Origin: Prevotella sp.
GTDB lineage: Bacteria > Bacteroidota > Bacteroidia > Bacteroidales > Bacteroidaceae
Assembly: GCA_017442825.1 (NCBI GenBank)
Contig: JAFRYZ010000030.1
Location: 38,772-102,771, forward strand
DNA length: 64,000 nucleotides
Reading direction: 5' to 3'
Below the pieces are notes generated by a model. That model was not told the DNA's origin, did no database searches, and worked only from the letters and a program-made list of their open reading frames with translations. This document shows positions 1 through 64,000 of the stretch, piece by piece; position 1 is the first letter of the stretch, and each line of letters starts with the position of its first letter. A program made the translations under genes and the position numbers.

Positions 1-818
1 TCGCCTCTCTCGCTTGAGAAGGTGATGGAGAGCAGAATCTTCTTGGAGTTGTAGATGTCGTTATCGTTGAGCAACGGTGAGTTCAGTGCGTCTTCGATAG
101 CACGTTTCACACGTCCTTCGCCTTCGCCGTAGCCAGTGGACATGATGGCAACGCCTCCGTCTTTGAGTACGGTTTTCACATCGTTGAAGTCGAGGTTCAT
201 GATACCGTGAACGGTGATAATCTCGGCGATGCTTCGTGCGGCAACACTCAGGGTGTCGTCAGCGCGTCCGAAAGCGTCGAGGACAGTAAGTTCGGGATAG
301 ATTTCACGAAGACGCTCGTTGTTGATGACGAGGAGTGCATCGACGTGTTTGGACATTTCTTCAACTCCGTCGAGTGCTTGGTCAATCTTGCGGTCGCCCT
401 CGAAGCGGAAGGGGATGGTAACGATACCTACGGTAAGGATGCCGAGTTCTTTGGATACCCGTGCGATGACGGGGGCGGCACCTGTTCCAGTTCCACCACC
501 CATACCTGCGGTGATGAACGTCATCTTGGTACCGTCGTTGAGCATATTGGTGATGTCGTCCAGACTTTCTTCTGCTGCCTGGCGGGCTTTATCTGGTTTG
601 TTGCCAGCTCCGAGTCCTTCTTTTCCCAGTTGGATATGAACGGGTACGGGCGAGTCGTTGAGCGCCTGATTGTCCGTGTTGCAAAGCACGAAGGACACAT
701 CATGGATTCCTTCGCGGTACATGTGGTTGACAGCATTGCCGCCACCACCACCAACACCTATCACCTTGATGATGCTGTTTTCTTTTTCGGGTGCGCCGAA
801 GTCTAGTATATCTGCCAT
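1..818 (-). CDS. ftsZ: Cell division protein FtsZ (3' end outside window)
   Basis: Tubulin-like GTPase that forms the cytokinetic Z-ring at mid-cell. About 272 N-terminal codons are present and the reading frame runs off the left edge without a stop. Translation from the ATG at 818 gives MADILDFGAPEKEN, then the nucleotide-binding glycine loop GVGGGGGNAVNHM and the tubulin signature GGGTGTGAAPVIA. It is the last visible gene of the dcw operon, 36 nt downstream of ftsA. No Shine-Dalgarno is seen, which is usual in Bacteroidetes. Identification is certain; the C-terminal linker and FtsA-binding tail cannot be seen. Confidence 0.97.
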   Translation of the reverse strand, partial: MADILDFGAPEKENSIIKVIGVGGGGGNAVNHMYREGIHDVSFVLCNTDNQALNDSPVPVHIQLGKEGLGAGNKPDKARQAAEESLDDITNMLNDGTKMTFITAGMGGGTGTGAAPVIARVSKELGILTVGIVTIPFRFEGDRKIDQALDGVEEMSKHVDALLVINNERLREIYPELTVLDAFGRADDTLSVAARSIAEIITVHGIMNLDFNDVKTVLKDGGVAIMSTGYGEGEGRVKRAIEDALNSPLLNDNDIYNSKKILLSITFSSERG

Positions 819-854
819 AGTCTTCTATTTTTTTTATTTCTAAATTCTTGATTA

Positions 855-2321
855 TTATTCATCATCGGGTTCGACAAGGGTCTTTCCGAAATTCTTCAGT
901 CCACGCAAGGTCTTGTTCCAGAAGCTGTTCTTGCGACGTTCTTCTTCTGCAATGCGTTGCGCTTCTTCTTCCTCTTCTTGGCGGCGGCGCTCTTCCTCTT
1001 CTTTGCGGCGACGCTCTTCCTCGGCTTTCTCTTTTTCGGCAGCAGTCATCACAACTCCCTTACCGGCAATCTCTCCGGGTGTGCGGGGTTTGTCGTGCAG
1101 TTCGGCAGTTGTGGTTCCTCCATCCACAGCGGGTTTGCCTGCACCAAAGATGTCCTGGTTGCGATTGATTTCCATTCCGGCACAATTGATTTCGCCTTTG
1201 GCAAGCAAGCCTAATACCGTATTCATTTCGCCGTTATGGGCGGTGATGTCGGCATTGCTCGATGTGATGGTATAGTTGACGAACTTGGCGATGCGGATTT
1301 TGTCGATATGTGTCTTGTTGCGGAAAGCCCGTTCGATATCTTTCATGTTGGAGCCGCCGCCGGTGAGCACGATGCCTCCCAGCAGTTTATCGACGTATTC
1401 AGAAGGTACCTGATACCAGACATTCTCGATGATTTCCTCTACACGTGCCTCAACAATCTCGATAAAACGGCGACTTTCTACTGCGCGGTCTTGGTCGATG
1501 GGGTAGTTGAGGGTATTGTCGATGTTGCTGTTCTCGGTGTAAGCACTGCCGTAGCGGAGTTTCATGCGTTCGGCATCGTGCTCTTCCATCTGCAGGGAAG
1601 CTATGTCTTTCGTAATGTTGTTTCCTCCCAGCGGAATGACTGCCAGATGGCGGAGCACATTCTTGTAATAGACTGATACTGTCGTGGTGTCGGCTCCGAG
1701 ATCAACCAACAGGCAGCCTCCGCGTTTTTCTGATTCGGTCAATACGCTGTCGGCCAAAGCCAACGGAGCCAGATACATCTCGGCAATGGCTATGCCTGCC
1801 TTGTCGAAACAGTTGTTCAGGTTGTTATAGAACGACTTACGTCCGATGATATTCAAGAAGTTGCCTTCCAAACGGTTTGCCTTGATGCCTACGGGGTCCA
1901 ACTGGAACTGATTGTCGACTTTATATTCCTGTGTTGTAGCATCCAGTATCTCCATGTCGGTGTAGATCATGTTCCTGTTAGCATCCATCAGTTCGTTGAT
2001 CATATCTGTCGTTACGATGGTTTCGGCAGGAAGGTCTTTGACGACAGGGTTGCGAACGCTGCGGATAGACTGTCCGCCGACGCCTACATATACTTTTGCT
2101 ATTTCACTCTTGAGCTGATTCTTCAGTTTTGAGATGATGTTAGTTAGACACTGGCCGGTCTTGTCGATATTATAGACCACACCCTTGCGAATGCACTGGG
2201 TGGCATCTTCCTTGACAACCGCCAGTACGGAAATGCTGCCGTCGAGATTCTTTCTGCCGGCAATGCCCGTAATCTTTGATGAGCCAAGTTCTATGGCTAC
2301 GATAAACTCCTTTGCTGCCAT
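855..2321 (-). CDS. ftsA: Cell division protein FtsA
   Basis: Actin-like ATPase that tethers FtsZ to the inner membrane and recruits late division proteins. The start MAAKEFIVAIELGSSK contains the phosphate-1 loop (AIELGSSKITGI), LLVDLGADTTTV is the phosphate-2 region, and IVLTGGGSNM the adenosine motif. At 488 aa it is longer than the roughly 420 aa of E. coli FtsA. The extra length is a very charged stretch at residues ~425-465 made of E/R/K/Q runs, probably a long single helix, placed just before an amphipathic C-terminal helix (NSFWNKTLRGLKNFGKTL) that fits the membrane-targeting sequence. Confidence 0.97.
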   Translation of the reverse strand: MAAKEFIVAIELGSSKITGIAGRKNLDGSISVLAVVKEDATQCIRKGVVYNIDKTGQCLTNIISKLKNQLKSEIAKVYVGVGGQSIRSVRNPVVKDLPAETIVTTDMINELMDANRNMIYTDMEILDATTQEYKVDNQFQLDPVGIKANRLEGNFLNIIGRKSFYNNLNNCFDKAGIAIAEMYLAPLALADSVLTESEKRGGCLLVDLGADTTTVSVYYKNVLRHLAVIPLGGNNITKDIASLQMEEHDAERMKLRYGSAYTENSNIDNTLNYPIDQDRAVESRRFIEIVEARVEEIIENVWYQVPSEYVDKLLGGIVLTGGGSNMKDIERAFRNKTHIDKIRIAKFVNYTITSSNADITAHNGEMNTVLGLLAKGEINCAGMEINRNQDIFGAGKPAVDGGTTTAELHDKPRTPGEIAGKGVVMTAAEKEKAEEERRRKEEEERRRQEEEEEAQRIAEEERRKNSFWNKTLRGLKNFGKTLVEPDDE

Positions 2322-2384
2322 GTGTTGATGATGTTTTTAATTATATTATTTCCTCTTTTATGATTTCGTGATGATATTTTTCCG

Positions 2385-3179
2385 TTATATCGGAACATGT
2401 TTCTTGCAAATGATTTGGTTGTCAAACTCAATGTTGATATAACCATATTTATTCCACCCAGCCTGCGATAACCCGTATTTGTAGAACTTCTCCAATCGTG
2501 TCAGCTTGGTGTCCATGAAGGCTTTTATCTCCTTTTCGCGCTGTTGTTGGCTGTTGCTCTGAGGAAGGTTCCCAATATAAACGACATGCTCACCAACACG
2601 CGGAATCAGTTCTATGCTGTGGTCGGGCAGAACGTTGATTTGTTCGATTTGGTTACTCCATAACTCTGATTGCATCAGTGCCTTGGCAAGGGGCGTGATA
2701 TAGAGTTGTGCAAAAGCCTTGCCGACATTACCTGTCACGATGATAAGGTCGCTGGTATAATTGGAATTGGGCAAGATTCCTCCCTTTTCATCGAGGTAGA
2801 AATCGGAACCGTTAGCTGCCTTGATGCGTATAATTGGCATTCGTTGAGTGATGTTGATGCAGATGTTGCCGTTTTGTGTTTTGTAGCATTCTGCTGTATT
2901 CACAAAAGGAGTCACCTTCAGCACGTCTTCAATCTTCCTCGTGTCGATGTCTTTCATGGGTTTGCCCAACGGATAGAGTTTCTGTCTGCTGAGCATGTTC
3001 TTGATTTCGTTTGCACTGAGGAATCCGGCATTGTTGGAGTCGGAAATATTAATGCCTACCTGATTGCACTTGCCGGCAACCTCATCAGGATTGTTGAAAG
3101 AGGTGACAGCAAGCAGCAGATATGCAGCCAAGGCTAGATCGATGCAGCCGATGATGGTATTTTTCCAGGATATAGTCAT
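2385..3179 (-). CDS. ftsQ: Cell division protein FtsQ
   Basis: Bitopic divisome protein of 264 aa. It has a short cytoplasmic N-terminus, one membrane segment at residues ~8-28 (IIGCIDLALAAYLLLAV) and a periplasmic POTRA-like region starting around LSANEIKNML, followed by the beta domain. Sequence similarity to proteobacterial FtsQ is weak, so the call rests on size, topology, the VTPFVNTAECYK / INITQRMPIIRI pattern of FtsQ POTRA strands, and position between murC and ftsA, which is the canonical dcw order. Confidence 0.9.
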   Translation of the reverse strand: MTISWKNTIIGCIDLALAAYLLLAVTSFNNPDEVAGKCNQVGINISDSNNAGFLSANEIKNMLSRQKLYPLGKPMKDIDTRKIEDVLKVTPFVNTAECYKTQNGNICINITQRMPIIRIKAANGSDFYLDEKGGILPNSNYTSDLIIVTGNVGKAFAQLYITPLAKALMQSELWSNQIEQINVLPDHSIELIPRVGEHVVYIGNLPQSNSQQQREKEIKAFMDTKLTRLEKFYKYGLSQAGWNKYGYINIEFDNQIICKKHVPI

Positions 3180-3206
3180 TCTTTTCAGGGTGTTGAGTGT
3201 CGCTTC

Positions 3207-4586
3207 CTAGGATTCTTTATTCTCGATGATTTTGGCAATTTCTGGTACGTCGTTATCTAAGTCGCCGGCTCCTAAAACCATCAGTACGTCGAAGTCTCTG
3301 TTTTTAACCAGAGAGAGCACCTCGTCCTTGCGAACGATGCTTTTTTCAACTCCTTCGGCAAGGTTGTCGTAAATCAGTTGTGAACTGACACCCTCGATGG
3401 GGAGTTCGCGAGCAGGATAGATTTCGGTGAGGATGACCTCGTCGAGCTGGCTGAGTGCGTCAGCAAATTCTTTGTAGAAATCCCGTGTGCGCGTATAGAG
3501 ATGCGGTTGGAAGATAGCTGTAATCTTGCGGTCGCGATACAGTTCACGAATGCTCTTGGCACTCTGGTAGATTTCTTTCGGATGGTGAGCATAGTCGGAA
3601 AGAAAGACGTGGCGATCGGTTTTCACCTTGAAGTCGAAACGACGGTCAACGCCTCCAAAGGTTTTCATTCCATAGCGAATTTCCTCTGTATCGCAACCGT
3701 TAAGTTGTGCCATCGCCATTGCTGCCACTCCGTTTACGATGTTGATGGGGATGGGTTGCCCCAGGCAAACACCTTTGATATTTTCTATCGGAGAGATGAA
3801 GTCAAAGGTGATTTCCCCATGCTCAATCTTGATGTTTTCAGCATGGAAGTCGCCTTCGTCTAGACTATATTCATAGATACGGACACCGTCTTGGACGGCT
3901 GGCTGCATTTCCAGATGCTTATGGATGATGAGTGCACCACCGGGTTGTATCAGTGTGGTGTAATGGCGGAAACTCTCCAGATAGGCTTCTTTCGTTCCAT
4001 AAATGTCCAGATGGTCTGGGTCTGTGGCTGTGATGACTGTCATCCAAGGGCGTAACCAATGGAACGAGCGGTCGAACTCGTCAGCTTCTATGACGACGTA
4101 GTCGGAATCGGACAAAATGTAATTGGTGCCATAGTTCTTGGAGATGCCGCCAAGGAAAGCATTGCAGTCAACATGGCTCTGGTGCATGATGTGTGCACAC
4201 ATGGTCGATGTAGATGTCTTGCCGTGTGTGCCGGCAACGCAAAGTCCCTTGTGGGTCCTTGTCAGCGTGCCGAGAACCTGGGCGCGTTTCTGGATTTCAA
4301 AGCCTCCTTCACGGAAAAATACCAGTTCCTTATGCTCGGCGGGAATAGCAGGGGTATAGATAATCAAGGTCTGATGGGGATTCCTGCAGGCTTGCGGAAT
4401 AGCTTCAACATCTTCCTGATAGTGTATCAGCATCCCTTCTTTCTCAAGTTGGTGCGTCAGGGCGGATGGCGTTTTGTCGTAACCGGCAACCACCATACCT
4501 TTATGCAGGAAGTAACGGGCGATGGCGCTCATACCGATGCCACCGGCTCCAACGAAATATACTGACTTGATTTCCCTTAATTCCAT
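3207..4586 (-). CDS. murC: UDP-N-acetylmuramate--L-alanine ligase MurC
   Basis: Cytoplasmic Mur ligase adding L-Ala to UDP-MurNAc. It has the N-terminal Rossmann motif VGAGGIGMSAIA, the ATP loop VAGTHGKTSTSTM, and the ADEFDRSFHWL and DYAHHPKEI motifs of MurC. The start is taken at the ATG at 4586 (MELREIKS); the longer frame begins with TTG at 4598. That gives 459 aa, normal for the family. The TAG stop lies inside the sequence TCCTAGGAA, the same octamer core that is tandemly repeated after the antiporter near 47.6 kb. Confidence 0.97.
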   Translation of the reverse strand: MELREIKSVYFVGAGGIGMSAIARYFLHKGMVVAGYDKTPSALTHQLEKEGMLIHYQEDVEAIPQACRNPHQTLIIYTPAIPAEHKELVFFREGGFEIQKRAQVLGTLTRTHKGLCVAGTHGKTSTSTMCAHIMHQSHVDCNAFLGGISKNYGTNYILSDSDYVVIEADEFDRSFHWLRPWMTVITATDPDHLDIYGTKEAYLESFRHYTTLIQPGGALIIHKHLEMQPAVQDGVRIYEYSLDEGDFHAENIKIEHGEITFDFISPIENIKGVCLGQPIPINIVNGVAAMAMAQLNGCDTEEIRYGMKTFGGVDRRFDFKVKTDRHVFLSDYAHHPKEIYQSAKSIRELYRDRKITAIFQPHLYTRTRDFYKEFADALSQLDEVILTEIYPARELPIEGVSSQLIYDNLAEGVEKSIVRKDEVLSLVKNRDFDVLMVLGAGDLDNDVPEIAKIIENKES

Positions 4587-4635
4587 AAATTTATACAATT
4601 TGTCATTCGTTTTTCTTATCTTGTTCCCCTTGCTT

Positions 4636-5769
4636 TCAGCAGGAATGCTTTTGGGCTAACTTGATGACTTCATCGGCAATGATGTCGGCAGAATTGCGTA
4701 AGCCAAGTTTTAGGATATTCTCACTAAGCTTTGCCAGTTTCTGGTCGTCATTGATGGTATCAACTGCCAAGGTCAGTAGGGTTGCGGGGGCTTCAGCGTC
4801 TTTCACATATAGGGCAGCCTCTTTGTTGACCAACGCCATAGCGTTCTTGGTTTGATGGTCTTCTGCCACATTAGGACTGGGCACCAGGATGACGGGTTTC
4901 CCAATCAAACAGAATTCGCTGATGCTGCTGGCTCCTGCACGGCTGATGATGAGGTCGGCTGCTTTGTAAGCTGCTCCCATGTCGCTGATGAAATCTGTAA
5001 CTTTCAGCATCGGGAGGTTTTCTTCCTCATACTTTTTCAACTGTTCAAGGATGGCGGTGTGATAATACTTGCCAGTCTGCCAGATATACTGGATGCCAGA
5101 TGTCTTGATAAGGTCAAGATGCTGAAGAACGCTTTCGTTGATGGTGCGTGCTCCTAAGCTGCCGCCGACTAGCAAGATGGTTTTCTTTTGCGCATCCAGT
5201 CCGAAACTCTTGCGGGCTTCTTCTTGGGATAGTTTGCTCTCCAATACATTCTGGCGGACAGGATTGCCTGTCATAATGATTTTCTCAGCAGGGAAGAACC
5301 TTTCCATGCCCTCATAGGCAACACAAATCTTCTCAGCTTTCTTGGCTAACAGTTTATTCGTGACGCCAGCATAGCTGTTCTGTTCTTGAATAAGACAAGG
5401 AATACCCATTGCTGCAGCTTTGTTCAACGTTGGTCCACTGGCGTATCCTCCAACACCTACGGCAACCATAGGCTTGAATTCTTTCAGTATCTGGCTCGCC
5501 ATTCGTTGACTCTTCCATATTTTGAACAGCACTTTTATGTTTCTCAGCAAATTTTTGCGGTCGAAACCACATATAGGAAGCCCCTTAATGGGGTAACCGG
5601 CAGCAGGAACACGCTGCATTTCCATGCGTCCCTGTGCTCCAACAAACAGGATGTCGGCATCAGGATGCTTGGCTTTGATGGCATTGGCTATCGATACGGC
5701 TGGAAAGATATGTCCTCCAGTGCCTCCTCCGCTGATGATGATTCGTAGTTTATCTTCCATGTGTGCCAT
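4636..5769 (-). CDS. murG: UDP-GlcNAc--lipid I N-acetylglucosaminyltransferase MurG
   Basis: Converts lipid I to lipid II on the inner face of the cytoplasmic membrane (GT28 fold). The N-terminal glycine loop GGGTGGHIFPAVSIANA, a second glycine motif GGSLGARTIN, and the C-terminal SRAGASSISEF donor-binding region are all present. The length of 377 aa from the ATG at 5769 is typical; a second ATG at 5760 (MEDKLRIIISG) is equally possible. It lies between ftsW and murC in the dcw operon. Confidence 0.97.
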   Translation of the reverse strand: MAHMEDKLRIIISGGGTGGHIFPAVSIANAIKAKHPDADILFVGAQGRMEMQRVPAAGYPIKGLPICGFDRKNLLRNIKVLFKIWKSQRMASQILKEFKPMVAVGVGGYASGPTLNKAAAMGIPCLIQEQNSYAGVTNKLLAKKAEKICVAYEGMERFFPAEKIIMTGNPVRQNVLESKLSQEEARKSFGLDAQKKTILLVGGSLGARTINESVLQHLDLIKTSGIQYIWQTGKYYHTAILEQLKKYEEENLPMLKVTDFISDMGAAYKAADLIISRAGASSISEFCLIGKPVILVPSPNVAEDHQTKNAMALVNKEAALYVKDAEAPATLLTLAVDTINDDQKLAKLSENILKLGLRNSADIIADEVIKLAQKHSC

Positions 5770-5846
5770 TGATTAACATGCAAAAATAGCAATTTTTTCT
5801 CTTAAACAGTTCATTCTCGGTGCTCATTTAATGATTATCAACATTT

Positions 5847-7145
5847 TTATGCCAAAGAAGTGATCAAACTTTCTGCTTTTCCTTGATTTTGCATGGGGCT
5901 AAAGCTTGGTTCGTCACTGATTTCTTTTTTCTTTGCCGAACGGCTGATGCTGAGGATGACACCGATATAGATACAGTTGATGACCGTTGACGTACCGCCC
6001 TTACTGATGAGCGGCAAAGGCTGTCCTGTTACAGGAGCTAAACCGACGGCAACCAACATGTTGAATAATGCCTGGATGACTAATAGCAGGGCTATGCCCA
6101 TAGCCAGGAAAGCTGGGAACGAATTCTCACAACGATGTGCTATCTTACCCGTTCTGAACAGCAGGATGATGTAGAGCAATGCCACAAGGGCTGCACCTTC
6201 AATGCCCATCTCTTCGATGATAATGGCATAGATGAAGTCGGAGAAGGCTTGTGACAAGAAATCGCGCTCGTTGGAGTTGCCCGGACCTTTACCGACAATA
6301 TTCGATGATGCGATGGCAATATTGGCATGGCCTACCTGCCCGTCCTTGTCCAAGTCATAGTGTTCCGGTGCTACGTATTCGGGGTTCATGAACTTCTTAA
6401 TACGCGACTTCCATGTTCCGAAACGGTGAAGCAGTTTGTCAACACCACCGGGTTTGTCTTGTTGTTCTACCACTTGTTCTGTCAGAACCTGCTTTTCACT
6501 GACTGGCGCGTCTTCTTTTCCTGCAATCATAATCAGAACAACCATTAAGACAACCCCTAACACGGTAATACCAATCAGTTTTCCGATTTGATCGAGCGGT
6601 ACGCGTCCGATGAACATCATTAGTAATACGGTTACAGAAATCAGCATGGCTGTAGAGAGGTTCTCTGGGACGATTGGCAGTATGATGAATGCGCTGACAA
6701 TCATGATATAATTAAACGCTTTCCTGTCTGCCCCCTTGTCGGTCTGCATGGCGCTGAGAATCTGTGCCACAGCCAATATAAGTGCTCCTTTGGCAATTTC
6801 AGAGGGTTGGAACTGAATACCTAAGAAACTGACCCAACGGTTGGCATCGTTTGTGGCTTGTCCTGCGAAGAGTACCCACAGCAAAGACAGGAAAGAGATG
6901 CCTAAGAGAATGGGCGTGACCAATTTAAAGTATTTGCACTTTACATTCAAGACGCATACCATTGCGAATGTGCCGAAAAGCAGGATGCCGGCATGTTTGA
7001 TAATCGGACTCCAATAGTTTCCTCCCTTGTACGACAAGGAACTGGAAGCTGAATAGACTTCCACGATACTAATCATACAGAGGAAAAAGAACACCATCCA
7101 GATGACTTTGTCGCCTTTGAAAATGTTTCCCAGATTCTTGTTCAT
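5847..7145 (-). CDS. ftsW: Lipid II glycosyltransferase FtsW (SEDS family)
   Basis: SEDS-family septal peptidoglycan polymerase working with FtsI. It is a polytopic protein of 432 aa with about ten membrane segments, starting FFFLCMISIVEVYSASSSLSY. A large extracytoplasmic loop spans residues ~210-300 and ends in the FSDFIYAIIIEEMG stretch, which matches the conserved FtsW loop. The final helices carry GLAPVTGQPLPLISKGGTS, the signature near the C-terminus. It sits between murD and murG, which separates it from the elongation paralog RodA. Confidence 0.95.
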   Translation of the reverse strand: MNKNLGNIFKGDKVIWMVFFFLCMISIVEVYSASSSLSYKGGNYWSPIIKHAGILLFGTFAMVCVLNVKCKYFKLVTPILLGISFLSLLWVLFAGQATNDANRWVSFLGIQFQPSEIAKGALILAVAQILSAMQTDKGADRKAFNYIMIVSAFIILPIVPENLSTAMLISVTVLLMMFIGRVPLDQIGKLIGITVLGVVLMVVLIMIAGKEDAPVSEKQVLTEQVVEQQDKPGGVDKLLHRFGTWKSRIKKFMNPEYVAPEHYDLDKDGQVGHANIAIASSNIVGKGPGNSNERDFLSQAFSDFIYAIIIEEMGIEGAALVALLYIILLFRTGKIAHRCENSFPAFLAMGIALLLVIQALFNMLVAVGLAPVTGQPLPLISKGGTSTVINCIYIGVILSISRSAKKKEISDEPSFSPMQNQGKAESLITSLA

Positions 7146-7182
7146 TTTGCTTTAATCGTTTCTTGCGAATTCATCGCACCTT

Positions 7183-8514
7183 TTAAAGATTTCTTACTAA
7201 TGTCTTGAACTGTTCTCCACGATCCTCCATGTTCTTGAAAAGGTCAAAGGAAGCGCAACAGGGACTTAACAGTACGGTGTCGCCTGGTTTTGCCATATCG
7301 TAGCAGGCAGCAACACACTCTTTCATGGAATGGGTGTCGCGTACAGGAATGCCCATTCCATCGAAATTATCGTGTAGTTTCTGATTGTCAGCACCGAGAT
7401 AGACTATACCGACACACTTTTTCTTTACCAGTTCCTTGATAGGTTCGTAGTCGTTGCCTTTATCCTTGCCGCCAACGATGAGAATGGTAGGTGTTCGCAT
7501 GCTCTCCAAGGCATACCAGCAAGCATCTACGTTTGTGGCTTTTGAATCGTTGATATATTGTACACCGCCTACCGTGCACACTTTCTCCAATCGGTGTTCG
7601 ACACCGGGGAAGTCGCTGAGGCTCTTTCTGATGTCTTCTTTCTTGATGCCGCTGATGTTGGAGGCAATACCTGCAGCCAGCGAGTTGTATATGTTATGTT
7701 TGCCAGTCAGGGAAAGACTCTCCTGTTCCATGTTGAAGGGGGTAGGAACTTCAATGGTGTATTGCCCTTCCTCGATATAGCCGATTGATCCTTTTTCTTT
7801 CAGTTCGGAGAAGGGGTATTGAATGCTCTTGATGTCATATTTCTCCAGCTCGCGTTTGATGATGGGATCATCGTTCCAATAAATGAAAGCATCTTTTTCC
7901 GTTTGGTTTTGGATGATGCGCATCTTGGAATCTACATAGTTTTGCATGCAATTGTCGTAGCGGTCTAGATGGTCTGGCGTGATGTTCAGCAGAATGGCAA
8001 TATTGGCACGAAAGTCATACATATTGTCCAGTTGGAAAGAACTCAACTCAATGATATAATACTCATGCGGTTCCTCTGCCACCTGTAATGCCAGGGAATT
8101 GCCGATATTTCCAGCTAATCCTGCATCGTAGCCAGCCTCCTTGAAGATATGGTAAATCAAAGAGGTTGTGGTTGTCTTTCCGTTTGAGCCCGTAATACAA
8201 ATCATTTTTGACTGTGTATATCTGCCTGCAAATTCTATCTCACTAATAATAGGAGTTCCTTTTGCTTTCAGTTTCTGTACCATCGGGGCAGTATCCGGAA
8301 TGCCAGGACTCTTGATCACTTCGTCAGCATCAAGAATCTTCTCCTCTGTATGTTGCCCTTCCTCCCAGTCTATACCACGCTCGTCCAACATGTTCTTGTA
8401 TTTACCCTTGATGGCAGACATGTCGGAAACAAAGGTCTCAAATCCCATTTTCTTCGCCAAAACGGCTGCGCCGGCACCACTTTCACCGGCTCCTAAAACA
8501 ACAATCTTCTTCAT
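7183..8514 (-). CDS. murD: UDP-N-acetylmuramoylalanine--D-glutamate ligase MurD
   Basis: Third Mur ligase step, adding D-Glu. The N-terminal loop VLGAGESGAGAAVLA, the ATP motif CITGSNGKTTTTSL, the NITPDHLDRY motif and the C-terminal VGGKDKGNDY region identify MurD rather than the other ligases. It has 443 aa, normal length. The stop of mraY lies 5 nt upstream of its start, so the two genes are probably translationally coupled. Confidence 0.97.
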   Translation of the reverse strand: MKKIVVLGAGESGAGAAVLAKKMGFETFVSDMSAIKGKYKNMLDERGIDWEEGQHTEEKILDADEVIKSPGIPDTAPMVQKLKAKGTPIISEIEFAGRYTQSKMICITGSNGKTTTTSLIYHIFKEAGYDAGLAGNIGNSLALQVAEEPHEYYIIELSSFQLDNMYDFRANIAILLNITPDHLDRYDNCMQNYVDSKMRIIQNQTEKDAFIYWNDDPIIKRELEKYDIKSIQYPFSELKEKGSIGYIEEGQYTIEVPTPFNMEQESLSLTGKHNIYNSLAAGIASNISGIKKEDIRKSLSDFPGVEHRLEKVCTVGGVQYINDSKATNVDACWYALESMRTPTILIVGGKDKGNDYEPIKELVKKKCVGIVYLGADNQKLHDNFDGMGIPVRDTHSMKECVAACYDMAKPGDTVLLSPCCASFDLFKNMEDRGEQFKTLVRNL

Positions 8515-8519
8515 CTTCT

Positions 8520-9791
8520 TTATCTCATTTTCAGTGTAATAATCGTAAATGCGGCTAATATGATGGTGACAATCCAGAAACGGATGGTTATCTTTGACTC
8601 ATGGAAAGGTCGGTGCGGCCACTTCTTTAAGATGTAGTGTGAATCTGGATGAAGTTGTTCGTCCGTCTTGCGGAAAGTGTCGTGGATAGGAGCCCCACGA
8701 AAAACTCGTACTTGTCTTCCTTTACGTTTTTGGATTTTATACCATTGCATTTGGATAATCACGCTCAGACTCTCCATGAAGAAGATACCGCAAAGGATGG
8801 GCAGCAACAGTTCCTTGTGAACGATGACGGCGCAGACACCGATAATGCCTCCGATAGTCAGTGACCCCGTATCACCCATGAAAACTTGAGCAGGATAAGC
8901 ATTATACCACAGGAATCCTATCATAGCCCCCACAAAAGCACAAATGAAGATAACCAATTCTTGTGAACCTGGAATATACATAATGTCGAAGTAAGAGGCA
9001 TAACCGATATGTGACGATACATAGGCAAAGATGCCTAATGCCACACCGATGATGGCGGCGTTACCTGCGCACATGCCATCCATACCGTCGTTGAGATTGG
9101 CACCATTTGATACCGCTGTGACCACGACGATGGTCATGATGACGAATAGTATCCAACCCGCAGCAGTCTTATACTTACCGCAGAAACTCATGATTTCAGA
9201 ATAGTCCAAGTTGTGGTTTTTCAGGAATGGAATGGTGGTCTTCAGAGATTTTGTTGCCTCTTGATTGTGCTTGATGACCACTTCCTTGTTCTGACGCTCG
9301 ACGGTGACGTTTTCGCGTATCACGACATCAGGGCTCAGATATAGGACAATGCCCACGATAAAGCCGATGCTCACCTGTCCCACAATCTTGTATTTGCCTT
9401 TCAAACCATCTTTGTTCTTGCGGAAAATCTTGATGTAGTCATCGAGAAAACCGAGAAAACCCAACCACAGTGTCGTGATGACCATGAGTATCAGGTAGAT
9501 GTTTCGGATACGCCCTAGCAGCAACGCCGGTACGAGAATGGATACGATAATGATGATACCACCCATCGTTGGAACCCCTTTCTTCTGGATGCCAAACGGG
9601 TCGATGGAGACGTCTCTTGCCGTTTCAGAGATGTTGCGGCGCTTCATGTATTTGATAAACTTCTCTCCGAACCATGCTGAAATAATTAAGGCAAGAATCA
9701 GTGCAAGAATGGCGCGGAACGAGATGTAACTCCACATGTGTGAGCCACTGATACCGAACTGGTCGAGGAATCTGAAGATATAGTATAGCAT
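8520..9791 (-). CDS. mraY: Phospho-N-acetylmuramoyl-pentapeptide transferase MraY
   Basis: Membrane enzyme that makes lipid I from UDP-MurNAc-pentapeptide and undecaprenyl phosphate. It carries the catalytic motifs FLGFLDDYIKIFRKNKDGL (DDxxK), NLNDGMDGM and VFMGDTGSL plus about ten membrane segments. At 423 aa it exceeds the roughly 360 aa of E. coli MraY; the extra sequence is a soluble loop at residues ~160-200, which I recall as usual for Bacteroidetes. It begins 16 nt after murE stops. Confidence 0.97.
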   Translation of the reverse strand: MLYYIFRFLDQFGISGSHMWSYISFRAILALILALIISAWFGEKFIKYMKRRNISETARDVSIDPFGIQKKGVPTMGGIIIIVSILVPALLLGRIRNIYLILMVITTLWLGFLGFLDDYIKIFRKNKDGLKGKYKIVGQVSIGFIVGIVLYLSPDVVIRENVTVERQNKEVVIKHNQEATKSLKTTIPFLKNHNLDYSEIMSFCGKYKTAAGWILFVIMTIVVVTAVSNGANLNDGMDGMCAGNAAIIGVALGIFAYVSSHIGYASYFDIMYIPGSQELVIFICAFVGAMIGFLWYNAYPAQVFMGDTGSLTIGGIIGVCAVIVHKELLLPILCGIFFMESLSVIIQMQWYKIQKRKGRQVRVFRGAPIHDTFRKTDEQLHPDSHYILKKWPHRPFHESKITIRFWIVTIILAAFTIITLKMR

Positions 9792-9806
9792 ATATATTCT
9801 TTATTT

Positions 9807-11258
9807 TCAATGTTCAATAATCTCTTTCACTACTTCGTGATCATCAAAATGGTGCTTAACTCCTTGAATCTCTTGATAGTCTTCGTGGCCTTTCCCTGCA
9901 ATCAGGATGACATCGCCTTTCTCAGCCATCATGGCAGCGGTGCGGATAGCTTCACGGCGGTCAACGATGCTGATGACCTTTTTCTTTTGCTGGCTGTTCA
10001 GTCCTTCCAACATATCGTTGATGATGGCCTGCGGTTCTTCGAAACGAGGGTTGTCGCTGGTGATGATGACCTTGTCGCTTTGCTTGACAGCCTCCTGTGC
10101 CATCAGTGGTCGCTTGCCTTTATCACGGTTCCCACCAGCACCGCAGACGGTAATCACCTTTCCTTTACCGTTCAGTACTTCATGAATAGCGTTCAGTACG
10201 TTTGCCAATGCATCAGGAGTATGCGCATAATCCACTACTGCTGTCCATCCGTCAGGAGAACTGATGGGGTCGAGTCTGCCGTTTACACTCTTCAATGAAC
10301 TCATAATGAGCAAGATGTCCTCGGCTTTTTTGCCGAGCATGATTGCAGCACCATATACAGCCAACAGGTTGCTGACATTAAACTTTCCGATAAACTGAAC
10401 ACCGACTTCTCTCCCGTCAACCTCCAGATACATGCCCTCAAAATGGCATTCCAACAAGCGAGCCTTGAAATCGGCAGCCCGTTGTGTGGAGTAGGTCTTG
10501 ACGGTAGCCTTACAGTTCTGCACCATGACATTGCCGTTCTTGTCATCGGCATTGATGATGGCAAAAGCAGACTTAGGCAGACCGTCGAAAAACATCTTCT
10601 TGGCATCGCGATAGTTTTCGAATGTTTTATGGTAATCCATGTGGTCGCGAGTCAGGTTGGTGAAGATGCCCCCAGCAAACTGCAGACCTCCTATACGCTT
10701 CTGATGGATGGCATGACTGGAACATTCCATGAATGCATATTCGCATCCGGCTTCAACCATACGCGCCAGCAATGCATTCAGTTCGATGGGGTCGGGGGTG
10801 GTATGGCTGGCTGCCACTGGTTCATCTTCGATATAATTGCATACGGTTGACAATAGACCTGCTTTGTGACCGAAAGCCCTGAACATATTATATAATAAGG
10901 TGGCGATGGTTGTCTTGCCATTCGTTCCCGTTACCCCCACCAGTTTCAGACGTTTCGAAGGATAACCATAGAAGGCTGTTGCCACCTTTCCAACGCCATC
11001 TTCAGTAGAGGCAACTTGTATGTAGGTCACATCCTCGGCAAGCTGCTCTGGCATATCTTCCAACAAGATAGCTTTTGCTCCGAGTCCTATTGCTTTCTCA
11101 ATGAAGCGGTGTCCATCAACTTGTGTTCCTTTCATTGCAACGAACAACTGACCGTTTTCTATGCGTCGGCTGTCGATGTTGACACCTGTTATCTCTCTGT
11201 CAACATCACCTTTGATATTGAGAGGGCGCAGGTCCTTGATAAGGTCTTTTAGTTTCAT
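9807..11258 (-). CDS. murE: UDP-MurNAc-tripeptide synthetase MurE
   Basis: Adds the third amino acid of the stem peptide. It has the ATP loop [15 protein letters not shown], the [10 protein letters not shown] motif and the substrate motif [12 protein letters not shown] is the sequence that selects meso-diaminopimelate over lysine, so the peptidoglycan is predicted to be mDAP type. It has 483 aa, normal length. No murF occurs in the visible cluster, so MurF must be encoded elsewhere. Confidence 0.97.
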
Positions 11259-11271
11259 TATCGTTTATGGT

Positions 11272-13488
11272 TTATGATAGTTTCAATGTGCAAATCATGC
11301 CTTTCTTGATGGTTGTTCCGGCGGGGATACTTTGCTCAGTCACCTTTCCGCGACCTACAATGTTCACCTTGACGCCGCTTTTCTCTAGTCGATATACAGC
11401 ATCACGCGCTCCCATGCCGAGAATGTTGGGCATGATGTTATTCTTTGTCGCCGAAGACTTGAGTAGGTTCAGCGATTTCTTATTCTGTTGAACGGTTCCC
11501 CACACAGGATTGCCAAATGGGTGGGCACCATTCCAACCATTGTGTACCTGGAATCCTAATTTGTTTAGCACGAAGTCTGCCGCCAACAGGTTTCCGTTTT
11601 TGACTTGCGGGATGAGAACCGATGCACTGTCGCGTGCATCGCTAGCATTCATGCGTACGTCCTGTGCCATGATTCCTTCTGAGATATGGTGGAAGACAAC
11701 ACCACTCATACCACCACCCGATGCCGGCAGACCATCTTTCTGTATGCAGACGATGCAACTATATTTCGGTTTGTCAGCGGGGAAGAAACCAGCAAACGAA
11801 AGCAGGTAGGCTGATGTCTTACCACTTGCCGACCAAATTTGTGCGGTTCCTGTCTTTCCTGCCACTTTAAACGATTTTGAACCAGCCTTTTTCCCCAATC
11901 CCTGACTGACCACGTGCTCCAGAATGGTCTGTATGGTCTGTATGGTCTTAGGTTTGGCTATTTGTTCATGTCCTTTTACTACCTCTGGTGGGAAATCCTT
12001 GATGACCTCACCGTCTTTTACCACCTGCTTGACAAAGCGTGGCTTCATCATCTTTCCGTTGTTGGCAATGGCATTATAGAAGGTAAGAGTGGATATTGGT
12101 GGTACCTGCGTTTCGTAGCCGATACTCATCCACGGCAGAGCAGTCTTGCTCCAGTTGAGGTATTGCTTACCTTTCTCATCTTTTTTGGGCATACGGATCT
12201 TTGCCGGAGTATAGCCGGGAATGGGCAGTTTGAAGTCAACAGCCAGACCTAAATCCCAAAGGCCTTGAACGTATTTCTCAGGATTGTCGTGGTAGAAGTG
12301 GTCGATGATGCGGCTGACACCGATGTTCGAACTGACCTCCAGCGTACGGGGAAGATTCATCGTGCCGTAGCCGCCGCGTCGCCAGTTGTGGTCTTTCATA
12401 TCGCGCCCGTACATATTATATACACCCCCCCCCGTGGCTACCACATAGTTGGTGTCGCACAGTTCGTCGTCGAGCACCGTCATGATGCTGGCAGTCTTGA
12501 ATACCGAACCAGGTTCTAAGAGGTCGCTGACAGCATGGTTCTTGATTTCGCGATATTGCCCGTCTGCTACTTTCTCCATGTTGACGATAGCCTTGATGTC
12601 ACCGGTGGCAACCTCCATGACGATGGCGACACCCACATTGCCGTTGATCAGCTTCAATTCGTCGATGACGGCACGCTCAGCCAAATCTTGCATGCCTACG
12701 TCGATGGTCGTAACGATGTCGGCACCGTCAACGGGAGATATATCTGTGATGTTCAGGAATCTATTACGCACCTTGCGGCGGTGAATGATACCATTCTTTC
12801 CGCGTAGCACAGAGTCGTATTGAAGTTCAAGACCACATCTTGCCTCGTCTTTGGCTCCATACATGTCGCCGACAGTACGCAGGGCAAGCGACCCGTAAGG
12901 ACGACGGCGGGCGTTGAACTCCTCGACATTGAAACCACTTTTAAATGAAGCCCGGATAACAAACTCGTCTGTGACCTTTTCAAACGTGATGGGCATGTTC
13001 AATATGGGCAGCTGGTGAACTTCAGCGAAGATATTGTATCCCACTCTGGCTTTCCATATCGGCCAGTGGCGAGAACCTATAGTTCCGTTTTTCTGTTCCT
13101 GAAGACGTCCTTCTTCCAGGTGTTTCTTAAAATCTGCAGCACTTTGTTCGGGGAAGATGTGGTTCAGTCCGATGCAGATACTATCGAGCTTGACGTTCCA
13201 CAGCGAATCGTTTTTCGATTCACGCAATGCTTGGAAGTCCATATACAGCTTGTATTCGGGCAGGCTGCTCGCCAGCAGCTGGCCGTCGCAACTCAAGATG
13301 TTTCCTCTGATAGGTTTCACTTGTACGCTGTCTCTCTTTTTCTGTCCTGCTACCTGCATCCAATATTGACGCTTGGCTGTCATCGTATAAAACGCCTTAG
13401 CGACAACGGCAATGCCCAAGAGCGTCATCACTATGGCGATGACACTGTATCGGGGCATGATTTTCTTGTAATTAAATTTGCTGCTCAT
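11272..13488 (-). CDS. ftsI: Septal transpeptidase FtsI / PBP3 with a PASTA domain
   Basis: Class B penicillin-binding protein for septal crosslinking. One N-terminal membrane helix (residues ~14-32) is followed by a PBP dimerisation region and a transpeptidase domain with the active-site motif GSVFKTAS (SxxK), EVSSNIG (SxN) and AGKTGTAQIW (KTG). The last ~65 residues form a PASTA domain (MPNILGMGARDAVYRLEKSG ...). The total of 738 aa is longer than the E. coli enzyme because of this domain, a layout I recall as usual in Bacteroidetes. It lies 13 nt upstream of murE. Confidence 0.96.
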   Translation of the reverse strand: MSSKFNYKKIMPRYSVIAIVMTLLGIAVVAKAFYTMTAKRQYWMQVAGQKKRDSVQVKPIRGNILSCDGQLLASSLPEYKLYMDFQALRESKNDSLWNVKLDSICIGLNHIFPEQSAADFKKHLEEGRLQEQKNGTIGSRHWPIWKARVGYNIFAEVHQLPILNMPITFEKVTDEFVIRASFKSGFNVEEFNARRRPYGSLALRTVGDMYGAKDEARCGLELQYDSVLRGKNGIIHRRKVRNRFLNITDISPVDGADIVTTIDVGMQDLAERAVIDELKLINGNVGVAIVMEVATGDIKAIVNMEKVADGQYREIKNHAVSDLLEPGSVFKTASIMTVLDDELCDTNYVVATGGGVYNMYGRDMKDHNWRRGGYGTMNLPRTLEVSSNIGVSRIIDHFYHDNPEKYVQGLWDLGLAVDFKLPIPGYTPAKIRMPKKDEKGKQYLNWSKTALPWMSIGYETQVPPISTLTFYNAIANNGKMMKPRFVKQVVKDGEVIKDFPPEVVKGHEQIAKPKTIQTIQTILEHVVSQGLGKKAGSKSFKVAGKTGTAQIWSASGKTSAYLLSFAGFFPADKPKYSCIVCIQKDGLPASGGGMSGVVFHHISEGIMAQDVRMNASDARDSASVLIPQVKNGNLLAADFVLNKLGFQVHNGWNGAHPFGNPVWGTVQQNKKSLNLLKSSATKNNIMPNILGMGARDAVYRLEKSGVKVNIVGRGKVTEQSIPAGTTIKKGMICTLKLS

Positions 13489-13576
13489 ACTTCATTTAAT
13501 GTGTAATGTCCCTCTAATCGCAAAAACTCTTAACTTTCAACTTTCTAACCTCGAAGCACTTGTCAAGCAAGAACTT

Positions 13577-14122
13577 TCATTCCGGTACCTGTATAATATA
13601 TGGTGGCTGGTTCGGCATCTTCAACGTACTGTCTTGATTGTTTTTCAACATCTCCAACACATGACTCTCTCTGCATTTCTCCGTCAGCTGACTGCTACTC
13701 GACAATGCCTTGTGCTTGGCGTCTTTCAGTTCTTTGTTTAAACGGTCGATCTCCAGCAGGTCTTTTTGTACGCTATAGCGATTAGAGATATACAGGATGA
13801 CGAAGAATACGATTAGCACAATCAGCCAAATCTGACTTTTAATGACATTGCCAGTAAGAATGTCGCCACCTAGAATTTTCCTTAATGTGAAAGAGGCAGA
13901 GGATGGTTGTTCGTCCTCGCGTGCTTGTTCTTGAATGGCTTCCTTCAGTGTTTCGGCAACATTGTCCTGTCCGTTGTCAGCTACGTTTTTTTCTTGCTCG
14001 CCAGTTTCCTTTCCCTTTTCCTCTGGAAATTGTTTCTTATCCTTCGGAGTCACTTTGTTGTCAGCCGCCACAACGTCTTCGCCTTTCTCGTTGTCTCTTT
14101 TGGTATTCTTCTCGTCGCTCAT
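13577..14122 (-). CDS. FtsL-like divisome protein
   Basis: Bitopic protein of 181 aa placed between rsmH and ftsI, the position of ftsL in dcw clusters. It has a long, very charged N-terminus (about 100 residues rich in K, E, D, Q), one membrane segment (IWLIVLIVFFVILYI) and a short extracytoplasmic region beginning DLLEIDRLNKELKDAKHKA that has coiled-coil character. FtsL proteins are poorly conserved in sequence, so the call rests on topology and synteny. The cytoplasmic tail is much longer than in E. coli FtsL. Confidence 0.8.
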   Translation of the reverse strand: MSDEKNTKRDNEKGEDVVAADNKVTPKDKKQFPEEKGKETGEQEKNVADNGQDNVAETLKEAIQEQAREDEQPSSASFTLRKILGGDILTGNVIKSQIWLIVLIVFFVILYISNRYSVQKDLLEIDRLNKELKDAKHKALSSSSQLTEKCRESHVLEMLKNNQDSTLKMPNQPPYIIQVPE

Positions 14123-14155
14123 GCTCTTGTCCCTTTTCTTGTGATGATACTCAGC

Positions 14156-15109
14156 TTATCTGGTTGCTTGTTTCTCTGCTATTCTCAGTTTTGCACTTCT
14201 ACTTCTCGGGTTGCGCTCTAATTCTTGCTCATTGGGTGTAATCACTTTCCCTATCATGTTCAAAGGCGCATCGGTGCGCCCGAAGAAGTCTTGTATGACC
14301 TTGCCCTCTGCATTGCCAGTCCTCATCATGTTCTTCACGATGCGGTCTTCCAGCGAGTGGTAGGTGATGACGACCAGTCTTCCACCCGGTTTCAGTAGTT
14401 CCGTAGCGCCAGCCAGCATCTCTTTCAATACCGCCATTTCATCATTCACTTCGATGCGCAATGCCTGGAACAACTTTGCCGTTTCTTTTTTTTCGCGTTC
14501 TTGTCGCAACAGGGGAGCAACAGCTTCGGTCAGTTCTCCCGTCGTCAGTATGGGTTGTTGGGTGCGCTTTTTCATGATGGCAGCAGCAATACGGCGTGCG
14601 TTTCTCAGTTCTCCATAGAAGTAGAGTATGTCAGCCAGTTGTTCTTCGCTATAGCCGTTGACAATGTCGGCAGCCGTCCGTCCTGCTCGTTTGTTCATTC
14701 GCATGTCCAGTGGCGCATCGAAACGGAAAGAGAAACCGCGGCTCTCGTCGTCGAAATGGTGACTGGAAACGCCGAGGTCTGCCAATAAACCGTTTATTTG
14801 TTCTACACCATAATAGCGCATCCAGTTTTTTAAGTATCGGAAATTGGAACGAACAAAAGTAAACACTTTACTCTCGTCCTTTGATCCTTGTCCTTCAACT
14901 CTCAGCCCTAAGCCGTTTCTTTCAGCGTCGGCATCTTGGTCGAAACCAAAAAGACGACCGGCTCCTCTCAACCGTGAAAGGATTTCTTTGCTGTGGCCAC
15001 CGCCACCGAAAGTGACATCAACATAGATGCCTCCAGGTTTAACGTCAAGTCCGTCAATGCTCTCCTTTAAGAGCACTGGAATATGGTATGTACCAGCGGT
15101 CGTCGTCAT
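14156..15109 (-). CDS. rsmH: 16S rRNA (cytosine1402-N4)-methyltransferase RsmH
   Basis: SAM-dependent methyltransferase (formerly MraW) modifying C1402 of 16S rRNA. The N-terminal SAM motif VDVTFGGGGHSKEIL, the ADLGVSSHHFDD motif and the C-terminal ITYHSLEDRIVKN motif are all present. It has 317 aa, the usual length. It is the second gene of the dcw operon, starting 18 nt after mraZ ends. Confidence 0.97.
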   Translation of the reverse strand: MTTTAGTYHIPVLLKESIDGLDVKPGGIYVDVTFGGGGHSKEILSRLRGAGRLFGFDQDADAERNGLGLRVEGQGSKDESKVFTFVRSNFRYLKNWMRYYGVEQINGLLADLGVSSHHFDDESRGFSFRFDAPLDMRMNKRAGRTAADIVNGYSEEQLADILYFYGELRNARRIAAAIMKKRTQQPILTTGELTEAVAPLLRQEREKKETAKLFQALRIEVNDEMAVLKEMLAGATELLKPGGRLVVITYHSLEDRIVKNMMRTGNAEGKVIQDFFGRTDAPLNMIGKVITPNEQELERNPRSRSAKLRIAEKQATR

Positions 15110-15127
15110 GGTAAGTGTGCCCTTAGG

Positions 15128-15583
15128 TTATGTGTTTTCCTCACCGCTCATAAGTTCTTCCAGTTGCTTAGAGAACTCCTGAGCTTCCATTATAGGCAGT
15201 TTCCCCTCGTCGTTACTCCAAATCTCAATGGTGTCATCCATGCCGATGAACTTGATGTCCTGCACGATATTTGCCATTTTCAGGTAGCGTTTCGGTATCA
15301 GGAACCTACCATTGCCATCCAACGAGATCACTTCAACGTCAGAGACAAACTGGCGGAATACTTGCCTGTGGGCAGCATTCCAACGGTTGAGTCTTTTCTT
15401 CAACGAGTCCAACTGCTCGTTCCACACGGATTCAGGGTAAAGGACAAGACACGATTGGTGAATGTCCTTTCGCATCACCAGTGTTTCCTCGCCCGATGCA
15501 CTCAGCACCTTGCGGAAAACTGCCGGCAGGAAAGCGCGTCCTTTGGCATCAGTCTTGGCTTCTATATTTCCTATAAATCGCAT
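15128..15583 (-). CDS. mraZ: Transcriptional regulator MraZ
   Basis: DNA-binding protein of 151 aa at the head of the dcw operon. It has two SpoVT/AbrB-like half-domains, seen as DAKGRAFLPAVFRK near residue 14 and DGNGRFLIPKRYLK near residue 90. In E. coli and mollicutes MraZ forms a ring and regulates its own operon by binding tandem boxes upstream of itself; matching boxes are visible here at 15631-15660. First gene of the cluster, with its promoter at 15615-15622. Confidence 0.95.
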   Translation of the reverse strand: MRFIGNIEAKTDAKGRAFLPAVFRKVLSASGEETLVMRKDIHQSCLVLYPESVWNEQLDSLKKRLNRWNAAHRQVFRQFVSDVEVISLDGNGRFLIPKRYLKMANIVQDIKFIGMDDTIEIWSNDEGKLPIMEAQEFSKQLEELMSGEENT

Positions 15584-15614
15584 GCGTACAGCTTTATATT
15601 TTTGAATTCGGCTT

Positions 15615-15622
15615 CAAAGTTA
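15615..15622 (-). promoter_or_regulatory. Promoter -7 element of the dcw operon
   Basis: TAACTTTG on the minus strand matches the Bacteroidetes -7 consensus TAnnTTTG. It lies 31 nt upstream of the mraZ ATG. No good -33 TTTG is seen at the usual spacing, which fits a promoter that is under regulator control. Confidence 0.7.
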
Positions 15623-15630
15623 CAAACATT

Positions 15631-15660
15631 TTCCCCACTTTCCACCACTTTCCACCACAA
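15631..15660 (-). promoter_or_regulatory. Three tandem 10-bp repeats, candidate MraZ boxes
   Basis: Read on the minus strand this is three consecutive 10-mers built on GTGGTGGAAA, the last degenerate (GTGGGGAAAA). Known MraZ operators are direct repeats of a TGGG- or AAAGTGK-type core with 10-bp spacing just upstream of mraZ. The core AAAGTGG occurs twice here at exactly 10-bp spacing. It lies immediately upstream of the -7 element, over the -33 region, so binding would block polymerase. Confidence 0.7.
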
Positions 15661-15828
15661 AAGTGTCTTTTTCTGCCGTTTTTAAAATCATTTAACGATT
15701 AGCGTCTCCTGTGTTTCTATTCTCTATGTTCCCTTTGCTGAGTTTATGTTCTTCAAGACTCCCCGATAAAAAAGTGTTTTTTTTGAATATTTTTGTAGGA
15801 AAAGCGAATGTTATTAAAAAGAAATCGC

Positions 15829-15836
15829 TAATTTTG
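15829..15836 (+). promoter_or_regulatory. Promoter -7 element of the acyltransferase pair
   Basis: TAATTTTG matches TAnnTTTG and lies 24 nt upstream of the ATG at 15861. Because transcription would begin at about 15842, a start codon further upstream (15711) would be outside the transcript. This decides the start of the next gene. Confidence 0.65.
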
Positions 15837-15860
15837 CACGTTGATAGTAATTTTGTGCAT

Positions 15861-16685
15861 ATGCAGAAGACCATAGACTTAGATGCCATCCTGAAGAGCA
15901 AGATGGGTAACAAGGCACGTTATGTGCCTGGTTTTCTAGTGTCGTGGCTTAAAAAGACAGTGCACCAAGACCGCGTGAACAAGTTTCTTTGGGAGAGCCG
16001 CCACCTCACGGGTACAGAATGGTTGGAAGAATGTGTGCGCTATTTGGATATGACGCTCGTAGTAGAAGGCAGGGAGAACCTTCCCGACCCTAACGACGGC
16101 AAACGTTATACTTTTGTTTCCAACCATCCGCTCGGCGGAGCCGATGGCGTTGCGCTTGGTGCCATCATTGGTCGCCATTACGACTCTAAGTTCCGCTATC
16201 TTGTTAACGACCTGCTGATGAACCTTCCCGGACTGGCACCATTGTGTATCGGTATCAACAAGACGGGTAAGCAGGGACGCAGCTTCCCAGCTATGGTAGA
16301 AGCAGGTTTTCAGAGTGACAACCACATGCTGATGTTCCCTGCCGGGCTCTGTTCGCGTAAGATCAATGGTGAGATTCACGACTTACCTTGGAAAAAGACC
16401 TTCATCTCAAAGAGTGTGGAGTACCATCGCGATGTCGTCCCCATCCATTTCAGCGGTCGGAACTCCGATTTCTTCTATAATTTGGCAAACCTGTGCAAGC
16501 GATTGCACATCAAGTTCAATATAGCGATGCTCTTTCTCGTCGATGAAATGTATAAGAACGTACACAAAACTTTTCATGTTACCATTGGCAAGTCTATCCC
16601 CTGGCAAACGTTCGACAAATCAAAATCTCCGATGGAATGGGCACAATTTGTACAAGACCACGTTTATAAATTGAGTGCTGAATAA
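15861..16685 (+). CDS. Lysophospholipid-type O-acyltransferase, GlsA-like
   Basis: Acyltransferase of 274 aa from the ATG at 15861 (MQKTIDLDAILKSK). It has the motif SNHPLGGADG, an HX5D variant of the usual HX4D catalytic motif, and FPAGLCSRK as a substrate-binding motif. In Bacteroides a protein of this type (GlsA) O-acylates the N-acyl glycine made by GlsB, giving glycine lipids. The next gene, 13 nt downstream, is a GlsB-like GNAT enzyme, which supports that role. A generic membrane acyltransferase is the alternative. Confidence 0.75.
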   Translation: MQKTIDLDAILKSKMGNKARYVPGFLVSWLKKTVHQDRVNKFLWESRHLTGTEWLEECVRYLDMTLVVEGRENLPDPNDGKRYTFVSNHPLGGADGVALGAIIGRHYDSKFRYLVNDLLMNLPGLAPLCIGINKTGKQGRSFPAMVEAGFQSDNHMLMFPAGLCSRKINGEIHDLPWKKTFISKSVEYHRDVVPIHFSGRNSDFFYNLANLCKRLHIKFNIAMLFLVDEMYKNVHKTFHVTIGKSIPWQTFDKSKSPMEWAQFVQDHVYKLSAE

Positions 16686-16698
16686 CAACAAATCTATT

Positions 16699-17721
16699 AT
16701 GTCTATTGAGAAAATGGAACAAGGGGCTCCCATCATCCCACCCGTCGACCGAGCATTGCTCAAGAGGGAACTGACTCCCGACAAGCAGCTTCGTATGACT
16801 AACAAAAGTCATAACGAAATTTATATTGTGACCTATCACAATGCGCCCAATACGTTGCGTGAGATAGGTCGCCTGCGTGAGATAGCCTTTCGCGAGGCAG
16901 GTGGCGGAACGGGTAAGGAACTTGATCTCGATGAGTTCGATACCTGTGAGAACTGCTACAAACAACTTATTGTGTGGAACCCCGAAGCCCAAGAAATTAT
17001 AGGTGGCTATCGCTACCAATATGGCACAGACTGGGAACTCGATGAAAACCATCAGCCCAAGCTTGCCACCAGTCACATGTTCCATTTTTCCGAGAAGTTT
17101 ATTAAAGAATATATGCCCTATACTGTTGAGTTAGGGCGCTCGTTTGTCTCTTTGGAATACCAAAATGTGCGCAAGAACACTAAGAGCATTTTCGCACTCG
17201 ATAACCTTTGGGACGGACTCGGAGCTCTCACCGTCCTCAATCCGCAAGTGCGCTATTTCTTCGGTAAGATGACCATGTATCCTTCCTACATCCGCCGAGG
17301 ACGTGACATGATACTCTATTTCTTAAAGAAGCATTTCGATGACAAAGACAATCTCATCACACCGATGAAACCGTTGAAAATAGAAGAAGACCCCGCAGAA
17401 TTGGCTCGTCTCTTCTGTGAAACTGATTTCCGTAAAGACTACCTGATTCTAAATCGCGAGATACGCGCACTCGGTTATAACATCCCCCCGCTGGTGAATG
17501 CCTATATGAATCTGTCGCCCACGATGAAGCTCTTTGGAACAGCCATCAACTACGGCTTCGGCGATGTGGAAGAGACCGGCATCCTCATTGCAATCGACGA
17601 AATCCTTGAAGAGAAACGCGTCCGCCACATCGACTCCTTCGTTGAACAACATCCAGAAGCCTTCAAGATTACCAGTGGGGCCAACAAAGTAATCTATAAG
17701 GAAAAAGACGTAAACGTATAG
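16699..17721 (+). CDS. GNAT-fold N-acyltransferase, GlsB/OlsB-like
   Basis: Protein of 340 aa in the hemolysin-like acyltransferase group that includes OlsB (ornithine lipids) and GlsB (glycine lipids). Visible marks are RLREIAFREAGGGTGKELDLDEFD and ELGRSFVSLEYQ, regions conserved in that group. The ATG at 16699 (MSIEKMEQ) is chosen since the frame's first ATG at 16675 overlaps the upstream gene. Pairing with the preceding O-acyltransferase points to glycine-lipid synthesis. The family is longer than classical OlsB (~260 aa). Confidence 0.75.
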   Translation: MSIEKMEQGAPIIPPVDRALLKRELTPDKQLRMTNKSHNEIYIVTYHNAPNTLREIGRLREIAFREAGGGTGKELDLDEFDTCENCYKQLIVWNPEAQEIIGGYRYQYGTDWELDENHQPKLATSHMFHFSEKFIKEYMPYTVELGRSFVSLEYQNVRKNTKSIFALDNLWDGLGALTVLNPQVRYFFGKMTMYPSYIRRGRDMILYFLKKHFDDKDNLITPMKPLKIEEDPAELARLFCETDFRKDYLILNREIRALGYNIPPLVNAYMNLSPTMKLFGTAINYGFGDVEETGILIAIDEILEEKRVRHIDSFVEQHPEAFKITSGANKVIYKEKDVNV

Positions 17722-18038
17722 TGGAATCCGCTAACTCACGTCCGGTTCGAAAAGCTTTTTTCGGGTAAGGCTTAATTGAAAAGCAACTACGGCTCTTTTG
17801 GAGCCCAAACACAGCTCTTTTGCCTTCCAATTACGGCTTACTTGATATTGGTGGTTTTTTTTGTAAAGATTAACGAAAATGTCGAGTCGATGAATATATA
17901 AACTCCATACTGTTTTCTGCATGGGGTTCTTTTCATCATGTAAATCACGCGCTTCAACACCCACAGACATTGTTTCGTCAAAAGCATGTTGGAAAGCTTG
18001 GATGATTAATGGCGTCCTAGACGCCATTAGACGGTATT
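17722..18038. other. Non-coding stretch between convergent glsB-like gene and dgt
   Basis: No convincing gene. It contains a 5-bp hairpin (GGCTC/GAGCC, 17791-17805), two close repeats of GCTCTTTTG, a T-run near 17855, and a perfect palindrome at 18007-18029 with 10-bp arms TAATGGCGTC and its complement around CTA. A 98-codon minus-strand frame covers it but has no promoter or recognisable domain. The palindrome is placed where a bidirectional terminator would be expected, though no T-tract follows it. Confidence 0.5.
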
Positions 18039-19364
18039 TTAGAGCACAGGTAGGGAAATCCCATTGATTTTTTGGTAAATATCCAAAGAATAGACATCGG
18101 TCATGCCGCTGATATAGTCGATGACTGCCATGATGCGGGTTTCAAGGTCTGGACTTTGAATGTCGTATTGTGACGAAAAACGGCGGATAAGCTGTTGGGA
18201 ATGGAACTTATCCGGGTGGACGGCAGCTTCAACCAAGTCTTGCATCAACGTTTCCATGATCTTGTAACCGCTGAGTTCTACATCAAGAACGATTTTGCTA
18301 TTATAGATTTTCTGTGTCGAAATAGTTGTGCAACGCTTGTAGGCATCGTGCTGAAGGGGTGAGATGTGGTCGATGAGCGAACCTTCGAAGGTGCCGTTGA
18401 GGATGGATTCTTCGTTTTCTACAAACGTCTTGACGCACTCGTTTTCTAATTTTCCGATGGCGCAGGCTCGCATATAGACCACCTTCTCGTTCTCGTCAGT
18501 AACGCCTTCATCATGTACGCGTTGGCAGATGTGCCGGCGAGTGTTTGAATCGAAAAACCCCAGTAATAAATCCTCGGTTTCATCGAACGAAAGCAGCTTT
18601 AGTTTGTGCGCATCTTCAATATCCATTATCTCGTAGCAGATATCGTCGGCTGCTTCAACGAGATAGACCAACGGATGACGGCAGAAAACGGAGTCTCCAA
18701 AGGAAAGAATGCCCAATTCTTCAGCTATCTGTTGGTAAATGGATTCTTCTGAGAGAAAGAATCCGAATTTCCCTTTTTTGCCCGCCATTGATGAACAGCG
18801 TGGATATTTTACGATGCTTGCCAACGTACTGTAGGTCATCACAAACCCACCGTCGCGTCGTCCTTTAAAACGGTGGGTCAGCAAACGGAAGGCATTGGCA
18901 TTGCCTTCAAAATGGGTGATGTCGTCCCAGAAACGTTGTGACAGTTGCTCCTTGAGGTAAGCGCCAGGACCTTCGGTAAAATAAGCCTGAATAGCTTTTT
19001 CTCCACTGTGACCAAATGGCGGATTTCCCATATCGTGTGCCAAGCAAGCGGCAGAGACGATGGTGCCTATCTCTTCGAAAAGAGTCTCGTTCAGTTCGGG
19101 GTGGCGCTGTTTGAGGATATGTGCAACATCGTCGCCTAGCGAGCGTCCCACACTCGATACCTCCAAGGAATGGGTAAGTCTGTTGTGTACGAAGATGCTG
19201 CCAGGTAGCGGAAACACCTGTGTTTTGTTTTGGAGGCGGCGGAAAGGAGCCGAGAAAATCAGCCGGTCGTAGTCACGCCGAAACTCCGAACGGTCGTCGT
19301 GGCGCTCAGCGTGTTTGATTTCCTGTCCGAGTCGCTTGTTGGAAATGAGTTGTTGCCAGTTCAT
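18039..19364 (-). CDS. dgt: Deoxyguanosinetriphosphate triphosphohydrolase (dGTPase)
   Basis: HD-domain hydrolase releasing tripolyphosphate from dGTP. It has [13 protein letters not shown] and [17 protein letters not shown] at the N-terminus, the metal motif [17 protein letters not shown] (H...HD) and [13 protein letters not shown]. The start is the ATG at 19364 ([11 protein letters not shown]); the longer frame to 19421 runs past the promoter at 19370-19377. 441 aa. It is divergent from dut, so two nucleotide-pool cleaning enzymes share an upstream region. Confidence 0.95.
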
Positions 19365-19369
19365 GGGCG

Positions 19370-19377
19370 CAAAGGTA
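19370..19377 (-). promoter_or_regulatory. Promoter -7 element of dgt
   Basis: TACCTTTG on the minus strand, with only 5 nt between it and the dgt ATG. Transcription would start at or next to the A of ATG, implying a leaderless or nearly leaderless mRNA. Confidence 0.65.
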
Positions 19378-19429
19378 AGAAAAATATGTGTACTCTCGCT
19401 CGAGAAAGCAAAGAAAAACAAGTTTTCCT

Positions 19430-19460
19430 TTTGCTTTTTCCTCGCTTATTCGTACCTTTG
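19430..19460 (+). promoter_or_regulatory. dut promoter (-33 and -7)
   Basis: TTTG at 19430-19433 and TACCTTTG at 19453-19460 with a 19-bp spacer: a full match to the Bacteroidetes sigma-ABfr consensus. The start codon of dut is 31 nt downstream, which fixes the start at 19492 and excludes the longer frame from 19315. Confidence 0.8.
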
Positions 19461-19491
19461 CACATTATTTTATAAGAGCAAGGAGAAAAAG

Positions 19492-19926
19492 ATGAAGATT
19501 CAAGTAGTCAATAAGGGTCACCAACCTTTACCGGCTTACGCCACTAAACAGAGTGCTGGCATGGATTTGCGTGCCAATATCGATGAACCTATTGTGTTGC
19601 ATCCGATGGAGCGTAAGCTCATCCCTACAGGTTTACACATTGCTCTGCCTGAAGGTTATGAGGCTCAGGTTCGTCCACGTAGTGGTTTGGCGTTGAAAAA
19701 AGGTATTACTGTGCTCAATTCTCCTGGGACCATCGATGCCGACTATCGTGGCGAGGTGGGTGTATTGCTCATCAATCTTTCGCAAGAAGATTTTGTCATT
19801 AACGATGGTGAGCGTGTTGCCCAGATGGTCATTGCCCGTCATGAGCAGGGAGAGTTTGTTGAGGTGGAAGTCCTAGACGAAACCGAACGTGGTGAAGGCG
19901 GTTACGGACACACAGGCGTGGTATAG
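19492..19926 (+). CDS. dut: Deoxyuridine 5'-triphosphate nucleotidohydrolase
   Basis: Trimeric dUTPase of 144 aa hydrolysing dUTP to dUMP and pyrophosphate. All five motifs are visible: [39 protein letters not shown] and the C-terminal [11 protein letters not shown] arm. The start at 19492 is set by the promoter and by [14 protein letters not shown] matching the family N-terminus. It is divergent from dgt. Confidence 0.97.
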
Positions 19927-20022
19927 CGCGTACGCTAATTGACAATTCACAATTCTTTGGAAGCAAGGCGACTTCGTCGGTTTCTTACTCTGGCAAGCGC
20001 TTCGCGATTAGATAATTCACAA

Positions 20023-21705
20023 ATGATAAAGAGGATACTGATAGGATTGATGTTGGTAGTGTCGGGGCTGACGGCTCAGGCGCAACAGTCGCCCTATAAC
20101 TATTTCTTTCTGGAGGCGATTTGCCAGCAGGGACAAGGCAACTATGCAGCAGCTTTCGACTTGCTGCAGTTGGCAAAGGTGCTTAATCCAGAGGCTCCGG
20201 AGGTATGGTTCCAGTTGTCAGGCTATTATTCTGACTTGAAAGACGATGACCATACTCGTGAATGTTTGGAACGAGCTGCAGCCTTGTCGCCAGAGAATGA
20301 CACATACCAGGAACGATTGGCGCAGTTCCTGATTACTCAGCGTGAATTCGACAAGGCGATAGAGGCTTACGAACGGCTGTATGCTGCCCATCGCAACCGT
20401 GACGACGTGCTGCAGTTGCTTTTTCGCCTGTATGGGGTGAAGAACGACTATGAGAAAATGATTGGGGCGCTGGACAGAATGGAAACCCTTGAGGGTTCCA
20501 GCGAGCAGTTGACGCTGACAAAAATGCAGATTTATGAGCAGCAAGGAGAAAAGTCAAAAGTTCTCAAGGAGTTGCGTGCATTGGTTGACCATCATCCTAA
20601 CGATCTGAACTATCGTGTCATGTTAGGCAACTGGCTTTTGCAGAACGACAGACCGGAGGATGCATTGAAGGAATACAAGAAGGTGCTTCATGAAGAACCT
20701 GACAACGAACTGGCGCAAATGTCAATGCTCGACTATTACCATGCAAAAGAACGGCAGGATAAGGCTGACGAACTTTTGGTGAAGCTGTTGAAAAGCAAGA
20801 AAACGGAATCTTCGACCAAGCTCACACTGATGAGACAGGTGATAGAAGAGAATCCCGAAGATAGCGTAAAGGTGCTGCAACTCTTCGATGAGGTGTTGGC
20901 ACAACCTCAGCAAAATGGCGATGTCGCCATGCTGAAGGCTGCATATATGTCCCTCAAGAAGATGCCCCAAGATGAGGTGAACGCCGTTTTGGAGCGTGTC
21001 TTGGAGATAGAACCCGACAACGTCCGTGCTCGCTATATGCTGATTGAGAGCACATGGGATAGTAAAGACTACGACAAGGTGATTGCCTATTGCCGTCCCG
21101 CACAACAATACAACCCCGACGAAATGCTGTTCTATTATTTCCAAGGATTAGCACATTTCCAAAAACAGGAGCAGGACGCGGCTTTGGAAACTTTTCAGAA
21201 AGGAGTCAGCCAAATCAATCAGGATAGTAATCCTGAGATTGTCAGCGACTTTTATGCCATCATGGGCGACATCCTGCATGAGAAAGGCCGAGAAACAGAG
21301 AGTTTTGCCGCTTATGACAGTTGTCTGCAATGGAAACCCGATAACATTGGATGTCTGAACAATTATGCCTATTATCTCAGCGTTAAAGGTAAAGATCTGT
21401 CTAAGGCTGAACAAATGAGTTATAAGACTATCAAGGCAGAACCGGAAAGTGCAACTTATCTTGACACTTATGCATGGATTTTATTCCAGCAGGGGCGCTA
21501 TGAGGAGGCGAAAATATATATTGATCAAGCCCTCAAGAATGATACAACAGCAGATAACGTCATCGTAGAGCATGCCGGCGACATCTATGCCATGACGGGT
21601 GACTTGGAGAAGGCTCTTGAATACTGGCGACATGTTGCAGCTAAAGGTGGTGACAGCGCTGTTTTGCAACGGAAAATTCAACTTAAGAAGTATATCAAAG
21701 AATGA
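20023..21705 (+). CDS. Secreted TPR-repeat protein
   Basis: Protein of 560 aa starting MIKRILIGLMLVVSGLTAQA, a Sec signal peptide with likely cleavage after AQA. The rest is tetratricopeptide repeats, seen as repeated patterns such as ALKEYKKVLHEEPDNELA and YDKVIAYCRPAQQYNPDEM, making it a periplasmic scaffold. The stop overlaps the next start (ATGA), beginning a long operon that continues to an LolB-like lipoprotein and an EnvC-like protein. The frame could start at 19939, but that lies upstream of the signal peptide in a repeat-containing spacer. Confidence 0.85.
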   Translation: MIKRILIGLMLVVSGLTAQAQQSPYNYFFLEAICQQGQGNYAAAFDLLQLAKVLNPEAPEVWFQLSGYYSDLKDDDHTRECLERAAALSPENDTYQERLAQFLITQREFDKAIEAYERLYAAHRNRDDVLQLLFRLYGVKNDYEKMIGALDRMETLEGSSEQLTLTKMQIYEQQGEKSKVLKELRALVDHHPNDLNYRVMLGNWLLQNDRPEDALKEYKKVLHEEPDNELAQMSMLDYYHAKERQDKADELLVKLLKSKKTESSTKLTLMRQVIEENPEDSVKVLQLFDEVLAQPQQNGDVAMLKAAYMSLKKMPQDEVNAVLERVLEIEPDNVRARYMLIESTWDSKDYDKVIAYCRPAQQYNPDEMLFYYFQGLAHFQKQEQDAALETFQKGVSQINQDSNPEIVSDFYAIMGDILHEKGRETESFAAYDSCLQWKPDNIGCLNNYAYYLSVKGKDLSKAEQMSYKTIKAEPESATYLDTYAWILFQQGRYEEAKIYIDQALKNDTTADNVIVEHAGDIYAMTGDLEKALEYWRHVAAKGGDSAVLQRKIQLKKYIKE

Positions 21706-22577
21706 AAAGAATCGTTTACATATTTCTTTGTGCAGCCGTCTTGGCTGCTTGTGGAACAAAGAAAGGGGTGGTGAAAGATCCGAAAACGCCGACGAACATT
21801 GCTAATGGCGAACAGGGACAGGAGCAGGAGAAGTTGCGCTTTGTACAAAAGGTTTCCGATCAGGCTTTGTACCAGCAAAACGTAGTCTCGAAGATGACTT
21901 TCACAATGAATACCGGGAAAAAGAAAATTTCAGTACCTGCTTCGCTCCACATGCGCAAGGACGATGTCATCCGTATCCAGCTGTTTGTTCCCATCATCGG
22001 AACGGAAGTTGGACGATTGGAGTTTACAAAAGACTATGTGCTCATCATCGACCGATTGCATAAACAGTATATCAAGGCAGACTATAGCAAAATCGATTTC
22101 CTTCAAAATCGTGGAGTCGGATTCTACGTTCTGCAAGCACTCTTCTGGAATCAGTTGTTCATACCTGGAGCCAAGAAGGTGGGAGAAGAGCAGTTGTCGC
22201 AATATGATGTGGATTTGAAGTTTGCAGGTACGACGCTCCCTGTTTTGCTTCGTCAGCGCAAAATGTTATTTAGCTGGGCTGCAGATAAATCATCGGCACT
22301 CATCAAAGAAACGACTATCACCTATGCAGAAAACACACCAGAAGCAGCATCGCTCACATGGACGTATGACGAATTCCGTGCCTTTGGATCGAAGCAATAC
22401 CCTCACCGGCAGGAACTCCACCTGAAAGCGGTGGCAAACAAACAGCAGAAGGATGTCACAGTCACTTTTGATATGAATGGGGTGAGTGCAGACAAAGACT
22501 GGGAACCGCGTACTACTGTCAGCGATAGGTATAAAGCTGTTGACGTGAAAGATGTCCTTAAAACATTATTACAATGA
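21702..22577 (+). CDS. Lipoprotein, DUF4292-type (LolB/LppX-like fold inferred)
   Basis: 291 aa lipoprotein with signal peptide and lipobox LAACGTKKG (Cys 17). The body has beta-rich features (VSKMTFTMNTGKKKISVPASLHMRKDDVIRIQLF and VGRLEFTKDYVLIIDR) of the Bacteroidetes DUF4292 group, which I recall as related to the LolB/LppX lipid-binding fold. It overlaps the genes on both sides by 4 nt. Role unknown; linkage to an EnvC-like protein suggests envelope maintenance. Family assignment is from memory. Confidence 0.7.
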   Translation: MKRIVYIFLCAAVLAACGTKKGVVKDPKTPTNIANGEQGQEQEKLRFVQKVSDQALYQQNVVSKMTFTMNTGKKKISVPASLHMRKDDVIRIQLFVPIIGTEVGRLEFTKDYVLIIDRLHKQYIKADYSKIDFLQNRGVGFYVLQALFWNQLFIPGAKKVGEEQLSQYDVDLKFAGTTLPVLLRQRKMLFSWAADKSSALIKETTITYAENTPEAASLTWTYDEFRAFGSKQYPHRQELHLKAVANKQQKDVTVTFDMNGVSADKDWEPRTTVSDRYKAVDVKDVLKTLLQ

Positions 22578-24307
22578 CAAGAATACTCATCATCATCGCC
22601 TTTCTGTTGTCTGTGCTTCCCATGAGTGCACAGCAGAAACGGCATTATACAACGAAGAAATCCGCCGCAGTCCTTCCTGCGTCCAAGCAAACAAAAGCCA
22701 CCCAACAAAAAGGAACTCGTTCCTATCAGCAAACGGGGAAACGTTCTAGTTCCAAGAGGAGGGGAAAAGTCGTCAAAGGTAAGAACGGCAAGATAACCTA
22801 CGAAACGACCGAGGAAATTCGTGGTTTGCAGAAACAACGGTCGCAGATTCAGGCAGAAATCAATAGCAAGGAAAAAGAACTGAAAGCCAAGGAAAGTGAT
22901 GTAAGGCAGCGACTGAATAATCTGGTACAAATTAATACAGAGATAGACCAACATCAGAAATCTATCGACACCATTCAGCGCGACATCCGACACCTTGATG
23001 GTAATATCAATATTCTGAATGCTCAGTTGGCAGAACTGCAAAAACAATTGGACGATCGTAAAGCAAAATTTATTGAGTCTATGCGTTATATGGCACGGCA
23101 TCGTAGCATACAGGATAAAATTATGTTTATCTTCAGTGCCAAAAGTCTGACGCAGATGTATCGTCGCTTGCGTTTCGTGCGTCAATATGCCACCTTCCAG
23201 CGTGCTCAAGGAAAGTTGGTGCAGGAGAAGCAGCAGCAAGTGAATGCAAAAAACCAACAGTTGCAGGGTGTTCGCCATACGAAGAATACGTTGCTGAACA
23301 AAGACCAGCGTATCAAGGCTGAATTGCAGGGTAAGCATGCGGAGCAGCAAAAGGTAGTGGAATCGCTGAAGGCTGAGCAGAAGACGCTTCAGGATGTGTT
23401 GGTACAGCAACGTCAGAAACAAGCTGCGTTGAATGCACAGATTGATAAGCTCATCGCCATAGAGATAAGGAAAGCTCGTGAACGTGCTATTGCCGAAGCT
23501 AAAGCTCGTGCTGCTGCCGAGGCTGCAGCACGAAAGAAACGTGCCGAAGAAGCTGCTCGAAAGAAAGCTGCTGCTGAGGCTGCAGCACGTGAAAATGCCC
23601 GCCGCATAGCTGAAGCTAAGGCTCGTGAAGAAAGGGCGAAGGCTGAGGCTCGCGCCGCTGCCGAGGCTGCCCGTAAGGCGCGTGCTGAAGAGCGTGCTGC
23701 TGCCGCTGCGGCTGAGTCACAACGCCGTGCTGAAGCTGCTGCCGAAGCTCAACGCCGTGCCGAACAGGCTGCCCGTGAGGCTGAGTCAGCTCGTTTGGCA
23801 GCCGAACGCAAGGCTGATGTTGACCGAAAACGAGCAGAGGAAGAGCGTAAGCGTGAGGAACGAGAAGAGCGTTCTGTAGAAACCGAGTCTTTCAACAGTG
23901 CCGACCGTGCTCTCAGTGGTAGCTTTGCTAACAACAAGGGGCGTTTGCCCATGCCCTTGGCAGGACGTATTGTCAGCCGCTACGGACAATATAGTGTTGA
24001 GGGGCTTCACAACGTACATTTATCGAACAATGGAATTAACATAAAAGGCTCTCCCGGTGCCACCGTGCGTTGTGTTTTTGCCGGTGAAGTTAGTGCTGTC
24101 TTCGGATTCAGTGGTACGAGCGTCGTCATGGTGCGCCACGGTGCCTATATCTCAGTATATTGTAACTTGACAAACGTTCATGTAGGCAAGGGGCAAAAGG
24201 TGTCAGCGCGTCAATCTCTCGGTACTGTCGGCAACGATGGAATCCTTCAGTTCCAGTTGCGTAAGGAAACGGCTAAACTCAATCCAGAGGCATGGTTGGG
24301 ACGTTAA
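22574..24307 (+). CDS. EnvC-like murein hydrolase activator (degenerate M23 domain)
   Basis: 577 aa. Signal peptide (MTRILIIIAFLLSVLPMSAQ), a basic linker, long coiled coils (residues ~75-290), an Ala/Arg/Glu-rich helix (~295-440) and a C-terminal LytM/M23 domain (~455-575). The zinc ligands of active M23 enzymes are missing: the HxxxD position reads NNGIN and the HxH position reads LQFQLR. That is the EnvC pattern, where a dead LytM domain activates amidases for septal splitting. The ATGA overlap with the upstream lipoprotein suggests coupled translation. Confidence 0.85.
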   Translation: MTRILIIIAFLLSVLPMSAQQKRHYTTKKSAAVLPASKQTKATQQKGTRSYQQTGKRSSSKRRGKVVKGKNGKITYETTEEIRGLQKQRSQIQAEINSKEKELKAKESDVRQRLNNLVQINTEIDQHQKSIDTIQRDIRHLDGNINILNAQLAELQKQLDDRKAKFIESMRYMARHRSIQDKIMFIFSAKSLTQMYRRLRFVRQYATFQRAQGKLVQEKQQQVNAKNQQLQGVRHTKNTLLNKDQRIKAELQGKHAEQQKVVESLKAEQKTLQDVLVQQRQKQAALNAQIDKLIAIEIRKARERAIAEAKARAAAEAAARKKRAEEAARKKAAAEAAARENARRIAEAKAREERAKAEARAAAEAARKARAEERAAAAAAESQRRAEAAAEAQRRAEQAAREAESARLAAERKADVDRKRAEEERKREEREERSVETESFNSADRALSGSFANNKGRLPMPLAGRIVSRYGQYSVEGLHNVHLSNNGINIKGSPGATVRCVFAGEVSAVFGFSGTSVVMVRHGAYISVYCNLTNVHVGKGQKVSARQSLGTVGNDGILQFQLRKETAKLNPEAWLGR

Positions 24308-26181
24308 TTAAGAAGGTTTCAGGGGCAGTGCTTAGTCCTATTCGGAAAAATGCGCGGTTCTTTTTCTTCATGTACTTATTGGGTATCGTTTGCAGCTATG
24401 TGGTGATGCCCAATCATCGTGGTGCGAAGGTTTATGACAACCTGTGGTTAGAACTGTTGCTGGATACATATGTGGTGTGTGCTTTGTTGTGTATCTTCCC
24501 GAAAAATATTAGACAATGGATTCGGGTTGTCTTTGCCGTTATGACGTATGTGGTGGTGTTGGCTGATGTCTTTTGTTTTGTTCGCTTCGGTGCCACGTTG
24601 AATCCCACCATGTTGTTACTGGCAGGTGAAACAACAGGAAAAGAGGCATCAGAGTTCTTCAGTTCCTATCTTTCTAGCGATCTCTTTTTTTCTGGTTGCG
24701 GATGGGTACTGCTGATTGCCACAATGCACGCTTGCGTAGCTTTGGGCTTGTGGCATAAATTAACCAAGTCGTTTGGTTTATTGATGAAACGCCATCTGCC
24801 ATCCCTTACATCTCGTCTATCATCTCTCCCTTCCAGTCTTGTCACTCTCATACCTTATCTCTTGTCCATAGTCTTGGTTGCACTCCTTATCTGGGCAGTC
24901 TTGGCTTCGTGGCGCAACAAAGTGCTGATGGTAGAAATGTTTGAGAAGGAAAATATAGGACAAGTAGAGCACGAACTGACAAAGAAGGAGCATGCGGAGT
25001 TCTATTTGCCGTTGTATCGTCTTGTCTTCAGTATGTTCTCCAACCAACTGACTGACGAACAGGTGGAAAAGTTGATTGCAGCCAAGGACAAGGTACAGGT
25101 GGATAGTTGTTCGTTTAGAAGTCCGCACATCGTGCTGATTATTGGTGAGAGTTATAACAAGCATCATTCTCAACTCTATGGATACAAGAAACCTACGGCA
25201 CCACGGCAAGTGGCACGACGACGAACGGGACGATTGGTTTCCTTTTCCGATGTTGTTGCACCTTGGAACTTGACGAGTTATGTCTTTAAGAATATGTTCT
25301 CCATGCATGTGGTGGGACAGAAGGGTGAGTGGTGCGACTATCCTCTCTTCCCTGAAATATTCCGTAAGGCAGGCTATCATGTTACTTTTTTGACCAATCA
25401 GTTCTTGCCTAAGGCGAAAGAAGCAGTATTTGATTTCTCAGGTGGTTTCTTCCTAAACGACCCAGAACTGAGTGCTGCACAGTTTGACACTCGGAACACC
25501 GGTGTTCATATATTGGATGAGGGACTTTTGGAAGACTATGATGAGCTGAAGGAGATGAGTCGTAGGGATAAGGAGAGTAAGCCGCAGTTGACAATCTTCC
25601 ATCTGATGGGTCAGCACGTGAATTACAACCAACGCTATCCTAAGTGCCAACGGAAATGGACAGGTGATGACTACGAGCGCCCAGACCTGACACCTAAGAA
25701 ACGCGACATCTTGTCGCATTATGATAATGCCACACTTTACAACGACTCTATCGTCGATCAGATTCTGAGGCGGTTGGAACACGAGGATGTTATAGCCATC
25801 TACCTCTCTGATCACGGTGAAGAATGCTTCGATGACGGTTTCAAATATCACGGACGTGACCATAGTGCTGAGATAACACCCAGGTTGGCACATCAAGAGT
25901 TTGACGTTCCTTTCTGGGTATGGTGCTCACGCAAGTATGTTAACCATCATCCTGCTATATTCAAAGAGGTGGTTAGGGCGAAAGACCGTCCGCTGATGAC
26001 CGATGCACTACCTCATTTGCTGTTGTATCTTGCCGGTATCGAAACGAAAGACTATCACGAGGAGTATAATGTGTTGTCGCCGAAGTATGACCATCAGCGT
26101 AAACGCATTATCAAGGCAACAGTGGACTATGATAAATTGACAATTGATGAAAGACGGAATATTGACACGGACAGAATGTAA
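24292..26181 (+). CDS. Phosphoethanolamine transferase (EptA/sulfatase family)
   Basis: 629 aa inner-membrane protein. About five N-terminal membrane helices (residues 20-210) precede a periplasmic alkaline-phosphatase-fold domain with VLIIGESYNKHHSQLYGY (metal-binding Glu), PWNLTSYVFK containing the likely catalytic Thr, FHLMGQHVNYNQRYP and YLSDHGEECFDD (metal-binding Asp/His). The family moves phosphoethanolamine from phosphatidylethanolamine to lipid A or glycans; the acceptor cannot be told. It overlaps the preceding gene by 16 nt. Confidence 0.9.
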   Translation: MVGTLIKKVSGAVLSPIRKNARFFFFMYLLGIVCSYVVMPNHRGAKVYDNLWLELLLDTYVVCALLCIFPKNIRQWIRVVFAVMTYVVVLADVFCFVRFGATLNPTMLLLAGETTGKEASEFFSSYLSSDLFFSGCGWVLLIATMHACVALGLWHKLTKSFGLLMKRHLPSLTSRLSSLPSSLVTLIPYLLSIVLVALLIWAVLASWRNKVLMVEMFEKENIGQVEHELTKKEHAEFYLPLYRLVFSMFSNQLTDEQVEKLIAAKDKVQVDSCSFRSPHIVLIIGESYNKHHSQLYGYKKPTAPRQVARRRTGRLVSFSDVVAPWNLTSYVFKNMFSMHVVGQKGEWCDYPLFPEIFRKAGYHVTFLTNQFLPKAKEAVFDFSGGFFLNDPELSAAQFDTRNTGVHILDEGLLEDYDELKEMSRRDKESKPQLTIFHLMGQHVNYNQRYPKCQRKWTGDDYERPDLTPKKRDILSHYDNATLYNDSIVDQILRRLEHEDVIAIYLSDHGEECFDDGFKYHGRDHSAEITPRLAHQEFDVPFWVWCSRKYVNHHPAIFKEVVRAKDRPLMTDALPHLLLYLAGIETKDYHEEYNVLSPKYDHQRKRIIKATVDYDKLTIDERRNIDTDRM

Positions 26182-27193
26182 TGCTTTGCGAGGAATAGCT
26201 ATTATTGGCATTTTCTTGCATAACTATTGCCATTGGCTACCTGGCATTGTCAGGGAGAACGAATACCAGTTTTTTCAGAAGAATGTCGATGGGCTGAATG
26301 GAGTGCTGACGCACCCAGATGGGTTGTTGCCAATACATCTCTTGTCGTTCTTTGGTCATTATGGAGTGCCGCTGTTCCTCTTTCTTAGTGCTTACGGTTT
26401 GGTTCGGAAATACGAACAGGCGCAACCCTATATTACACCAGGAAAAGTGAAGGATTTGCCTCTTGTATGGCGATTCATACGTGAACATTTTGCAAAACTT
26501 TTTAAGATGATGTTCTTCGGTTACATACTTTTCCTTATGGTGGATACTATCTTGCCGAAGGGACACCACTATCACTGGCTTGACATCATTGCTCAGTTGG
26601 GTATGTTTAATAATGTGCTCCCCAACCCTGACCATATTATCTGGCCTGGTCCCTATTGGTTTTTCGGACTGATGTTGCAGTTGTATGTTGTCTATCGTTT
26701 GTTGTTGTATCGTCGTCATTGGGGATGGACAGTGGCGTTGATGGCAATTTGTACATTAGCTCAACTGTTGTTTGCGCCAGAGAGTGAGGAACTGAACCGA
26801 TATCGCTATAACTTTATGGGCGGAATGTTGCCGTTTGGACTCGGTCTGCTCTACGGAAGAATGCCAAAATCTTTGCCTCAAAGTTACAATTGGTTGTTCT
26901 TTATCATCTCGCTGTTACTTATCTATACTGAAGGGCAGACCTTCTGGGGGTGGATGTTGGTGCCGTTGTTTGTATGTTCTGCTGGTTTCACATTGGTGAA
27001 AGTGCTGCCCGTTTGGTTATTAAAGATCATGGAGTGGATGGGGGGTATTTCGGCAGCTCTCTTCGTATGTCATCCTGTGGCTCGACGTGTCTTCATCGGA
27101 TTGTCTTATCGTGGCGATATGCTGGAAGGATTGTTGCTCTACATCTTGTCGGCAATTGCCTTGGCATTATTATATAAAAGAGTAATAAAGTAA
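26147..27193 (+). CDS. Acyltransferase-3 family membrane protein
   Basis: Polytopic protein of 348 aa with about ten membrane segments. It begins with the family pattern CNALRGIAIIGIFLHNYCHW (R then H in the first helix) and carries LSFFGHYGVPLFLFLSAYGLV. Such enzymes O-acetylate or otherwise acylate surface polysaccharides and lipids. The ATG at 26147 is used (the frame opens with TTG at 26144); it overlaps the upstream gene by 35 nt. The substrate is unknown. Confidence 0.85.
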   Translation: MKDGILTRTECNALRGIAIIGIFLHNYCHWLPGIVRENEYQFFQKNVDGLNGVLTHPDGLLPIHLLSFFGHYGVPLFLFLSAYGLVRKYEQAQPYITPGKVKDLPLVWRFIREHFAKLFKMMFFGYILFLMVDTILPKGHHYHWLDIIAQLGMFNNVLPNPDHIIWPGPYWFFGLMLQLYVVYRLLLYRRHWGWTVALMAICTLAQLLFAPESEELNRYRYNFMGGMLPFGLGLLYGRMPKSLPQSYNWLFFIISLLLIYTEGQTFWGWMLVPLFVCSAGFTLVKVLPVWLLKIMEWMGGISAALFVCHPVARRVFIGLSYRGDMLEGLLLYILSAIALALLYKRVIK

Positions 27194-27263
27194 TTAGGAG
27201 TAATAACATCGTTTATCTTTCAGACGAACAAGAAGAAAAGGAAGTAGATGAGTAGAAAAGAAT

Positions 27264-28301
27264 ATGAGTAGAAGAGAAATTGCTTTGGAAAAGATAAGTC
27301 GCTATCGTGGTGAACTGATGGGGGCTGCAATGCTCTTTATTGTCTTTTTTCATGTGGGATTGCCGCGCACAGACATGTTCTTCGGTTTGCGCCGTATGGG
27401 TAATGTCGGCGTGGATATGTTCCTTTTCCTCAGTGGAATGGGTTTGTGGTTCTCCTGGATGAGGAATAGTCAGTCCTTACCTTCTGGTTCTCATCCTTCC
27501 TTTATTAGCTTTTACAAGCGTCGCTTCCTGCGTATCTATCCTGCCTGGTTGTTGGTTGCTAGTGTTTTCTATATCTCCAAATACTTGGAAGGACCTCAGT
27601 ATAGTGCCAATATCGTGGACTTAATCGGTGACATTACCTTGAATTGGGATTTCTGGTTGCATGACGAACTGACGTTTTGGTATATTCCTGCAACAATGAT
27701 GCTTTATATATTTGCTCCGTTCTATATGGAATTGGTAAGGCGTCATCCTGTATTCCGCTGGTTGCCGGTGGCAATGGTAATGTGGTGTGTTATCGTCCAA
27801 TATGTATTACCTATCCATCAGGCGGTAGGACATATCGAAATATTTTGGAGTCGCGTACCTATTTTCTTTATCGGTGTCAATATGGGTGAGTGGATTCGCC
27901 AAAAGAAGACTATTGACGGCAGTGCTATTTGGCTGATTTTATGGTTGTTTGTTATGTCGCTGGCAGCCTGTATCTATTTGGAACAGATGCGTCATGGTAA
28001 GTTCCCGCTCTTTCTCGAGCGTATGCTATATATCCCGATGACGGTTTCAGGATTGTTGCTGCTTTGCGAACTGTTTAGTCTTGTTCCGCAGTGGGTGAGA
28101 AGGTCGTTGACCTTTGTTGGCACCATTAGCCTGGAAATGTATCTGTTGCATGTGCAGTTTGTTTTGCTCTATATCGAGAAATGGGGATGGAGCTATTGGC
28201 CAAAGGTGTTGGTTTGTCTTGCTTTATCGCTACCATTAGCATGGGTGTTACACAAAATGATAGAATTCTTGATTAAACCGATTGAAAAGAGAATGAAATG
28301 A
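27264..28301 (+). CDS. Acyltransferase-3 family membrane protein
   Basis: 345 aa, about ten membrane segments, with the family marks YRGELMGAAMLFIVFFHVGLP (catalytic His) and GNVGVDMFLFLSGMGLWFSW. It is a second, clearly different member beside the 26147 gene, so two acyl decorations are likely. The start at 27264 (MSRREIALEK) is preceded by a near-duplicate of its own first codons (MSRKEYE then stop, 27248-27271). It overlaps the UbiA-like gene by 4 nt. Confidence 0.88.
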   Translation: MSRREIALEKISRYRGELMGAAMLFIVFFHVGLPRTDMFFGLRRMGNVGVDMFLFLSGMGLWFSWMRNSQSLPSGSHPSFISFYKRRFLRIYPAWLLVASVFYISKYLEGPQYSANIVDLIGDITLNWDFWLHDELTFWYIPATMMLYIFAPFYMELVRRHPVFRWLPVAMVMWCVIVQYVLPIHQAVGHIEIFWSRVPIFFIGVNMGEWIRQKKTIDGSAIWLILWLFVMSLAACIYLEQMRHGKFPLFLERMLYIPMTVSGLLLLCELFSLVPQWVRRSLTFVGTISLEMYLLHVQFVLLYIEKWGWSYWPKVLVCLALSLPLAWVLHKMIEFLIKPIEKRMK

Positions 28302-29230
28302 AAGAGATATTGAAACTGATAAGACCTCAGCAGTGGGTAAAGAATTTATTTGTCTTTATTCCTGCCTTCTTTGGTGGCGGACTTTTAGATACTGACCGTA
28401 TGCTGTCAGCATTGCTGGCTTTTTTTTCTTTCAGTTTTGCCGCTTCTTCCATCTATTGCCTGAACGACATTGCTGACTTGGAAGCCGATCGCAAGCATCC
28501 CGTGAAGTGTCATCGTCCGATAGCATCGGGAGCTGTCAGTGTAGCACAAGCCTATAGTTTGATGGCTTTGTTCTTTTTCTTGTCCATGGCTGTGGCATTA
28601 TTGTTTTTTATCCCTCATTTTTCATCTTTCATCTTTCTTTCGAGTTCTGCTCGCTTCGCTAGCGAAGAACCTTCCTACTTTATCTTTGTCATTCTTTTCT
28701 ATTGGTTGCTCAATATAGCCTATTGCCTGTGGTTGAAACATTATGCCATTATCGACGTGTGTGTGGTAGCCTTCGGCTTTGTCCTGCGTATTCTTGCCGG
28801 TGGAGCAGCAACGGCTATCGTACTGAGTAAGTGGTTGGTATTGATGACGTTCTTGCTGACATTATTCTTGTCGTTTGCTAAGCGACGTGATGACGTGTTG
28901 CGTATGGAGGCAACGGGTGAAGCACCACGACGCAATACCAGCCGATACAATCTGACGTTTATCAACCAGGCAATTACCATTACAGCCAGTGTAATGCTGG
29001 TTTGCTATATCATGTACACGGTTTCACCGGAAGTAGTAGCGCGTTTCCATACTGATTATCTCTATCTTACGACAATTTTCGTTTTAGTGGGATTGTTGCG
29101 CTATATCCAATTGGCAGTTGTCGATCAGCAGAGTGGAGACCCGACGAAGGTCATTTGGCGTGACCGTTTTACTCAATGTGTCGTAGTGGCATGGGGTTTG
29201 AGTTTCCTCTTGCTCATTTATCTAGTATAA
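28298..29230 (+). CDS. UbiA-family prenyltransferase, polyprenyl-phosphate phosphoribosyltransferase-like
   Basis: 310 aa, about nine membrane helices. The first Asp-rich motif reads CLNDIADLEADRKHP (N56, D57, D60, D64), followed by KCHRPIASG. This arrangement matches decaprenyl-phosphate 5-phosphoribosyltransferase (mycobacterial UbiA) better than quinone or heme prenyltransferases. The gene is directly followed by an HAD phosphatase, as expected for a polyprenyl-phospho-pentose pathway. A Ser-rich cytoplasmic or periplasmic loop near residues 107-125 contains a 14-bp DNA palindrome. A lipid-quinone role cannot be fully excluded. Confidence 0.75.
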   Translation: MKEILKLIRPQQWVKNLFVFIPAFFGGGLLDTDRMLSALLAFFSFSFAASSIYCLNDIADLEADRKHPVKCHRPIASGAVSVAQAYSLMALFFFLSMAVALLFFIPHFSSFIFLSSSARFASEEPSYFIFVILFYWLLNIAYCLWLKHYAIIDVCVVAFGFVLRILAGGAATAIVLSKWLVLMTFLLTLFLSFAKRRDDVLRMEATGEAPRRNTSRYNLTFINQAITITASVMLVCYIMYTVSPEVVARFHTDYLYLTTIFVLVGLLRYIQLAVVDQQSGDPTKVIWRDRFTQCVVVAWGLSFLLLIYLV

Positions 29231-29231
29231 G

Positions 29232-29849
29232 ATGAAGAAGAAAGTTTATGCATTCGACTTCGACGGCACACTGACCACGAAGGACACGTTGCTGGAATTC
29301 ATTCGTTATGCCTGCGGAAAGAGGAGGCTGTGGATGGGATTGTTACTCTTTTCGCCATTGTTGGTACTGATGAAATTACATCTTTATCCGAACTGGAAGG
29401 TAAAGCAACTGTTTTTTGCCCATTACTTTCGTGGAATGGATATAGAAAGATTTGATGACCTGTGCCGTCGTTTTGCTATAGATAATAACCATTTGTTGCG
29501 TAAAAACGGTATCGCGGTTATCAGGAATGCCTTGGCAGAAAGTTCACAGGTGATTATTGTCAGTGCCAGTATCGAAAACTGGGTACGTCCGTTCTTTCTA
29601 CAGTTTGGTAATGAGGTACAGGTAGCATGTACGAAAATCGATGTCCGTCACGAACGGGTGACGGGAAAGTTTCTGACTAAGAACTGTTATGGTCAAGAGA
29701 AGGTGAAGCGCATAGACCGTGCCTTTCCACATCGTAAGACTTACGAACTGATTGCATTTGGCGACAGTAAGGGCGACAAGAAGATGCTGGAGTATGCAGA
29801 CCGCAGTTATTATAAACCTTTTAGAGCTGTTTCGGAGGTGTATGTATGA
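29232..29849 (+). CDS. HAD-IB family phosphatase
   Basis: 205 aa. Motif I FDFDGTLTTKDT (nucleophile D9), motif II VSASIENW (Ser) and motif IV AFGDSKGDKKML are intact, so an active phosphatase is expected. A membrane-like stretch MGLLLFSPLLVLMKL sits in the cap region. It starts 1 nt after the UbiA-like gene and overlaps the next by 4 nt. HAD-IB and UbiA domains are also found fused in other bacteria; the inferred role is removal of the 5-phosphate from polyprenyl-phospho-5-phosphoribose. Confidence 0.85.
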   Translation: MKKKVYAFDFDGTLTTKDTLLEFIRYACGKRRLWMGLLLFSPLLVLMKLHLYPNWKVKQLFFAHYFRGMDIERFDDLCRRFAIDNNHLLRKNGIAVIRNALAESSQVIIVSASIENWVRPFFLQFGNEVQVACTKIDVRHERVTGKFLTKNCYGQEKVKRIDRAFPHRKTYELIAFGDSKGDKKMLEYADRSYYKPFRAVSEVYV

Positions 29850-31273
29850 AACAGAACTTAACAAGAAAAAGTTTTTTGTCGTGGAGGCTCTTCACGATCA
29901 ATCGTGAAGAGCGGTGGGTTGCTCTGACAGCATTGGTGTTCTTCGTAGCATTGAATGCGTTGACAATAGCTCGCTATTATGAGCAATTCTCTCCACCGAC
30001 GGATGATTATTGGACCTTGTTCATTTTTGGTTTCAAGGTTTCAGGTTTTGACCCCATCACTTATTATGTTGTCTCGGATTGGGAAGCGCGTTACAATGTT
30101 TATCGTCATCCGCTGTTATCGTTCTATATGTATCTTCCATATTTGCTGAACAAAGGGCTGATGTGGCTGACGGGTATTAACTGTGTCCAGTTTGTGGTAG
30201 GTTTCATCTTAGTGTTTAGTGGTTTCTATTCGTTCATTTTTTTGTATAGGGTACTTAGGGAGATGGTGGATTTGCGCCACAGTGACGCTTTCTTATTGAC
30301 AGGAATGTTCTTCTCTTTTGCCTTCATCATGTTGTCTGCAATGGTTCCCGACCATTTTGTCATATCGCTCATGCTATTGTTGCTGACCATGTATGAAACA
30401 GGAAAGCACATGAAGGAACGAAAAGAGATGACGGTTTGGACGACGATAATCCTCTTTGTCGCTACGGCAGGTGTTTCGTTGAATAATGGTCTGAAGATTT
30501 TCATGGCATCGTGGTTTGCCAATGGCAAACGTTTCTTTACGCCGAAACATCTTTTCTTAGCCGTCATCCTGCCTGCTGCTCTCATGTGGGGCTTTTGCCG
30601 ATTTGAATATCGCCAGTTTGTATGGGAGAATGAACAGGCTCGCCATGCGTTGAAAGCACAAAAGCAGAAAACTGCAGCACAAAGGACAAAAGTCATAGAG
30701 TCAAAACCGACATCGACGGCAAAGAAAGACACGACCTCCCACAAACCTGTTCCTGTCTCGAAGCCGACAAAAAAAAGGCAAATCCAGGGTGCTCCGCTGA
30801 TGGGTGGCGAGTTCATGCGTTGGACAGATATCACCACGTCGCGCTGGGGTTCTGTCGTGGAGAATCTTTTCGGCGAATCTATCCAGTTGCATACTGACTA
30901 CTTGTTGCAGGACGTTTTCCGGTCACGCCCCATGATAGTATCCTATCGCTATGTCTTTCCCTATATCATAGAAGGCATCATCGTCTTGCTCTTCCTTACA
31001 GGTATCTGGATGGGCCGTCACAGTCGTTTCCTGTGGTTGGCGCTGTCGTGGTTTTTGTTGGATGTGGCACTTCACATCGGTTTAGGTTTCGGAATTAACG
31101 AAGTATATATCATGTCGGCACATTGGATGTTTGTGATACCTATTGCAATCGGGTATCTGTTCCGTTATTGTAATTTACGATTATTGCCGTGGATACGTGG
31201 GATTGTCATGTTGCTCATAGTGTACCTATTTATATATAATGGTAGCTTAATCGGTCAGTTCCTACTGAAATAA
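29846..31273 (+). CDS. Polytopic membrane protein, candidate GT-C glycosyltransferase (paralog 1)
   Basis: 475 aa with about ten membrane helices and a basic, low-complexity loop at residues ~265-310. Paralogous to the 31275 and 36579 genes. Blocks shared by all three: VSGFD (65-69) after helix 1, RHPL (87-90), PDHF, NGxKI, ENxFGES with YLLQDV, and EVYIMxAHW near the end. An invariant Asp in the first extracytoplasmic loop followed by HPL is the layout of GT-C enzymes using polyprenyl-phospho-sugars. I recall the family as DUF6080; function is inferred, not known. Confidence 0.7.
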   Translation: MKQNLTRKSFLSWRLFTINREERWVALTALVFFVALNALTIARYYEQFSPPTDDYWTLFIFGFKVSGFDPITYYVVSDWEARYNVYRHPLLSFYMYLPYLLNKGLMWLTGINCVQFVVGFILVFSGFYSFIFLYRVLREMVDLRHSDAFLLTGMFFSFAFIMLSAMVPDHFVISLMLLLLTMYETGKHMKERKEMTVWTTIILFVATAGVSLNNGLKIFMASWFANGKRFFTPKHLFLAVILPAALMWGFCRFEYRQFVWENEQARHALKAQKQKTAAQRTKVIESKPTSTAKKDTTSHKPVPVSKPTKKRQIQGAPLMGGEFMRWTDITTSRWGSVVENLFGESIQLHTDYLLQDVFRSRPMIVSYRYVFPYIIEGIIVLLFLTGIWMGRHSRFLWLALSWFLLDVALHIGLGFGINEVYIMSAHWMFVIPIAIGYLFRYCNLRLLPWIRGIVMLLIVYLFIYNGSLIGQFLLK

Positions 31274-31274
31274 A

Positions 31275-32690
31275 ATGAAAACCAGATTCCGTGTCTCGAA
31301 AGAAGAAGCAATTCCTGCATCTATCATGACTCTTGTTTTTGCTGTCATGCAGATGTTGGTGGTGAGGCGTTTCTTTGATACTGTCATCAGCAGATTGCAT
31401 GGAGATGGCAGCGACTTTATTCACGCCATGCCTGTTTCTGGTTTCGATGCCTATGCCTGCTCCATGCTTGCTGATTGGACGATAGCTTATGACCCATACC
31501 GTCATCCGTTAATAGCTTTATTCTATTATCCTTTGTATGGACTGAATCAGTTGTTTATTGGAATAACGGGACTGAATTGTTCCTATTTCATCATGGCTGT
31601 ATTCTTGTTGGCAGGGGTCTTCTACAGCTATGTCTTTCTATATCGTATTTGCCGTGAGTTGATAGGTTTGTGCCGTTTCGATGCGAATTTGTTGTCGGTG
31701 ATGTTGTTTTCCATGGCATATATCATCTTATCCATGCTCATTCCTGACCACTTTGGCTTGTCCATGCCATTACTTATTATTGCCTTGTATATATCGGGTT
31801 CGGCAATGAAAGCAGGATATCAATTCTCTGTTCGACAGACATGGCTGTTGTTTCTTCCAATAGCAGGATTGACTCTCAGCAACGGGATTAAGGTGTTTTT
31901 GGATGCATGGTTTGTCAACGGTAGACGTTTCTTCCGACTGCGTTATCTTTTGATGGCAATTCTATTTCCTTCAGCAATATTATGGGGGATAGCCTCTATA
32001 GAGAATAGTGTGCGGGACGATGTTAACAATGCTGTGAAGCTCAAGAACGATAAAATTTTCAGGTCACAGTTGTTGGCACAGATTACGGATACTGCCAGCA
32101 TCAAAGACAGCGCATATATTCATTCTCTGTTTAAGAGAGAGGTAAACAAAAGAATTTGGGCAAGGTATCGCCAGAGTCATCAATATGATCATATTCCAAG
32201 GCAGAAAGGGAAACCGATTAGTAATAAGGGATTTTTAAGTTGGACGGATTTGTCAACATCGCGATGGGAAACGTTTGTAGAAAACTTTTTTGGGGAATCG
32301 TTGCTATTACATGAAGATTACTTGTTGCAGGATGTTTTTCGCGGTAGACCTGTCATAGTGCATTATCAGAATGCATTTCAATATATCGTTGAGATACTCC
32401 TTTTATTACTATTTGTTGCGGGTGTCTGGTGTGGAAAACATTCTCGTTTTTTGTGGATGTGTCTGGCAGGAATGAGTGTCGATATTTTCCTTCATCTGGT
32501 CTTAGGCTTTGCTATAGATGAAGTCTATATCATGACAGCCCATTGGGCATTTGTCATTCCTATTGTCATAGGTTTTCTTTTAGCTTCCGTACCACTGCGA
32601 ATACAAGCATTTCTACGGATACTATTGATGGTGGCAACAACTTTCCTTTGGATATATAATGGAAAATTGTTGTTGTCATATTTGGTCTGA
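31275..32690 (+). CDS. Polytopic membrane protein, candidate GT-C glycosyltransferase (paralog 2)
   Basis: 471 aa, same family as its upstream neighbour, which ends 1 nt before. It has VSGFD at residues 54-58, RHPL at 76-79, IPDHFG, SNGIKV, FGESLLLHEDYLLQDV and DEVYIMTAHW. The N-terminus lacks the NREERW stretch of the other two paralogs. Last gene of the plus-strand operon; the convergent glycosyltransferase gene ends 3 nt away, so no terminator fits between them. Confidence 0.7.
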   Translation: MKTRFRVSKEEAIPASIMTLVFAVMQMLVVRRFFDTVISRLHGDGSDFIHAMPVSGFDAYACSMLADWTIAYDPYRHPLIALFYYPLYGLNQLFIGITGLNCSYFIMAVFLLAGVFYSYVFLYRICRELIGLCRFDANLLSVMLFSMAYIILSMLIPDHFGLSMPLLIIALYISGSAMKAGYQFSVRQTWLLFLPIAGLTLSNGIKVFLDAWFVNGRRFFRLRYLLMAILFPSAILWGIASIENSVRDDVNNAVKLKNDKIFRSQLLAQITDTASIKDSAYIHSLFKREVNKRIWARYRQSHQYDHIPRQKGKPISNKGFLSWTDLSTSRWETFVENFFGESLLLHEDYLLQDVFRGRPVIVHYQNAFQYIVEILLLLLFVAGVWCGKHSRFLWMCLAGMSVDIFLHLVLGFAIDEVYIMTAHWAFVIPIVIGFLLASVPLRIQAFLRILLMVATTFLWIYNGKLLLSYLV

Positions 32691-32692
32691 TA

Positions 32693-33997
32693 TCAGAAGC
32701 CGTTGTGTAGTTTGAAGATCTTATAGCCGGCTTTCTTCCATAAGGAAATGAAAGTGTCAATAGTAGGCAGAAAAGAATAAAGAATTGGGAACTTTGACTT
32801 CAGCAATCGCAGTCTATCTTTGAGTTGTTTGAGTTCAAAACAGGGATGAGCTAAAGGATAGATGTCATGTAGGTGCGTGTTCTTGGGTATGCATTCTGTG
32901 AGCAGTCGCTCCCATTCTTCAGCGATAATTTCTTGTGAGAAATGTTCATTGATAAAGCTGATAGCTTCATCATAGTTGTTGTCTTTCCTCTGGAGTTCCC
33001 TGATAATGCTGGCTGCAAGTTGAGACCGTTTTTTGTAAATGGTACCGTTTCTGATGGTATCGAGGTAGCCGGCACATTGATAAGCAGCAATTCTGGCACC
33101 TGCCATTTGCATTTCAACCCCACAGATGCAAAAAGTTTCAGTCAGGCCAGAAGGATTAGGAACTCCGACTTTGGTGATTCCGAGGATTTCTTCTTTCTCT
33201 TTGCCCATGATGCCCATGAGATGAACACCAGGAAGCAGTTTGTCTCCTTCGGTAAGATATTTCATGAACTTGTTCTCGTAGTTCTCTTCAGCCAAATTCC
33301 ATTTTCCCAATTTCCCTCCACCATACAATTCTCCATTTCCAATGACATAGAGTTCAGCATCGGGAATATCCTTCAAAACTTCTTTCCATGCCTTTGCCAA
33401 GATGTGAAATCCTTTTCCTGGCACAACGGCTCCCATGTAAGTGACGATATTCTTTCTTTGTGAGAAAGGGAGGACGTTGAATGTTGATGTAGTCAGTCGT
33501 GGAACGTCAATGCTGTTATAGATATATTCCGACTTCAGAAATGCCCTGTGGTCGCGGTAAGTGTCTAATTGTTCCCGTCCCACGTTGATAATCTTGATGA
33601 CATTCTTGCTTTTCGCATAGAGTTTCAGAGCTTTGTTGTCAGCAAAGTTGTGACACCAAATCAAGAGTTTGGTCTTTCCCTCTTGTGTGAACATGGTTAG
33701 CTCTTCGTCCGAATAGTGCTCGTGGTGTTTAAAAAGGAAGTAATCTATTTCCTTTTCCTGACAAATATGGTAAGCCTCCATGAGCTGGCTGACGTTTATC
33801 ACTTTTACCTCTTTTGGGAAAAGTGCTTTTTGCGGTGTAAACAGTATCACTTCAATACCATTTTCCCTGGTTGAGAGCAAGTAGGAGATGAGGCAGAACA
33901 TGTAGGGGGTTCCTGCAAAGCCTGGATTGCCTGAGGATATATAGCGACAGTCCATGCCTTCTTTGATGTTACCACGGAAGAAAATACCTAATTTCAT
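32693..33997 (-). CDS. Glycosyltransferase, GT4-like
   Basis: 434 aa, cytoplasmic, with a GT-B layout. The N-terminal half has RGNIKEGMDCRYISSG and the C-terminal half YMGAVVPGKGFHILAKAW, AELYVIGNG and NPSGLTETFCICGVEMQMAG (E-x7-E donor-binding region). It is the last gene of a three-gene minus-strand operon with the flippase and a GT2-like gene. Donor and acceptor are unknown. Confidence 0.8.
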   Translation of the reverse strand: MKLGIFFRGNIKEGMDCRYISSGNPGFAGTPYMFCLISYLLSTRENGIEVILFTPQKALFPKEVKVINVSQLMEAYHICQEKEIDYFLFKHHEHYSDEELTMFTQEGKTKLLIWCHNFADNKALKLYAKSKNVIKIINVGREQLDTYRDHRAFLKSEYIYNSIDVPRLTTSTFNVLPFSQRKNIVTYMGAVVPGKGFHILAKAWKEVLKDIPDAELYVIGNGELYGGGKLGKWNLAEENYENKFMKYLTEGDKLLPGVHLMGIMGKEKEEILGITKVGVPNPSGLTETFCICGVEMQMAGARIAAYQCAGYLDTIRNGTIYKKRSQLAASIIRELQRKDNNYDEAISFINEHFSQEIIAEEWERLLTECIPKNTHLHDIYPLAHPCFELKQLKDRLRLLKSKFPILYSFLPTIDTFISLWKKAGYKIFKLHNGF

Positions 33998-34021
33998 CTA
34001 TGAATGTTCTTTATAAAAGGT

Positions 34022-35047
34022 TTACACATGCCTGTCACGCCCAATCCACTTATTGATGCGACGCTGTAACGATTTTCCGATTTGCGAAAAATTGCCATAG
34101 TGGAGGTTCAACCATAATTCTTCAAACGACCGTCCGACTTTTATCCATGGGTGATTCCATGCATGAGTCTTATAGACATGTTCTTTATATTCCACATTTT
34201 CTATGACATATCGTGGATGTTTCAGCGGAAATTCCATTTCGTACCGCTTCATGGTAAAGATGCGTTGCAAACGGCGTGGCATGGTTTTCAAGGCAGAATA
34301 GTGGGTGGAGTCGTTGGTGGCTCCTACGTTATTGACCTGATTCCTTGTAGGCATAATGGCAAGACCGCTGTTAAAGAGCATCGTTGACCAAAAAATACTT
34401 TCAAAATATGGCTTTCCGTTGTCGCGATGATCGTGACACATCTTGATAAAGTCGCTTCGCACATTACGCTGTTTGGTCAAGGCTTCCAACTGACGCATAT
34501 TGAAAGTATCGTCAAGAAAGGAGTAGGTACCATCCCACTGCTCAACAACCCTACGCCATGAAGCCCAGCCCCAGATTGCAAAAACAGAAGTAAAGAAGTA
34601 GTCATAAGGCACCTCTGGGGTTATCTCATCAGTGTTGAAACCAGAGATCATCGTTATACGCTCATCATGTTCGTAGCGGTCGAGCATCTCTTTGCAGAAA
34701 GGGAAGAACGATTGTGACGGAACGACATCATCTTCCAGCACCATACACTTGTCTGACAAGGAGAACGCCCACTTGTGAGAGAGGTAGCCAGACGGATCGC
34801 ATCCTTGGTTCTTTTCCTGATAGTTGCGGTGCACCTCGCATTCCCAGTCTATCTGCTCGTCGCTGACAATGGCACGGCAAGCCTCAATGCCCGGCATGTC
34901 TTCCTCTCCTCTTGGTCCGTCTTGATAGAGAAACAGTCGAGAGGGGCGTGCTTTCTTCACTTCCGCAAAAACCTTACTAAAAGAGTCTGCGCGGTTGAAG
35001 AAGAGCATTAGTACGGCGATATCAGTTTTGTATGGGTGCTTTTTCAT
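34022..35047 (-). CDS. Glycosyltransferase, GT-A fold (HlpA-like / GT2-like)
   Basis: 341 aa. VLMLFFNRADSFSKVF opens a nucleotide-diphospho-sugar transferase fold, with VLEDDVVPS as the DxD-type metal motif near residue 120 and AIWGWASWRRVVEQWDG further on. This resembles bacterial proteins annotated as HlpA-like glycosyltransferases. The ATG at 35047 (MKKHPYKTDI) is preferred; the longer frame overlaps the flippase gene. 13 nt separate the two genes. Confidence 0.75.
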   Translation of the reverse strand: MKKHPYKTDIAVLMLFFNRADSFSKVFAEVKKARPSRLFLYQDGPRGEEDMPGIEACRAIVSDEQIDWECEVHRNYQEKNQGCDPSGYLSHKWAFSLSDKCMVLEDDVVPSQSFFPFCKEMLDRYEHDERITMISGFNTDEITPEVPYDYFFTSVFAIWGWASWRRVVEQWDGTYSFLDDTFNMRQLEALTKQRNVRSDFIKMCHDHRDNGKPYFESIFWSTMLFNSGLAIMPTRNQVNNVGATNDSTHYSALKTMPRRLQRIFTMKRYEMEFPLKHPRYVIENVEYKEHVYKTHAWNHPWIKVGRSFEELWLNLHYGNFSQIGKSLQRRINKWIGRDRHV

Positions 35048-35060
35048 ATATAAAGAGGTG

Positions 35061-36503
35061 TTATTTTTTGAATTTTGACAGGATGAAGTTGCTGCATTCT
35101 TCCATGATCTTGGCATGTGCGAGTCTTAAAACAAGGTAGTATATTGCGGCAGCCATGGCGACACGTGCCAAAAGGAGCAGTAGCAGGTTTGAGAAAGATA
35201 CCGTTGCGAAGTAGGTGAGTATCATGGTGCCTGCTGCAATAACAGCGAAAGGCATCAAATCTTTCAGTAACATCAATAGGTTGTAACCTGTTTGTTTCCA
35301 GACAAAAGAGTGCCAGACAAACATCCAAAGAATGTTCAACGCAGTATAGACGATAACCATTGTGCGTATGCCGTAGGGATAGAGGCAGAACATCAGGATG
35401 ATTTCGCAGATACCAAGGCAAAGCGTGGAATAAAGATAAATGTCTGAGCGTCCTTTGCTGATAATCAAGTTAGAAAGAAGCGTACTGATAGGTGTTAGAG
35501 CACCACCGATACAAAGAATCTGTAATAATGTTGCACTGAACAACCATTTCTCTGTTATCGTGATGACGATGAATTCGTGAGCGACCAAAGCAAAGCCGAA
35601 GAGCAGAGGGAAGGAAAGGAAGGCTGTGAACCTGACGAGCTTGCGCAAGGCACGAAGTTGTCGCTCACGGTCCTCGTTTAAATCAACAAAAACAGGCTGA
35701 GCTACCGTTTGAACCATACTCTGTAACAGGTATGATGCCTTGTTGTTCCATTGGTAAGCTTGGTTATAGTTGCCTGCATCCTTCGGAGTATAATAGCGAC
35801 CAAGAAGAATGTTCAGGATATTGTTGTTGACTTGTGTGATGATGGCTGTAAACATGATTTTACAGCTGAACCGGAACATCTGGCGGGCGGGAGTGAAGTT
35901 CCAGTGCAGGGATGGGCGCCAGTCGGAATAGTACCAATACATCAGGGTACAACAGAGGATGTATAGGTTGGATTGGGTAGCTAACGACCAGTAGGTGAAC
36001 CCCATCAATGCCATGGTGATGCCAACACCATTGGAGATGACCATTGCTGTTATGATGCTTTTTGCCTGTTGCTTGGTACGCAGGTTTTTGAACAGGTATG
36101 CCGATTGTGCCATACCGAAACTGGAGAATATGCATCCTAAGAAAGCATAGCGACATAAAGGCACGAGGTCTGGCGTGTGGTAATACTCGGCTATTAGCGG
36201 TGCAGTGAAGAAAAGTAATATGTATAGGCAGAAACTGACGAGAATGTTAAACCAAAATACCGAGTTGTAGTCTTGATGAGTAGGGCTCGGCAAGTTGGAC
36301 AATGCCACTTTAAACCCGCTGTTTTGCAATTCGGTAGCAATAACGGAGAAAATGGTAATCATGGCTATCATACCATAATCTGACGGTGAGAGAATGCGTC
36401 CTAGCACGATACCCGCCAGCAAACCGATAAGTTGCTGTGCACCGCTGCTGAATCCTCCCCAAAACAGTCCTTTTGCCGTTTTCTCTTTTAGTGTATCACT
36501 CAT
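35061..36503 (-). CDS. Wzx-like lipopolysaccharide/polysaccharide flippase
   Basis: 480 aa with about 12-14 membrane segments, in the MOP superfamily that flips undecaprenyl-linked repeat units. The N-terminus KGLFWGGFSSGAQQLIGLLAGIVLGRILSP and SPSDYGMIAMI are typical of this group. First gene of the minus-strand operon with two glycosyltransferases; its promoter lies at 36514-36521. No Wzy polymerase is recognised nearby. Confidence 0.88.
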   Translation of the reverse strand: MSDTLKEKTAKGLFWGGFSSGAQQLIGLLAGIVLGRILSPSDYGMIAMITIFSVIATELQNSGFKVALSNLPSPTHQDYNSVFWFNILVSFCLYILLFFTAPLIAEYYHTPDLVPLCRYAFLGCIFSSFGMAQSAYLFKNLRTKQQAKSIITAMVISNGVGITMALMGFTYWSLATQSNLYILCCTLMYWYYSDWRPSLHWNFTPARQMFRFSCKIMFTAIITQVNNNILNILLGRYYTPKDAGNYNQAYQWNNKASYLLQSMVQTVAQPVFVDLNEDRERQLRALRKLVRFTAFLSFPLLFGFALVAHEFIVITITEKWLFSATLLQILCIGGALTPISTLLSNLIISKGRSDIYLYSTLCLGICEIILMFCLYPYGIRTMVIVYTALNILWMFVWHSFVWKQTGYNLLMLLKDLMPFAVIAAGTMILTYFATVSFSNLLLLLLARVAMAAAIYYLVLRLAHAKIMEECSNFILSKFKK

Positions 36504-36513
36504 AGCTTGGGGA

Positions 36514-36521
36514 CAAAGGTA
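36514..36521 (-). promoter_or_regulatory. Promoter -7 element of the flippase operon
   Basis: TACCTTTG on the minus strand, 10 nt from the ATG at 36503. It is back to back with the plus-strand promoter at 36564-36571, so the 75-bp gap drives both directions. Confidence 0.65.
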
Positions 36522-36563
36522 CGAAATTCTTTATACATTGAACTTTAAACTTCAAACTTTTAT

Positions 36564-36571
36564 TATCTTTG
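36564..36571 (+). promoter_or_regulatory. Promoter -7 element of membrane paralog 3
   Basis: TATCTTTG lies 7 nt before the ATG at 36579, so the transcript would begin at or just before the start codon. A TTG at 36538-36540 is a weak -33 candidate. Confidence 0.6.
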
Positions 36572-36578
36572 CAGCCGC

Positions 36579-37925
36579 ATGAGAAAAGCATTAAGCATAT
36601 TTGGCATCAAACGTGAGGAACGGTGGTTGGCTTTAGTGGCATTGTTGTTCTTTGCTGCGTTGAATGCATTGATGGTTGCCTATCAGCACCCACTGTTTAC
36701 CAAAGGCGGAAACTTGGGATATTGGAGTATTTTTTATCAACATTTCCGCGTGTCGGGGTTCGACTGCTATGCTTATATTGCCATGTCGCAGTGGCGGTTA
36801 TTGTATGCCGTTATCCGCCATCCTCTCTATTTTGTCATTTTGTATCCTTGTTATCTGTTAAACCATTGGCAAATGGGGTGGACAGGTTTCAATATGGCGA
36901 TCTATTTGATGGCGGTGTTGTTGGTCGTGTGTGATGTCTATAGCTGTATTTTCCTGTATCGGATTCTGCGTGAGATATTGGAAATGCGGCGTCGAGAAGC
37001 CTATCTGCTGACAGCTTTGTTCTTCTCGTTTGCCAGTATCATGCTGACAAGCTTTGTTCCTGATCATTTTGCGTTTTCTATGCTGTTGCTGTTGCTTTCG
37101 TTGTATGTCTTCGGGTGTCATCTGAAAGCTAAAACTCCGATGAAACCGTGGAAAACGATGTTGCTTTTCCTGTTTTCGTCGGGCATCTCTCTGACCAACG
37201 GCGTGAAGATTGGGTTGGGGGCACTCTTTACGAACGGCAAGCATGTGTTCCGTCCCCACTATCTGTTCGTGGCTTTCGTCCTGCCCCTGTTCATCCTCCT
37301 CGGAGCATTCGTTTTTCAGAACGAGACGCTGGTGAAACCCGATACCGTGCGGTCGGCTTCTATCTTGGAAAAACGACTCAAGAAGGATTCCGTCTATGCC
37401 AAGCAGATAGCCGAACGGAGTAAGGAAGCTGAAAATAGAGTGGAGGGACAAATCATCGACTCGCCGCTTTTTGAGTTTACCGACGTGCGGACACCGAAGC
37501 TGGAAGCTGCCGTAGAGAATCTTTTCGGTGAGTCACTACTGTTGCACCGCCGCTATTTGTTGCAGGATGTCAACCAAGGACGTCCCGTTATCGTTGGTTA
37601 CGAGCAAGTATGGCAGTACGGTGTCATCGCTGTCGTTTTCTTCTTGTTCGTCGCAGGGGCGTGGATGGGCAGGAAGAATCGTCTGATGCAACTCTGCTTA
37701 GCGTGGTTTTCCACCGATTTGTTGCTGCATATCGCTTTGGGCTTCGGCATCACCGAAGTCTATATCATGGGTGCTCACTGGATGTTTATCCTTCCCATTG
37801 CCGCCGGCTTCCTGCTGTTGCGGCTTCCTTCGCGCTGGCGTATAGCTTTACAAGTACTCCTCCTCTCACTGACCCTGTTGTTTGTGCTCTACAACGGTAT
37901 GCACATTGTGCAATATATGTTGTAG
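36579..37925 (+). CDS. Polytopic membrane protein, candidate GT-C glycosyltransferase (paralog 3)
   Basis: 448 aa, third member of the family at 29846 and 31275. It has VSGFD at residues 58-62, RHPL at 80-83, PDHF, SLTNGVKI, ENLFGESLLLHRRYLLQDV and EVYIMGAHW. It is monocistronic, isolated from the other two by the flippase operon on the opposite strand, and has its own promoter. Its N-terminus (GIKREERWLAL) resembles paralog 1 (TINREERWVAL), so these two may be closer relatives. Confidence 0.7.
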   Translation: MRKALSIFGIKREERWLALVALLFFAALNALMVAYQHPLFTKGGNLGYWSIFYQHFRVSGFDCYAYIAMSQWRLLYAVIRHPLYFVILYPCYLLNHWQMGWTGFNMAIYLMAVLLVVCDVYSCIFLYRILREILEMRRREAYLLTALFFSFASIMLTSFVPDHFAFSMLLLLLSLYVFGCHLKAKTPMKPWKTMLLFLFSSGISLTNGVKIGLGALFTNGKHVFRPHYLFVAFVLPLFILLGAFVFQNETLVKPDTVRSASILEKRLKKDSVYAKQIAERSKEAENRVEGQIIDSPLFEFTDVRTPKLEAAVENLFGESLLLHRRYLLQDVNQGRPVIVGYEQVWQYGVIAVVFFLFVAGAWMGRKNRLMQLCLAWFSTDLLLHIALGFGITEVYIMGAHWMFILPIAAGFLLLRLPSRWRIALQVLLLSLTLLFVLYNGMHIVQYML

Positions 37926-37976
37926 TTGAGTGCTCCTCGCTTGTGCGCGTGCCCCTACAGAACCAACTAATTTTTA

Positions 37977-38837
37977 TCACGCGCGAGAAGAAGGAGAGGC
38001 GAAAGAAAGTTGGGATGGCTTATGGTTGATTTGTTGTTCTTTGGGTAGATACTTCTGTATTTTTCCGTAATGTGTCAGTAGATAGCTTTCCAGATTTTGG
38101 GGAACCATAGCCTTTAAAGGACCGAATGGGGCAATGCTTGGTGGGGTGATGTCATGTACCAAAACCTTGTCGCTTCGCGTCATGATATTTTTGCAATAGC
38201 GGTGGCTGTGATTGTTGAAAAACGTTTGGATAAACTGAAGCAGGCGATGGAGTTTATGCTTACTCATCAGCGTGTTGATAAGGCGGGTGACGAGGCAAGG
38301 CAGATATCCCCGCTTCAAAGGTTTGTCCACTTCACAATGACCACAGTGTTCCCATTGCCATACTTCCTTCCCAATGAAACAGGCGTGGAAGAAACTGAAA
38401 GCATGGTATTGGAAGATTTCAAGTATTCTGGAATTTGGTATCTCGTCGAATGGGAAAATATCGACAAAGATACCATGATGAATGTCCAACCTTTTAAAAT
38501 GACCTTCTACATAGAGCGTGTTGTTCTCCCTAACCTTTGCAAACCAGAAAGGGGAGTGTGGATCTGTGGCTTGCGATTGCAGGAAAAAATCACTTTGCAG
38601 TTCCTTTGGTGCAATTTCTATGAATCGCTCATAGTCATCGCGGGGCATGCCGATATCTACGTCATCATCCCAGGGAATGATGCCATCCCAAAAATGGACA
38701 CCAATGGCGGAACCACCAATGAGGAAATAGCACAAGTGGTATTTCTGGCAAATGCGAATTATTTCTGCGGTAATCTTGTATAGATGTTCGTGAAGCAGTT
38801 CCAACTCTTTCTTGGTATATTGTTGTTCTGTTGCCAT
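37977..38837 (-). CDS. LicD-family phosphotransferase
   Basis: 286 aa. The LicD nucleotidyltransferase-like core is clear: YFLIGGSAIGVHFWDGIIPW then DDDVDIGMPRDDYERF (GGS and DDDxD motifs). LicD proteins transfer phosphocholine or polyol phosphates from CDP-activated donors to glycans; animal FKTN/FKRP, which share the domain, transfer ribitol phosphate. The nearby IspD-like cytidylyltransferase and reductase favour a CDP-polyol donor. It has its own promoter at 38858-38865. Confidence 0.88.
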   Translation of the reverse strand: MATEQQYTKKELELLHEHLYKITAEIIRICQKYHLCYFLIGGSAIGVHFWDGIIPWDDDVDIGMPRDDYERFIEIAPKELQSDFFLQSQATDPHSPFWFAKVRENNTLYVEGHFKRLDIHHGIFVDIFPFDEIPNSRILEIFQYHAFSFFHACFIGKEVWQWEHCGHCEVDKPLKRGYLPCLVTRLINTLMSKHKLHRLLQFIQTFFNNHSHRYCKNIMTRSDKVLVHDITPPSIAPFGPLKAMVPQNLESYLLTHYGKIQKYLPKEQQINHKPSQLSFASPSSRA

Positions 38838-38857
38838 AGTCGTTGGTATTCTTGGCG

Positions 38858-38865
38858 CAAAATTA
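38858..38865 (-). promoter_or_regulatory. Promoter -7 element of the licD-like gene
   Basis: TAATTTTG on the minus strand, 20 nt upstream of the LicD start codon; a match to TAnnTTTG in an otherwise empty 84-bp gap. Confidence 0.6.
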
Positions 38866-38921
38866 TAAAAAGGGTTGTGAGCCGTTGGGCTTTTATCGGA
38901 AAAATAATGGAATGGTTGTTC

Positions 38922-39992
38922 CTATGAATGAAAATGATCAGAACTTGAGAGGATTGTTAACGTTCGGTTGATGGCTTCCTGCATGGTGTATTGCGGTTGC
39001 CACCCGATATTTCTTATTCTGGTATTATCAAGGATGGCGCGCATGGCAACAGAAAATCCTTTTCGTTCCGTTTCGGAAGGCAGTTCGAAAACCACCTCTC
39101 TGCCAGCCCATGCGGCACAGTAGTGTGCAAAATCCTTGAGGTGCACATTGCAGTTGTCGTTGCTGATGTTATAAGCCAGTCCTTGTTCGCCATGCAACAG
39201 AACGTAGAGCATCGCACAGGCAGTTTCGGCTGCGTAAGTATAAGAGAACAGTTGTTCGCCTTTACTTTTGAGAACAATGTCTTCACCGTTTAGGGCTTTA
39301 GTCAGGAACTGTGATGACGCTTTGCTGTCACTCATCAACATCGTAGGACCGAAGATGCGGCTCAGTCGTACAAGTTTTATCTTGGCATTCTTTTCTGCAA
39401 TAAAAGACTGGCACATAGCTTCGCACAGTCGTTTCGATTCCGTGTAGCAGGAACGTGCGGTGGAGAGGTTCAGCAGTCCTGTGTAATCTTCGGTGAAGGG
39501 TTCTTCGCCTCGGGCATTGCCATAGACCTCAACGGTGGAGGGGTAAAGCACTGTTGCGTCGTCTTCGATGGCTTTCAACAGAGCAAATTCTGCACCTTTT
39601 ACGTTGATTTCGATGGTCTCAACGGGGAATTGTGAATAAGCCAGCGGGTGAGTATTGGCAGCAAGTGGGATGATGTAATCAACTTTCGGGAGGTTGTCGA
39701 ACGGTTCTCGTACGTCTTGTTCAACATAAACGAAGTGTTTGTCTTCAAAATATTCGCCCAACCGCAATGCGGCTTTCTCTTTGTTTCTTCCAACCGCAAA
39801 AACGGTGATGTTTGCCCCTTGCTGATTCATGTGCATGAGAGCATCTATTAGGCACACACCTATCAGTCCTGTCGCCCCAGTGATAAGAAACCGTTTGCCG
39901 CGAAGCGATTCCAGGCCTTCAACCTGAAGAATACGAGCTAAATCTTCCTGATATAAAGGGTGTCGTTTGTTAAGGACGGTAGCATTATACAT
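38922..39992 (-). CDS. NAD-dependent epimerase/dehydratase (extended SDR)
   Basis: 356 aa. It has the Rossmann loop FLITGATGLIGVCLIDAL, the catalytic Tyr/Lys motif CYTESKRLCEA, and VRLSRIFGPTM of extended SDR enzymes. It acts on a nucleotide-activated or free sugar; in a cluster with an IspD-like cytidylyltransferase and LicD it may be the reductase that makes a CDP-polyol, as in pneumococcal CDP-arabinitol or CDP-mannitol pathways (inference). It lies 39 nt downstream of the cytidylyltransferase and is probably cotranscribed. Confidence 0.8.
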   Translation of the reverse strand: MYNATVLNKRHPLYQEDLARILQVEGLESLRGKRFLITGATGLIGVCLIDALMHMNQQGANITVFAVGRNKEKAALRLGEYFEDKHFVYVEQDVREPFDNLPKVDYIIPLAANTHPLAYSQFPVETIEINVKGAEFALLKAIEDDATVLYPSTVEVYGNARGEEPFTEDYTGLLNLSTARSCYTESKRLCEAMCQSFIAEKNAKIKLVRLSRIFGPTMLMSDSKASSQFLTKALNGEDIVLKSKGEQLFSYTYAAETACAMLYVLLHGEQGLAYNISNDNCNVHLKDFAHYCAAWAGREVVFELPSETERKGFSVAMRAILDNTRIRNIGWQPQYTMQEAINRTLTILSSSDHFHS

Positions 39993-40031
39993 GTAGAATC
40001 GTTCTTTTTGCTGATTTTTTATATCTAAGGG

Positions 40032-40754
40032 TTATTTCAACCACGTGTTCTTGTCTTTTTTTAGATAACCTCTGAACATTTCCAAATCGTCCTTCGTCGT
40101 CAGCTTGATGTTTTTATCGGAACCAGCGGCGAAATGGAGCTTCTTTCCCAGCTCAACCATCATTGTGTTTGTGTAGGAAGAACCGTAGATGCCTATCTCT
40201 TTCTCGAAAGCCTCATGGTACGCACGGTCAAGTTCATCGAAACGGTAAGCCTGTGGAGTGGAAACACGCCGTAGCGTCTCGCGTGGAATATATTGGCTGG
40301 TTGTTGTTTCGTCTTCTGGGTTGACAATAAAGATTTGTTCGTTGTAGGGCAGAGAGGTGACGCCATTGCCATATTGTTCTGCTGTCTGTATGACATCCGT
40401 CAGTACGGTAGCATCGACCAATGGACGTATGCCGTCGTGGATGATGACAATGTCGTCTGCCGCAAGGCGGTTTTCCAAGTTATATACACCGTTTCTTATG
40501 CTTTCTTGTGCACTCTTGCCGCCGGAAACAATCTGTTGGAGCTTGGTAATATTGAATTGATTGGCATATGCGCGAAGCACATCGTGCCATCCGTCGAGAC
40601 ATGCCACGTCGATGGCATCAATCATGGGATGACGTTGGAAACCTTCCAGCGTGTAGATGATGACGGGTTTGTCGTAAACGTTGATAAACTGCTTGGGAAT
40701 GTCCTGTCCCATCCTGTTGCCGGAACCACCGGCGATAATCAGTGCATAGTTCAT
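40032..40754 (-). CDS. IspD/TarI-like cytidylyltransferase
   Basis: 240 aa. CTP-binding loop LIIAGGSGNRMGQDIPKQF, IIHDGIRPLVD and STPQAYRFDEL identify the IspD/TarI/CRPPA superfamily. These make CDP-methylerythritol (IspD) or CDP-polyols such as CDP-ribitol. The segment SSYTNTMMVELGKKLHF replaces the usual IspD TDD-type stretch, and the gene sits with an SDR and LicD, so a polyol role in surface glycan synthesis is favoured. The housekeeping ispD remains a possibility. Confidence 0.8.
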   Translation of the reverse strand: MNYALIIAGGSGNRMGQDIPKQFINVYDKPVIIYTLEGFQRHPMIDAIDVACLDGWHDVLRAYANQFNITKLQQIVSGGKSAQESIRNGVYNLENRLAADDIVIIHDGIRPLVDATVLTDVIQTAEQYGNGVTSLPYNEQIFIVNPEDETTTSQYIPRETLRRVSTPQAYRFDELDRAYHEAFEKEIGIYGSSYTNTMMVELGKKLHFAAGSDKNIKLTTKDDLEMFRGYLKKDKNTWLK

Positions 40755-40785
40755 TGAAAAGGTTCAATTAGTGTATTCTATGCTG

Positions 40786-40793
40786 CAAAAGTA
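40786..40793 (-). promoter_or_regulatory. Promoter -7 element of the cytidylyltransferase-SDR operon
   Basis: TACTTTTG on the minus strand, 31 nt upstream of the start codon at 40754. No convincing -33 element at standard spacing. Confidence 0.55.
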
Positions 40794-40930
40794 CAAACTA
40801 TTTATGAGAAGGTGGACATTTCTATGGAAAAATAACCGTTTTGTTGCGATAAAGCACAGAAATATGGCATATAACAGTTAATGTTTGTTAAGCATTGTGG
40901 GCTAAGTCTTTTTCATTATGCTTTATTTGC

Positions 40931-40938
40931 TACCTTTG
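40931..40938 (+). promoter_or_regulatory. Promoter -7 element of the rplM operon
   Basis: TACCTTTG. Transcription from here would begin near 40944, leaving a leader of about 200 nt before rplM. The -33 region is a T-run (40909-40913). Confidence 0.65.
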
Positions 40939-40943
40939 CACCC

Positions 40944-41145
40944 GCATTTATGGAGGGCCAACCAAGAACCCTCAAGGACAGTGTGTAAATAGCAGCAGCT
41001 TTCGAGCTCGATTCTGCGGTTTGTGAATCACTGTTCACTGGCAGACGGAGAGTCTGCTCGCTACCAGGTGCGTTAAGCCAGGCGCTATCGGATGGTGACG
41101 TATCCGAATAATAATTATTTAACAAAAACGTTTTTAGTAACCATT
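40944..41145 (+). promoter_or_regulatory. Structured 5' leader of rplM, candidate L13 autoregulatory element
   Basis: About 200 nt of untranslated leader with several hairpins: GAGGG/CCCTC (40953-40973), GATTC/GAATC (41010-41029) competing with GTGAA/TTCAC (41023-41038), a perfect 6-bp stem with loop GGAGA (41041-41057), and TCGGAT/ATCCGA (41088-41107). Ribosomal-protein leaders bound by their own product are common, and an L13 leader has, as I recall, been proposed for Bacteroidia. A 12-codon frame (40950-40988) lies inside it. Confidence 0.6.
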
Positions 41146-41607
41146 ATGGACACTTTAAGTTACAAGACGATTTCCGCAAACAAGGAAACCGTGAACAAAG
41201 AATGGGTGGTTGTAGATGCAACTGACCAAGTTGTTGGTCGTTTGGCTTCTAAAGTGGCAAAGCTCATTCGTGGAAAGTACAAGCCAAACTTCACTCCGCA
41301 TGTGGATTGTGGCGACAATGTGATTATCATCAATGCCAAGAAAGCTTACTTCACTGGCAAGAAAGAAACAGACAAGGTTTACACGCGCTACACGGGTTAC
41401 CCAGGTGGACAGCGTTTCACCACTCCGGAGCAGTTGCGTAAGCAGCCGTACGGTATGGAGCGCATTATCCGTCACGCCGTGAAAGGTATGCTCCCCAAAG
41501 GTCGTCTGGGTCGTCAGCTCATCGACAACCTCTATATCTATGACGGTACGGAGCATAAGCACGAGGCACAGAAGCCGAAGGCTATCGATATCAACCAGTA
41601 TAAGTAA
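41146..41607 (+). CDS. rplM: 50S ribosomal protein L13
   Basis: 153 aa from the ATG at 41146 (MDTLSYKTISANKE). KEWVVVDATDQVVGRLAS, HVDCGDNVIIINA and HAVKGMLPKGRLGR are standard L13 blocks. A longer frame to 41092 begins inside the leader hairpin and is not used. First gene of rplM-rpsI-rpsB-tsf. Confidence 0.97.
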   Translation: MDTLSYKTISANKETVNKEWVVVDATDQVVGRLASKVAKLIRGKYKPNFTPHVDCGDNVIIINAKKAYFTGKKETDKVYTRYTGYPGGQRFTTPEQLRKQPYGMERIIRHAVKGMLPKGRLGRQLIDNLYIYDGTEHKHEAQKPKAIDINQYK

Positions 41608-41638
41608 TTGATGGTATTAAAAGTAAAAGTAAAAAACA

Positions 41639-42025
41639 ATGGAACAAATAAATGCAATTGGTCGCCGTAAGAGTGCTATCGCTCGTGTTTACCTCACAGA
41701 GGGAACTGGCAAGATTGTTATCAATAAAGTAGAACTGGAGAAGTATTTCCCCTCTGCCATTCTGCAGTATGTGGTAAAGCAGCCGCTGACACTGCTTGAC
41801 GCTGAAGGAAAGTACGACATCAAGGCAAACCTCGACGGTGGTGGTTTCACAGGTCAGAGCCAGGCATTGCGTATGGCTATCGCCCGCGCCCTCGTAAAAA
41901 TCAATGCTGAAGACAAGAAGGCATTGAAGAAGGAGGGTTTCCTTACTCGCGACTCTCGTGTTGTTGAGCGTAAGAAGCCAGGTCAGCCGAAAGCACGTCG
42001 TCACTTCCAGTTCAGTAAGCGTTAA
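41639..42025 (+). CDS. rpsI: 30S ribosomal protein S9
   Basis: 128 aa. AIGRRKSAIARVYL at the N-terminus, GQSQALRMAIARALVK, and the basic tail KPGQPKARRHFQFSKR, which reaches the P-site tRNA in the ribosome. 31 nt after rplM. Confidence 0.97.
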   Translation: MEQINAIGRRKSAIARVYLTEGTGKIVINKVELEKYFPSAILQYVVKQPLTLLDAEGKYDIKANLDGGGFTGQSQALRMAIARALVKINAEDKKALKKEGFLTRDSRVVERKKPGQPKARRHFQFSKR

Positions 42026-42204
42026 TCTATTGACAATAGGACAATGTACAATTTATCTTGTTATTGTCTGATGATAGCATTACACACGAACGAAACTGTT
42101 TAGTATCTAAACCGCTGAGACTTGACTAGTCAATTACTTAGTGGCTGATTCTAACAACAATAGAATTTAAAAGAAAGTAAACAACCCATTAAAAAAAGAA
42201 CAAA
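42026..42204 (+). promoter_or_regulatory. Spacer between rpsI and rpsB with a hairpin, candidate S2 leader
   Basis: 179 nt without a gene. A stem of 8 bp with two G-U pairs forms between CCGCTGAG and CTTAGTGG (about 42111-42144), enclosing the 12-bp palindrome TTGACTAGTCAA (42122-42133). The unusual length for a ribosomal operon spacer suggests regulation of rpsB-tsf; no clear -7 element was found. Confidence 0.4.
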
Positions 42205-43083
42205 ATGTCAAGAACAAATTTTGACCAACTGTTAGAGGCTGGCTGTCATTTCGGTCACCTCAAGCGTAAATGGAACCCCGCTATGGCTCCTTATATCTTC
42301 ATGGAGCGCAATGGTATTCATATCATTGATCTGCACAAGACTGTAGCTAAGATTGACGAGGCTGCAGATGCTTTGAAGCAGATTGCTAAGTCTGGAAAGA
42401 AAATACTCTTCGTTGCTACGAAGAAGCAGGCAAAGGAAATTGTTGCCGAGAAGGCGACTTCCGTTAATATGCCTTACGTTATCGAGCGTTGGCCGGGCGG
42501 TATGCTCACCAACTTTCCCACTATCCGCAAGGCTGTGAAGAAGATGACCAACATCGACAAACTGATGGAAGACGGTACTTTCTCAAACCTTTCCAAGCGC
42601 GAATTGTTGCAGATTACTCGTCAGCGTGCTAAGTTGGAGAAGAACCTCGGTTCTATCGCTGACCTGACCCGTCTGCCGTCTGCCCTTTTCGTTATTGACG
42701 TGATGAAGGAGCATATCGCCATCCGTGAAGCTCAGCGTCTGGGTATCCCAGTCTTCGCTATTGTTGATACCAACTCTGACCCGAAGGGCATCGACTTCGT
42801 TATCCCAGCCAATGACGACGCTAAGGATAGCGTTGACGTAATCCTTACCGCTTGCTGCAACGCTATTGCTGAAGGTCTCGAAGAGCGCAAGGCTGAGAAG
42901 GCTGACGAGAAGGCTGCCGCTGAGCAGAGCGAAGAGGCTGCTGATGCTAAACCAAAGCGCACACGCAAGGCACGCAAGGAAGCTCCGAAGGCTGAAGAAG
43001 CTCCTGTAGCTGAGGCTGCACCTGCTGCTGAAGAGGCTCCTGCCGCTGAAGAGAAAGCAGAAGAAACTCCTGCAGCTGAGTAA
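42205..43083 (+). CDS. rpsB: 30S ribosomal protein S2
   Basis: 292 aa. Typical blocks GCHFGHLKRKWNPAM, IERWPGGMLTNF and PSALFVIDVMKE are present. The last ~65 residues are an Ala/Glu/Lys-rich, probably disordered extension containing PKRTRKARKEAPKAEEAP, absent from E. coli S2. Confidence 0.97.
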   Translation: MSRTNFDQLLEAGCHFGHLKRKWNPAMAPYIFMERNGIHIIDLHKTVAKIDEAADALKQIAKSGKKILFVATKKQAKEIVAEKATSVNMPYVIERWPGGMLTNFPTIRKAVKKMTNIDKLMEDGTFSNLSKRELLQITRQRAKLEKNLGSIADLTRLPSALFVIDVMKEHIAIREAQRLGIPVFAIVDTNSDPKGIDFVIPANDDAKDSVDVILTACCNAIAEGLEERKAEKADEKAAAEQSEEAADAKPKRTRKARKEAPKAEEAPVAEAAPAAEEAPAAEEKAEETPAAE

Positions 43084-43155
43084 TATGGTGTGATAACGGA
43101 ATGCCGTTATTCCGGAATACCGAAATTAAAGTAATAACAAAAAAAAAGAATATCA
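43084..43155 (+). other. rpsB-tsf spacer with mutually exclusive hairpins
   Basis: ATAACGG/CCGTTAT (43093-43110, 4-nt loop) and CGGAAT/ATTCCG (43097-43114) share bases, so only one can form at a time. No T-tract follows, so it is not a plain terminator. Confidence 0.4.
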
Positions 43156-44154
43156 ATGGCTATTTCAATAGACGACATCAAGAAACTGCGTGCAATGACC
43201 GGTGCTGGTCTTGCTGACGTAAAGAAGGCGCTGACAGAAGCTGAAGGCGACTTCGATAAGGCCAAGGACTTGCTCCGCGAGCGTGGACTGGCTATTGCTG
43301 CCAAGCGTTCAGATCGCGAGACCTCCAATGGTTGTGTACTCGTTAAGAAGGTTGATGGCTTTGCTGCAATGATTGCACTGAAGTGCGAGACTGACTTCGT
43401 GGCTAACGGAGCAGATTTCATTGCACTGACACAGAGCATCCTCGATGCTGCTGTTGCTAACAAGTGCAAGACTCTCGACGAGGTGAAAGAACTGACCCTC
43501 GCTGACGGACAGAAGGCTCAAGACGCTGTTACTCAGCGTTCGGGTATCACTGGCGAGAAGATGGAGCTCGATGGCTACCTGACACTCGAAGGTGAGAACA
43601 TTGAAGTATATAACCACATGAACAAGAACACCCTCTGCACCATGGTACAGACCAACAAAGAGAATGTTGATGCTGGTCACAAGGTTGCCATGCAGGTCGC
43701 AGCCATGAAGCCGGTAGCCCTCAATGCTGAGGCTGTTCCGCAGGCTGTTCTCGATGAGGAGTACAATGTAGCTGTTCAGAAGACTAAGGAAGAGCAAATT
43801 GAAAAGGCAGTAACAGCCGCCATCAAGAAGGCTGGAATCAACCCTGCTCACGTTGACAGCGAAGATCACATGGAAAGCAACATGGCTAAGGGTTGGATTA
43901 CCGCTGAAGATGTTGCAAAGGCTAAGGAGATTATTGCTACCGTATCAGCTGAGAAGGCTGCAAACTTACCAGAGCAGATGATTCAGAATATTGCCAAAGG
44001 TCGTGTGGCTAAGTTCTTGAAGGAGAACTGCCTCGTTGATCAAGAGTTCCAGTTCGGTGAGGGCGACAAGGCTACTGTATCACAGTGGCTCGCTGCTCAG
44101 GACAAGGATCTGAAGGTGGTGGCTTTCCAGCGCTTCACCCTCGCTGCAGAGTAA
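43156..44154 (+). CDS. tsf: Elongation factor Ts
   Basis: 332 aa nucleotide exchange factor for EF-Tu. N-terminal UBA-like domain DDIKKLRAMTGAGLADVKKAL, the core contact region KCETDFVANGADF, and a C-terminal half with VAMQVAAMKPVALNAE. Longer than E. coli EF-Ts (~283 aa) by insertions in the central region. Last gene of the operon, followed by a strong terminator. Confidence 0.97.
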   Translation: MAISIDDIKKLRAMTGAGLADVKKALTEAEGDFDKAKDLLRERGLAIAAKRSDRETSNGCVLVKKVDGFAAMIALKCETDFVANGADFIALTQSILDAAVANKCKTLDEVKELTLADGQKAQDAVTQRSGITGEKMELDGYLTLEGENIEVYNHMNKNTLCTMVQTNKENVDAGHKVAMQVAAMKPVALNAEAVPQAVLDEEYNVAVQKTKEEQIEKAVTAAIKKAGINPAHVDSEDHMESNMAKGWITAEDVAKAKEIIATVSAEKAANLPEQMIQNIAKGRVAKFLKENCLVDQEFQFGEGDKATVSQWLAAQDKDLKVVAFQRFTLAAE

Positions 44155-44182
44155 TTTCTCTAAACAGAGAGTTCTTTATATT

Positions 44183-44217
44183 AAAAAACGTTGAGCCGTA
44201 TGACTCAACGTTTTTTT
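44183..44217 (+). terminator. Intrinsic terminator after tsf
   Basis: Stem AAAAAACGTTGAG / CTCAACGTTTTTT with an 8-nt loop, followed by T-rich sequence. It ends the ribosomal operon. Confidence 0.9.
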
Positions 44218-44227
44218 GTTTTTTTAC

Positions 44228-44339
44228 TTCTTAAACTCCCCTCGCTGCTCCAAGAATTACGATATTTTTTACCATGAATCTTGTCGCGACTCGGAAGTTT
44301 AAGATTATTTCTTAAACTCCCCTCGCTGCTCCAAGAATT
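44228..44339. repeat. 31-bp direct repeat at the 3' end of asd
   Basis: A 31-bp sequence occurs at 44228-44258 and again at 44309-44339, exactly 81 bp (27 codons) apart. The second copy encodes the last codons of asd ([10 protein letters not shown]); the first lies downstream of its stop in the same frame. Confidence 0.9.
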
Positions 44340-45321
44340 CAGCTATTTGTACAGCGTTGAGGGCTGCACCCTTGCGAATCTGGTCACCAGTGAGCCAGAG
44401 TGTGATGCCGTTGTCGTTGGCAAGGTCTTGACGAACGCGTCCAACATAGACATCATCCTTGCCGGCAGACTCCAGCGGCATGGGATAGACGTAGTTCTGC
44501 GGGTCGTCCTTGAGAGTAACACCATCAGCCTTGGCAAGCGCTTCGCGTACTTGTGCAACGGTGAGCGGATTTTCTGTTTCTATCCATACAGATTCCGAGT
44601 GAGAACGGAGAGAGCTGACACGCACACAAGTGGCACTGGTACGAACATCGCTGTGCATGATTTTCTGTGTCTCGTTGAACATTTTCATCTCCTCCTTGGT
44701 ATAGTCATTCTCTGTCATCACGTCAATTTGAGGGATGACATTGTATGCCAATTGGTGAGGAAATTTCTTGATGGTTTTTGCTTCACCGGTCTCAACCAGT
44801 TCCTTGTACTGTTGTTGTAGCTCAGCCATAGCTACGGCACCGGCTCCGCTGGCACTTTGGTAGGAAGAGATGTGTACGCGTTTGATGTGCGACAAGTCTT
44901 CGATAGGCTTGAGTACGACTACCATCATGATGGTTGTGCAGTTAGGGTTGGCAATAATGTTACGCGGACGGTTCAGTGCATCTTCGGCGTTCACTTCAGG
45001 AACAACCAAGGGAACGTCCTTATCCATACGGAAAGCGCTGCTGTTGTCTATCATCACACAACCAAACTTGGTGATGGTATCGGCAAAATCTTTCGATGTT
45101 CCACCGCCGGCGCTTACAAAAGCCACGTCGATGTCTTTGAAGTCATCGTTGTGCTGTAGTAGTTTCACTTCATATTCCTTACCTTTAAACGGGTATTTCT
45201 TTCCGGCACTACGTTCAGAGCCGAAAAGGACAAGTTCGTCGATAGGGAAGTTTCTCTCTGCGAGGATGCGTAGGAATTCCTGTCCTACTGCGCCGCTGGC
45301 GCCTACAATAGCTACTTTCAT
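44305..45321 (-). CDS. asd: Aspartate-semialdehyde dehydrogenase
   Basis: 338 aa, second step of the aspartate pathway to lysine, diaminopimelate, methionine and threonine. NADP loop [15 protein letters not shown], active-site Cys in [11 protein letters not shown], and the [13 protein letters not shown] region. Stops at 44305; the codons for its C-terminus are duplicated 81 bp downstream. Divergent from the antiporter gene. Confidence 0.96.
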
Positions 45322-45350
45322 ATTTTCTGTGTAAACTTCAAATTTGACTG

Positions 45351-45358
45351 CAAAATTA
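45351..45358 (-). promoter_or_regulatory. Promoter -7 element of asd
   Basis: TAATTTTG on the minus strand, 29 nt upstream of the asd start. Confidence 0.65.
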
Positions 45359-45399
45359 TAAAAAAAACTGCGAAGTCATTCCATTTACAATGGAAAATT

Positions 45400-45407
45400 G
45401 TAATTTT
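45400..45407 (+). promoter_or_regulatory. Promoter -7 element of the antiporter gene
   Basis: TAATTTTG, 14 nt upstream of the ATG at 45422, divergent from the asd promoter 41 bp away. Confidence 0.65.
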
Positions 45408-45421
45408 GCAACGAAAAAGCT

Positions 45422-47587
45422 ATGCAATATTTCCCGATTACCGACCCTACATTGGTGTTCTTTGTGGTGCTGTTGATTATTTTGTTTGCACCGATTGTCA
45501 TGGGGCGCCTTCGTATTCCGCACATCATAGGTATGGTGCTGGCGGGAGTCTTGGTGGGACAGTATGGTCTGCACATCCTTGAGCGTGATGCTTCGTTCGA
45601 AATCTTTGGTAAGGTGGGACTCTATTACATTATGTTCCTTGCCGGACTGGAGATGGACATGGAAGACCTGCGGAAGAACCGCGGACGGGTGGGGGTGTTT
45701 GCTTTGCTTACTTTCTCCGTTCCGTTTATCCTTACTTTCTTCGTGGGCAAGCTGATGTTAGGCTATTCTACTATGGCGTTGCTGATGTTGGGCTGTTTGA
45801 TGGCATCAAACACACTGATTGCTTATCCTATAGTGGGGCGTTACGGATTGCAACGACATAAGACCTCAACACTCAGTGTTGGTTCGTCGATGTTGTCGCT
45901 GTTCTTGTCGTTGGTAGTTTTGGCAGCAACCGTCAACTCAGCCTCGGCAATGACAGACTCTTCTGCAGGAGCATGGGATACGATACTCTATTGGCTGTGG
46001 TTTGTTGTACGATTCAGTTTATTCTGTTTCTCGATGATTTTCTTCGTGCCTCGGCTGACCCGGTGGTTTCTCCGAAGCTATTCCGATGCTGTCATGCAGT
46101 TTATCTTTGTCATGGCAGTAATGTTTCTCAGCGCTGCCCTCTCCGATTGGATCGGATTGGAAGGCATTTTCGGAGCATTCTTCGCAGGACTGATACTGAA
46201 TCGTTTCATCCCGACGGTTTCCCCATTGATGAACCGCATTGAGTTTACGGGTAATGCCCTGTTCATACCTTACTTTCTGATAGGTGTGGGAATGCTTATC
46301 AATGTTCGACTGCTTTTTGGTGGTGGCGACATTTTGTGGGTGGTGTTCTGCATTGTTGTCTTCGGAACTCTTGGCAAGGCATTGGCAGCCTATATCTCCG
46401 CACTGCTTTTCCGTTTCCCCTTGTTGTGGGGCCACATGATGTTTGGTCTGACATCAGCCCATGCTGCTGGTGCTATTGCCATTGTTATGGTAGGACGTCG
46501 CATTCAAGTAGCCCCAGGCGAATATCTGTTTGGCGATGAGATCTTGAATGGTGTGGTTATCATGATACTCATTACCTGTATCATCTCGACCTTGGTCACC
46601 GAGTATTCCGCCAAAGCGCTGCGTCTGCAAGGAAAAGACACGATGCAGGAAGAAAACCAGAAAGCCGACGACGAGAAGATTCTCATTCCCGTGAAGTATC
46701 CGGAATATGCTGATAACCTGTTGACGATGGCTATGATGATGCGCAACCCCCGTTTGAACAGAGGACTGGTTGCGTTGAATGTCGTCTATGACGATGTGAA
46801 TGCCAAGAAGAACCAGACTGCCGGGCAGCAATTATTGCAACATTTGCAACATGTGGCAAGTTCAGCTGATGTGCCGATGCAGACGCAGGTGCGCATAGCT
46901 GCAAATATAGCCAATGGAATCAAGCATGCGTTTAAAGAGTTTCAGGCTTCAGAGATTATCATGGGTTTGCATTTCCACAAAGAAATCTCGCGAAAGTTTT
47001 GGGGCGAGTTCACACAAAGCCTATACAATGGCCTGTCCAACCAGATTGTCATTGCCCGTATCATGCAACCACTGAATACCATCCGTCGCATCAAGGTTGC
47101 CGTACCTTCACGGGCAGAGTTTGAGCCAGGTTTCTACCGATGGTTAGAGCGGTTGTCGCGATTGGCAGGAAATTTGGATTGTCGCATCCAGTTCCATGGA
47201 CGTGATGAGAGTTTGCGACTGATTAGCGAGTTCGTTCAGAACCGCCATCCCAGTGTGCGTGCTGAGTACACCCCCATGGGACACTGGAATGAACTGCCGG
47301 AGTTAGCAGCGCATATACAAGCAGACCACATGTTTGTTGTCGTGACGGCACGTAAGGGTACCATCTCCTATAAAAATGCTTTGGAACGTCTGCCAGATGA
47401 AATCAACCGCTACTTCTCTGGTAAGACCCTCGTGATTGTCTTCCCCGACCAGTATGGTGGCCCCATGGATTCCATGACCTTCTCACAGACACAACATACA
47501 GAGGAGAGATCTATTTATGGTGTCCTTCTGGAGAAACTTGAAAAACTGAAAAAAGTAGTTCTTCTCAGAGCGCCTAGGAAGTCCTAG
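45422..47587 (+). CDS. CPA2-family cation:proton antiporter
   Basis: 721 aa. About 12 membrane helices over residues 1-400, starting PTLVFFVVLLIILFAPIVMGRLRIPHIIGMVLAG, with LEGIFGAFFAGLILNRFIP in the middle. The cytoplasmic C-terminus (~420-720) resembles tandem universal-stress-protein domains. Likely Na+ or K+/H+ exchange at the inner membrane. The stop codon lies inside the first unit of a 10-bp tandem repeat. Confidence 0.88.
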   Translation: MQYFPITDPTLVFFVVLLIILFAPIVMGRLRIPHIIGMVLAGVLVGQYGLHILERDASFEIFGKVGLYYIMFLAGLEMDMEDLRKNRGRVGVFALLTFSVPFILTFFVGKLMLGYSTMALLMLGCLMASNTLIAYPIVGRYGLQRHKTSTLSVGSSMLSLFLSLVVLAATVNSASAMTDSSAGAWDTILYWLWFVVRFSLFCFSMIFFVPRLTRWFLRSYSDAVMQFIFVMAVMFLSAALSDWIGLEGIFGAFFAGLILNRFIPTVSPLMNRIEFTGNALFIPYFLIGVGMLINVRLLFGGGDILWVVFCIVVFGTLGKALAAYISALLFRFPLLWGHMMFGLTSAHAAGAIAIVMVGRRIQVAPGEYLFGDEILNGVVIMILITCIISTLVTEYSAKALRLQGKDTMQEENQKADDEKILIPVKYPEYADNLLTMAMMMRNPRLNRGLVALNVVYDDVNAKKNQTAGQQLLQHLQHVASSADVPMQTQVRIAANIANGIKHAFKEFQASEIIMGLHFHKEISRKFWGEFTQSLYNGLSNQIVIARIMQPLNTIRRIKVAVPSRAEFEPGFYRWLERLSRLAGNLDCRIQFHGRDESLRLISEFVQNRHPSVRAEYTPMGHWNELPELAAHIQADHMFVVVTARKGTISYKNALERLPDEINRYFSGKTLVIVFPDQYGGPMDSMTFSQTQHTEERSIYGVLLEKLEKLKKVVLLRAPRKS

Positions 47588-47622
47588 GAAATCCTAGGAA
47601 AACCTAGGAAGTTCTAGGATTT
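47573..47622. repeat. Five tandem 10-bp CCTAGGAA-type repeats
   Basis: CCTAGGAAGT, CCTAGGAAAT, CCTAGGAAAA, CCTAGGAAGT and TCTAGGATTT follow one another without gaps. Each contains the palindrome CCTAGG (last copy degenerate). The first two span the antiporter's stop codon. Confidence 0.9.
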
Positions 47623-47647
47623 CCTTGAAAAAAAGAAAAAGAAAACA

Positions 47648-48301
47648 ATGATTACAGTAAAAGATATTACCAAGAGTTTCGGCTCGTTGCAAGTACTGAA
47701 AGGTATCGACCTGCATATAGAACAAGGCGAGGTGGTCAGTATCGTAGGACCTAGTGGTGCTGGAAAGACAACCTTGTTGCAGATTATCGGAACACTCGAC
47801 AAACCTGATGGGGGCACCGTCGTTGTCGATGGTGTTGACGTTTGCCACTTGTCAGCCAAGAAGTTGAGCGATTTCCGTAACCGTCATCTTGGCTTTGTGT
47901 TCCAGTTTCACCAGTTGCTGCCAGAGTTTACAGCCTTAGAGAACATCATGATTCCTGCTTATATAGCAGGCGTTAAGCATAGCGAAGCCCGCAAGCGGGC
48001 AGAGGAACTGTTGGCGTTCATGGGATTGGCAGACCGTGCTACTCATAAACCCAACGAACTTTCCGGTGGCGAGAAACAACGGGTGGCTGTGGCTCGTGCA
48101 CTGATGAACAATCCGGCAGTCATTCTTGCCGACGAACCCTCTGGTTCACTCGACAGCAAGAACAAGGCAGAACTGCACCAACTCTTCTTCGACCTGCGCG
48201 ACAAATTCGGTCAGACCTTCGTCATCGTTACCCACGACGAAGAATTGGCCAAACTCACCGACCGTACCATTCACCTAAAGGATGGAGTGATTTCAACGTG
48301 A
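47648..48301 (+). CDS. ABC transporter ATP-binding protein, LolD-like
   Basis: 217 aa. Walker [12 protein letters not shown], signature [15 protein letters not shown], Walker [14 protein letters not shown] and H-loop IVTHDEELA. LolD/MacB-type ATPases power lipoprotein release or MacB-like export; the membrane partner is not in the window. Overlaps or abuts tcdA. Confidence 0.88.
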
Positions 48302-48303
48302 AT

Positions 48304-49008
48304 ATGTTTACCCGTACACAAATGTTGTTAGGCAAGGCAGCTCTCGACCGTCTTGCTGCTGCCCACGTTGCAGTCTTTGGTGTTGGCGGTGTCGGGGGCT
48401 ATGCTGTTGAAGTTCTTGCCCGCAGCGGAGTGGGTGCGATAGACCTGATAGACAAAGATGTTGTCGATATCACCAACTTGAATCGCCAGATTATAGCCCT
48501 TCATTCTACCATTGGCGAACAGAAGGTAGAAGTGGCACGTCGCCGCATCCTTGACATCAACCCCAGCTGTCGGGTAACCACCTTTCCTATATTTTATCTG
48601 CCTGAAGTGTCAGACGATTTCTACCTCAGCCCGTATGACTATGTTGTCGATTGCATCGACAACATTACTGCCAAGCTCGAACTCATCCGGAGATGCCACC
48701 ACCAGCAGATTCCACTCATTTCGTCGATGGGTGCCGCCAACAAGATAGACGCTACAGCATTTCGTGTAGCCGACTTGTCGAAGACTGCCATAGACCCGTT
48801 GGCAAAGATTCTGCGCAAGAAACTCCGTAAGGAAGGCATCGAACACTTGAAGGTGGTCTATAGCGAAGAAGAACCCATGATGCCTGTTGAGCCTCTGATG
48901 AATGAAAAAGGGCGTCCGGTCCCTGCCAGCAATGCGTTTGTTCCAGCTGCCGCCGGACTGATCATCGGTGGTGAGGTGGTGAAGGACCTGATTTCTGTCA
49001 CTTCATAA
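48304..49008 (+). CDS. tcdA: tRNA threonylcarbamoyladenosine dehydratase (TcdA/CsdL)
   Basis: E1-like ATP-dependent enzyme cyclising t6A37 of tRNA. ATP loop VFGVGGVGGYAVEVLARSG, DKDVVDITNLNRQIIA and the DCIDNITAKLEL stretch. ATG at 48304 gives 234 aa; a GTG at 48298 overlapping the lolD-like stop is the alternative. Confidence 0.92.
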   Translation: MFTRTQMLLGKAALDRLAAAHVAVFGVGGVGGYAVEVLARSGVGAIDLIDKDVVDITNLNRQIIALHSTIGEQKVEVARRRILDINPSCRVTTFPIFYLPEVSDDFYLSPYDYVVDCIDNITAKLELIRRCHHQQIPLISSMGAANKIDATAFRVADLSKTAIDPLAKILRKKLRKEGIEHLKVVYSEEEPMMPVEPLMNEKGRPVPASNAFVPAAAGLIIGGEVVKDLISVTS

Positions 49009-49198
49009 ACTGTGAAGTGTAAACTGTGAAGTGAAGATATGAGAAAGTTTTTACGACAGAAGAATGCTATTGGTATCTCGCCACAAAAATACGAAAAGCA
49101 AGCTACAAAAGGTGTAAAAAGGGGTTATTGACAATCAAAAACGTTTATTTAATCTATTATACCATATACCATCAGCTTGTATTGCTGAATCCTAAAGT

Positions 49199-49235
49199 AT
49201 ATCGCTGTAACTCTCCGCGAGAGTTACAGCGATAT
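49199..49235. repeat. Perfect palindrome IR1, 17-bp arms
   Basis: 17-bp arms around a 3-nt centre CGC. The inner 23 bp (49206-49228; arms TGTAACTCTC) recur at 54328-54350 as the exact reverse complement, with centre GCG. It adjoins the -33 element of the next gene's promoter. No T-tract follows. Confidence 0.9.
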
Positions 49236-49266
49236 TTGCTATAGGAAAGAATAGAGTTTATGTTTG
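49235..49266 (+). promoter_or_regulatory. Promoter of the surface lipoprotein gene
   Basis: TTTG at 49235-49238 and TATGTTTG at 49259-49266, spacer 20 bp. The start codon is 24 nt downstream. It directly adjoins palindrome IR1, so anything binding there would touch the -33 region. Confidence 0.65.
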
Positions 49267-49290
49267 TTTAATAATTAATTTTAAGATTTT

Positions 49291-52218
49291 ATGAAGAAAA
49301 AGATCATGAGTAGAATGTTGTTCGCCGCCTTGGTTCTCGGAACTGTAGGCATAGTTTCTTCATGTAAGGACTACGACGACGACATCAGCAATCTGCAAAA
49401 GCAGATTGATGTCAATTCAGAAGCCATTGCAGCTAATTCAAAGGCTATTGACCAAATCAACAGCTTGATTACTGACGGCAGCTTTATTCAGAGTGTCGTC
49501 AAGAATGGCAGCGGAGTAATCATTACCTTGAGTAATGGTAAAAGCTACGAAATCACTAATGGTGAAAACGGTAAGGATGCCGTTGTCTGGACTATTGGTG
49601 AAGATGGTTACTGGTACCAGGACGGTTCAAAAACTGGCTACTATGCATTGGGTAAGGATGGCGCCAACGGTAAAGACGGCACTAACGGCACCAATGGAAA
49701 AGACGGAGCCAATGGCAAAGATGGCGAAAATGGCAAAGACGGTGCCGACGGCATCTATTATTATCCGAATCCCGACACTGGTAACTTTGACATCTACAAT
49801 GGAGACGGAACGTTCAAAGAGTCTACAACGATTTCGTGGAGAGCTTCGGGCTCTAATGTCATTACGGCAGTTATGGACAAGAACGACCTGAAGCTTTATG
49901 GTGTTCAGACGGAAGACGGAGTGAAGACCTTCACTATCGCATTGAGCAATAACCTGCGTGGATTCGTCTTCGAGCCGATAGATGGTTATGTTGACGGTAT
50001 TCCTGCCATCCGCGTTACTTCGTATAGCTACAATGCGCTCAGCTTGAGAAACAAGGATTCGCAAAACGAAACAACAGCAGCTGCTGGCAAGGCTACGGTT
50101 GTCAATCCGACAACTTACGCTTACTATCATGTCAATCCGGCAAATGCTAATGTTGAAGATTTGAAGAAACTCTTCTTCGTTGTCAAGTCTGATGTAGACT
50201 ATACAACCACTCGTGCAAGACTGACTGGTGCTTCATCAGATTTCGGAGTAACTCCAGAATTCGTATCCTTTGAGAATGGCATCTTGAAAGTCAAGGTTGA
50301 CGTGACGGGTACACCAGCTACAAACGAGAAGATTTCTGTGGTAGCCCTTCAGACTCAGAAGAGCAATGGCGAAGACGTTACATCTGACTATGCAACTGTA
50401 TTCAAGAAGGACATGGCAGATTTGCGCCTTGCAGACAAAAAGAAGTTTGCAGCTTCTCCGTCTGTTGACTATCACTTCCGTCGCTTCGTCAATACGACCG
50501 ATGCTGAAGCCGGTATCAGCAGCAATACCATCTGGCAACTGGATGAAGATATGGAGACCATCGACTTGACGATGCCGTATAATGAAAAACTGGATCTGAC
50601 GGAGTATGTTGAAGCTCATGAGCTTTCTACTCCTAATCACAGCATTGCCGATCTGGAGCGTCTTGGCATGTCCATTAACTATGAGTTGATGAAGGGCTAC
50701 AAGATTGGCTCAAACAACACTGATCAGGCAGAGTATGTAACGCTGTCTGAAGGTGTCCTGGCTGTGAAGAGCGAATATGGAACATCTGCTATTGACAGAA
50801 CGCCTATCGTCCGCGTAACGCTGAACCACGGTAGCGAAATCGTGAAGGTTGCTTATGTCAAGGTAAGAATCGTACGTAAAGGTATTGCACCGGTAGCCAA
50901 GCAGTATGAGTTGCAGGCAAATCCGTTTAACTTCAATTGTGGCTCAGAAGGAAAGAATACGACTACTTATCAGCAGATGAGTAAGTACATCTATGCTTCT
51001 CTGAATATGAGTAAGACGGAATTCCATAGCTACTACACCTATTTTGAGGACAGAGCTGAAAGTGAAGATGTTGGTACTGTTCAGGAAATCAACACGGGTG
51101 ACAACTCTTCTCAGGAGGGTACGCACGTGCTCGAATGGACCATCAGCGAGCAGGAGCTTTGGGAGCATGCCGGCGAAACGGTTACCAACGTTGTGCGCTA
51201 CTATACTTCGCAGGGTTCACAGACCTATGTTGAAATCAAGCTTACTTCTACTATAGCATCTCTGAAGAAGCATTACAATGTAGAAAGCAGTCAGTTTATT
51301 ACGAACTACTGGAATGAGTCGCTGACAGAAGCTAAGTTCAATGTTCGCGTTCCCCAGACAACCAGTGACCGTAATTCCAGCAACTGTGTGTTTGTCAATG
51401 ACCTGAACTCACCGTTCATCACCAATGACCTCGGCGTGCTGAAACTGGATAATGCCATCACGAAATTTGTCTATAAGTTCTGTCCAGACATGGCTGGTTC
51501 TAAGAATATCGGCGGTAAGACCTACAACTTCGTTGTTTCTGCTGACGGATTCAAACTCCTTGTTGGTGGCGAAACCATTGCAGAAATCAAGAATGACAAC
51601 ACTTCAGGTCCTGCCAATACGATCGAGTACAACAAGAATAGTGCTATAGCCAAGACGTTGCTGAATACGGGTCAGATGTATGTGCTTATCAAGGCTACCG
51701 GCTATGCTTGCGAAGATGTCAATAAGCCCATATCCATTACCTTCAACGGACTTGACCACTTCCGTGCAAACTACATCCGTCCGGTTGACATTACTAAGCT
51801 TGCTGCCGACAACTTCATCGACGGTGTGGATGTCGGTGAAAAGGGATCGTTCATCAAGCTTGAGGACCTGATTTCTCCGTCTGACTGGCGTGGTCGTGCT
51901 TTCAGCAGCTATGCTAACTACTGGGATTTCTATGGACCATTCAGCGTTACCTTCGACCGAAATGATGCAGAGTGCGACCTGAACGGTGTCCGTGGAAAGG
52001 TGCCTGCACAGATGGAACTGAACCTTGTCGGTGCCGGAACAATGGGTACGGGAGGCAATGCCAAGACATCGGCATACGGATTCATCACCTACAAGAACAA
52101 TGGTACAACAGTCAACTCTCCATTCAACATCTTTGTAAAGGTAACTGTCAGCTACGGCTGGGGTGACCTGAAGACAGACTGGATTACCGTTCCTGTAAAC
52201 ACGACGATTGGACAGTAG
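49291..52218 (+). CDS. Large surface lipoprotein with collagen-like repeats
   Basis: 975 aa. Signal peptide ending in lipobox VSSC, followed by KDYDDD, which matches the acidic lipoprotein export signal for surface display in Bacteroidota. A coiled-coil stretch (residues ~27-60) is followed by about 11 Gly-X-Y triplets (~125-155, GKDGANGKDG pattern) and a long beta-rich body. The N-terminal region resembles the domain found next to PL29 lyases in Bacteroides (from memory). Function unknown; adhesin or glycan-binding is plausible. The gene has its own promoter and is followed by a hairpin. Confidence 0.75.
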   Translation: MKKKIMSRMLFAALVLGTVGIVSSCKDYDDDISNLQKQIDVNSEAIAANSKAIDQINSLITDGSFIQSVVKNGSGVIITLSNGKSYEITNGENGKDAVVWTIGEDGYWYQDGSKTGYYALGKDGANGKDGTNGTNGKDGANGKDGENGKDGADGIYYYPNPDTGNFDIYNGDGTFKESTTISWRASGSNVITAVMDKNDLKLYGVQTEDGVKTFTIALSNNLRGFVFEPIDGYVDGIPAIRVTSYSYNALSLRNKDSQNETTAAAGKATVVNPTTYAYYHVNPANANVEDLKKLFFVVKSDVDYTTTRARLTGASSDFGVTPEFVSFENGILKVKVDVTGTPATNEKISVVALQTQKSNGEDVTSDYATVFKKDMADLRLADKKKFAASPSVDYHFRRFVNTTDAEAGISSNTIWQLDEDMETIDLTMPYNEKLDLTEYVEAHELSTPNHSIADLERLGMSINYELMKGYKIGSNNTDQAEYVTLSEGVLAVKSEYGTSAIDRTPIVRVTLNHGSEIVKVAYVKVRIVRKGIAPVAKQYELQANPFNFNCGSEGKNTTTYQQMSKYIYASLNMSKTEFHSYYTYFEDRAESEDVGTVQEINTGDNSSQEGTHVLEWTISEQELWEHAGETVTNVVRYYTSQGSQTYVEIKLTSTIASLKKHYNVESSQFITNYWNESLTEAKFNVRVPQTTSDRNSSNCVFVNDLNSPFITNDLGVLKLDNAITKFVYKFCPDMAGSKNIGGKTYNFVVSADGFKLLVGGETIAEIKNDNTSGPANTIEYNKNSAIAKTLLNTGQMYVLIKATGYACEDVNKPISITFNGLDHFRANYIRPVDITKLAADNFIDGVDVGEKGSFIKLEDLISPSDWRGRAFSSYANYWDFYGPFSVTFDRNDAECDLNGVRGKVPAQMELNLVGAGTMGTGGNAKTSAYGFITYKNNGTTVNSPFNIFVKVTVSYGWGDLKTDWITVPVNTTIGQ

Positions 52219-52245
52219 ACGAAATAGTTGTATAATCATTTTTTT

Positions 52246-52282
52246 GAATCAGGCACTTTCTGGAATCAGATGTGCCTGATTC
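52246..52282. repeat. 11-bp hairpin after the surface lipoprotein gene
   Basis: GAATCAGGCAC and its exact complement GTGCCTGATTC separated by 15 nt. No T-run follows on the plus strand, so it may be an mRNA 3'-stabilising or processing structure and not an intrinsic terminator. Confidence 0.6.
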
Positions 52283-52297
52283 TATACAAAAAGTATT

Positions 52298-52651
52298 ATG
52301 TTAGCAAGATTAACAAAAGTCATAATTTTCACAGCATGCTGCATCTTAGCTGTAGCCTGTGGCTCAGGAAGCAAGGGCGAAGGCAAGGGACACGGCTTTG
52401 CAGGCACTTTTACGGATGAGTTCGGCAACAAGTTTGAACTGCGGGAAGACTATACCGCCACGATTGAGTTTGCAGGCAACAACAAGACCAATACGACAAA
52501 ATGGCGTGACGGTGAGCAGCATGACAGTCCTTTTGCAACGATCGAATATAATGGGGATCCTACCTATTACTATCTTCGTGACGGTTATCTGTACCGCCAC
52601 AAGGAGGATATGGAACGCGGAAGGTGTGCTATTAGCATTACGTATCAATAA
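52298..52651 (+). CDS. Small lipoprotein
   Basis: 117 aa. Signal peptide with lipobox AVACGSGSKG (Cys near residue 21). The mature part is short and beta-rich (GFAGTFTDEFGNKFELREDYTA, DPTYYYLRDGYLYRH). No family recognised. It sits between the surface lipoprotein and a small secreted protein and ends before a terminator. Confidence 0.7.
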   Translation: MLARLTKVIIFTACCILAVACGSGSKGEGKGHGFAGTFTDEFGNKFELREDYTATIEFAGNNKTNTTKWRDGEQHDSPFATIEYNGDPTYYYLRDGYLYRHKEDMERGRCAISITYQ

Positions 52652-52673
52652 GGGAAGTAAATAGTTTCTTTTC

Positions 52674-52725
52674 TGAGGGAGGATGTGACAGGGTATATAT
52701 CGCTTCTCCCTCACTTCTTTTTTTA
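52674..52725 (+). terminator. Intrinsic terminator after the small lipoprotein
   Basis: Perfect 8-bp stem TGAGGGAG / CTCCCTCA (52674-52681, 52706-52713) followed by a T-rich tract. Confidence 0.7.
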
Positions 52726-52742
52726 ACTTAGAAACAATCACC

Positions 52743-53076
52743 ATGAAAGAAAGATTATTATGCCTTTGCGTTTTTGCATTATTGGTATTCCAGATGGTAT
52801 CGGCACAGCAGAAACGACTGAAAGAGTTGAAAAGCGATTACTCGACAATTGTATTCTCTTACGATGATGAAGGCCGAATGACGAGTATTGATGAGGAAAA
52901 GACGCGTGGAACGAGCCATTATGACATCGTCTACGATGGAGATGTAGTCCGAATAGAGGAAACGAGTTCTGATGGGTCATCGAAGGTGACAACCTAACAG
53001 CTCACCAATGGTCCAGCGTGGAGTGAATATCATCAAGATGGCAGACGGAACCTGTAAGAAAGTCATCGCTAAATAG
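52743..53076 (+). pseudogene. Small secreted protein broken before its C-terminal tail
   Basis: The intact frame 52743-52997 encodes 84 aa with a signal peptide ending in SAQQ and a YD-type stretch (IVFSYDDEGRMTSIDEEK). It stops at TAA; another frame immediately after (52990-53076) encodes PMVQRGVNIIKMADGTCKKVIAK, a tail typical of Prevotella secreted proteins (RGVN..DGT.KK...K). The tail frame has a stop just upstream, so a frameshift near 52990 most simply explains the pair. If not, the tail is a fossil. Confidence 0.6.
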
Positions 53077-53208
53077 GGTGAAGCAGCCTTCAGGTAATGG
53101 GTTATATAGCGGTTTGCTAAGTGGACATTGTTTTAGCAGGAAAGGTAACGTACAATATCTTGTCATTGCCTGTCGTTTTAATAATGTTTGATAACACTTT
53201 GTAGCTAC

Positions 53209-54231
53209 ATGCCAACAGTCACGATAAAATTAGTAATTGACGATGTAATAGACCACGACCTGGATTATGTTATTGATGTGCGTCCGGCGACAAGCTGCCG
53301 GCAAGCCAAAGGCGATGTGCCCGAATCGTTCGGAGGTAACGTCGCAATGTTTCTGCAATTCATGCAGTCGCTCATAGACGAGCTGGAAGTATCCTCCATC
53401 AGAACTGCAGAGGCCTATCGGCATGCCCGTAACCAACTGAAAGACTTCCTTTCTGATGAAGATATTCCTCTGAGGCAGATTACGGCAGACATGATGGAGA
53501 AATATGAAAGATACCTGAAAGGCAGGAACTTGTCATTGAACACCATATCCTTCCACATGCGCATCCTTCGTGCAGTTTATAACAAAGCTGTTGAAAAAGG
53601 ACTGGCAGAAGACCTTAAAGTGTTCAAACATGTATATACAGGTATTGCAAAGACCCAAAAGCGTGCTATTGCATTGCAAGATATCATAGATATCAAGAAT
53701 TATCAGACGAAAAACAATTCACTTGCCTATGCTCGTGATATGTTCCTTTTCAGTTTCTATACAAGAGGAATGTCGTTCGTTGATATGGCATACCTGCAAA
53801 CTGCTAACCTGAACAACGGATGGCTGAGTTACCGGCGGCATAAAACTGGGCAGCCTGTCACGATGAGGTGGGAGCCACTCATGGAAGAAATTGTCAGCAG
53901 GCTGCCACCCAGCCACTCACCATTCTTGCTTCCGATCATTCATACAATGAATGGCAAGGAGAGAAGTCAATACAGGAATAAGCAGAACCTGATTAATCGA
54001 AATCTGAAAGTCATAGCTCAAGACATATCCTTGCGCCACAATCTGACCATGTATGTAGCACGGCATTCATGGGCGAGTATAGCTGAGGCTAATGGATTGC
54101 CACTGAGCCTGATTAGTTTAGGCATGGGACATACATCGGAGAAGACAACTCAGATCTATCTGAAATCACTGAAACAAAACAAGATAGATGAAGCCAATGA
54201 GTACATACTGTCACTATTGAATAAGAGTTGA
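53209..54231 (+). CDS. Tyrosine site-specific recombinase
   Basis: 340 aa from the ATG at 53209 (MPTVTIKLVIDD). N-terminal SAM-like core-binding domain (~residues 45-140) and C-terminal catalytic domain. Catalytic residues: Arg in YTRGMSFVDMAYL, Lys in RRHKTGQP, Arg and His in YVARHSWAS, His in GMGHTSEKTTQIYLKS and the nucleophile Tyr in IYL. The His usually opening HxxR is Tyr here, seen in other Bacteroidetes enzymes. The type includes the DNA invertases of Bacteroides. Palindromes flank the block it lies in. Confidence 0.9.
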   Translation: MPTVTIKLVIDDVIDHDLDYVIDVRPATSCRQAKGDVPESFGGNVAMFLQFMQSLIDELEVSSIRTAEAYRHARNQLKDFLSDEDIPLRQITADMMEKYERYLKGRNLSLNTISFHMRILRAVYNKAVEKGLAEDLKVFKHVYTGIAKTQKRAIALQDIIDIKNYQTKNNSLAYARDMFLFSFYTRGMSFVDMAYLQTANLNNGWLSYRRHKTGQPVTMRWEPLMEEIVSRLPPSHSPFLLPIIHTMNGKERSQYRNKQNLINRNLKVIAQDISLRHNLTMYVARHSWASIAEANGLPLSLISLGMGHTSEKTTQIYLKSLKQNKIDEANEYILSLLNKS

Positions 54232-54323
54232 CATGCCGAATTGCCATGTGTTGGTTGCCATGATACCACTCGCTGCTACGGCGAGTACCAAACAGCAAAT
54301 ACACATGAAACCTCAAGAAACAA

Positions 54324-54354
54324 AAAATGTAACTCTCGCGGAGAGTTACATTTT
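54324..54354. repeat. Perfect palindrome IR2, 14-bp arms
   Basis: 14-bp arms around GCG. Its inner 23 bp (54328-54350) are the reverse complement of those at 49206-49228. It is 92 nt after the recombinase stop and followed by TTTTGTTT, so it could also work as a terminator between convergent genes. Confidence 0.9.
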
Positions 54355-54498
54355 GTTTGCAAAGATATATGCTTTTTTTGTTTCGTGCAAATATTTTTAG
54401 ATATTTTTTTTGCATTCTACTGTTTTCGCTTATCTTTTTACCTGTCTTTTTATCGCCTGATCACCTCCCCTTATATATATAATAAGGTGTAAGGCGCT

Positions 54499-55938
54499 TT
54501 AGAATTCTGCACTCTTCGGAGTGCGTGGGAATGGGATGACATCGCGGATGTTCTGCATTCCCGTGACGAAGAGGATGAGGCGTTCGAAGCCGAGTCCGAA
54601 ACCTGCATGAGGACAAGTACCCCAACGTCGTGTGTCGAGATACCACCACAACTTGTCAGTTTCCATTCCTCTGCGCTCAATCTCAGCCATTAGTTTGTCG
54701 TAGCTTTCTTCACGGACGGAACCTCCGATGATTTCGCCAATCTGCGGGAACAAAACGTCAGTGCCCTGCATGGTAGGACCAGGAGCGGCAGCACCGTTAT
54801 ATCCCATAGAACCATTGTTCTCAGTCGGCGTATTCTGTTTCATGTAGAAAGCCTTGATGGCTGTCGGATAGTCAGTCATGATGACAGGCTTCTTGAAGTG
54901 TTCTTCCACGAGATAACGCTCATGTTCGCTGGCAAGGTCATCGCCCCAGTTGCAGGGGAATTCAAACTTCTTGCCCTTCTTGATGGCTTCCTGCAGGATG
55001 TTGATGCCTTCGGTGTAGGGCAGGCGTACAAATTCCTCCTTCAGCACACCCTCCAGACGGGCGATGAGCGTCTTGTCTATCATCTTGTTCAGGAACTCAA
55101 GGTCGTCCTTGCAGTGTTCCAAAGCCCAGCGCACGCAATACTTGATGAAGTCTTCCTCCAAGTCCATCAGTCCTTGCTGGTCGAGGAAAGCCATCTCGGG
55201 TTCAATCATCCAGAACTCAGCCAGGTGGCGCGGTGTGTTGCTGTTTTCTGCACGGAAGGTCGGTCCGAAAGTATAGATGGCACCCAATGCGGTAGCACCC
55301 AGTTCTCCTTCCAGCTGTCCACTGACGGTCAGCGATGTCTGTTCGCCGAAGAAATCGTCATCGTAGATGATTTTTCCGTCCTCGTCCTTCTTCAGGTCGT
55401 AGAGGTTCTTTGTCGTCACCTGGAACATGTTGCCGGCACCCTCGCAGTCGCTGGCGGTGATGAGTGGCGTGTGGAAATAGAAAAATCCGTGCTCATGGAA
55501 ATACGTATGGATAGCCATTGCCATGTTGTGGCGGATGCGCATGACGGCGCCGAAGGTGTTGGTGCGCAGGCGCATGTGTGCATGCTGACGCATGTACTCG
55601 AACGACTGTCCCTTCTTCTGCATCGGGTAGTCGCTGCCGCAGAGTCCATATACCTCTATCGTTTTGCATTGCACTTCTGAAGCCTGTCCCTGTGCCGGAC
55701 TCTCCACGAGTGTACCTACAACGCTGATGCAGGCACCAGTGGTGATGCTCTTCAACGTCTCTTCGTCAACACTCGACGGGTCAACGACCACTTGTATGTT
55801 CTTGATGGTAGATCCGTCGTTCAATGCGATGAAATCGACAGCTTTACTACTGCGATGGGTACGCACCCATCCTTTTACGTTTATCTCTTTTCCGTAGTCG
55901 GTGCTTTGTAATGCATCGATTATCTTTGTTCTTTTCAT
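54499..55938 (-). CDS. asnS: Asparagine--tRNA ligase
   Basis: 479 aa class II synthetase. OB-fold anticodon-binding domain ([16 protein letters not shown]), motif 2 region [26 protein letters not shown] and motif 3 [16 protein letters not shown]. The ATG at 55938 ([10 protein letters not shown]) is used, since the further ATG at 55959 lies inside a palindromic repeat unit. Downstream of rluB on the same strand. Confidence 0.96.
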
Positions 55939-55947
55939 CAATAATCC

Positions 55948-56016
55948 TTTAACTTCCATGCGGCAAAAAGCCGCGATAACTTCTTTTTAACTTCGCGGCG
56001 AAGCCGCATAACTTCC
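55948..56016. repeat. Tandem pair of palindromic TTTAACTTC units (copy A)
   Basis: Two adjacent units, each TTTAACTTC, then a GC-rich hairpin (GCGGC/GCCGC type), then ATAACTTC or a variant. The same kind of pair occurs at 61291-61355. It fills the gap between rluB and asnS. Confidence 0.8.
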
Positions 56017-56023
56017 ATCTCCC

Positions 56024-57451
56024 TTACTCAAACGCTCCCATGCGCAGCATGTCCACCTCCTTCTCCGTGAGGAATCGCCAGTCGCCGCGTCGCAGGTTCT
56101 TCTTAGTCAGTCCGGCGAAGAGCACACGATCGAGTTTTACGACACGGTAGCCGAGATTCTCGAAGATACGGCGTACGATGCGGTTCTTTCCCGAGTGGAT
56201 TTCTATGCCCACCTGACTCTTGTCCGTTGGACTTGCGTAGTCAATGGCATCGGCATGCACCTCGCCGTCTTCCAGCATGATGCCGTCGGCAATCTGCTGC
56301 AAGTCAGCTTGCGAAACGTTCTTGTCGAGGAAGACATGATAGACCTTCTTCTTCAAGAACTTCGGGTGCGTCAGCTTCGATGCCAAATCGCCGTCGTTGG
56401 TGAAGAGCAGTACACCCGTCGTGTTGCGGTCGAGACGTCCAACAGGATAGATACGTTCCGGACAGGCGTTCTTCACCAAGTCCATAACGGTCTTGCGTTG
56501 CTGCGGGTCGTCGCTGGTGGTTACATAGTCCTTCGGCTTGTTCAGAAGGACATACACCTTCTTTTCAATGCTGACGATTTGGTCGTGGAACAGCACCTCG
56601 TCGCTGCGCATGACCTTGGTTCCCAATTCTGTGACCACCTCGCCATTCACTTTGACAACACCAGCCTGGATGAAGTCGTCAGCTTCGCGACGGCTGCAAA
56701 CTCCGGCATTGGCGAGGAACTTGTTCAAGCGGATGGGTTCGTTCGGGTCGATATGGTCTTCCTTGTATTCAATGCGTTTCTTCATCGAATACTTGGCATT
56801 CGGGTCATAGTCGGCTGTGCGAGGACGATAGCCACCAGGACGTTGTTGGTATCCGCCGCGGTTATATCCGCCTTGCTGTCGCGGCTGATATCCGCCACGG
56901 TTATATCCACCTTGTTGTCGCGGTTGGTATCCGCCACGTTGCTGATATCCACCTTGCTGTCGAGGCTGATATCCGCCCCGTTGCTGGTATCCACCCTGAC
57001 GCGGTTGGTATCCACCTTCTGCATGATCTCCGTTATTATAGTGAGGGCGATAACCACCTTGCTGTCGTGGCTGATATCCACCCTCCTCATTCTCTCCTTG
57101 GTTGTAGCGAGGACGATAGCCGCCCTGCTGCTGTCGAGGCTGATAACCGCCCCGCGGCTGGTAGCCACCACCTTGGTTGTAGCGAGGACGATAGCCGCCC
57201 TGTTGCGGACGTTGGTTGTCGCCGTTGTGGAGTCCGGCTCCGAATCCTTCTGGACGGAATCCCCCTTCGTTGTTGTAACTGTTTCTCTCGCTGGTGTAGC
57301 TGTTCCGTGTCATTCTGATGCGCGGACGCTGTGGGCGCTGACCAGGCTGATATGCTTTCTGGTATCCCGATTGTTCCGAAGAGAAGCCCTCCCGGCTGCC
57401 CTCGTTCTGTTCAGTAGCTTGTCCTGAAACATTTTCTAATTCTTCTGACAT
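56024..57451 (-). CDS. rluB: Pseudouridine synthase RluB with an RGG/Tyr-rich N-terminal tail
   Basis: 475 aa. Residues ~20-225 are a low-complexity tail made of [11 protein letters not shown]-type repeats rich in Arg, Gly, Gln and Tyr. The S4 domain follows ([20 protein letters not shown]) and then the RsuA/RluB catalytic domain with [20 protein letters not shown] (catalytic Asp). It modifies 23S rRNA. Core sequence alone is about 240 aa, normal for the family. The tail probably binds RNA or self-associates. Rlu subtype (RluB versus RsuA/RluE) is inferred from length. Confidence 0.9.
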
Positions 57452-57503
57452 AGTTCTAATTTTTAAAAGGTTTTAATTGTCTTTTTATCAATTATTTATT
57501 GTG

Positions 57504-57566
57504 AATTGTGAATTATGAATTGTGAATTATGAATTGTCAATTGTCAATTGTCAATTATCAATTATC
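57504..57566. repeat. Nine 7-bp AATTRTS tandem repeats
   Basis: AATTGTG, AATTATG, AATTGTG, AATTATG, three AATTGTC and two AATTATC, without interruption, ending directly at the purB stop codon. Same 7-mer family as at 61637-61671 and 19940s. Confidence 0.9.
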
Positions 57567-58913
57567 TTACACTCCCGTATAGTTCTGCGGCGTTATCGCC
57601 ATCAGTTCAGCCTTCACTTCATCGCTGACGTTGAGCGTTTGTATAAAGTTATGAATCGTTTCTTCTGTCATCTTCTCGTTGGTGCGCGTCAGCGCCTTCA
57701 GCGCTTCGTAGGGGTGCGGATAAGCTTCGCGGCGCAGAATGGTCTGTATAGCTTCAGCCACCACCGCCCATGTGTTCTCCAAGTCCTCTTCCAGTTTCTG
57801 TTCGTTGAGAATCAGCTTGCGCAGACCTTTCAGCGTGCTTTGTATGGCTATGACGCCATGTCCGAGTGGCACACCTACGTTGCGCAGAACGGTAGAGTCG
57901 GTGAGGTCGCGTTGCAAACGGCTAACAGGCAATTTCTGTGCCAGAAACTGCAGAATGGCATTGGCAATGCCGAGGTTTCCCTCTGAGTTTTCAAAGTCTA
58001 TGGGGTTCACCTTATGCGGCATCGCGCTCGATCCCACCTCGCCAGCCTTGATCTTCTGTTTGAAGTACTCCATGGAGATATACATCCAGAAGTCACGGTC
58101 CAGGTCGATGATGATGGTGTGGATGCGTCGCAGGGCGTCGAAGACGCTACCCAGGTTGTCGTAGTTGCTGATCTGTGTCGTCCACTGTTCGCGCTCCAGC
58201 CCCAGTTTCTCGCTGACGAAGCGGTTGCCGAACTCGCGCCAGTCGAATTCCGGATAAGCCACATGGTGGGCGTTGTAGTTTCCCGTTGCACCACCGAACT
58301 TAGCCGTGTATTTGCAAGCTTTCAGCTGGTTCAGTTGCTCGTTCAGACGATAGACAAACACCATCACCTCCTTGCCCAGTCGGGTAGGAGAGGCAGGCTG
58401 TCCGTGAGTCTTTGCCAGCATCGACACCCCTTTCCAGTCGTCAGCATACTGCTGCAGCTGCGCTATCAGCTCCTCCACCTGCGGGATATACACCTCTTCC
58501 AGTGCCTCCTTGATGCTCAGCGGCACGCTGGTGTTGTTGATGTCTTGCGAAGTCAAACCAAAGTGGATGAACTCCTTGTATTCGTCCAACCCTCCTATGG
58601 CGTCGAACTGCTCCTTGATGAAGTATTCCACCGCCTTCACGTCGTGGTTGGTAATCTTCTCGATGTCCTTCACCCTTGCTGCATCAGTCTCGTTGAAGTT
58701 GCGGTAGATGTCGCGAAGTCTATCGAACAGTCCGTTGTCGAACGTCTTCAGCTGGGGCAAGGGCAACTCACAAAGCGTGATGAAATACTCTATTTCAACA
58801 CGTATGCGGTAGCGAATCAGTGCATATTCGGAAAAATACCCTGCCAAACTCTCTGTCTTACCCCTGTAACGACCGTCAACGGGCGATATGGCGGTCAGCA
58901 TGTCCAGTTCCAT
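57567..58913 (-). CDS. purB: Adenylosuccinate lyase
   Basis: 448 aa fumarase-superfamily enzyme of purine synthesis, acting on SAICAR and adenylosuccinate. N-terminal LTAISPVDGRYRGKT, HFGLTSQDINNTSVPLS, and the family signature GSSAMPHKVNPIDFENSEGNLG (catalytic Ser loop). First gene of the run purB-rluB-asnS. Promoter at 58976-59006. Confidence 0.97.
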   Translation of the reverse strand: MELDMLTAISPVDGRYRGKTESLAGYFSEYALIRYRIRVEIEYFITLCELPLPQLKTFDNGLFDRLRDIYRNFNETDAARVKDIEKITNHDVKAVEYFIKEQFDAIGGLDEYKEFIHFGLTSQDINNTSVPLSIKEALEEVYIPQVEELIAQLQQYADDWKGVSMLAKTHGQPASPTRLGKEVMVFVYRLNEQLNQLKACKYTAKFGGATGNYNAHHVAYPEFDWREFGNRFVSEKLGLEREQWTTQISNYDNLGSVFDALRRIHTIIIDLDRDFWMYISMEYFKQKIKAGEVGSSAMPHKVNPIDFENSEGNLGIANAILQFLAQKLPVSRLQRDLTDSTVLRNVGVPLGHGVIAIQSTLKGLRKLILNEQKLEEDLENTWAVVAEAIQTILRREAYPHPYEALKALTRTNEKMTEETIHNFIQTLNVSDEVKAELMAITPQNYTGV

Positions 58914-58975
58914 TCCTATTCTTCTATATTGTCTTTAATTGATAACCTCACGGTATGATATAAATAGCCTCGCGG

Positions 58976-59006
58976 CAAAGGTACGACAAATCGAGGACAA
59001 CACAAA
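58976..59006 (-). promoter_or_regulatory. purB promoter (-33 and -7)
   Basis: On the minus strand TTTG (59003-59006) and TACCTTTG (58976-58983) with a 19-bp spacer. The transcript start lies about 55 nt upstream of the purB ATG. A 22-bp palindrome array begins 44 bp further upstream. Confidence 0.8.
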
Positions 59007-59049
59007 GAAAAAAGTAATTTTTCTTTCGTTGTTGAGTGCAAGTAATCCT

Positions 59050-59166
59050 GTTACCGCGCATTGGTAACTTGATTACCACGCGTTGGTAATTCAGTTACCA
59101 CTATGTGGTAATCGCCTTACCACAATGCGGTAATCCGTTTACCGACAAGCGGTTATTCCATTACCC
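59050..59166. repeat. Array of 22-bp units, each TTACC-N7-GGTAA
   Basis: Five units start at 59050, 59072, 59094, 59116 and 59138, then a half unit at 59160. Each is a palindrome with arms TTACC and GGTAA (last copy GGTTA) around a 7-nt centre that differs in every copy. Spacers between units are 5 nt and also vary. The palindrome centre spacing of 22 bp is close to two helical turns. Confidence 0.92.
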
Positions 59167-59227
59167 TTGTAGTTTAACGATTTGAGTTGACTACTTTGAG
59201 TCTTATTTGTAGGTTTGGTTGACGCAA

Positions 59228-59664
59228 TTAATACTTATTTTTAATGACAGTTGATATTGAAGTATGAAGTCCATCAGTATTCCTGTAATACCCATTGAAT
59301 CTTATATCAAATGGAGTTCCATTTCCATGTAACCATCCACCAATTGTAGTTTCTACATTTCTAACAGACTCTTTAACAACATTCATTATACCTCCACTTA
59401 GATTATGCATTTCAAAATTGTAAGTATCATCTTTTATAGATATACGATTATAGGATTCTACGTGTCCCATAATAGTTCCATACACTAAAAATTGCTCTAC
59501 CCCACCTTGAAGAGTATTAATATTAAACTGACCAGAAAACCAGAAGGATAGGTTACAGATGCTATCTTATTTTTGTCGTTATAGGTGTAGGCTGTTTGGA
59601 ATTCCTCATCTGCGATTGTCTCTTTTCCTTGTATGATTCTGCCGTATTTGTCATATCTCCTCAT
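59228..59664 (-). pseudogene. RHS/YD-repeat protein remnant, frameshifted
   Basis: An ATG at 59664 opens a frame with YD-repeat marks: MRRYDKYGRIIQGKE, YTYNDKNKIASVTYPSGF. That frame stops at 59497. A second frame, open from about 59540 to 59228, continues GQFNINTLQGGVEQFLVYGT and ends with a domain of about 85 aa (no family recognised). Joining them needs one frameshift near 59535. RHS proteins are usually much longer, so both a 5' loss and a frameshift are likely. Local sequence is AT-rich. Confidence 0.6.
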
Positions 59665-59687
59665 TTTAATGCTTAGTTGTAATCTTT

Positions 59688-60299
59688 CTAATTCAAATCA
59701 TTAGGAATTGTTCCCGTCTCATCTTCTATTCCATGAAAAACATCATCAGGAAGTCCTCTGTACATGTGACTCTCGATAATGACACCATTTTTAACCGTTA
59801 TGCAACAAATCTCTGGCTCATAAAGAATCTGTGGGTAAATATACCCTCTATTCTTAATAGATCTATGAGCGACCGGAAAGAATCGTTCTACTAACTTTTC
59901 ATATTTTTCCTTTGACGGCTGAATATATTGGGGAACTAACCGATTGACTTTGTCCCATTTTACGAACTTGAAAAAGCAAGTATCCTTTCCCACTTTACAT
60001 AAACTATAGAACGGATTATTTTTAAAGTGCTCTGGATTGATAAAAGCTGAAATGACAAAGCGCTCCACACTATCATTGATTTGACAATAGTTAATGTAAA
60101 ACCGAATGGTATCAGCATCTTTCCACTTCCCGCTATCACGGTTCTTAATAAAAGAAATGTACTTTATCATTTCTTTTTCTATTGACTTATCAGACAACTC
60201 CAACACGTCCACACTTGTTGACTGCTCTCTATTATTATTACAACAACTCCATGAGACTATAGCCATAAACACCGAAAGAATATAAATCTTTATCTTCAT
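59688..60299 (-). CDS. Predicted lipoprotein of unknown function
   Basis: 203 aa from the ATG at 60299 (MKIKIYILSVFMAIVSWSC), a lipoprotein-type signal (WSCC). Mature part shows no known domain; it has LYEPEICCITVKNG and RGLPDDVFHGIEDE near the end. Alternative starts at 60302 and 60314. The gene overlaps the truncated TPR gene's end and lies beside an RHS remnant, so it may be an immunity-type or decay product gene (speculative). Confidence 0.6.
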   Translation of the reverse strand: MKIKIYILSVFMAIVSWSCCNNNREQSTSVDVLELSDKSIEKEMIKYISFIKNRDSGKWKDADTIRFYINYCQINDSVERFVISAFINPEHFKNNPFYSLCKVGKDTCFFKFVKWDKVNRLVPQYIQPSKEKYEKLVERFFPVAHRSIKNRGYIYPQILYEPEICCITVKNGVIIESHMYRGLPDDVFHGIEDETGTIPNDLN

Positions 60300-60304
60300 C
60301 ATAA

Positions 60305-60958
60305 TCACCTCCATTTTATAGGACCTTCATATGCATTTAACTGGTTTGTATGAACTTTATAATAAGAATTTGGTAAAACAAGGATGTGAACTGTTCCACA
60401 CGCTATAGCATAATCTTGCATATAACCTGTACTTTTGTACATTTGACAAACATTCTCTTTCAGAATAATTTCCGAATCAAGTTGGTTTGTTAATTCATAA
60501 GCATACGCTTGTCGCTCAATAGAAAGAATGATAGATAAAGTATCCTTTCTTAAACGGGCTATACGTTCACATTCTCTCTCTTCTTGCAACATTTCATGGG
60601 GAAGGAACTGGCTTCCAAAAATTTCTGCCATCTGTCCATGTATGCGACTAAGGAGATTGTAATCACAATCTGCCGCAGTGGTGTCTGCGCAGTCCAAGGC
60701 ATCGTGATAGCACTGGAGTGCTTGGGGGGCTTCGCCAAGATCACGATAGACACAGCCTAACAGATAATGGGCTTTCATTCGCTCATTGGCTGTACCATGG
60801 CTGTCGTAGAAGTTGACGACATCAAGCATGATGCTATCCGAAGTGAAGGGGATGTATTTGCTGTTTTGCTGTTCTGCTTCGGACAGTAAGCGGTGATACT
60901 TCTCCTTGTCAGTGCAGGACAGAAGGAGTACGACTATGAGTAAGGGTATCAGTCTCAT
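60305..60958 (-). CDS. Truncated TPR lipoprotein
   Basis: 217 aa. Lipoprotein signal with LLLSCTDKEKY, then TPR helices (MKAHYLLGCVYRDLGEAPQALQCYHDALDC). It resembles the N-terminal half of a common Bacteroidales TPR lipoprotein that is usually longer and ends in other domains. The last ~25 residues (SYYKVHTNQLNAYEGPIKWR) look foreign, so the 3' half was probably replaced or deleted. Promoter at 61022-61052. Confidence 0.6.
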   Translation of the reverse strand: MRLIPLLIVVLLLSCTDKEKYHRLLSEAEQQNSKYIPFTSDSIMLDVVNFYDSHGTANERMKAHYLLGCVYRDLGEAPQALQCYHDALDCADTTAADCDYNLLSRIHGQMAEIFGSQFLPHEMLQEERECERIARLRKDTLSIILSIERQAYAYELTNQLDSEIILKENVCQMYKSTGYMQDYAIACGTVHILVLPNSYYKVHTNQLNAYEGPIKWR

Positions 60959-61021
60959 TTTTACTTAAATGTATTGCCTTCTTTGCAGCCAAAGCATGAA
61001 GAAGTGGTATTTGTTTGTGTA

Positions 61022-61052
61022 CAAAGTTAAGAGAATTATCATAATTATCAAA
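61022..61052 (-). promoter_or_regulatory. Promoter of the truncated TPR lipoprotein
   Basis: On the minus strand TTTG (61049-61052) and TAACTTTG (61022-61029), spacer 19 bp. The -33 lies inside the first copy of the duplicated 14-mer. Confidence 0.7.
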
Positions 61053-61165
61053 AAATGATTATCAAAAAATGATAATTTGCGTTTCGCATGGCGAAACTTC
61101 GGGAGGAAGTATGGAATAGAGGTCGATAGGTTTTGTTGAAGAAATCACGCTGTTGGTTGATAAAA

Positions 61166-61198
61166 TTTGTGCGCTTGGTGCCTGTACGCTTATTTTTG
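61166..61198 (+). promoter_or_regulatory. Promoter of the 61390-63836 operon
   Basis: TTTG (61166-61169) and TATTTTTG (61191-61198), spacer 21 bp. The leader to the first start codon would be about 185 nt and contains the hairpins and palindromic units. Confidence 0.6.
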
Positions 61199-61290
61199 CA
61201 CGTGATTGGGTTTTTAATAACTCAACTTTTGGAAGTTATCGCCCCTGTGGGGCTTGGACGTTAGATATTCTCATTTGCAGATACTATTGT

Positions 61291-61355
61291 CCCTTTAACT
61301 TCGCCGCAAAGCGGCATAACTCCCTTTTAACTTCAGCCGCGTAGCGGCTAACTTC
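61291..61355. repeat. Tandem pair of palindromic TTTAACTTC units (copy B)
   Basis: First unit CTTTAACTTC with GCCGC/GCGGC hairpin and ATAACTCC; second unit TTTTAACTTC with AGCCGC/GCGGCT and AACTTC. Same design as 55948-56016, again as two adjacent units. Confidence 0.8.
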
Positions 61356-61389
61356 AGAAACTTAAATAAATTAAACATATAAAACGCTT

Positions 61390-61782
61390 ATGAAGAAAGT
61401 ATTTGTAGGATTGCTGCTTGTCATGAGCATGCAGGCGATGGCAGACGACTATGGTTATCTGACCTTTACGAAAGGCGACGGTTCTGCGCGTTCACTGGCT
61501 GTCGATGGTCTGACCATCACGTTTGCCGACGGCAAGGCAACGGTGCAGAACGCTACTGAGTCCGAAACGTTCACGTTGTCAGACCTGGCGAAGATGTTTT
61601 TCTCTGTAGATGAAGAGACGACAATGGGCATTCTTTCAATTGACAATTCACAATTGACAATTGACAATTCCGAATCCCAATGGTATTCTCTCGACGGGCT
61701 CAAGCTCAGCGGAAAACCCACCAAGACGGGTGTGTATATCGTAAAAAGTAATGGTGTAACGAAAAAGATTGCCGTAAAATGA
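61390..61782 (+). CDS. Short secreted protein with T9SS-like C-terminal tail
   Basis: 130 aa. Signal peptide MKKVFVGLLLVMSMQAMA. The end (WYSLDGLKLSGKPTKTGVYIVKSNG then KKIAVK) resembles the C-terminal sorting/anchor tails of Prevotella secreted proteins (DG..L..P.KG.YI..G.K). The middle, codons for LSIDNSQLTIDNSE, is encoded by five tandem 7-bp repeats (61637-61671). The stop overlaps the next start (ATGA). Confidence 0.75.
   Translation: MKKVFVGLLLVMSMQAMADDYGYLTFTKGDGSARSLAVDGLTITFADGKATVQNATESETFTLSDLAKMFFSVDEETTMGILSIDNSQLTIDNSESQWYSLDGLKLSGKPTKTGVYIVKSNGVTKKIAVK
61637..61671 (+). repeat. Five 7-bp CAATTGA-type repeats inside a coding sequence
   Basis: CAATTGA, CAATTCA, CAATTGA, CAATTGA, CAATTCC. 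This 7-mer is the other strand of the AATTGTC family. 35 bp; the reading frame is kept. Confidence 0.9.
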
Positions 61783-63836
61783 AGAAGATCATGATGATAC
61801 TGCTGGCTGCAGTGGGAGTGCTCACAGCCAGTGCACAGACCTTGAACGTCCATGTGGGCAATGTCACCTACCAGTTTCCTGCTGCTCAGGCAGGCGAGAT
61901 GACCTACGCAGAAGGCACAACGCTGACCATCATGGGCAAGGCGTTCAACATCAGCGACATCAATAGCATCAGCATCGATTTCTCAACCGTCACCGACAAT
62001 GCCGTGACCGTAGCCTACGAAGGCAGCGCAGCCCAAGTGACCGTTGCCGGCAACGTGGCGAAATACCTGACACCTGTCGTCAGCGGAGCCCATGTGTCGA
62101 TAGCGCAGAGCGAGGAACTGACCAACGAACTGATTGAAGCAGGAACAGCCAGCGAAATCACCTACACGCTGTCGGGAACTTCTTCCGACGGTGAGTTCTA
62201 TATGTCGGGCGCATCGAAAGCCACTGTAGAACTGAACGGACTGACGCTGACCAACCAGACACCCGTCTATTCAGGTGCAGCCGTACACATCCAGGACGGC
62301 AAGCGCATCAAGGTGAAAGTCGTCACAGGCACCACCAACACCCTTGTCGATGCTGCCAGCGGTGCGCAGAAAGGCTGCCTCTACATCAAAGGTCACGGTG
62401 AGTTTGCACAGAAAGGAACGCTCAACGTCGTAGGCAACGTGAAGCATGCCATTAAGACAGGCGAATATTTCACCCTGAAAAATGCCACCGTCAACGTCAC
62501 CTCCGCCGTAGGCGACGGCATCAACTGCGGTCAGTATTTCCTCATGCAGAGCGGCACCGTCAACATCAGCGGCACCAGCGACGACGGCATACAATGCGAT
62601 ATCGACGACACGGAGACCTATCCCACTGGAACGGGTGAGATTCTAGCCGACGAGAGCGCAGGCATCGAAGCCCACGACGACGAAGACAGCGGCAATATCT
62701 ATATAGAAGGTGGAACCTTCAACATCAGCGTTACTGCCGATGCTGCCAAAGCCATCAAGAGCGAGGGCGACTTCCGCATCACGGGCGGCACCCTCACCTG
62801 CACCACCAGTGGCGGCGGCATCTGGGACACCTCGAAACTGAAGACGAAGGCTGCGGCCTGTCTTAGTGCCGATGGCAACATGACCATCACGGGCGGCACG
62901 CTGACGCTGACCAGCACGGGCGATGGCGGCAAGGGAATCGGAGTCGATGGTACACTCACCATCAGCAACGATGCCAACATCACCGTCACCACCAAGGGCA
63001 ATGCCGTCGTGGCATCCTCCAGCGGCGTTTTGTCTGTCGTCACCAGCTCCAGTCAGCTCGACCGTTATACCACCAGTTACAAGTCGTCGCCTAAGGGCAT
63101 CAAGGCCGACGGCGCCATCACCATCAGCGGCGGTATCACCAGCGTCACCACCAACGGTGCCGGCGGCGAGGGCATAGAAAGCAAGGAAGAAATCACCATC
63201 AGCGGCGGACAAGTCATCGTCAATGCCAGCGACGACGCCATCAATGCCGCCTATAAGAAAGACGACAGCGACAAGTGGGTGTCTGGTTCCGGCAACATGA
63301 CCGTCACCGGCGGCTATGTTTTTGCCCGCTCTACCAACAACGACGGCATGGACTCCAACGGCAACACCTATATCAAGGGCGGACTCGTCTATGCCATAGG
63401 TGCTGCAGGAGCTGAGATGGCTATCGACGCCAACACCGAAGAGCAGAAGAAACTCTATATCCAGGGAGGCACCATCATTGCCGTAGGAAAACTGGAGAAC
63501 GGTGCCAGCATCTCAGGCGGCACCTGCAAGCAAACCACCTCTTGGACGGGCAACACCTGGTATGCACTCTACGACGGCAGCACCCTCGTGGCAGCTTTCC
63601 AAACCCCTGCCAAGTCGGGCAGCAGCGGTGGCTATGGTCCTGGCGGTGGCAGTCAGTCGCTCATCGTCTATACCTCATCCACGCCAGCCTTGAAGACGGG
63701 TAGCACCAACAACCCCATGACCGTCACCGGCGGCACCGAATATTTCGATGGAATGGCAAATTTTGGTTGTACGGTGAGCGGCGGCGGAAGTGTCACGCTC
63801 AGCAACTACTCCTCCTCTTCAGGAGGCAGATTCTAA
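61779..63836 (+). CDS. Secreted beta-helical carbohydrate-binding protein (Cthe_2159-like)
   Basis: 685 aa. Signal peptide (MKKIMMILLAAVGVLTASAQ), then repeated parallel beta-helix rungs such as GTVNISGTSDDGIQCDID, GGTFNISVTADAAKAIKSEGDFRITGG and GGIWDTSKLKTKAAACLSADGNMTITGG. The DDGI, KAIKSEG and GGKGIGVDG motifs are typical of the Cthe_2159-type domain that binds polygalacturonate and cellulose. It is translated together with the short 61390 protein. The C-terminus is Ser/Gly-rich (SSSSGGRF) and lacks a clear sorting tail. Confidence 0.8.
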   Translation: MKKIMMILLAAVGVLTASAQTLNVHVGNVTYQFPAAQAGEMTYAEGTTLTIMGKAFNISDINSISIDFSTVTDNAVTVAYEGSAAQVTVAGNVAKYLTPVVSGAHVSIAQSEELTNELIEAGTASEITYTLSGTSSDGEFYMSGASKATVELNGLTLTNQTPVYSGAAVHIQDGKRIKVKVVTGTTNTLVDAASGAQKGCLYIKGHGEFAQKGTLNVVGNVKHAIKTGEYFTLKNATVNVTSAVGDGINCGQYFLMQSGTVNISGTSDDGIQCDIDDTETYPTGTGEILADESAGIEAHDDEDSGNIYIEGGTFNISVTADAAKAIKSEGDFRITGGTLTCTTSGGGIWDTSKLKTKAAACLSADGNMTITGGTLTLTSTGDGGKGIGVDGTLTISNDANITVTTKGNAVVASSSGVLSVVTSSSQLDRYTTSYKSSPKGIKADGAITISGGITSVTTNGAGGEGIESKEEITISGGQVIVNASDDAINAAYKKDDSDKWVSGSGNMTVTGGYVFARSTNNDGMDSNGNTYIKGGLVYAIGAAGAEMAIDANTEEQKKLYIQGGTIIAVGKLENGASISGGTCKQTTSWTGNTWYALYDGSTLVAAFQTPAKSGSSGGYGPGGGSQSLIVYTSSTPALKTGSTNNPMTVTGGTEYFDGMANFGCTVSGGGSVTLSNYSSSSGGRF

Positions 63837-63856
63837 GCTGTTATCAACTAAACAAA

Positions 63857-63898
63857 GAGGAGGGTGTGTCAAAATAGGCACATCCTCTTTTTTTTTTT
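63857..63898 (+). terminator. Intrinsic terminator after the beta-helical protein gene
   Basis: 11-bp stem with two G-U pairs (63860-63870 with 63877-63887), 6-nt loop AAAATA, followed by 11 T. Confidence 0.9.
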
Positions 63899-63926
63899 GC
63901 ATTGGGGCTTTCCGATAGATATTTCG

Positions 63927-64000
63927 TTATGCAGCAATTTTCATGATTTCTGTCTTGTAATGCCTCTGTAAGTCCTCAATCAGCATATACGAGGGCACAG
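63927..64000 (-). CDS. 3' end of an unidentified gene (5' end outside window)
   Basis: On the minus strand an open frame enters from the right edge and ends at TAA (63927-63929). Its last residues are PSYMLIEDLQRHYKTEIMKIAA. The length (24 codons) does not allow a family call. A transposase C-terminus is possible, because the 63860s sequence GGGTGTGTCAAAATAGG resembles insertion-sequence ends, but this is unproven. Confidence 0.35.
   Translation of the reverse strand, partial: VPSYMLIEDLQRHYKTEIMKIAA

Follow-up and report, generated by a model that had tools for sequence, protein, structure and literature searches.

A probable ribofuranose-decorating gene set with DUF6080 membrane proteins in a Prevotella genome

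The mycobacterial decaprenyl-phospho-arabinose pathway proceeds through DPPRS, Rv3807c, DprE1/2 and GT-C arabinosyltransferases, and the outer glycan of Bacteroidota O-glycosylation is presumably assembled in the cytoplasm, with nucleotide sugars as the donors. A three-component pentofuranosylation system was described for Citrobacter youngae O1/O2 (Kelly et al. 2024, PMC11127046), and this three-component pentofuranose pathway was there called widespread in a paper whose main text contains no mention of Bacteroid or Prevotella (PMC11127046). The main texts of the literature searched contained no mention of DUF6080, no DPPRS with Bacteroides, no ribofuranose together with polyprenyl for Bacteroid and no report of a pentofuranose pathway in the group of Prevotella.

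The window analysed here is a stretch of 64,000 nucleotides from a Prevotella sp. contig (JAFRYZ010000030.1), and its region 24292-37925 includes the following features:

24292-26181, plus strand: CptA/EptA-like phosphoethanolamine (phospho-group) transferase, sulfatase-fold (PF00884, 103 bits)
26144-27193, plus strand: first acyltransferase-3 (AT3) membrane protein (PF01757, 76 bits, cut-off 31)
27264-28301, plus strand: second acyltransferase-3 membrane protein (PF01757, 92.4 bits), with a 4-nt overlap with the UbiA start
28298-29230, plus strand: UbiA-like gene, 310 aa
29232-29849, plus strand: HAD gene, 205 aa
29846-31273, plus strand: first DUF6080 copy, polytopic, 475 aa (PF19558, 623 bits, cut-off 27)
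31275-32690, plus strand: second DUF6080 copy, polytopic, 471 aa (PF19558, 511 bits, cut-off 27)
35061-36503, minus strand: Wzx flippase, like the Bacteroidota protein O-glycosylation type (NF058658 Oglyco_Wzx, 685.6 bits, below the cut-off of 720)
36579-37925, plus strand: third DUF6080 copy (PF19558, 530 bits), divergent from the O-glycosylation-type Wzx gene

The tight array of UbiA, HAD and two membrane protein genes (28298-32690, plus strand) claimed in the sequence-only reading is real, the junctions from the upstream acyltransferase gene onwards being -4, 1, -4 and 1 nt, that is, a 4-nt overlap or 1 nt. That reading missed a third DUF6080 gene (36579-37925) and, on the upstream side of the operon, a conserved segment (24292-28301). 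Among the 55 UbiA-bearing DUF6080 loci, 51 had a homologue of the PEtN-transferase-like gene and 54 had one or more AT3 homologues. The PEtN-transferase-like protein of the window scored 171.9 bits against NF007933 CptA, under the cut-off of 404. The source genome (79% complete) contained one match to the window UbiA and three DUF6080 genes, all within the window. Further upstream (15711-17718, plus strand), the glycine-lipid synthesis genes GlsA and GlsB both scored above NCBIfam cut-offs.

This gene set probably encodes a three-component pathway for decorating a glycan with pentofuranose, handling ribofuranose via a polyprenyl lipid and DUF6080. A scheme of reactions, with ribofuranose as the sugar and flipping in the outward direction, may be drawn up for it. 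The UbiA protein would load ribose onto a membrane lipid as a polyprenyl-phosphate phosphoribosyltransferase, the HAD protein would remove the 5'-phosphate to leave polyprenyl-P-ribofuranose, and the lipid would then be turned outward, a task for a GtrA-type protein in many relatives and for some flippase in the present genome. In the periplasm the DUF6080 proteins, as a GT-C family of their own, would place ribofuranose on a glycan via the loop residue Asp69, and the several fast-diverging copies per genome may serve different acceptor positions. Such a pathway would give a testable function to DUF6080, a Pfam family of unknown function present in 123 of the 200 sampled genomes of the genus, would carry the pathway published in 2024 over to bacteria for which the literature searched does not report it, and predicts a 132-Da residue in Prevotella surface glycans.

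Family membership, the predicted folds of UbiA and of the first DUF6080 protein, gene linkage and kept motifs were all established by computation. The product of 28298-29230 belongs to Pfam UbiA and contains the UbiA-like motif NDIADLEADRKHP that had been read from it earlier; it has the NDxxDxxxD motif given for UbiA-type polyprenyl phosphoribose synthase (PMC11127046). Its structural model was closest to DPPRS and not to other UbiA-fold prenyltransferases, as the earlier reading had anticipated, and its identity to 8j8j was 32% across 284 aligned residues. The protein is therefore predicted, as the most likely assignment from the model, to be a UbiA-fold polyprenyl-phosphate phosphoribosyltransferase (PPPRS/DPPRS-like). 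In genome G080 the UbiA gene looks split by an IS4-family transposase gene, with a 23-aa start on one side (L045:7245-9451).

The HAD protein (PF12710, 107 bits, cut-off 27) is predicted from its family and residues to be a HAD-IB phosphatase removing the ribose 5'-phosphate. Residues D9, D11, S113, K157, D178 and D182 were invariant in 29 of 29 aligned sequences (that of the window plus 28 drawn from 62 full-length sequences), so that an active phosphatase is to be expected. Compared with a HAD-family phosphoribose phosphatase, family and motif agree, the protein is encoded by a separate gene and is not a fused domain, and the substrate is a predicted one. At one locus directly after UbiA (L041:9575-11470), the HAD phosphatase and a DUF6080-like GT-C domain occupy one open frame. 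In a GT-C protein with a cytoplasmic N-terminus, this fusion would put the phosphatase on the side where the substrate is made. The fusion also hints that removal of the donor's phosphate may be physically linked, across the membrane, to the transfer step.

The grouping of UbiA, HAD and DUF6080 is not due to chance. The order UbiA-HAD-DUF6080 was found in 55 of the 80 loci compared, which are the best 80 of the 280 DUF6080 loci found across named genomes and hence the closest relatives, the nearest being Prevotella records; several of the loci end at contig edges. HAD was present in 67 of the 80. As a point against the pathway, twelve loci had HAD without UbiA and thirteen had neither. Twenty-five genomes had UbiA-less loci, of which 22 had an NF008978 match (19 above the cut-off) and three, with genomes of 1.8-2.5 Mb, had none. 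Four operons (L119, L122, L125 and L127) lack UbiA between the second acyltransferase gene and HAD; of their genomes, G129 and G130 have a match elsewhere just under the cut-off and G131 and G132 have no match.

The sequence-only reading had also proposed looking for co-occurrence, and UbiA and DUF6080 were indeed found together in the genus, family and order samples. Among 200 genomes of the genus, both were present in 111, DUF6080 only in 12, UbiA only in 16 and neither in 61 (Fisher's p = 3e-24, a value overstated as the species are related). The 12 of 123 DUF6080 genomes with no NF008978 match were under 90% complete in 11 cases, the other (G413) being at 90. In the sampled GTDB family DUF6080 occurred in 8 of 121 genomes, all eight among the 15 with an NF008978 match. 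Within the order it was over the cut-off in 3 of 247 genomes, with a fourth match below it, and all three were among the 17 genomes with NF008978 at E < 1e-20; at E <= 0.001 there were 41 such genomes, many with weak matches. Outside the genus, one locus had UbiA-HAD-DUF6080 (L192), another the changed order UbiA-DUF6080-HAD (L193) and a third HAD and DUF6080 as one protein beside UbiA (L041). Exceptions within the genus were G075, where UbiA had no HAD match nearby and DUF6080 was on another contig, and G108, where UbiA-HAD and DUF6080 were on different contigs.

A donor of the ribofuranose or arabinofuranose type had been suggested at the outset, and the arabinofuranose part of that suggestion was weakened: arabinofuranose via DprE1 was rejected because a search that matched the query's own genome (G178) gave no DprE1-like match in any of 18 DUF6080 genomes (nine at least 90% complete, the window's genome 79%). 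Ribofuranose is thus the simplest product. It is unlikely that in this pathway the sugar undergoes epimerisation first and is then transferred as arabinofuranose or xylofuranose, despite both variants having been described with epimerases (PMC11127046) and the order holding a UbiA-DprE1-like-SDR-HAD cluster (L203) and a UbiA-epimerase pair (L202). An NAD-dependent epimerase gene does lie about 6 kb from the operon (38922-39992), but it stands with LicD and IspD-like genes, and no epimerase gene is located between UbiA and DUF6080 in the window. Xylofuranose formed by some epimerase is less likely than ribofuranose. PF04030 gave a match in 0 of 16 and was a poor test, as the DprE1-like protein of L203 itself has no PF04030 match. 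The L203 cluster, from another family of the order, has UbiA, a FAD_binding_4 DprE1-like gene, an SDR (DprE2-like) gene and HAD in a row (L203:5941-9494) and is likely an arabinofuranose donor cluster.

For the flipping of polyprenyl-P-ribofuranose, a GtrA-type gene was located between HAD and DUF6080 in 34 of the 80 loci and just before DUF6080 in two more. PF04138 was above its cut-off in five of five proteins scanned, which were those of L068 and L053 (between HAD and DUF6080), L111 (before DUF6080), L040 (after HAD in a genome without DUF6080) and the source genome. GtrA as an obligatory part was rejected, as it is missing next to DUF6080 in 33 of 67 HAD loci by tblastn; in one of these 33, L117, a GtrA-type match does follow HAD directly, at a greater distance from DUF6080. 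The window contains no flippase gene between UbiA and DUF6080, and its Wzx lies 2.4 kb beyond the operon. The sole GtrA match of the source genome (79% complete) is on contig C63, near glycosyltransferase-like genes. There (L153:7827-11910) the surroundings of the GtrA-type gene include genes for a polytopic protein, a DPM-synthase-like glycosyltransferase and further glycosyltransferases, the names being read from sequence and the profile scan covering GtrA only; the group may be a Gtr-type system of its own, for a hexose.

The first DUF6080 copy (29846-31273) models as a GT-C fold, in keeping with what had been proposed for the membrane proteins, and the second and third copies, 40% and 41% identical to it, would share that fold. 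The first copy is predicted to be a pentofuranosyltransferase. The invariant Asp noted earlier in the first outer loop is Asp69 of this copy, which follows the first long helix and was invariant in 106 of 106 aligned sequences (the window's three and 103 of 144 full-length members) and kept in three of three distant DUF6080 members; a conserved acidic residue at this place is a GT-C feature, and Asp69 is presumably catalytic. Mean column identity was 66% for UbiA, 50% for HAD and 37% for DUF6080 across locus sets that differ, and conserved donor genes beside diverging transferases are expected if acceptors vary. A quick tree built from 65 of these 106 sequences, namely the window's three and 62 drawn at random, grouped first and second copies by position; position-specific orthologues were rejected, as neither the first nor the second copies formed one clade, and for that reason no fixed role is claimed for any DUF6080 position.

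By Foldseek alone the first DUF6080 model had no match at E <= 0.001 (best 1.2e-3), and its first ten matches were oligosaccharyltransferase entries. The latter would suit a role of DUF6080 proteins as GT-C enzymes that work with a different lipid donor, such as an OTase or ligase of Bacteroidota O-glycosylation, with UbiA merely in the same glycan cluster, as would the single DUF6080 genes near Wzx and metG (L046, L048). We regard this as very improbable, for DUF6080 is accessory: the samples of genus (200 genomes) and order (247 genomes) include 77 and 244 genomes, respectively, without a match over the cut-off, and such absence is unlike what a general OTase should show. Moreover, DUF6080 follows UbiA from family to family, and one genome has it joined to HAD in a single protein.

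Transfer of ribofuranose by DUF6080 remains the preferred reading, and its acceptor is at best a guess, namely a Wzx-exported glycan such as a protein O-glycan. The window Wzx is a possible mark of an acceptor glycan locus. A long tblastn Wzx homologue was found in 41 of the 80 DUF6080 loci, and eight Wzx proteins from DUF6080 loci (four from the 80) scored 610-697 bits with NF058658, all under the cut-off of 720. In Bacteroides and its relatives the O-glycosylation locus usually opens with metG (PMC12871550). In the Bacteroidota protein O-glycosylation locus (LFG), an O-glycosylation Wzx comes after metG. The metG gene adjoins Wzx near DUF6080 in L046 and L048 and is within a few kb of Wzx in L058, L119 and L122, that is, in three of the 80 loci; among these five the metG scan covers the L046 gene alone, and the window has no metG match. 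Wzx beside the third DUF6080 gene and metG near Wzx in relatives make a protein O-glycan the leading guess. The one published Prevotella O-glycan considered, that of P. intermedia, has no pentose (PMC10897501), which would count against an O-glycan acceptor should that species carry the genes. An LPS or a capsule is also possible as acceptor, as the operon's PEtN-transferase-like and acyltransferase genes would suit either.

It is possible, as a tentative extension, that Prevotellaceae attach ribofuranose, once export is complete, to their general protein O-glycan or to a precursor of it, DUF6080 then being a new GT-C glycosyltransferase family that diversifies by copy number and sequence; this would mean a periplasmic, lipid-donor step in a protein O-glycosylation system of Prevotellaceae. 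On the minus strand of the window, LicD, NAD-dependent epimerase and IspD-like cytidylyltransferase genes lie in a row (37977-40754). The ribitol-phosphate cytidylyltransferase model scored 137.5 here, under the cut-off of 166, and the three genes could make an alditol-phosphate branch such as that on the P. intermedia O-glycan (HPO3-C6H12O5).

Across the order the neighbours of UbiA also include PMT_2, DUF6044, epimerase, SMR-type and Glycos_transf_4 genes. In L043 (7351-9907), L045, L040, L042, L044, L194, L195 and L201, UbiA genes, most with HAD, are near other polytopic proteins that are LA3751-like, PMT_2, DUF6044 or without a family match, and these are possible other GT-C partners for the same donor. 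As UbiA, usually with HAD, stands beside DUF6044 or PMT_2 (the latter a known GT-C family) in other Bacteroidales, the donor module looks reusable. That the UbiA protein is instead an aromatic prenyltransferase, quinone-type or EboC-like, in an incidental neighbourhood is scarcely credible, since profile scores and structure comparison spoke against both identities, notwithstanding its Pfam UbiA membership and the Flavobacteria UbiA-297/EboC proteins that prenylate quinolines (PMC9235831).

Compared with the mycobacterial pathway, DPPRS is homologous to the window UbiA and the final enzymes share the GT-C fold (for DUF6080, by model), whereas a HAD phosphatase replaces Rv3807c, which is described as unrelated to HAD-family phosphatases (PMC11127046), and, of the DprE1/DprE2 epimerisation, DprE1 had no counterpart in the 18 DUF6080 genomes. 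The set resembles Gtr systems (GtrA/GtrB/Gtr, periplasmic glucosylation) in that a polyprenyl-P-sugar would be served by a GT-C enzyme together with, among relatives, a GtrA-type gene; it differs in the predicted donor synthase, which is UbiA-type, working from PRPP, and not a GtrB-type glycosyltransferase. The order of steps, likened earlier to that of mycobacteria, has a closer precedent in the Citrobacter pathway as described (PMC11127046). With that pathway the locus shares, as predicted from the genes, a PRPP-dependent UbiA-type synthase, a HAD phosphoribose phosphatase and a GT-C enzyme acting outside. In Citrobacter, however, the HAD domain is fused to UbiA and the flippase is of the MATE type (PMC11127046), whereas here HAD is its own gene and a GtrA-type gene is either present at the DUF6080 loci or missing. 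A DUF6080 protein is the candidate for the GT-C enzyme, GT136 being the family of C. youngae ORF12, and there are several transferase copies, an operon including PEtN-transferase-like and acyltransferase genes, and a host from the Prevotellaceae. The novelty earlier claimed for Bacteroidales would therefore apply to the present version only, the kind being already known from Citrobacter since 2024 (PMC11127046), and what looks new here is the GT-C family, the gene layout, the use of GtrA and the host group.
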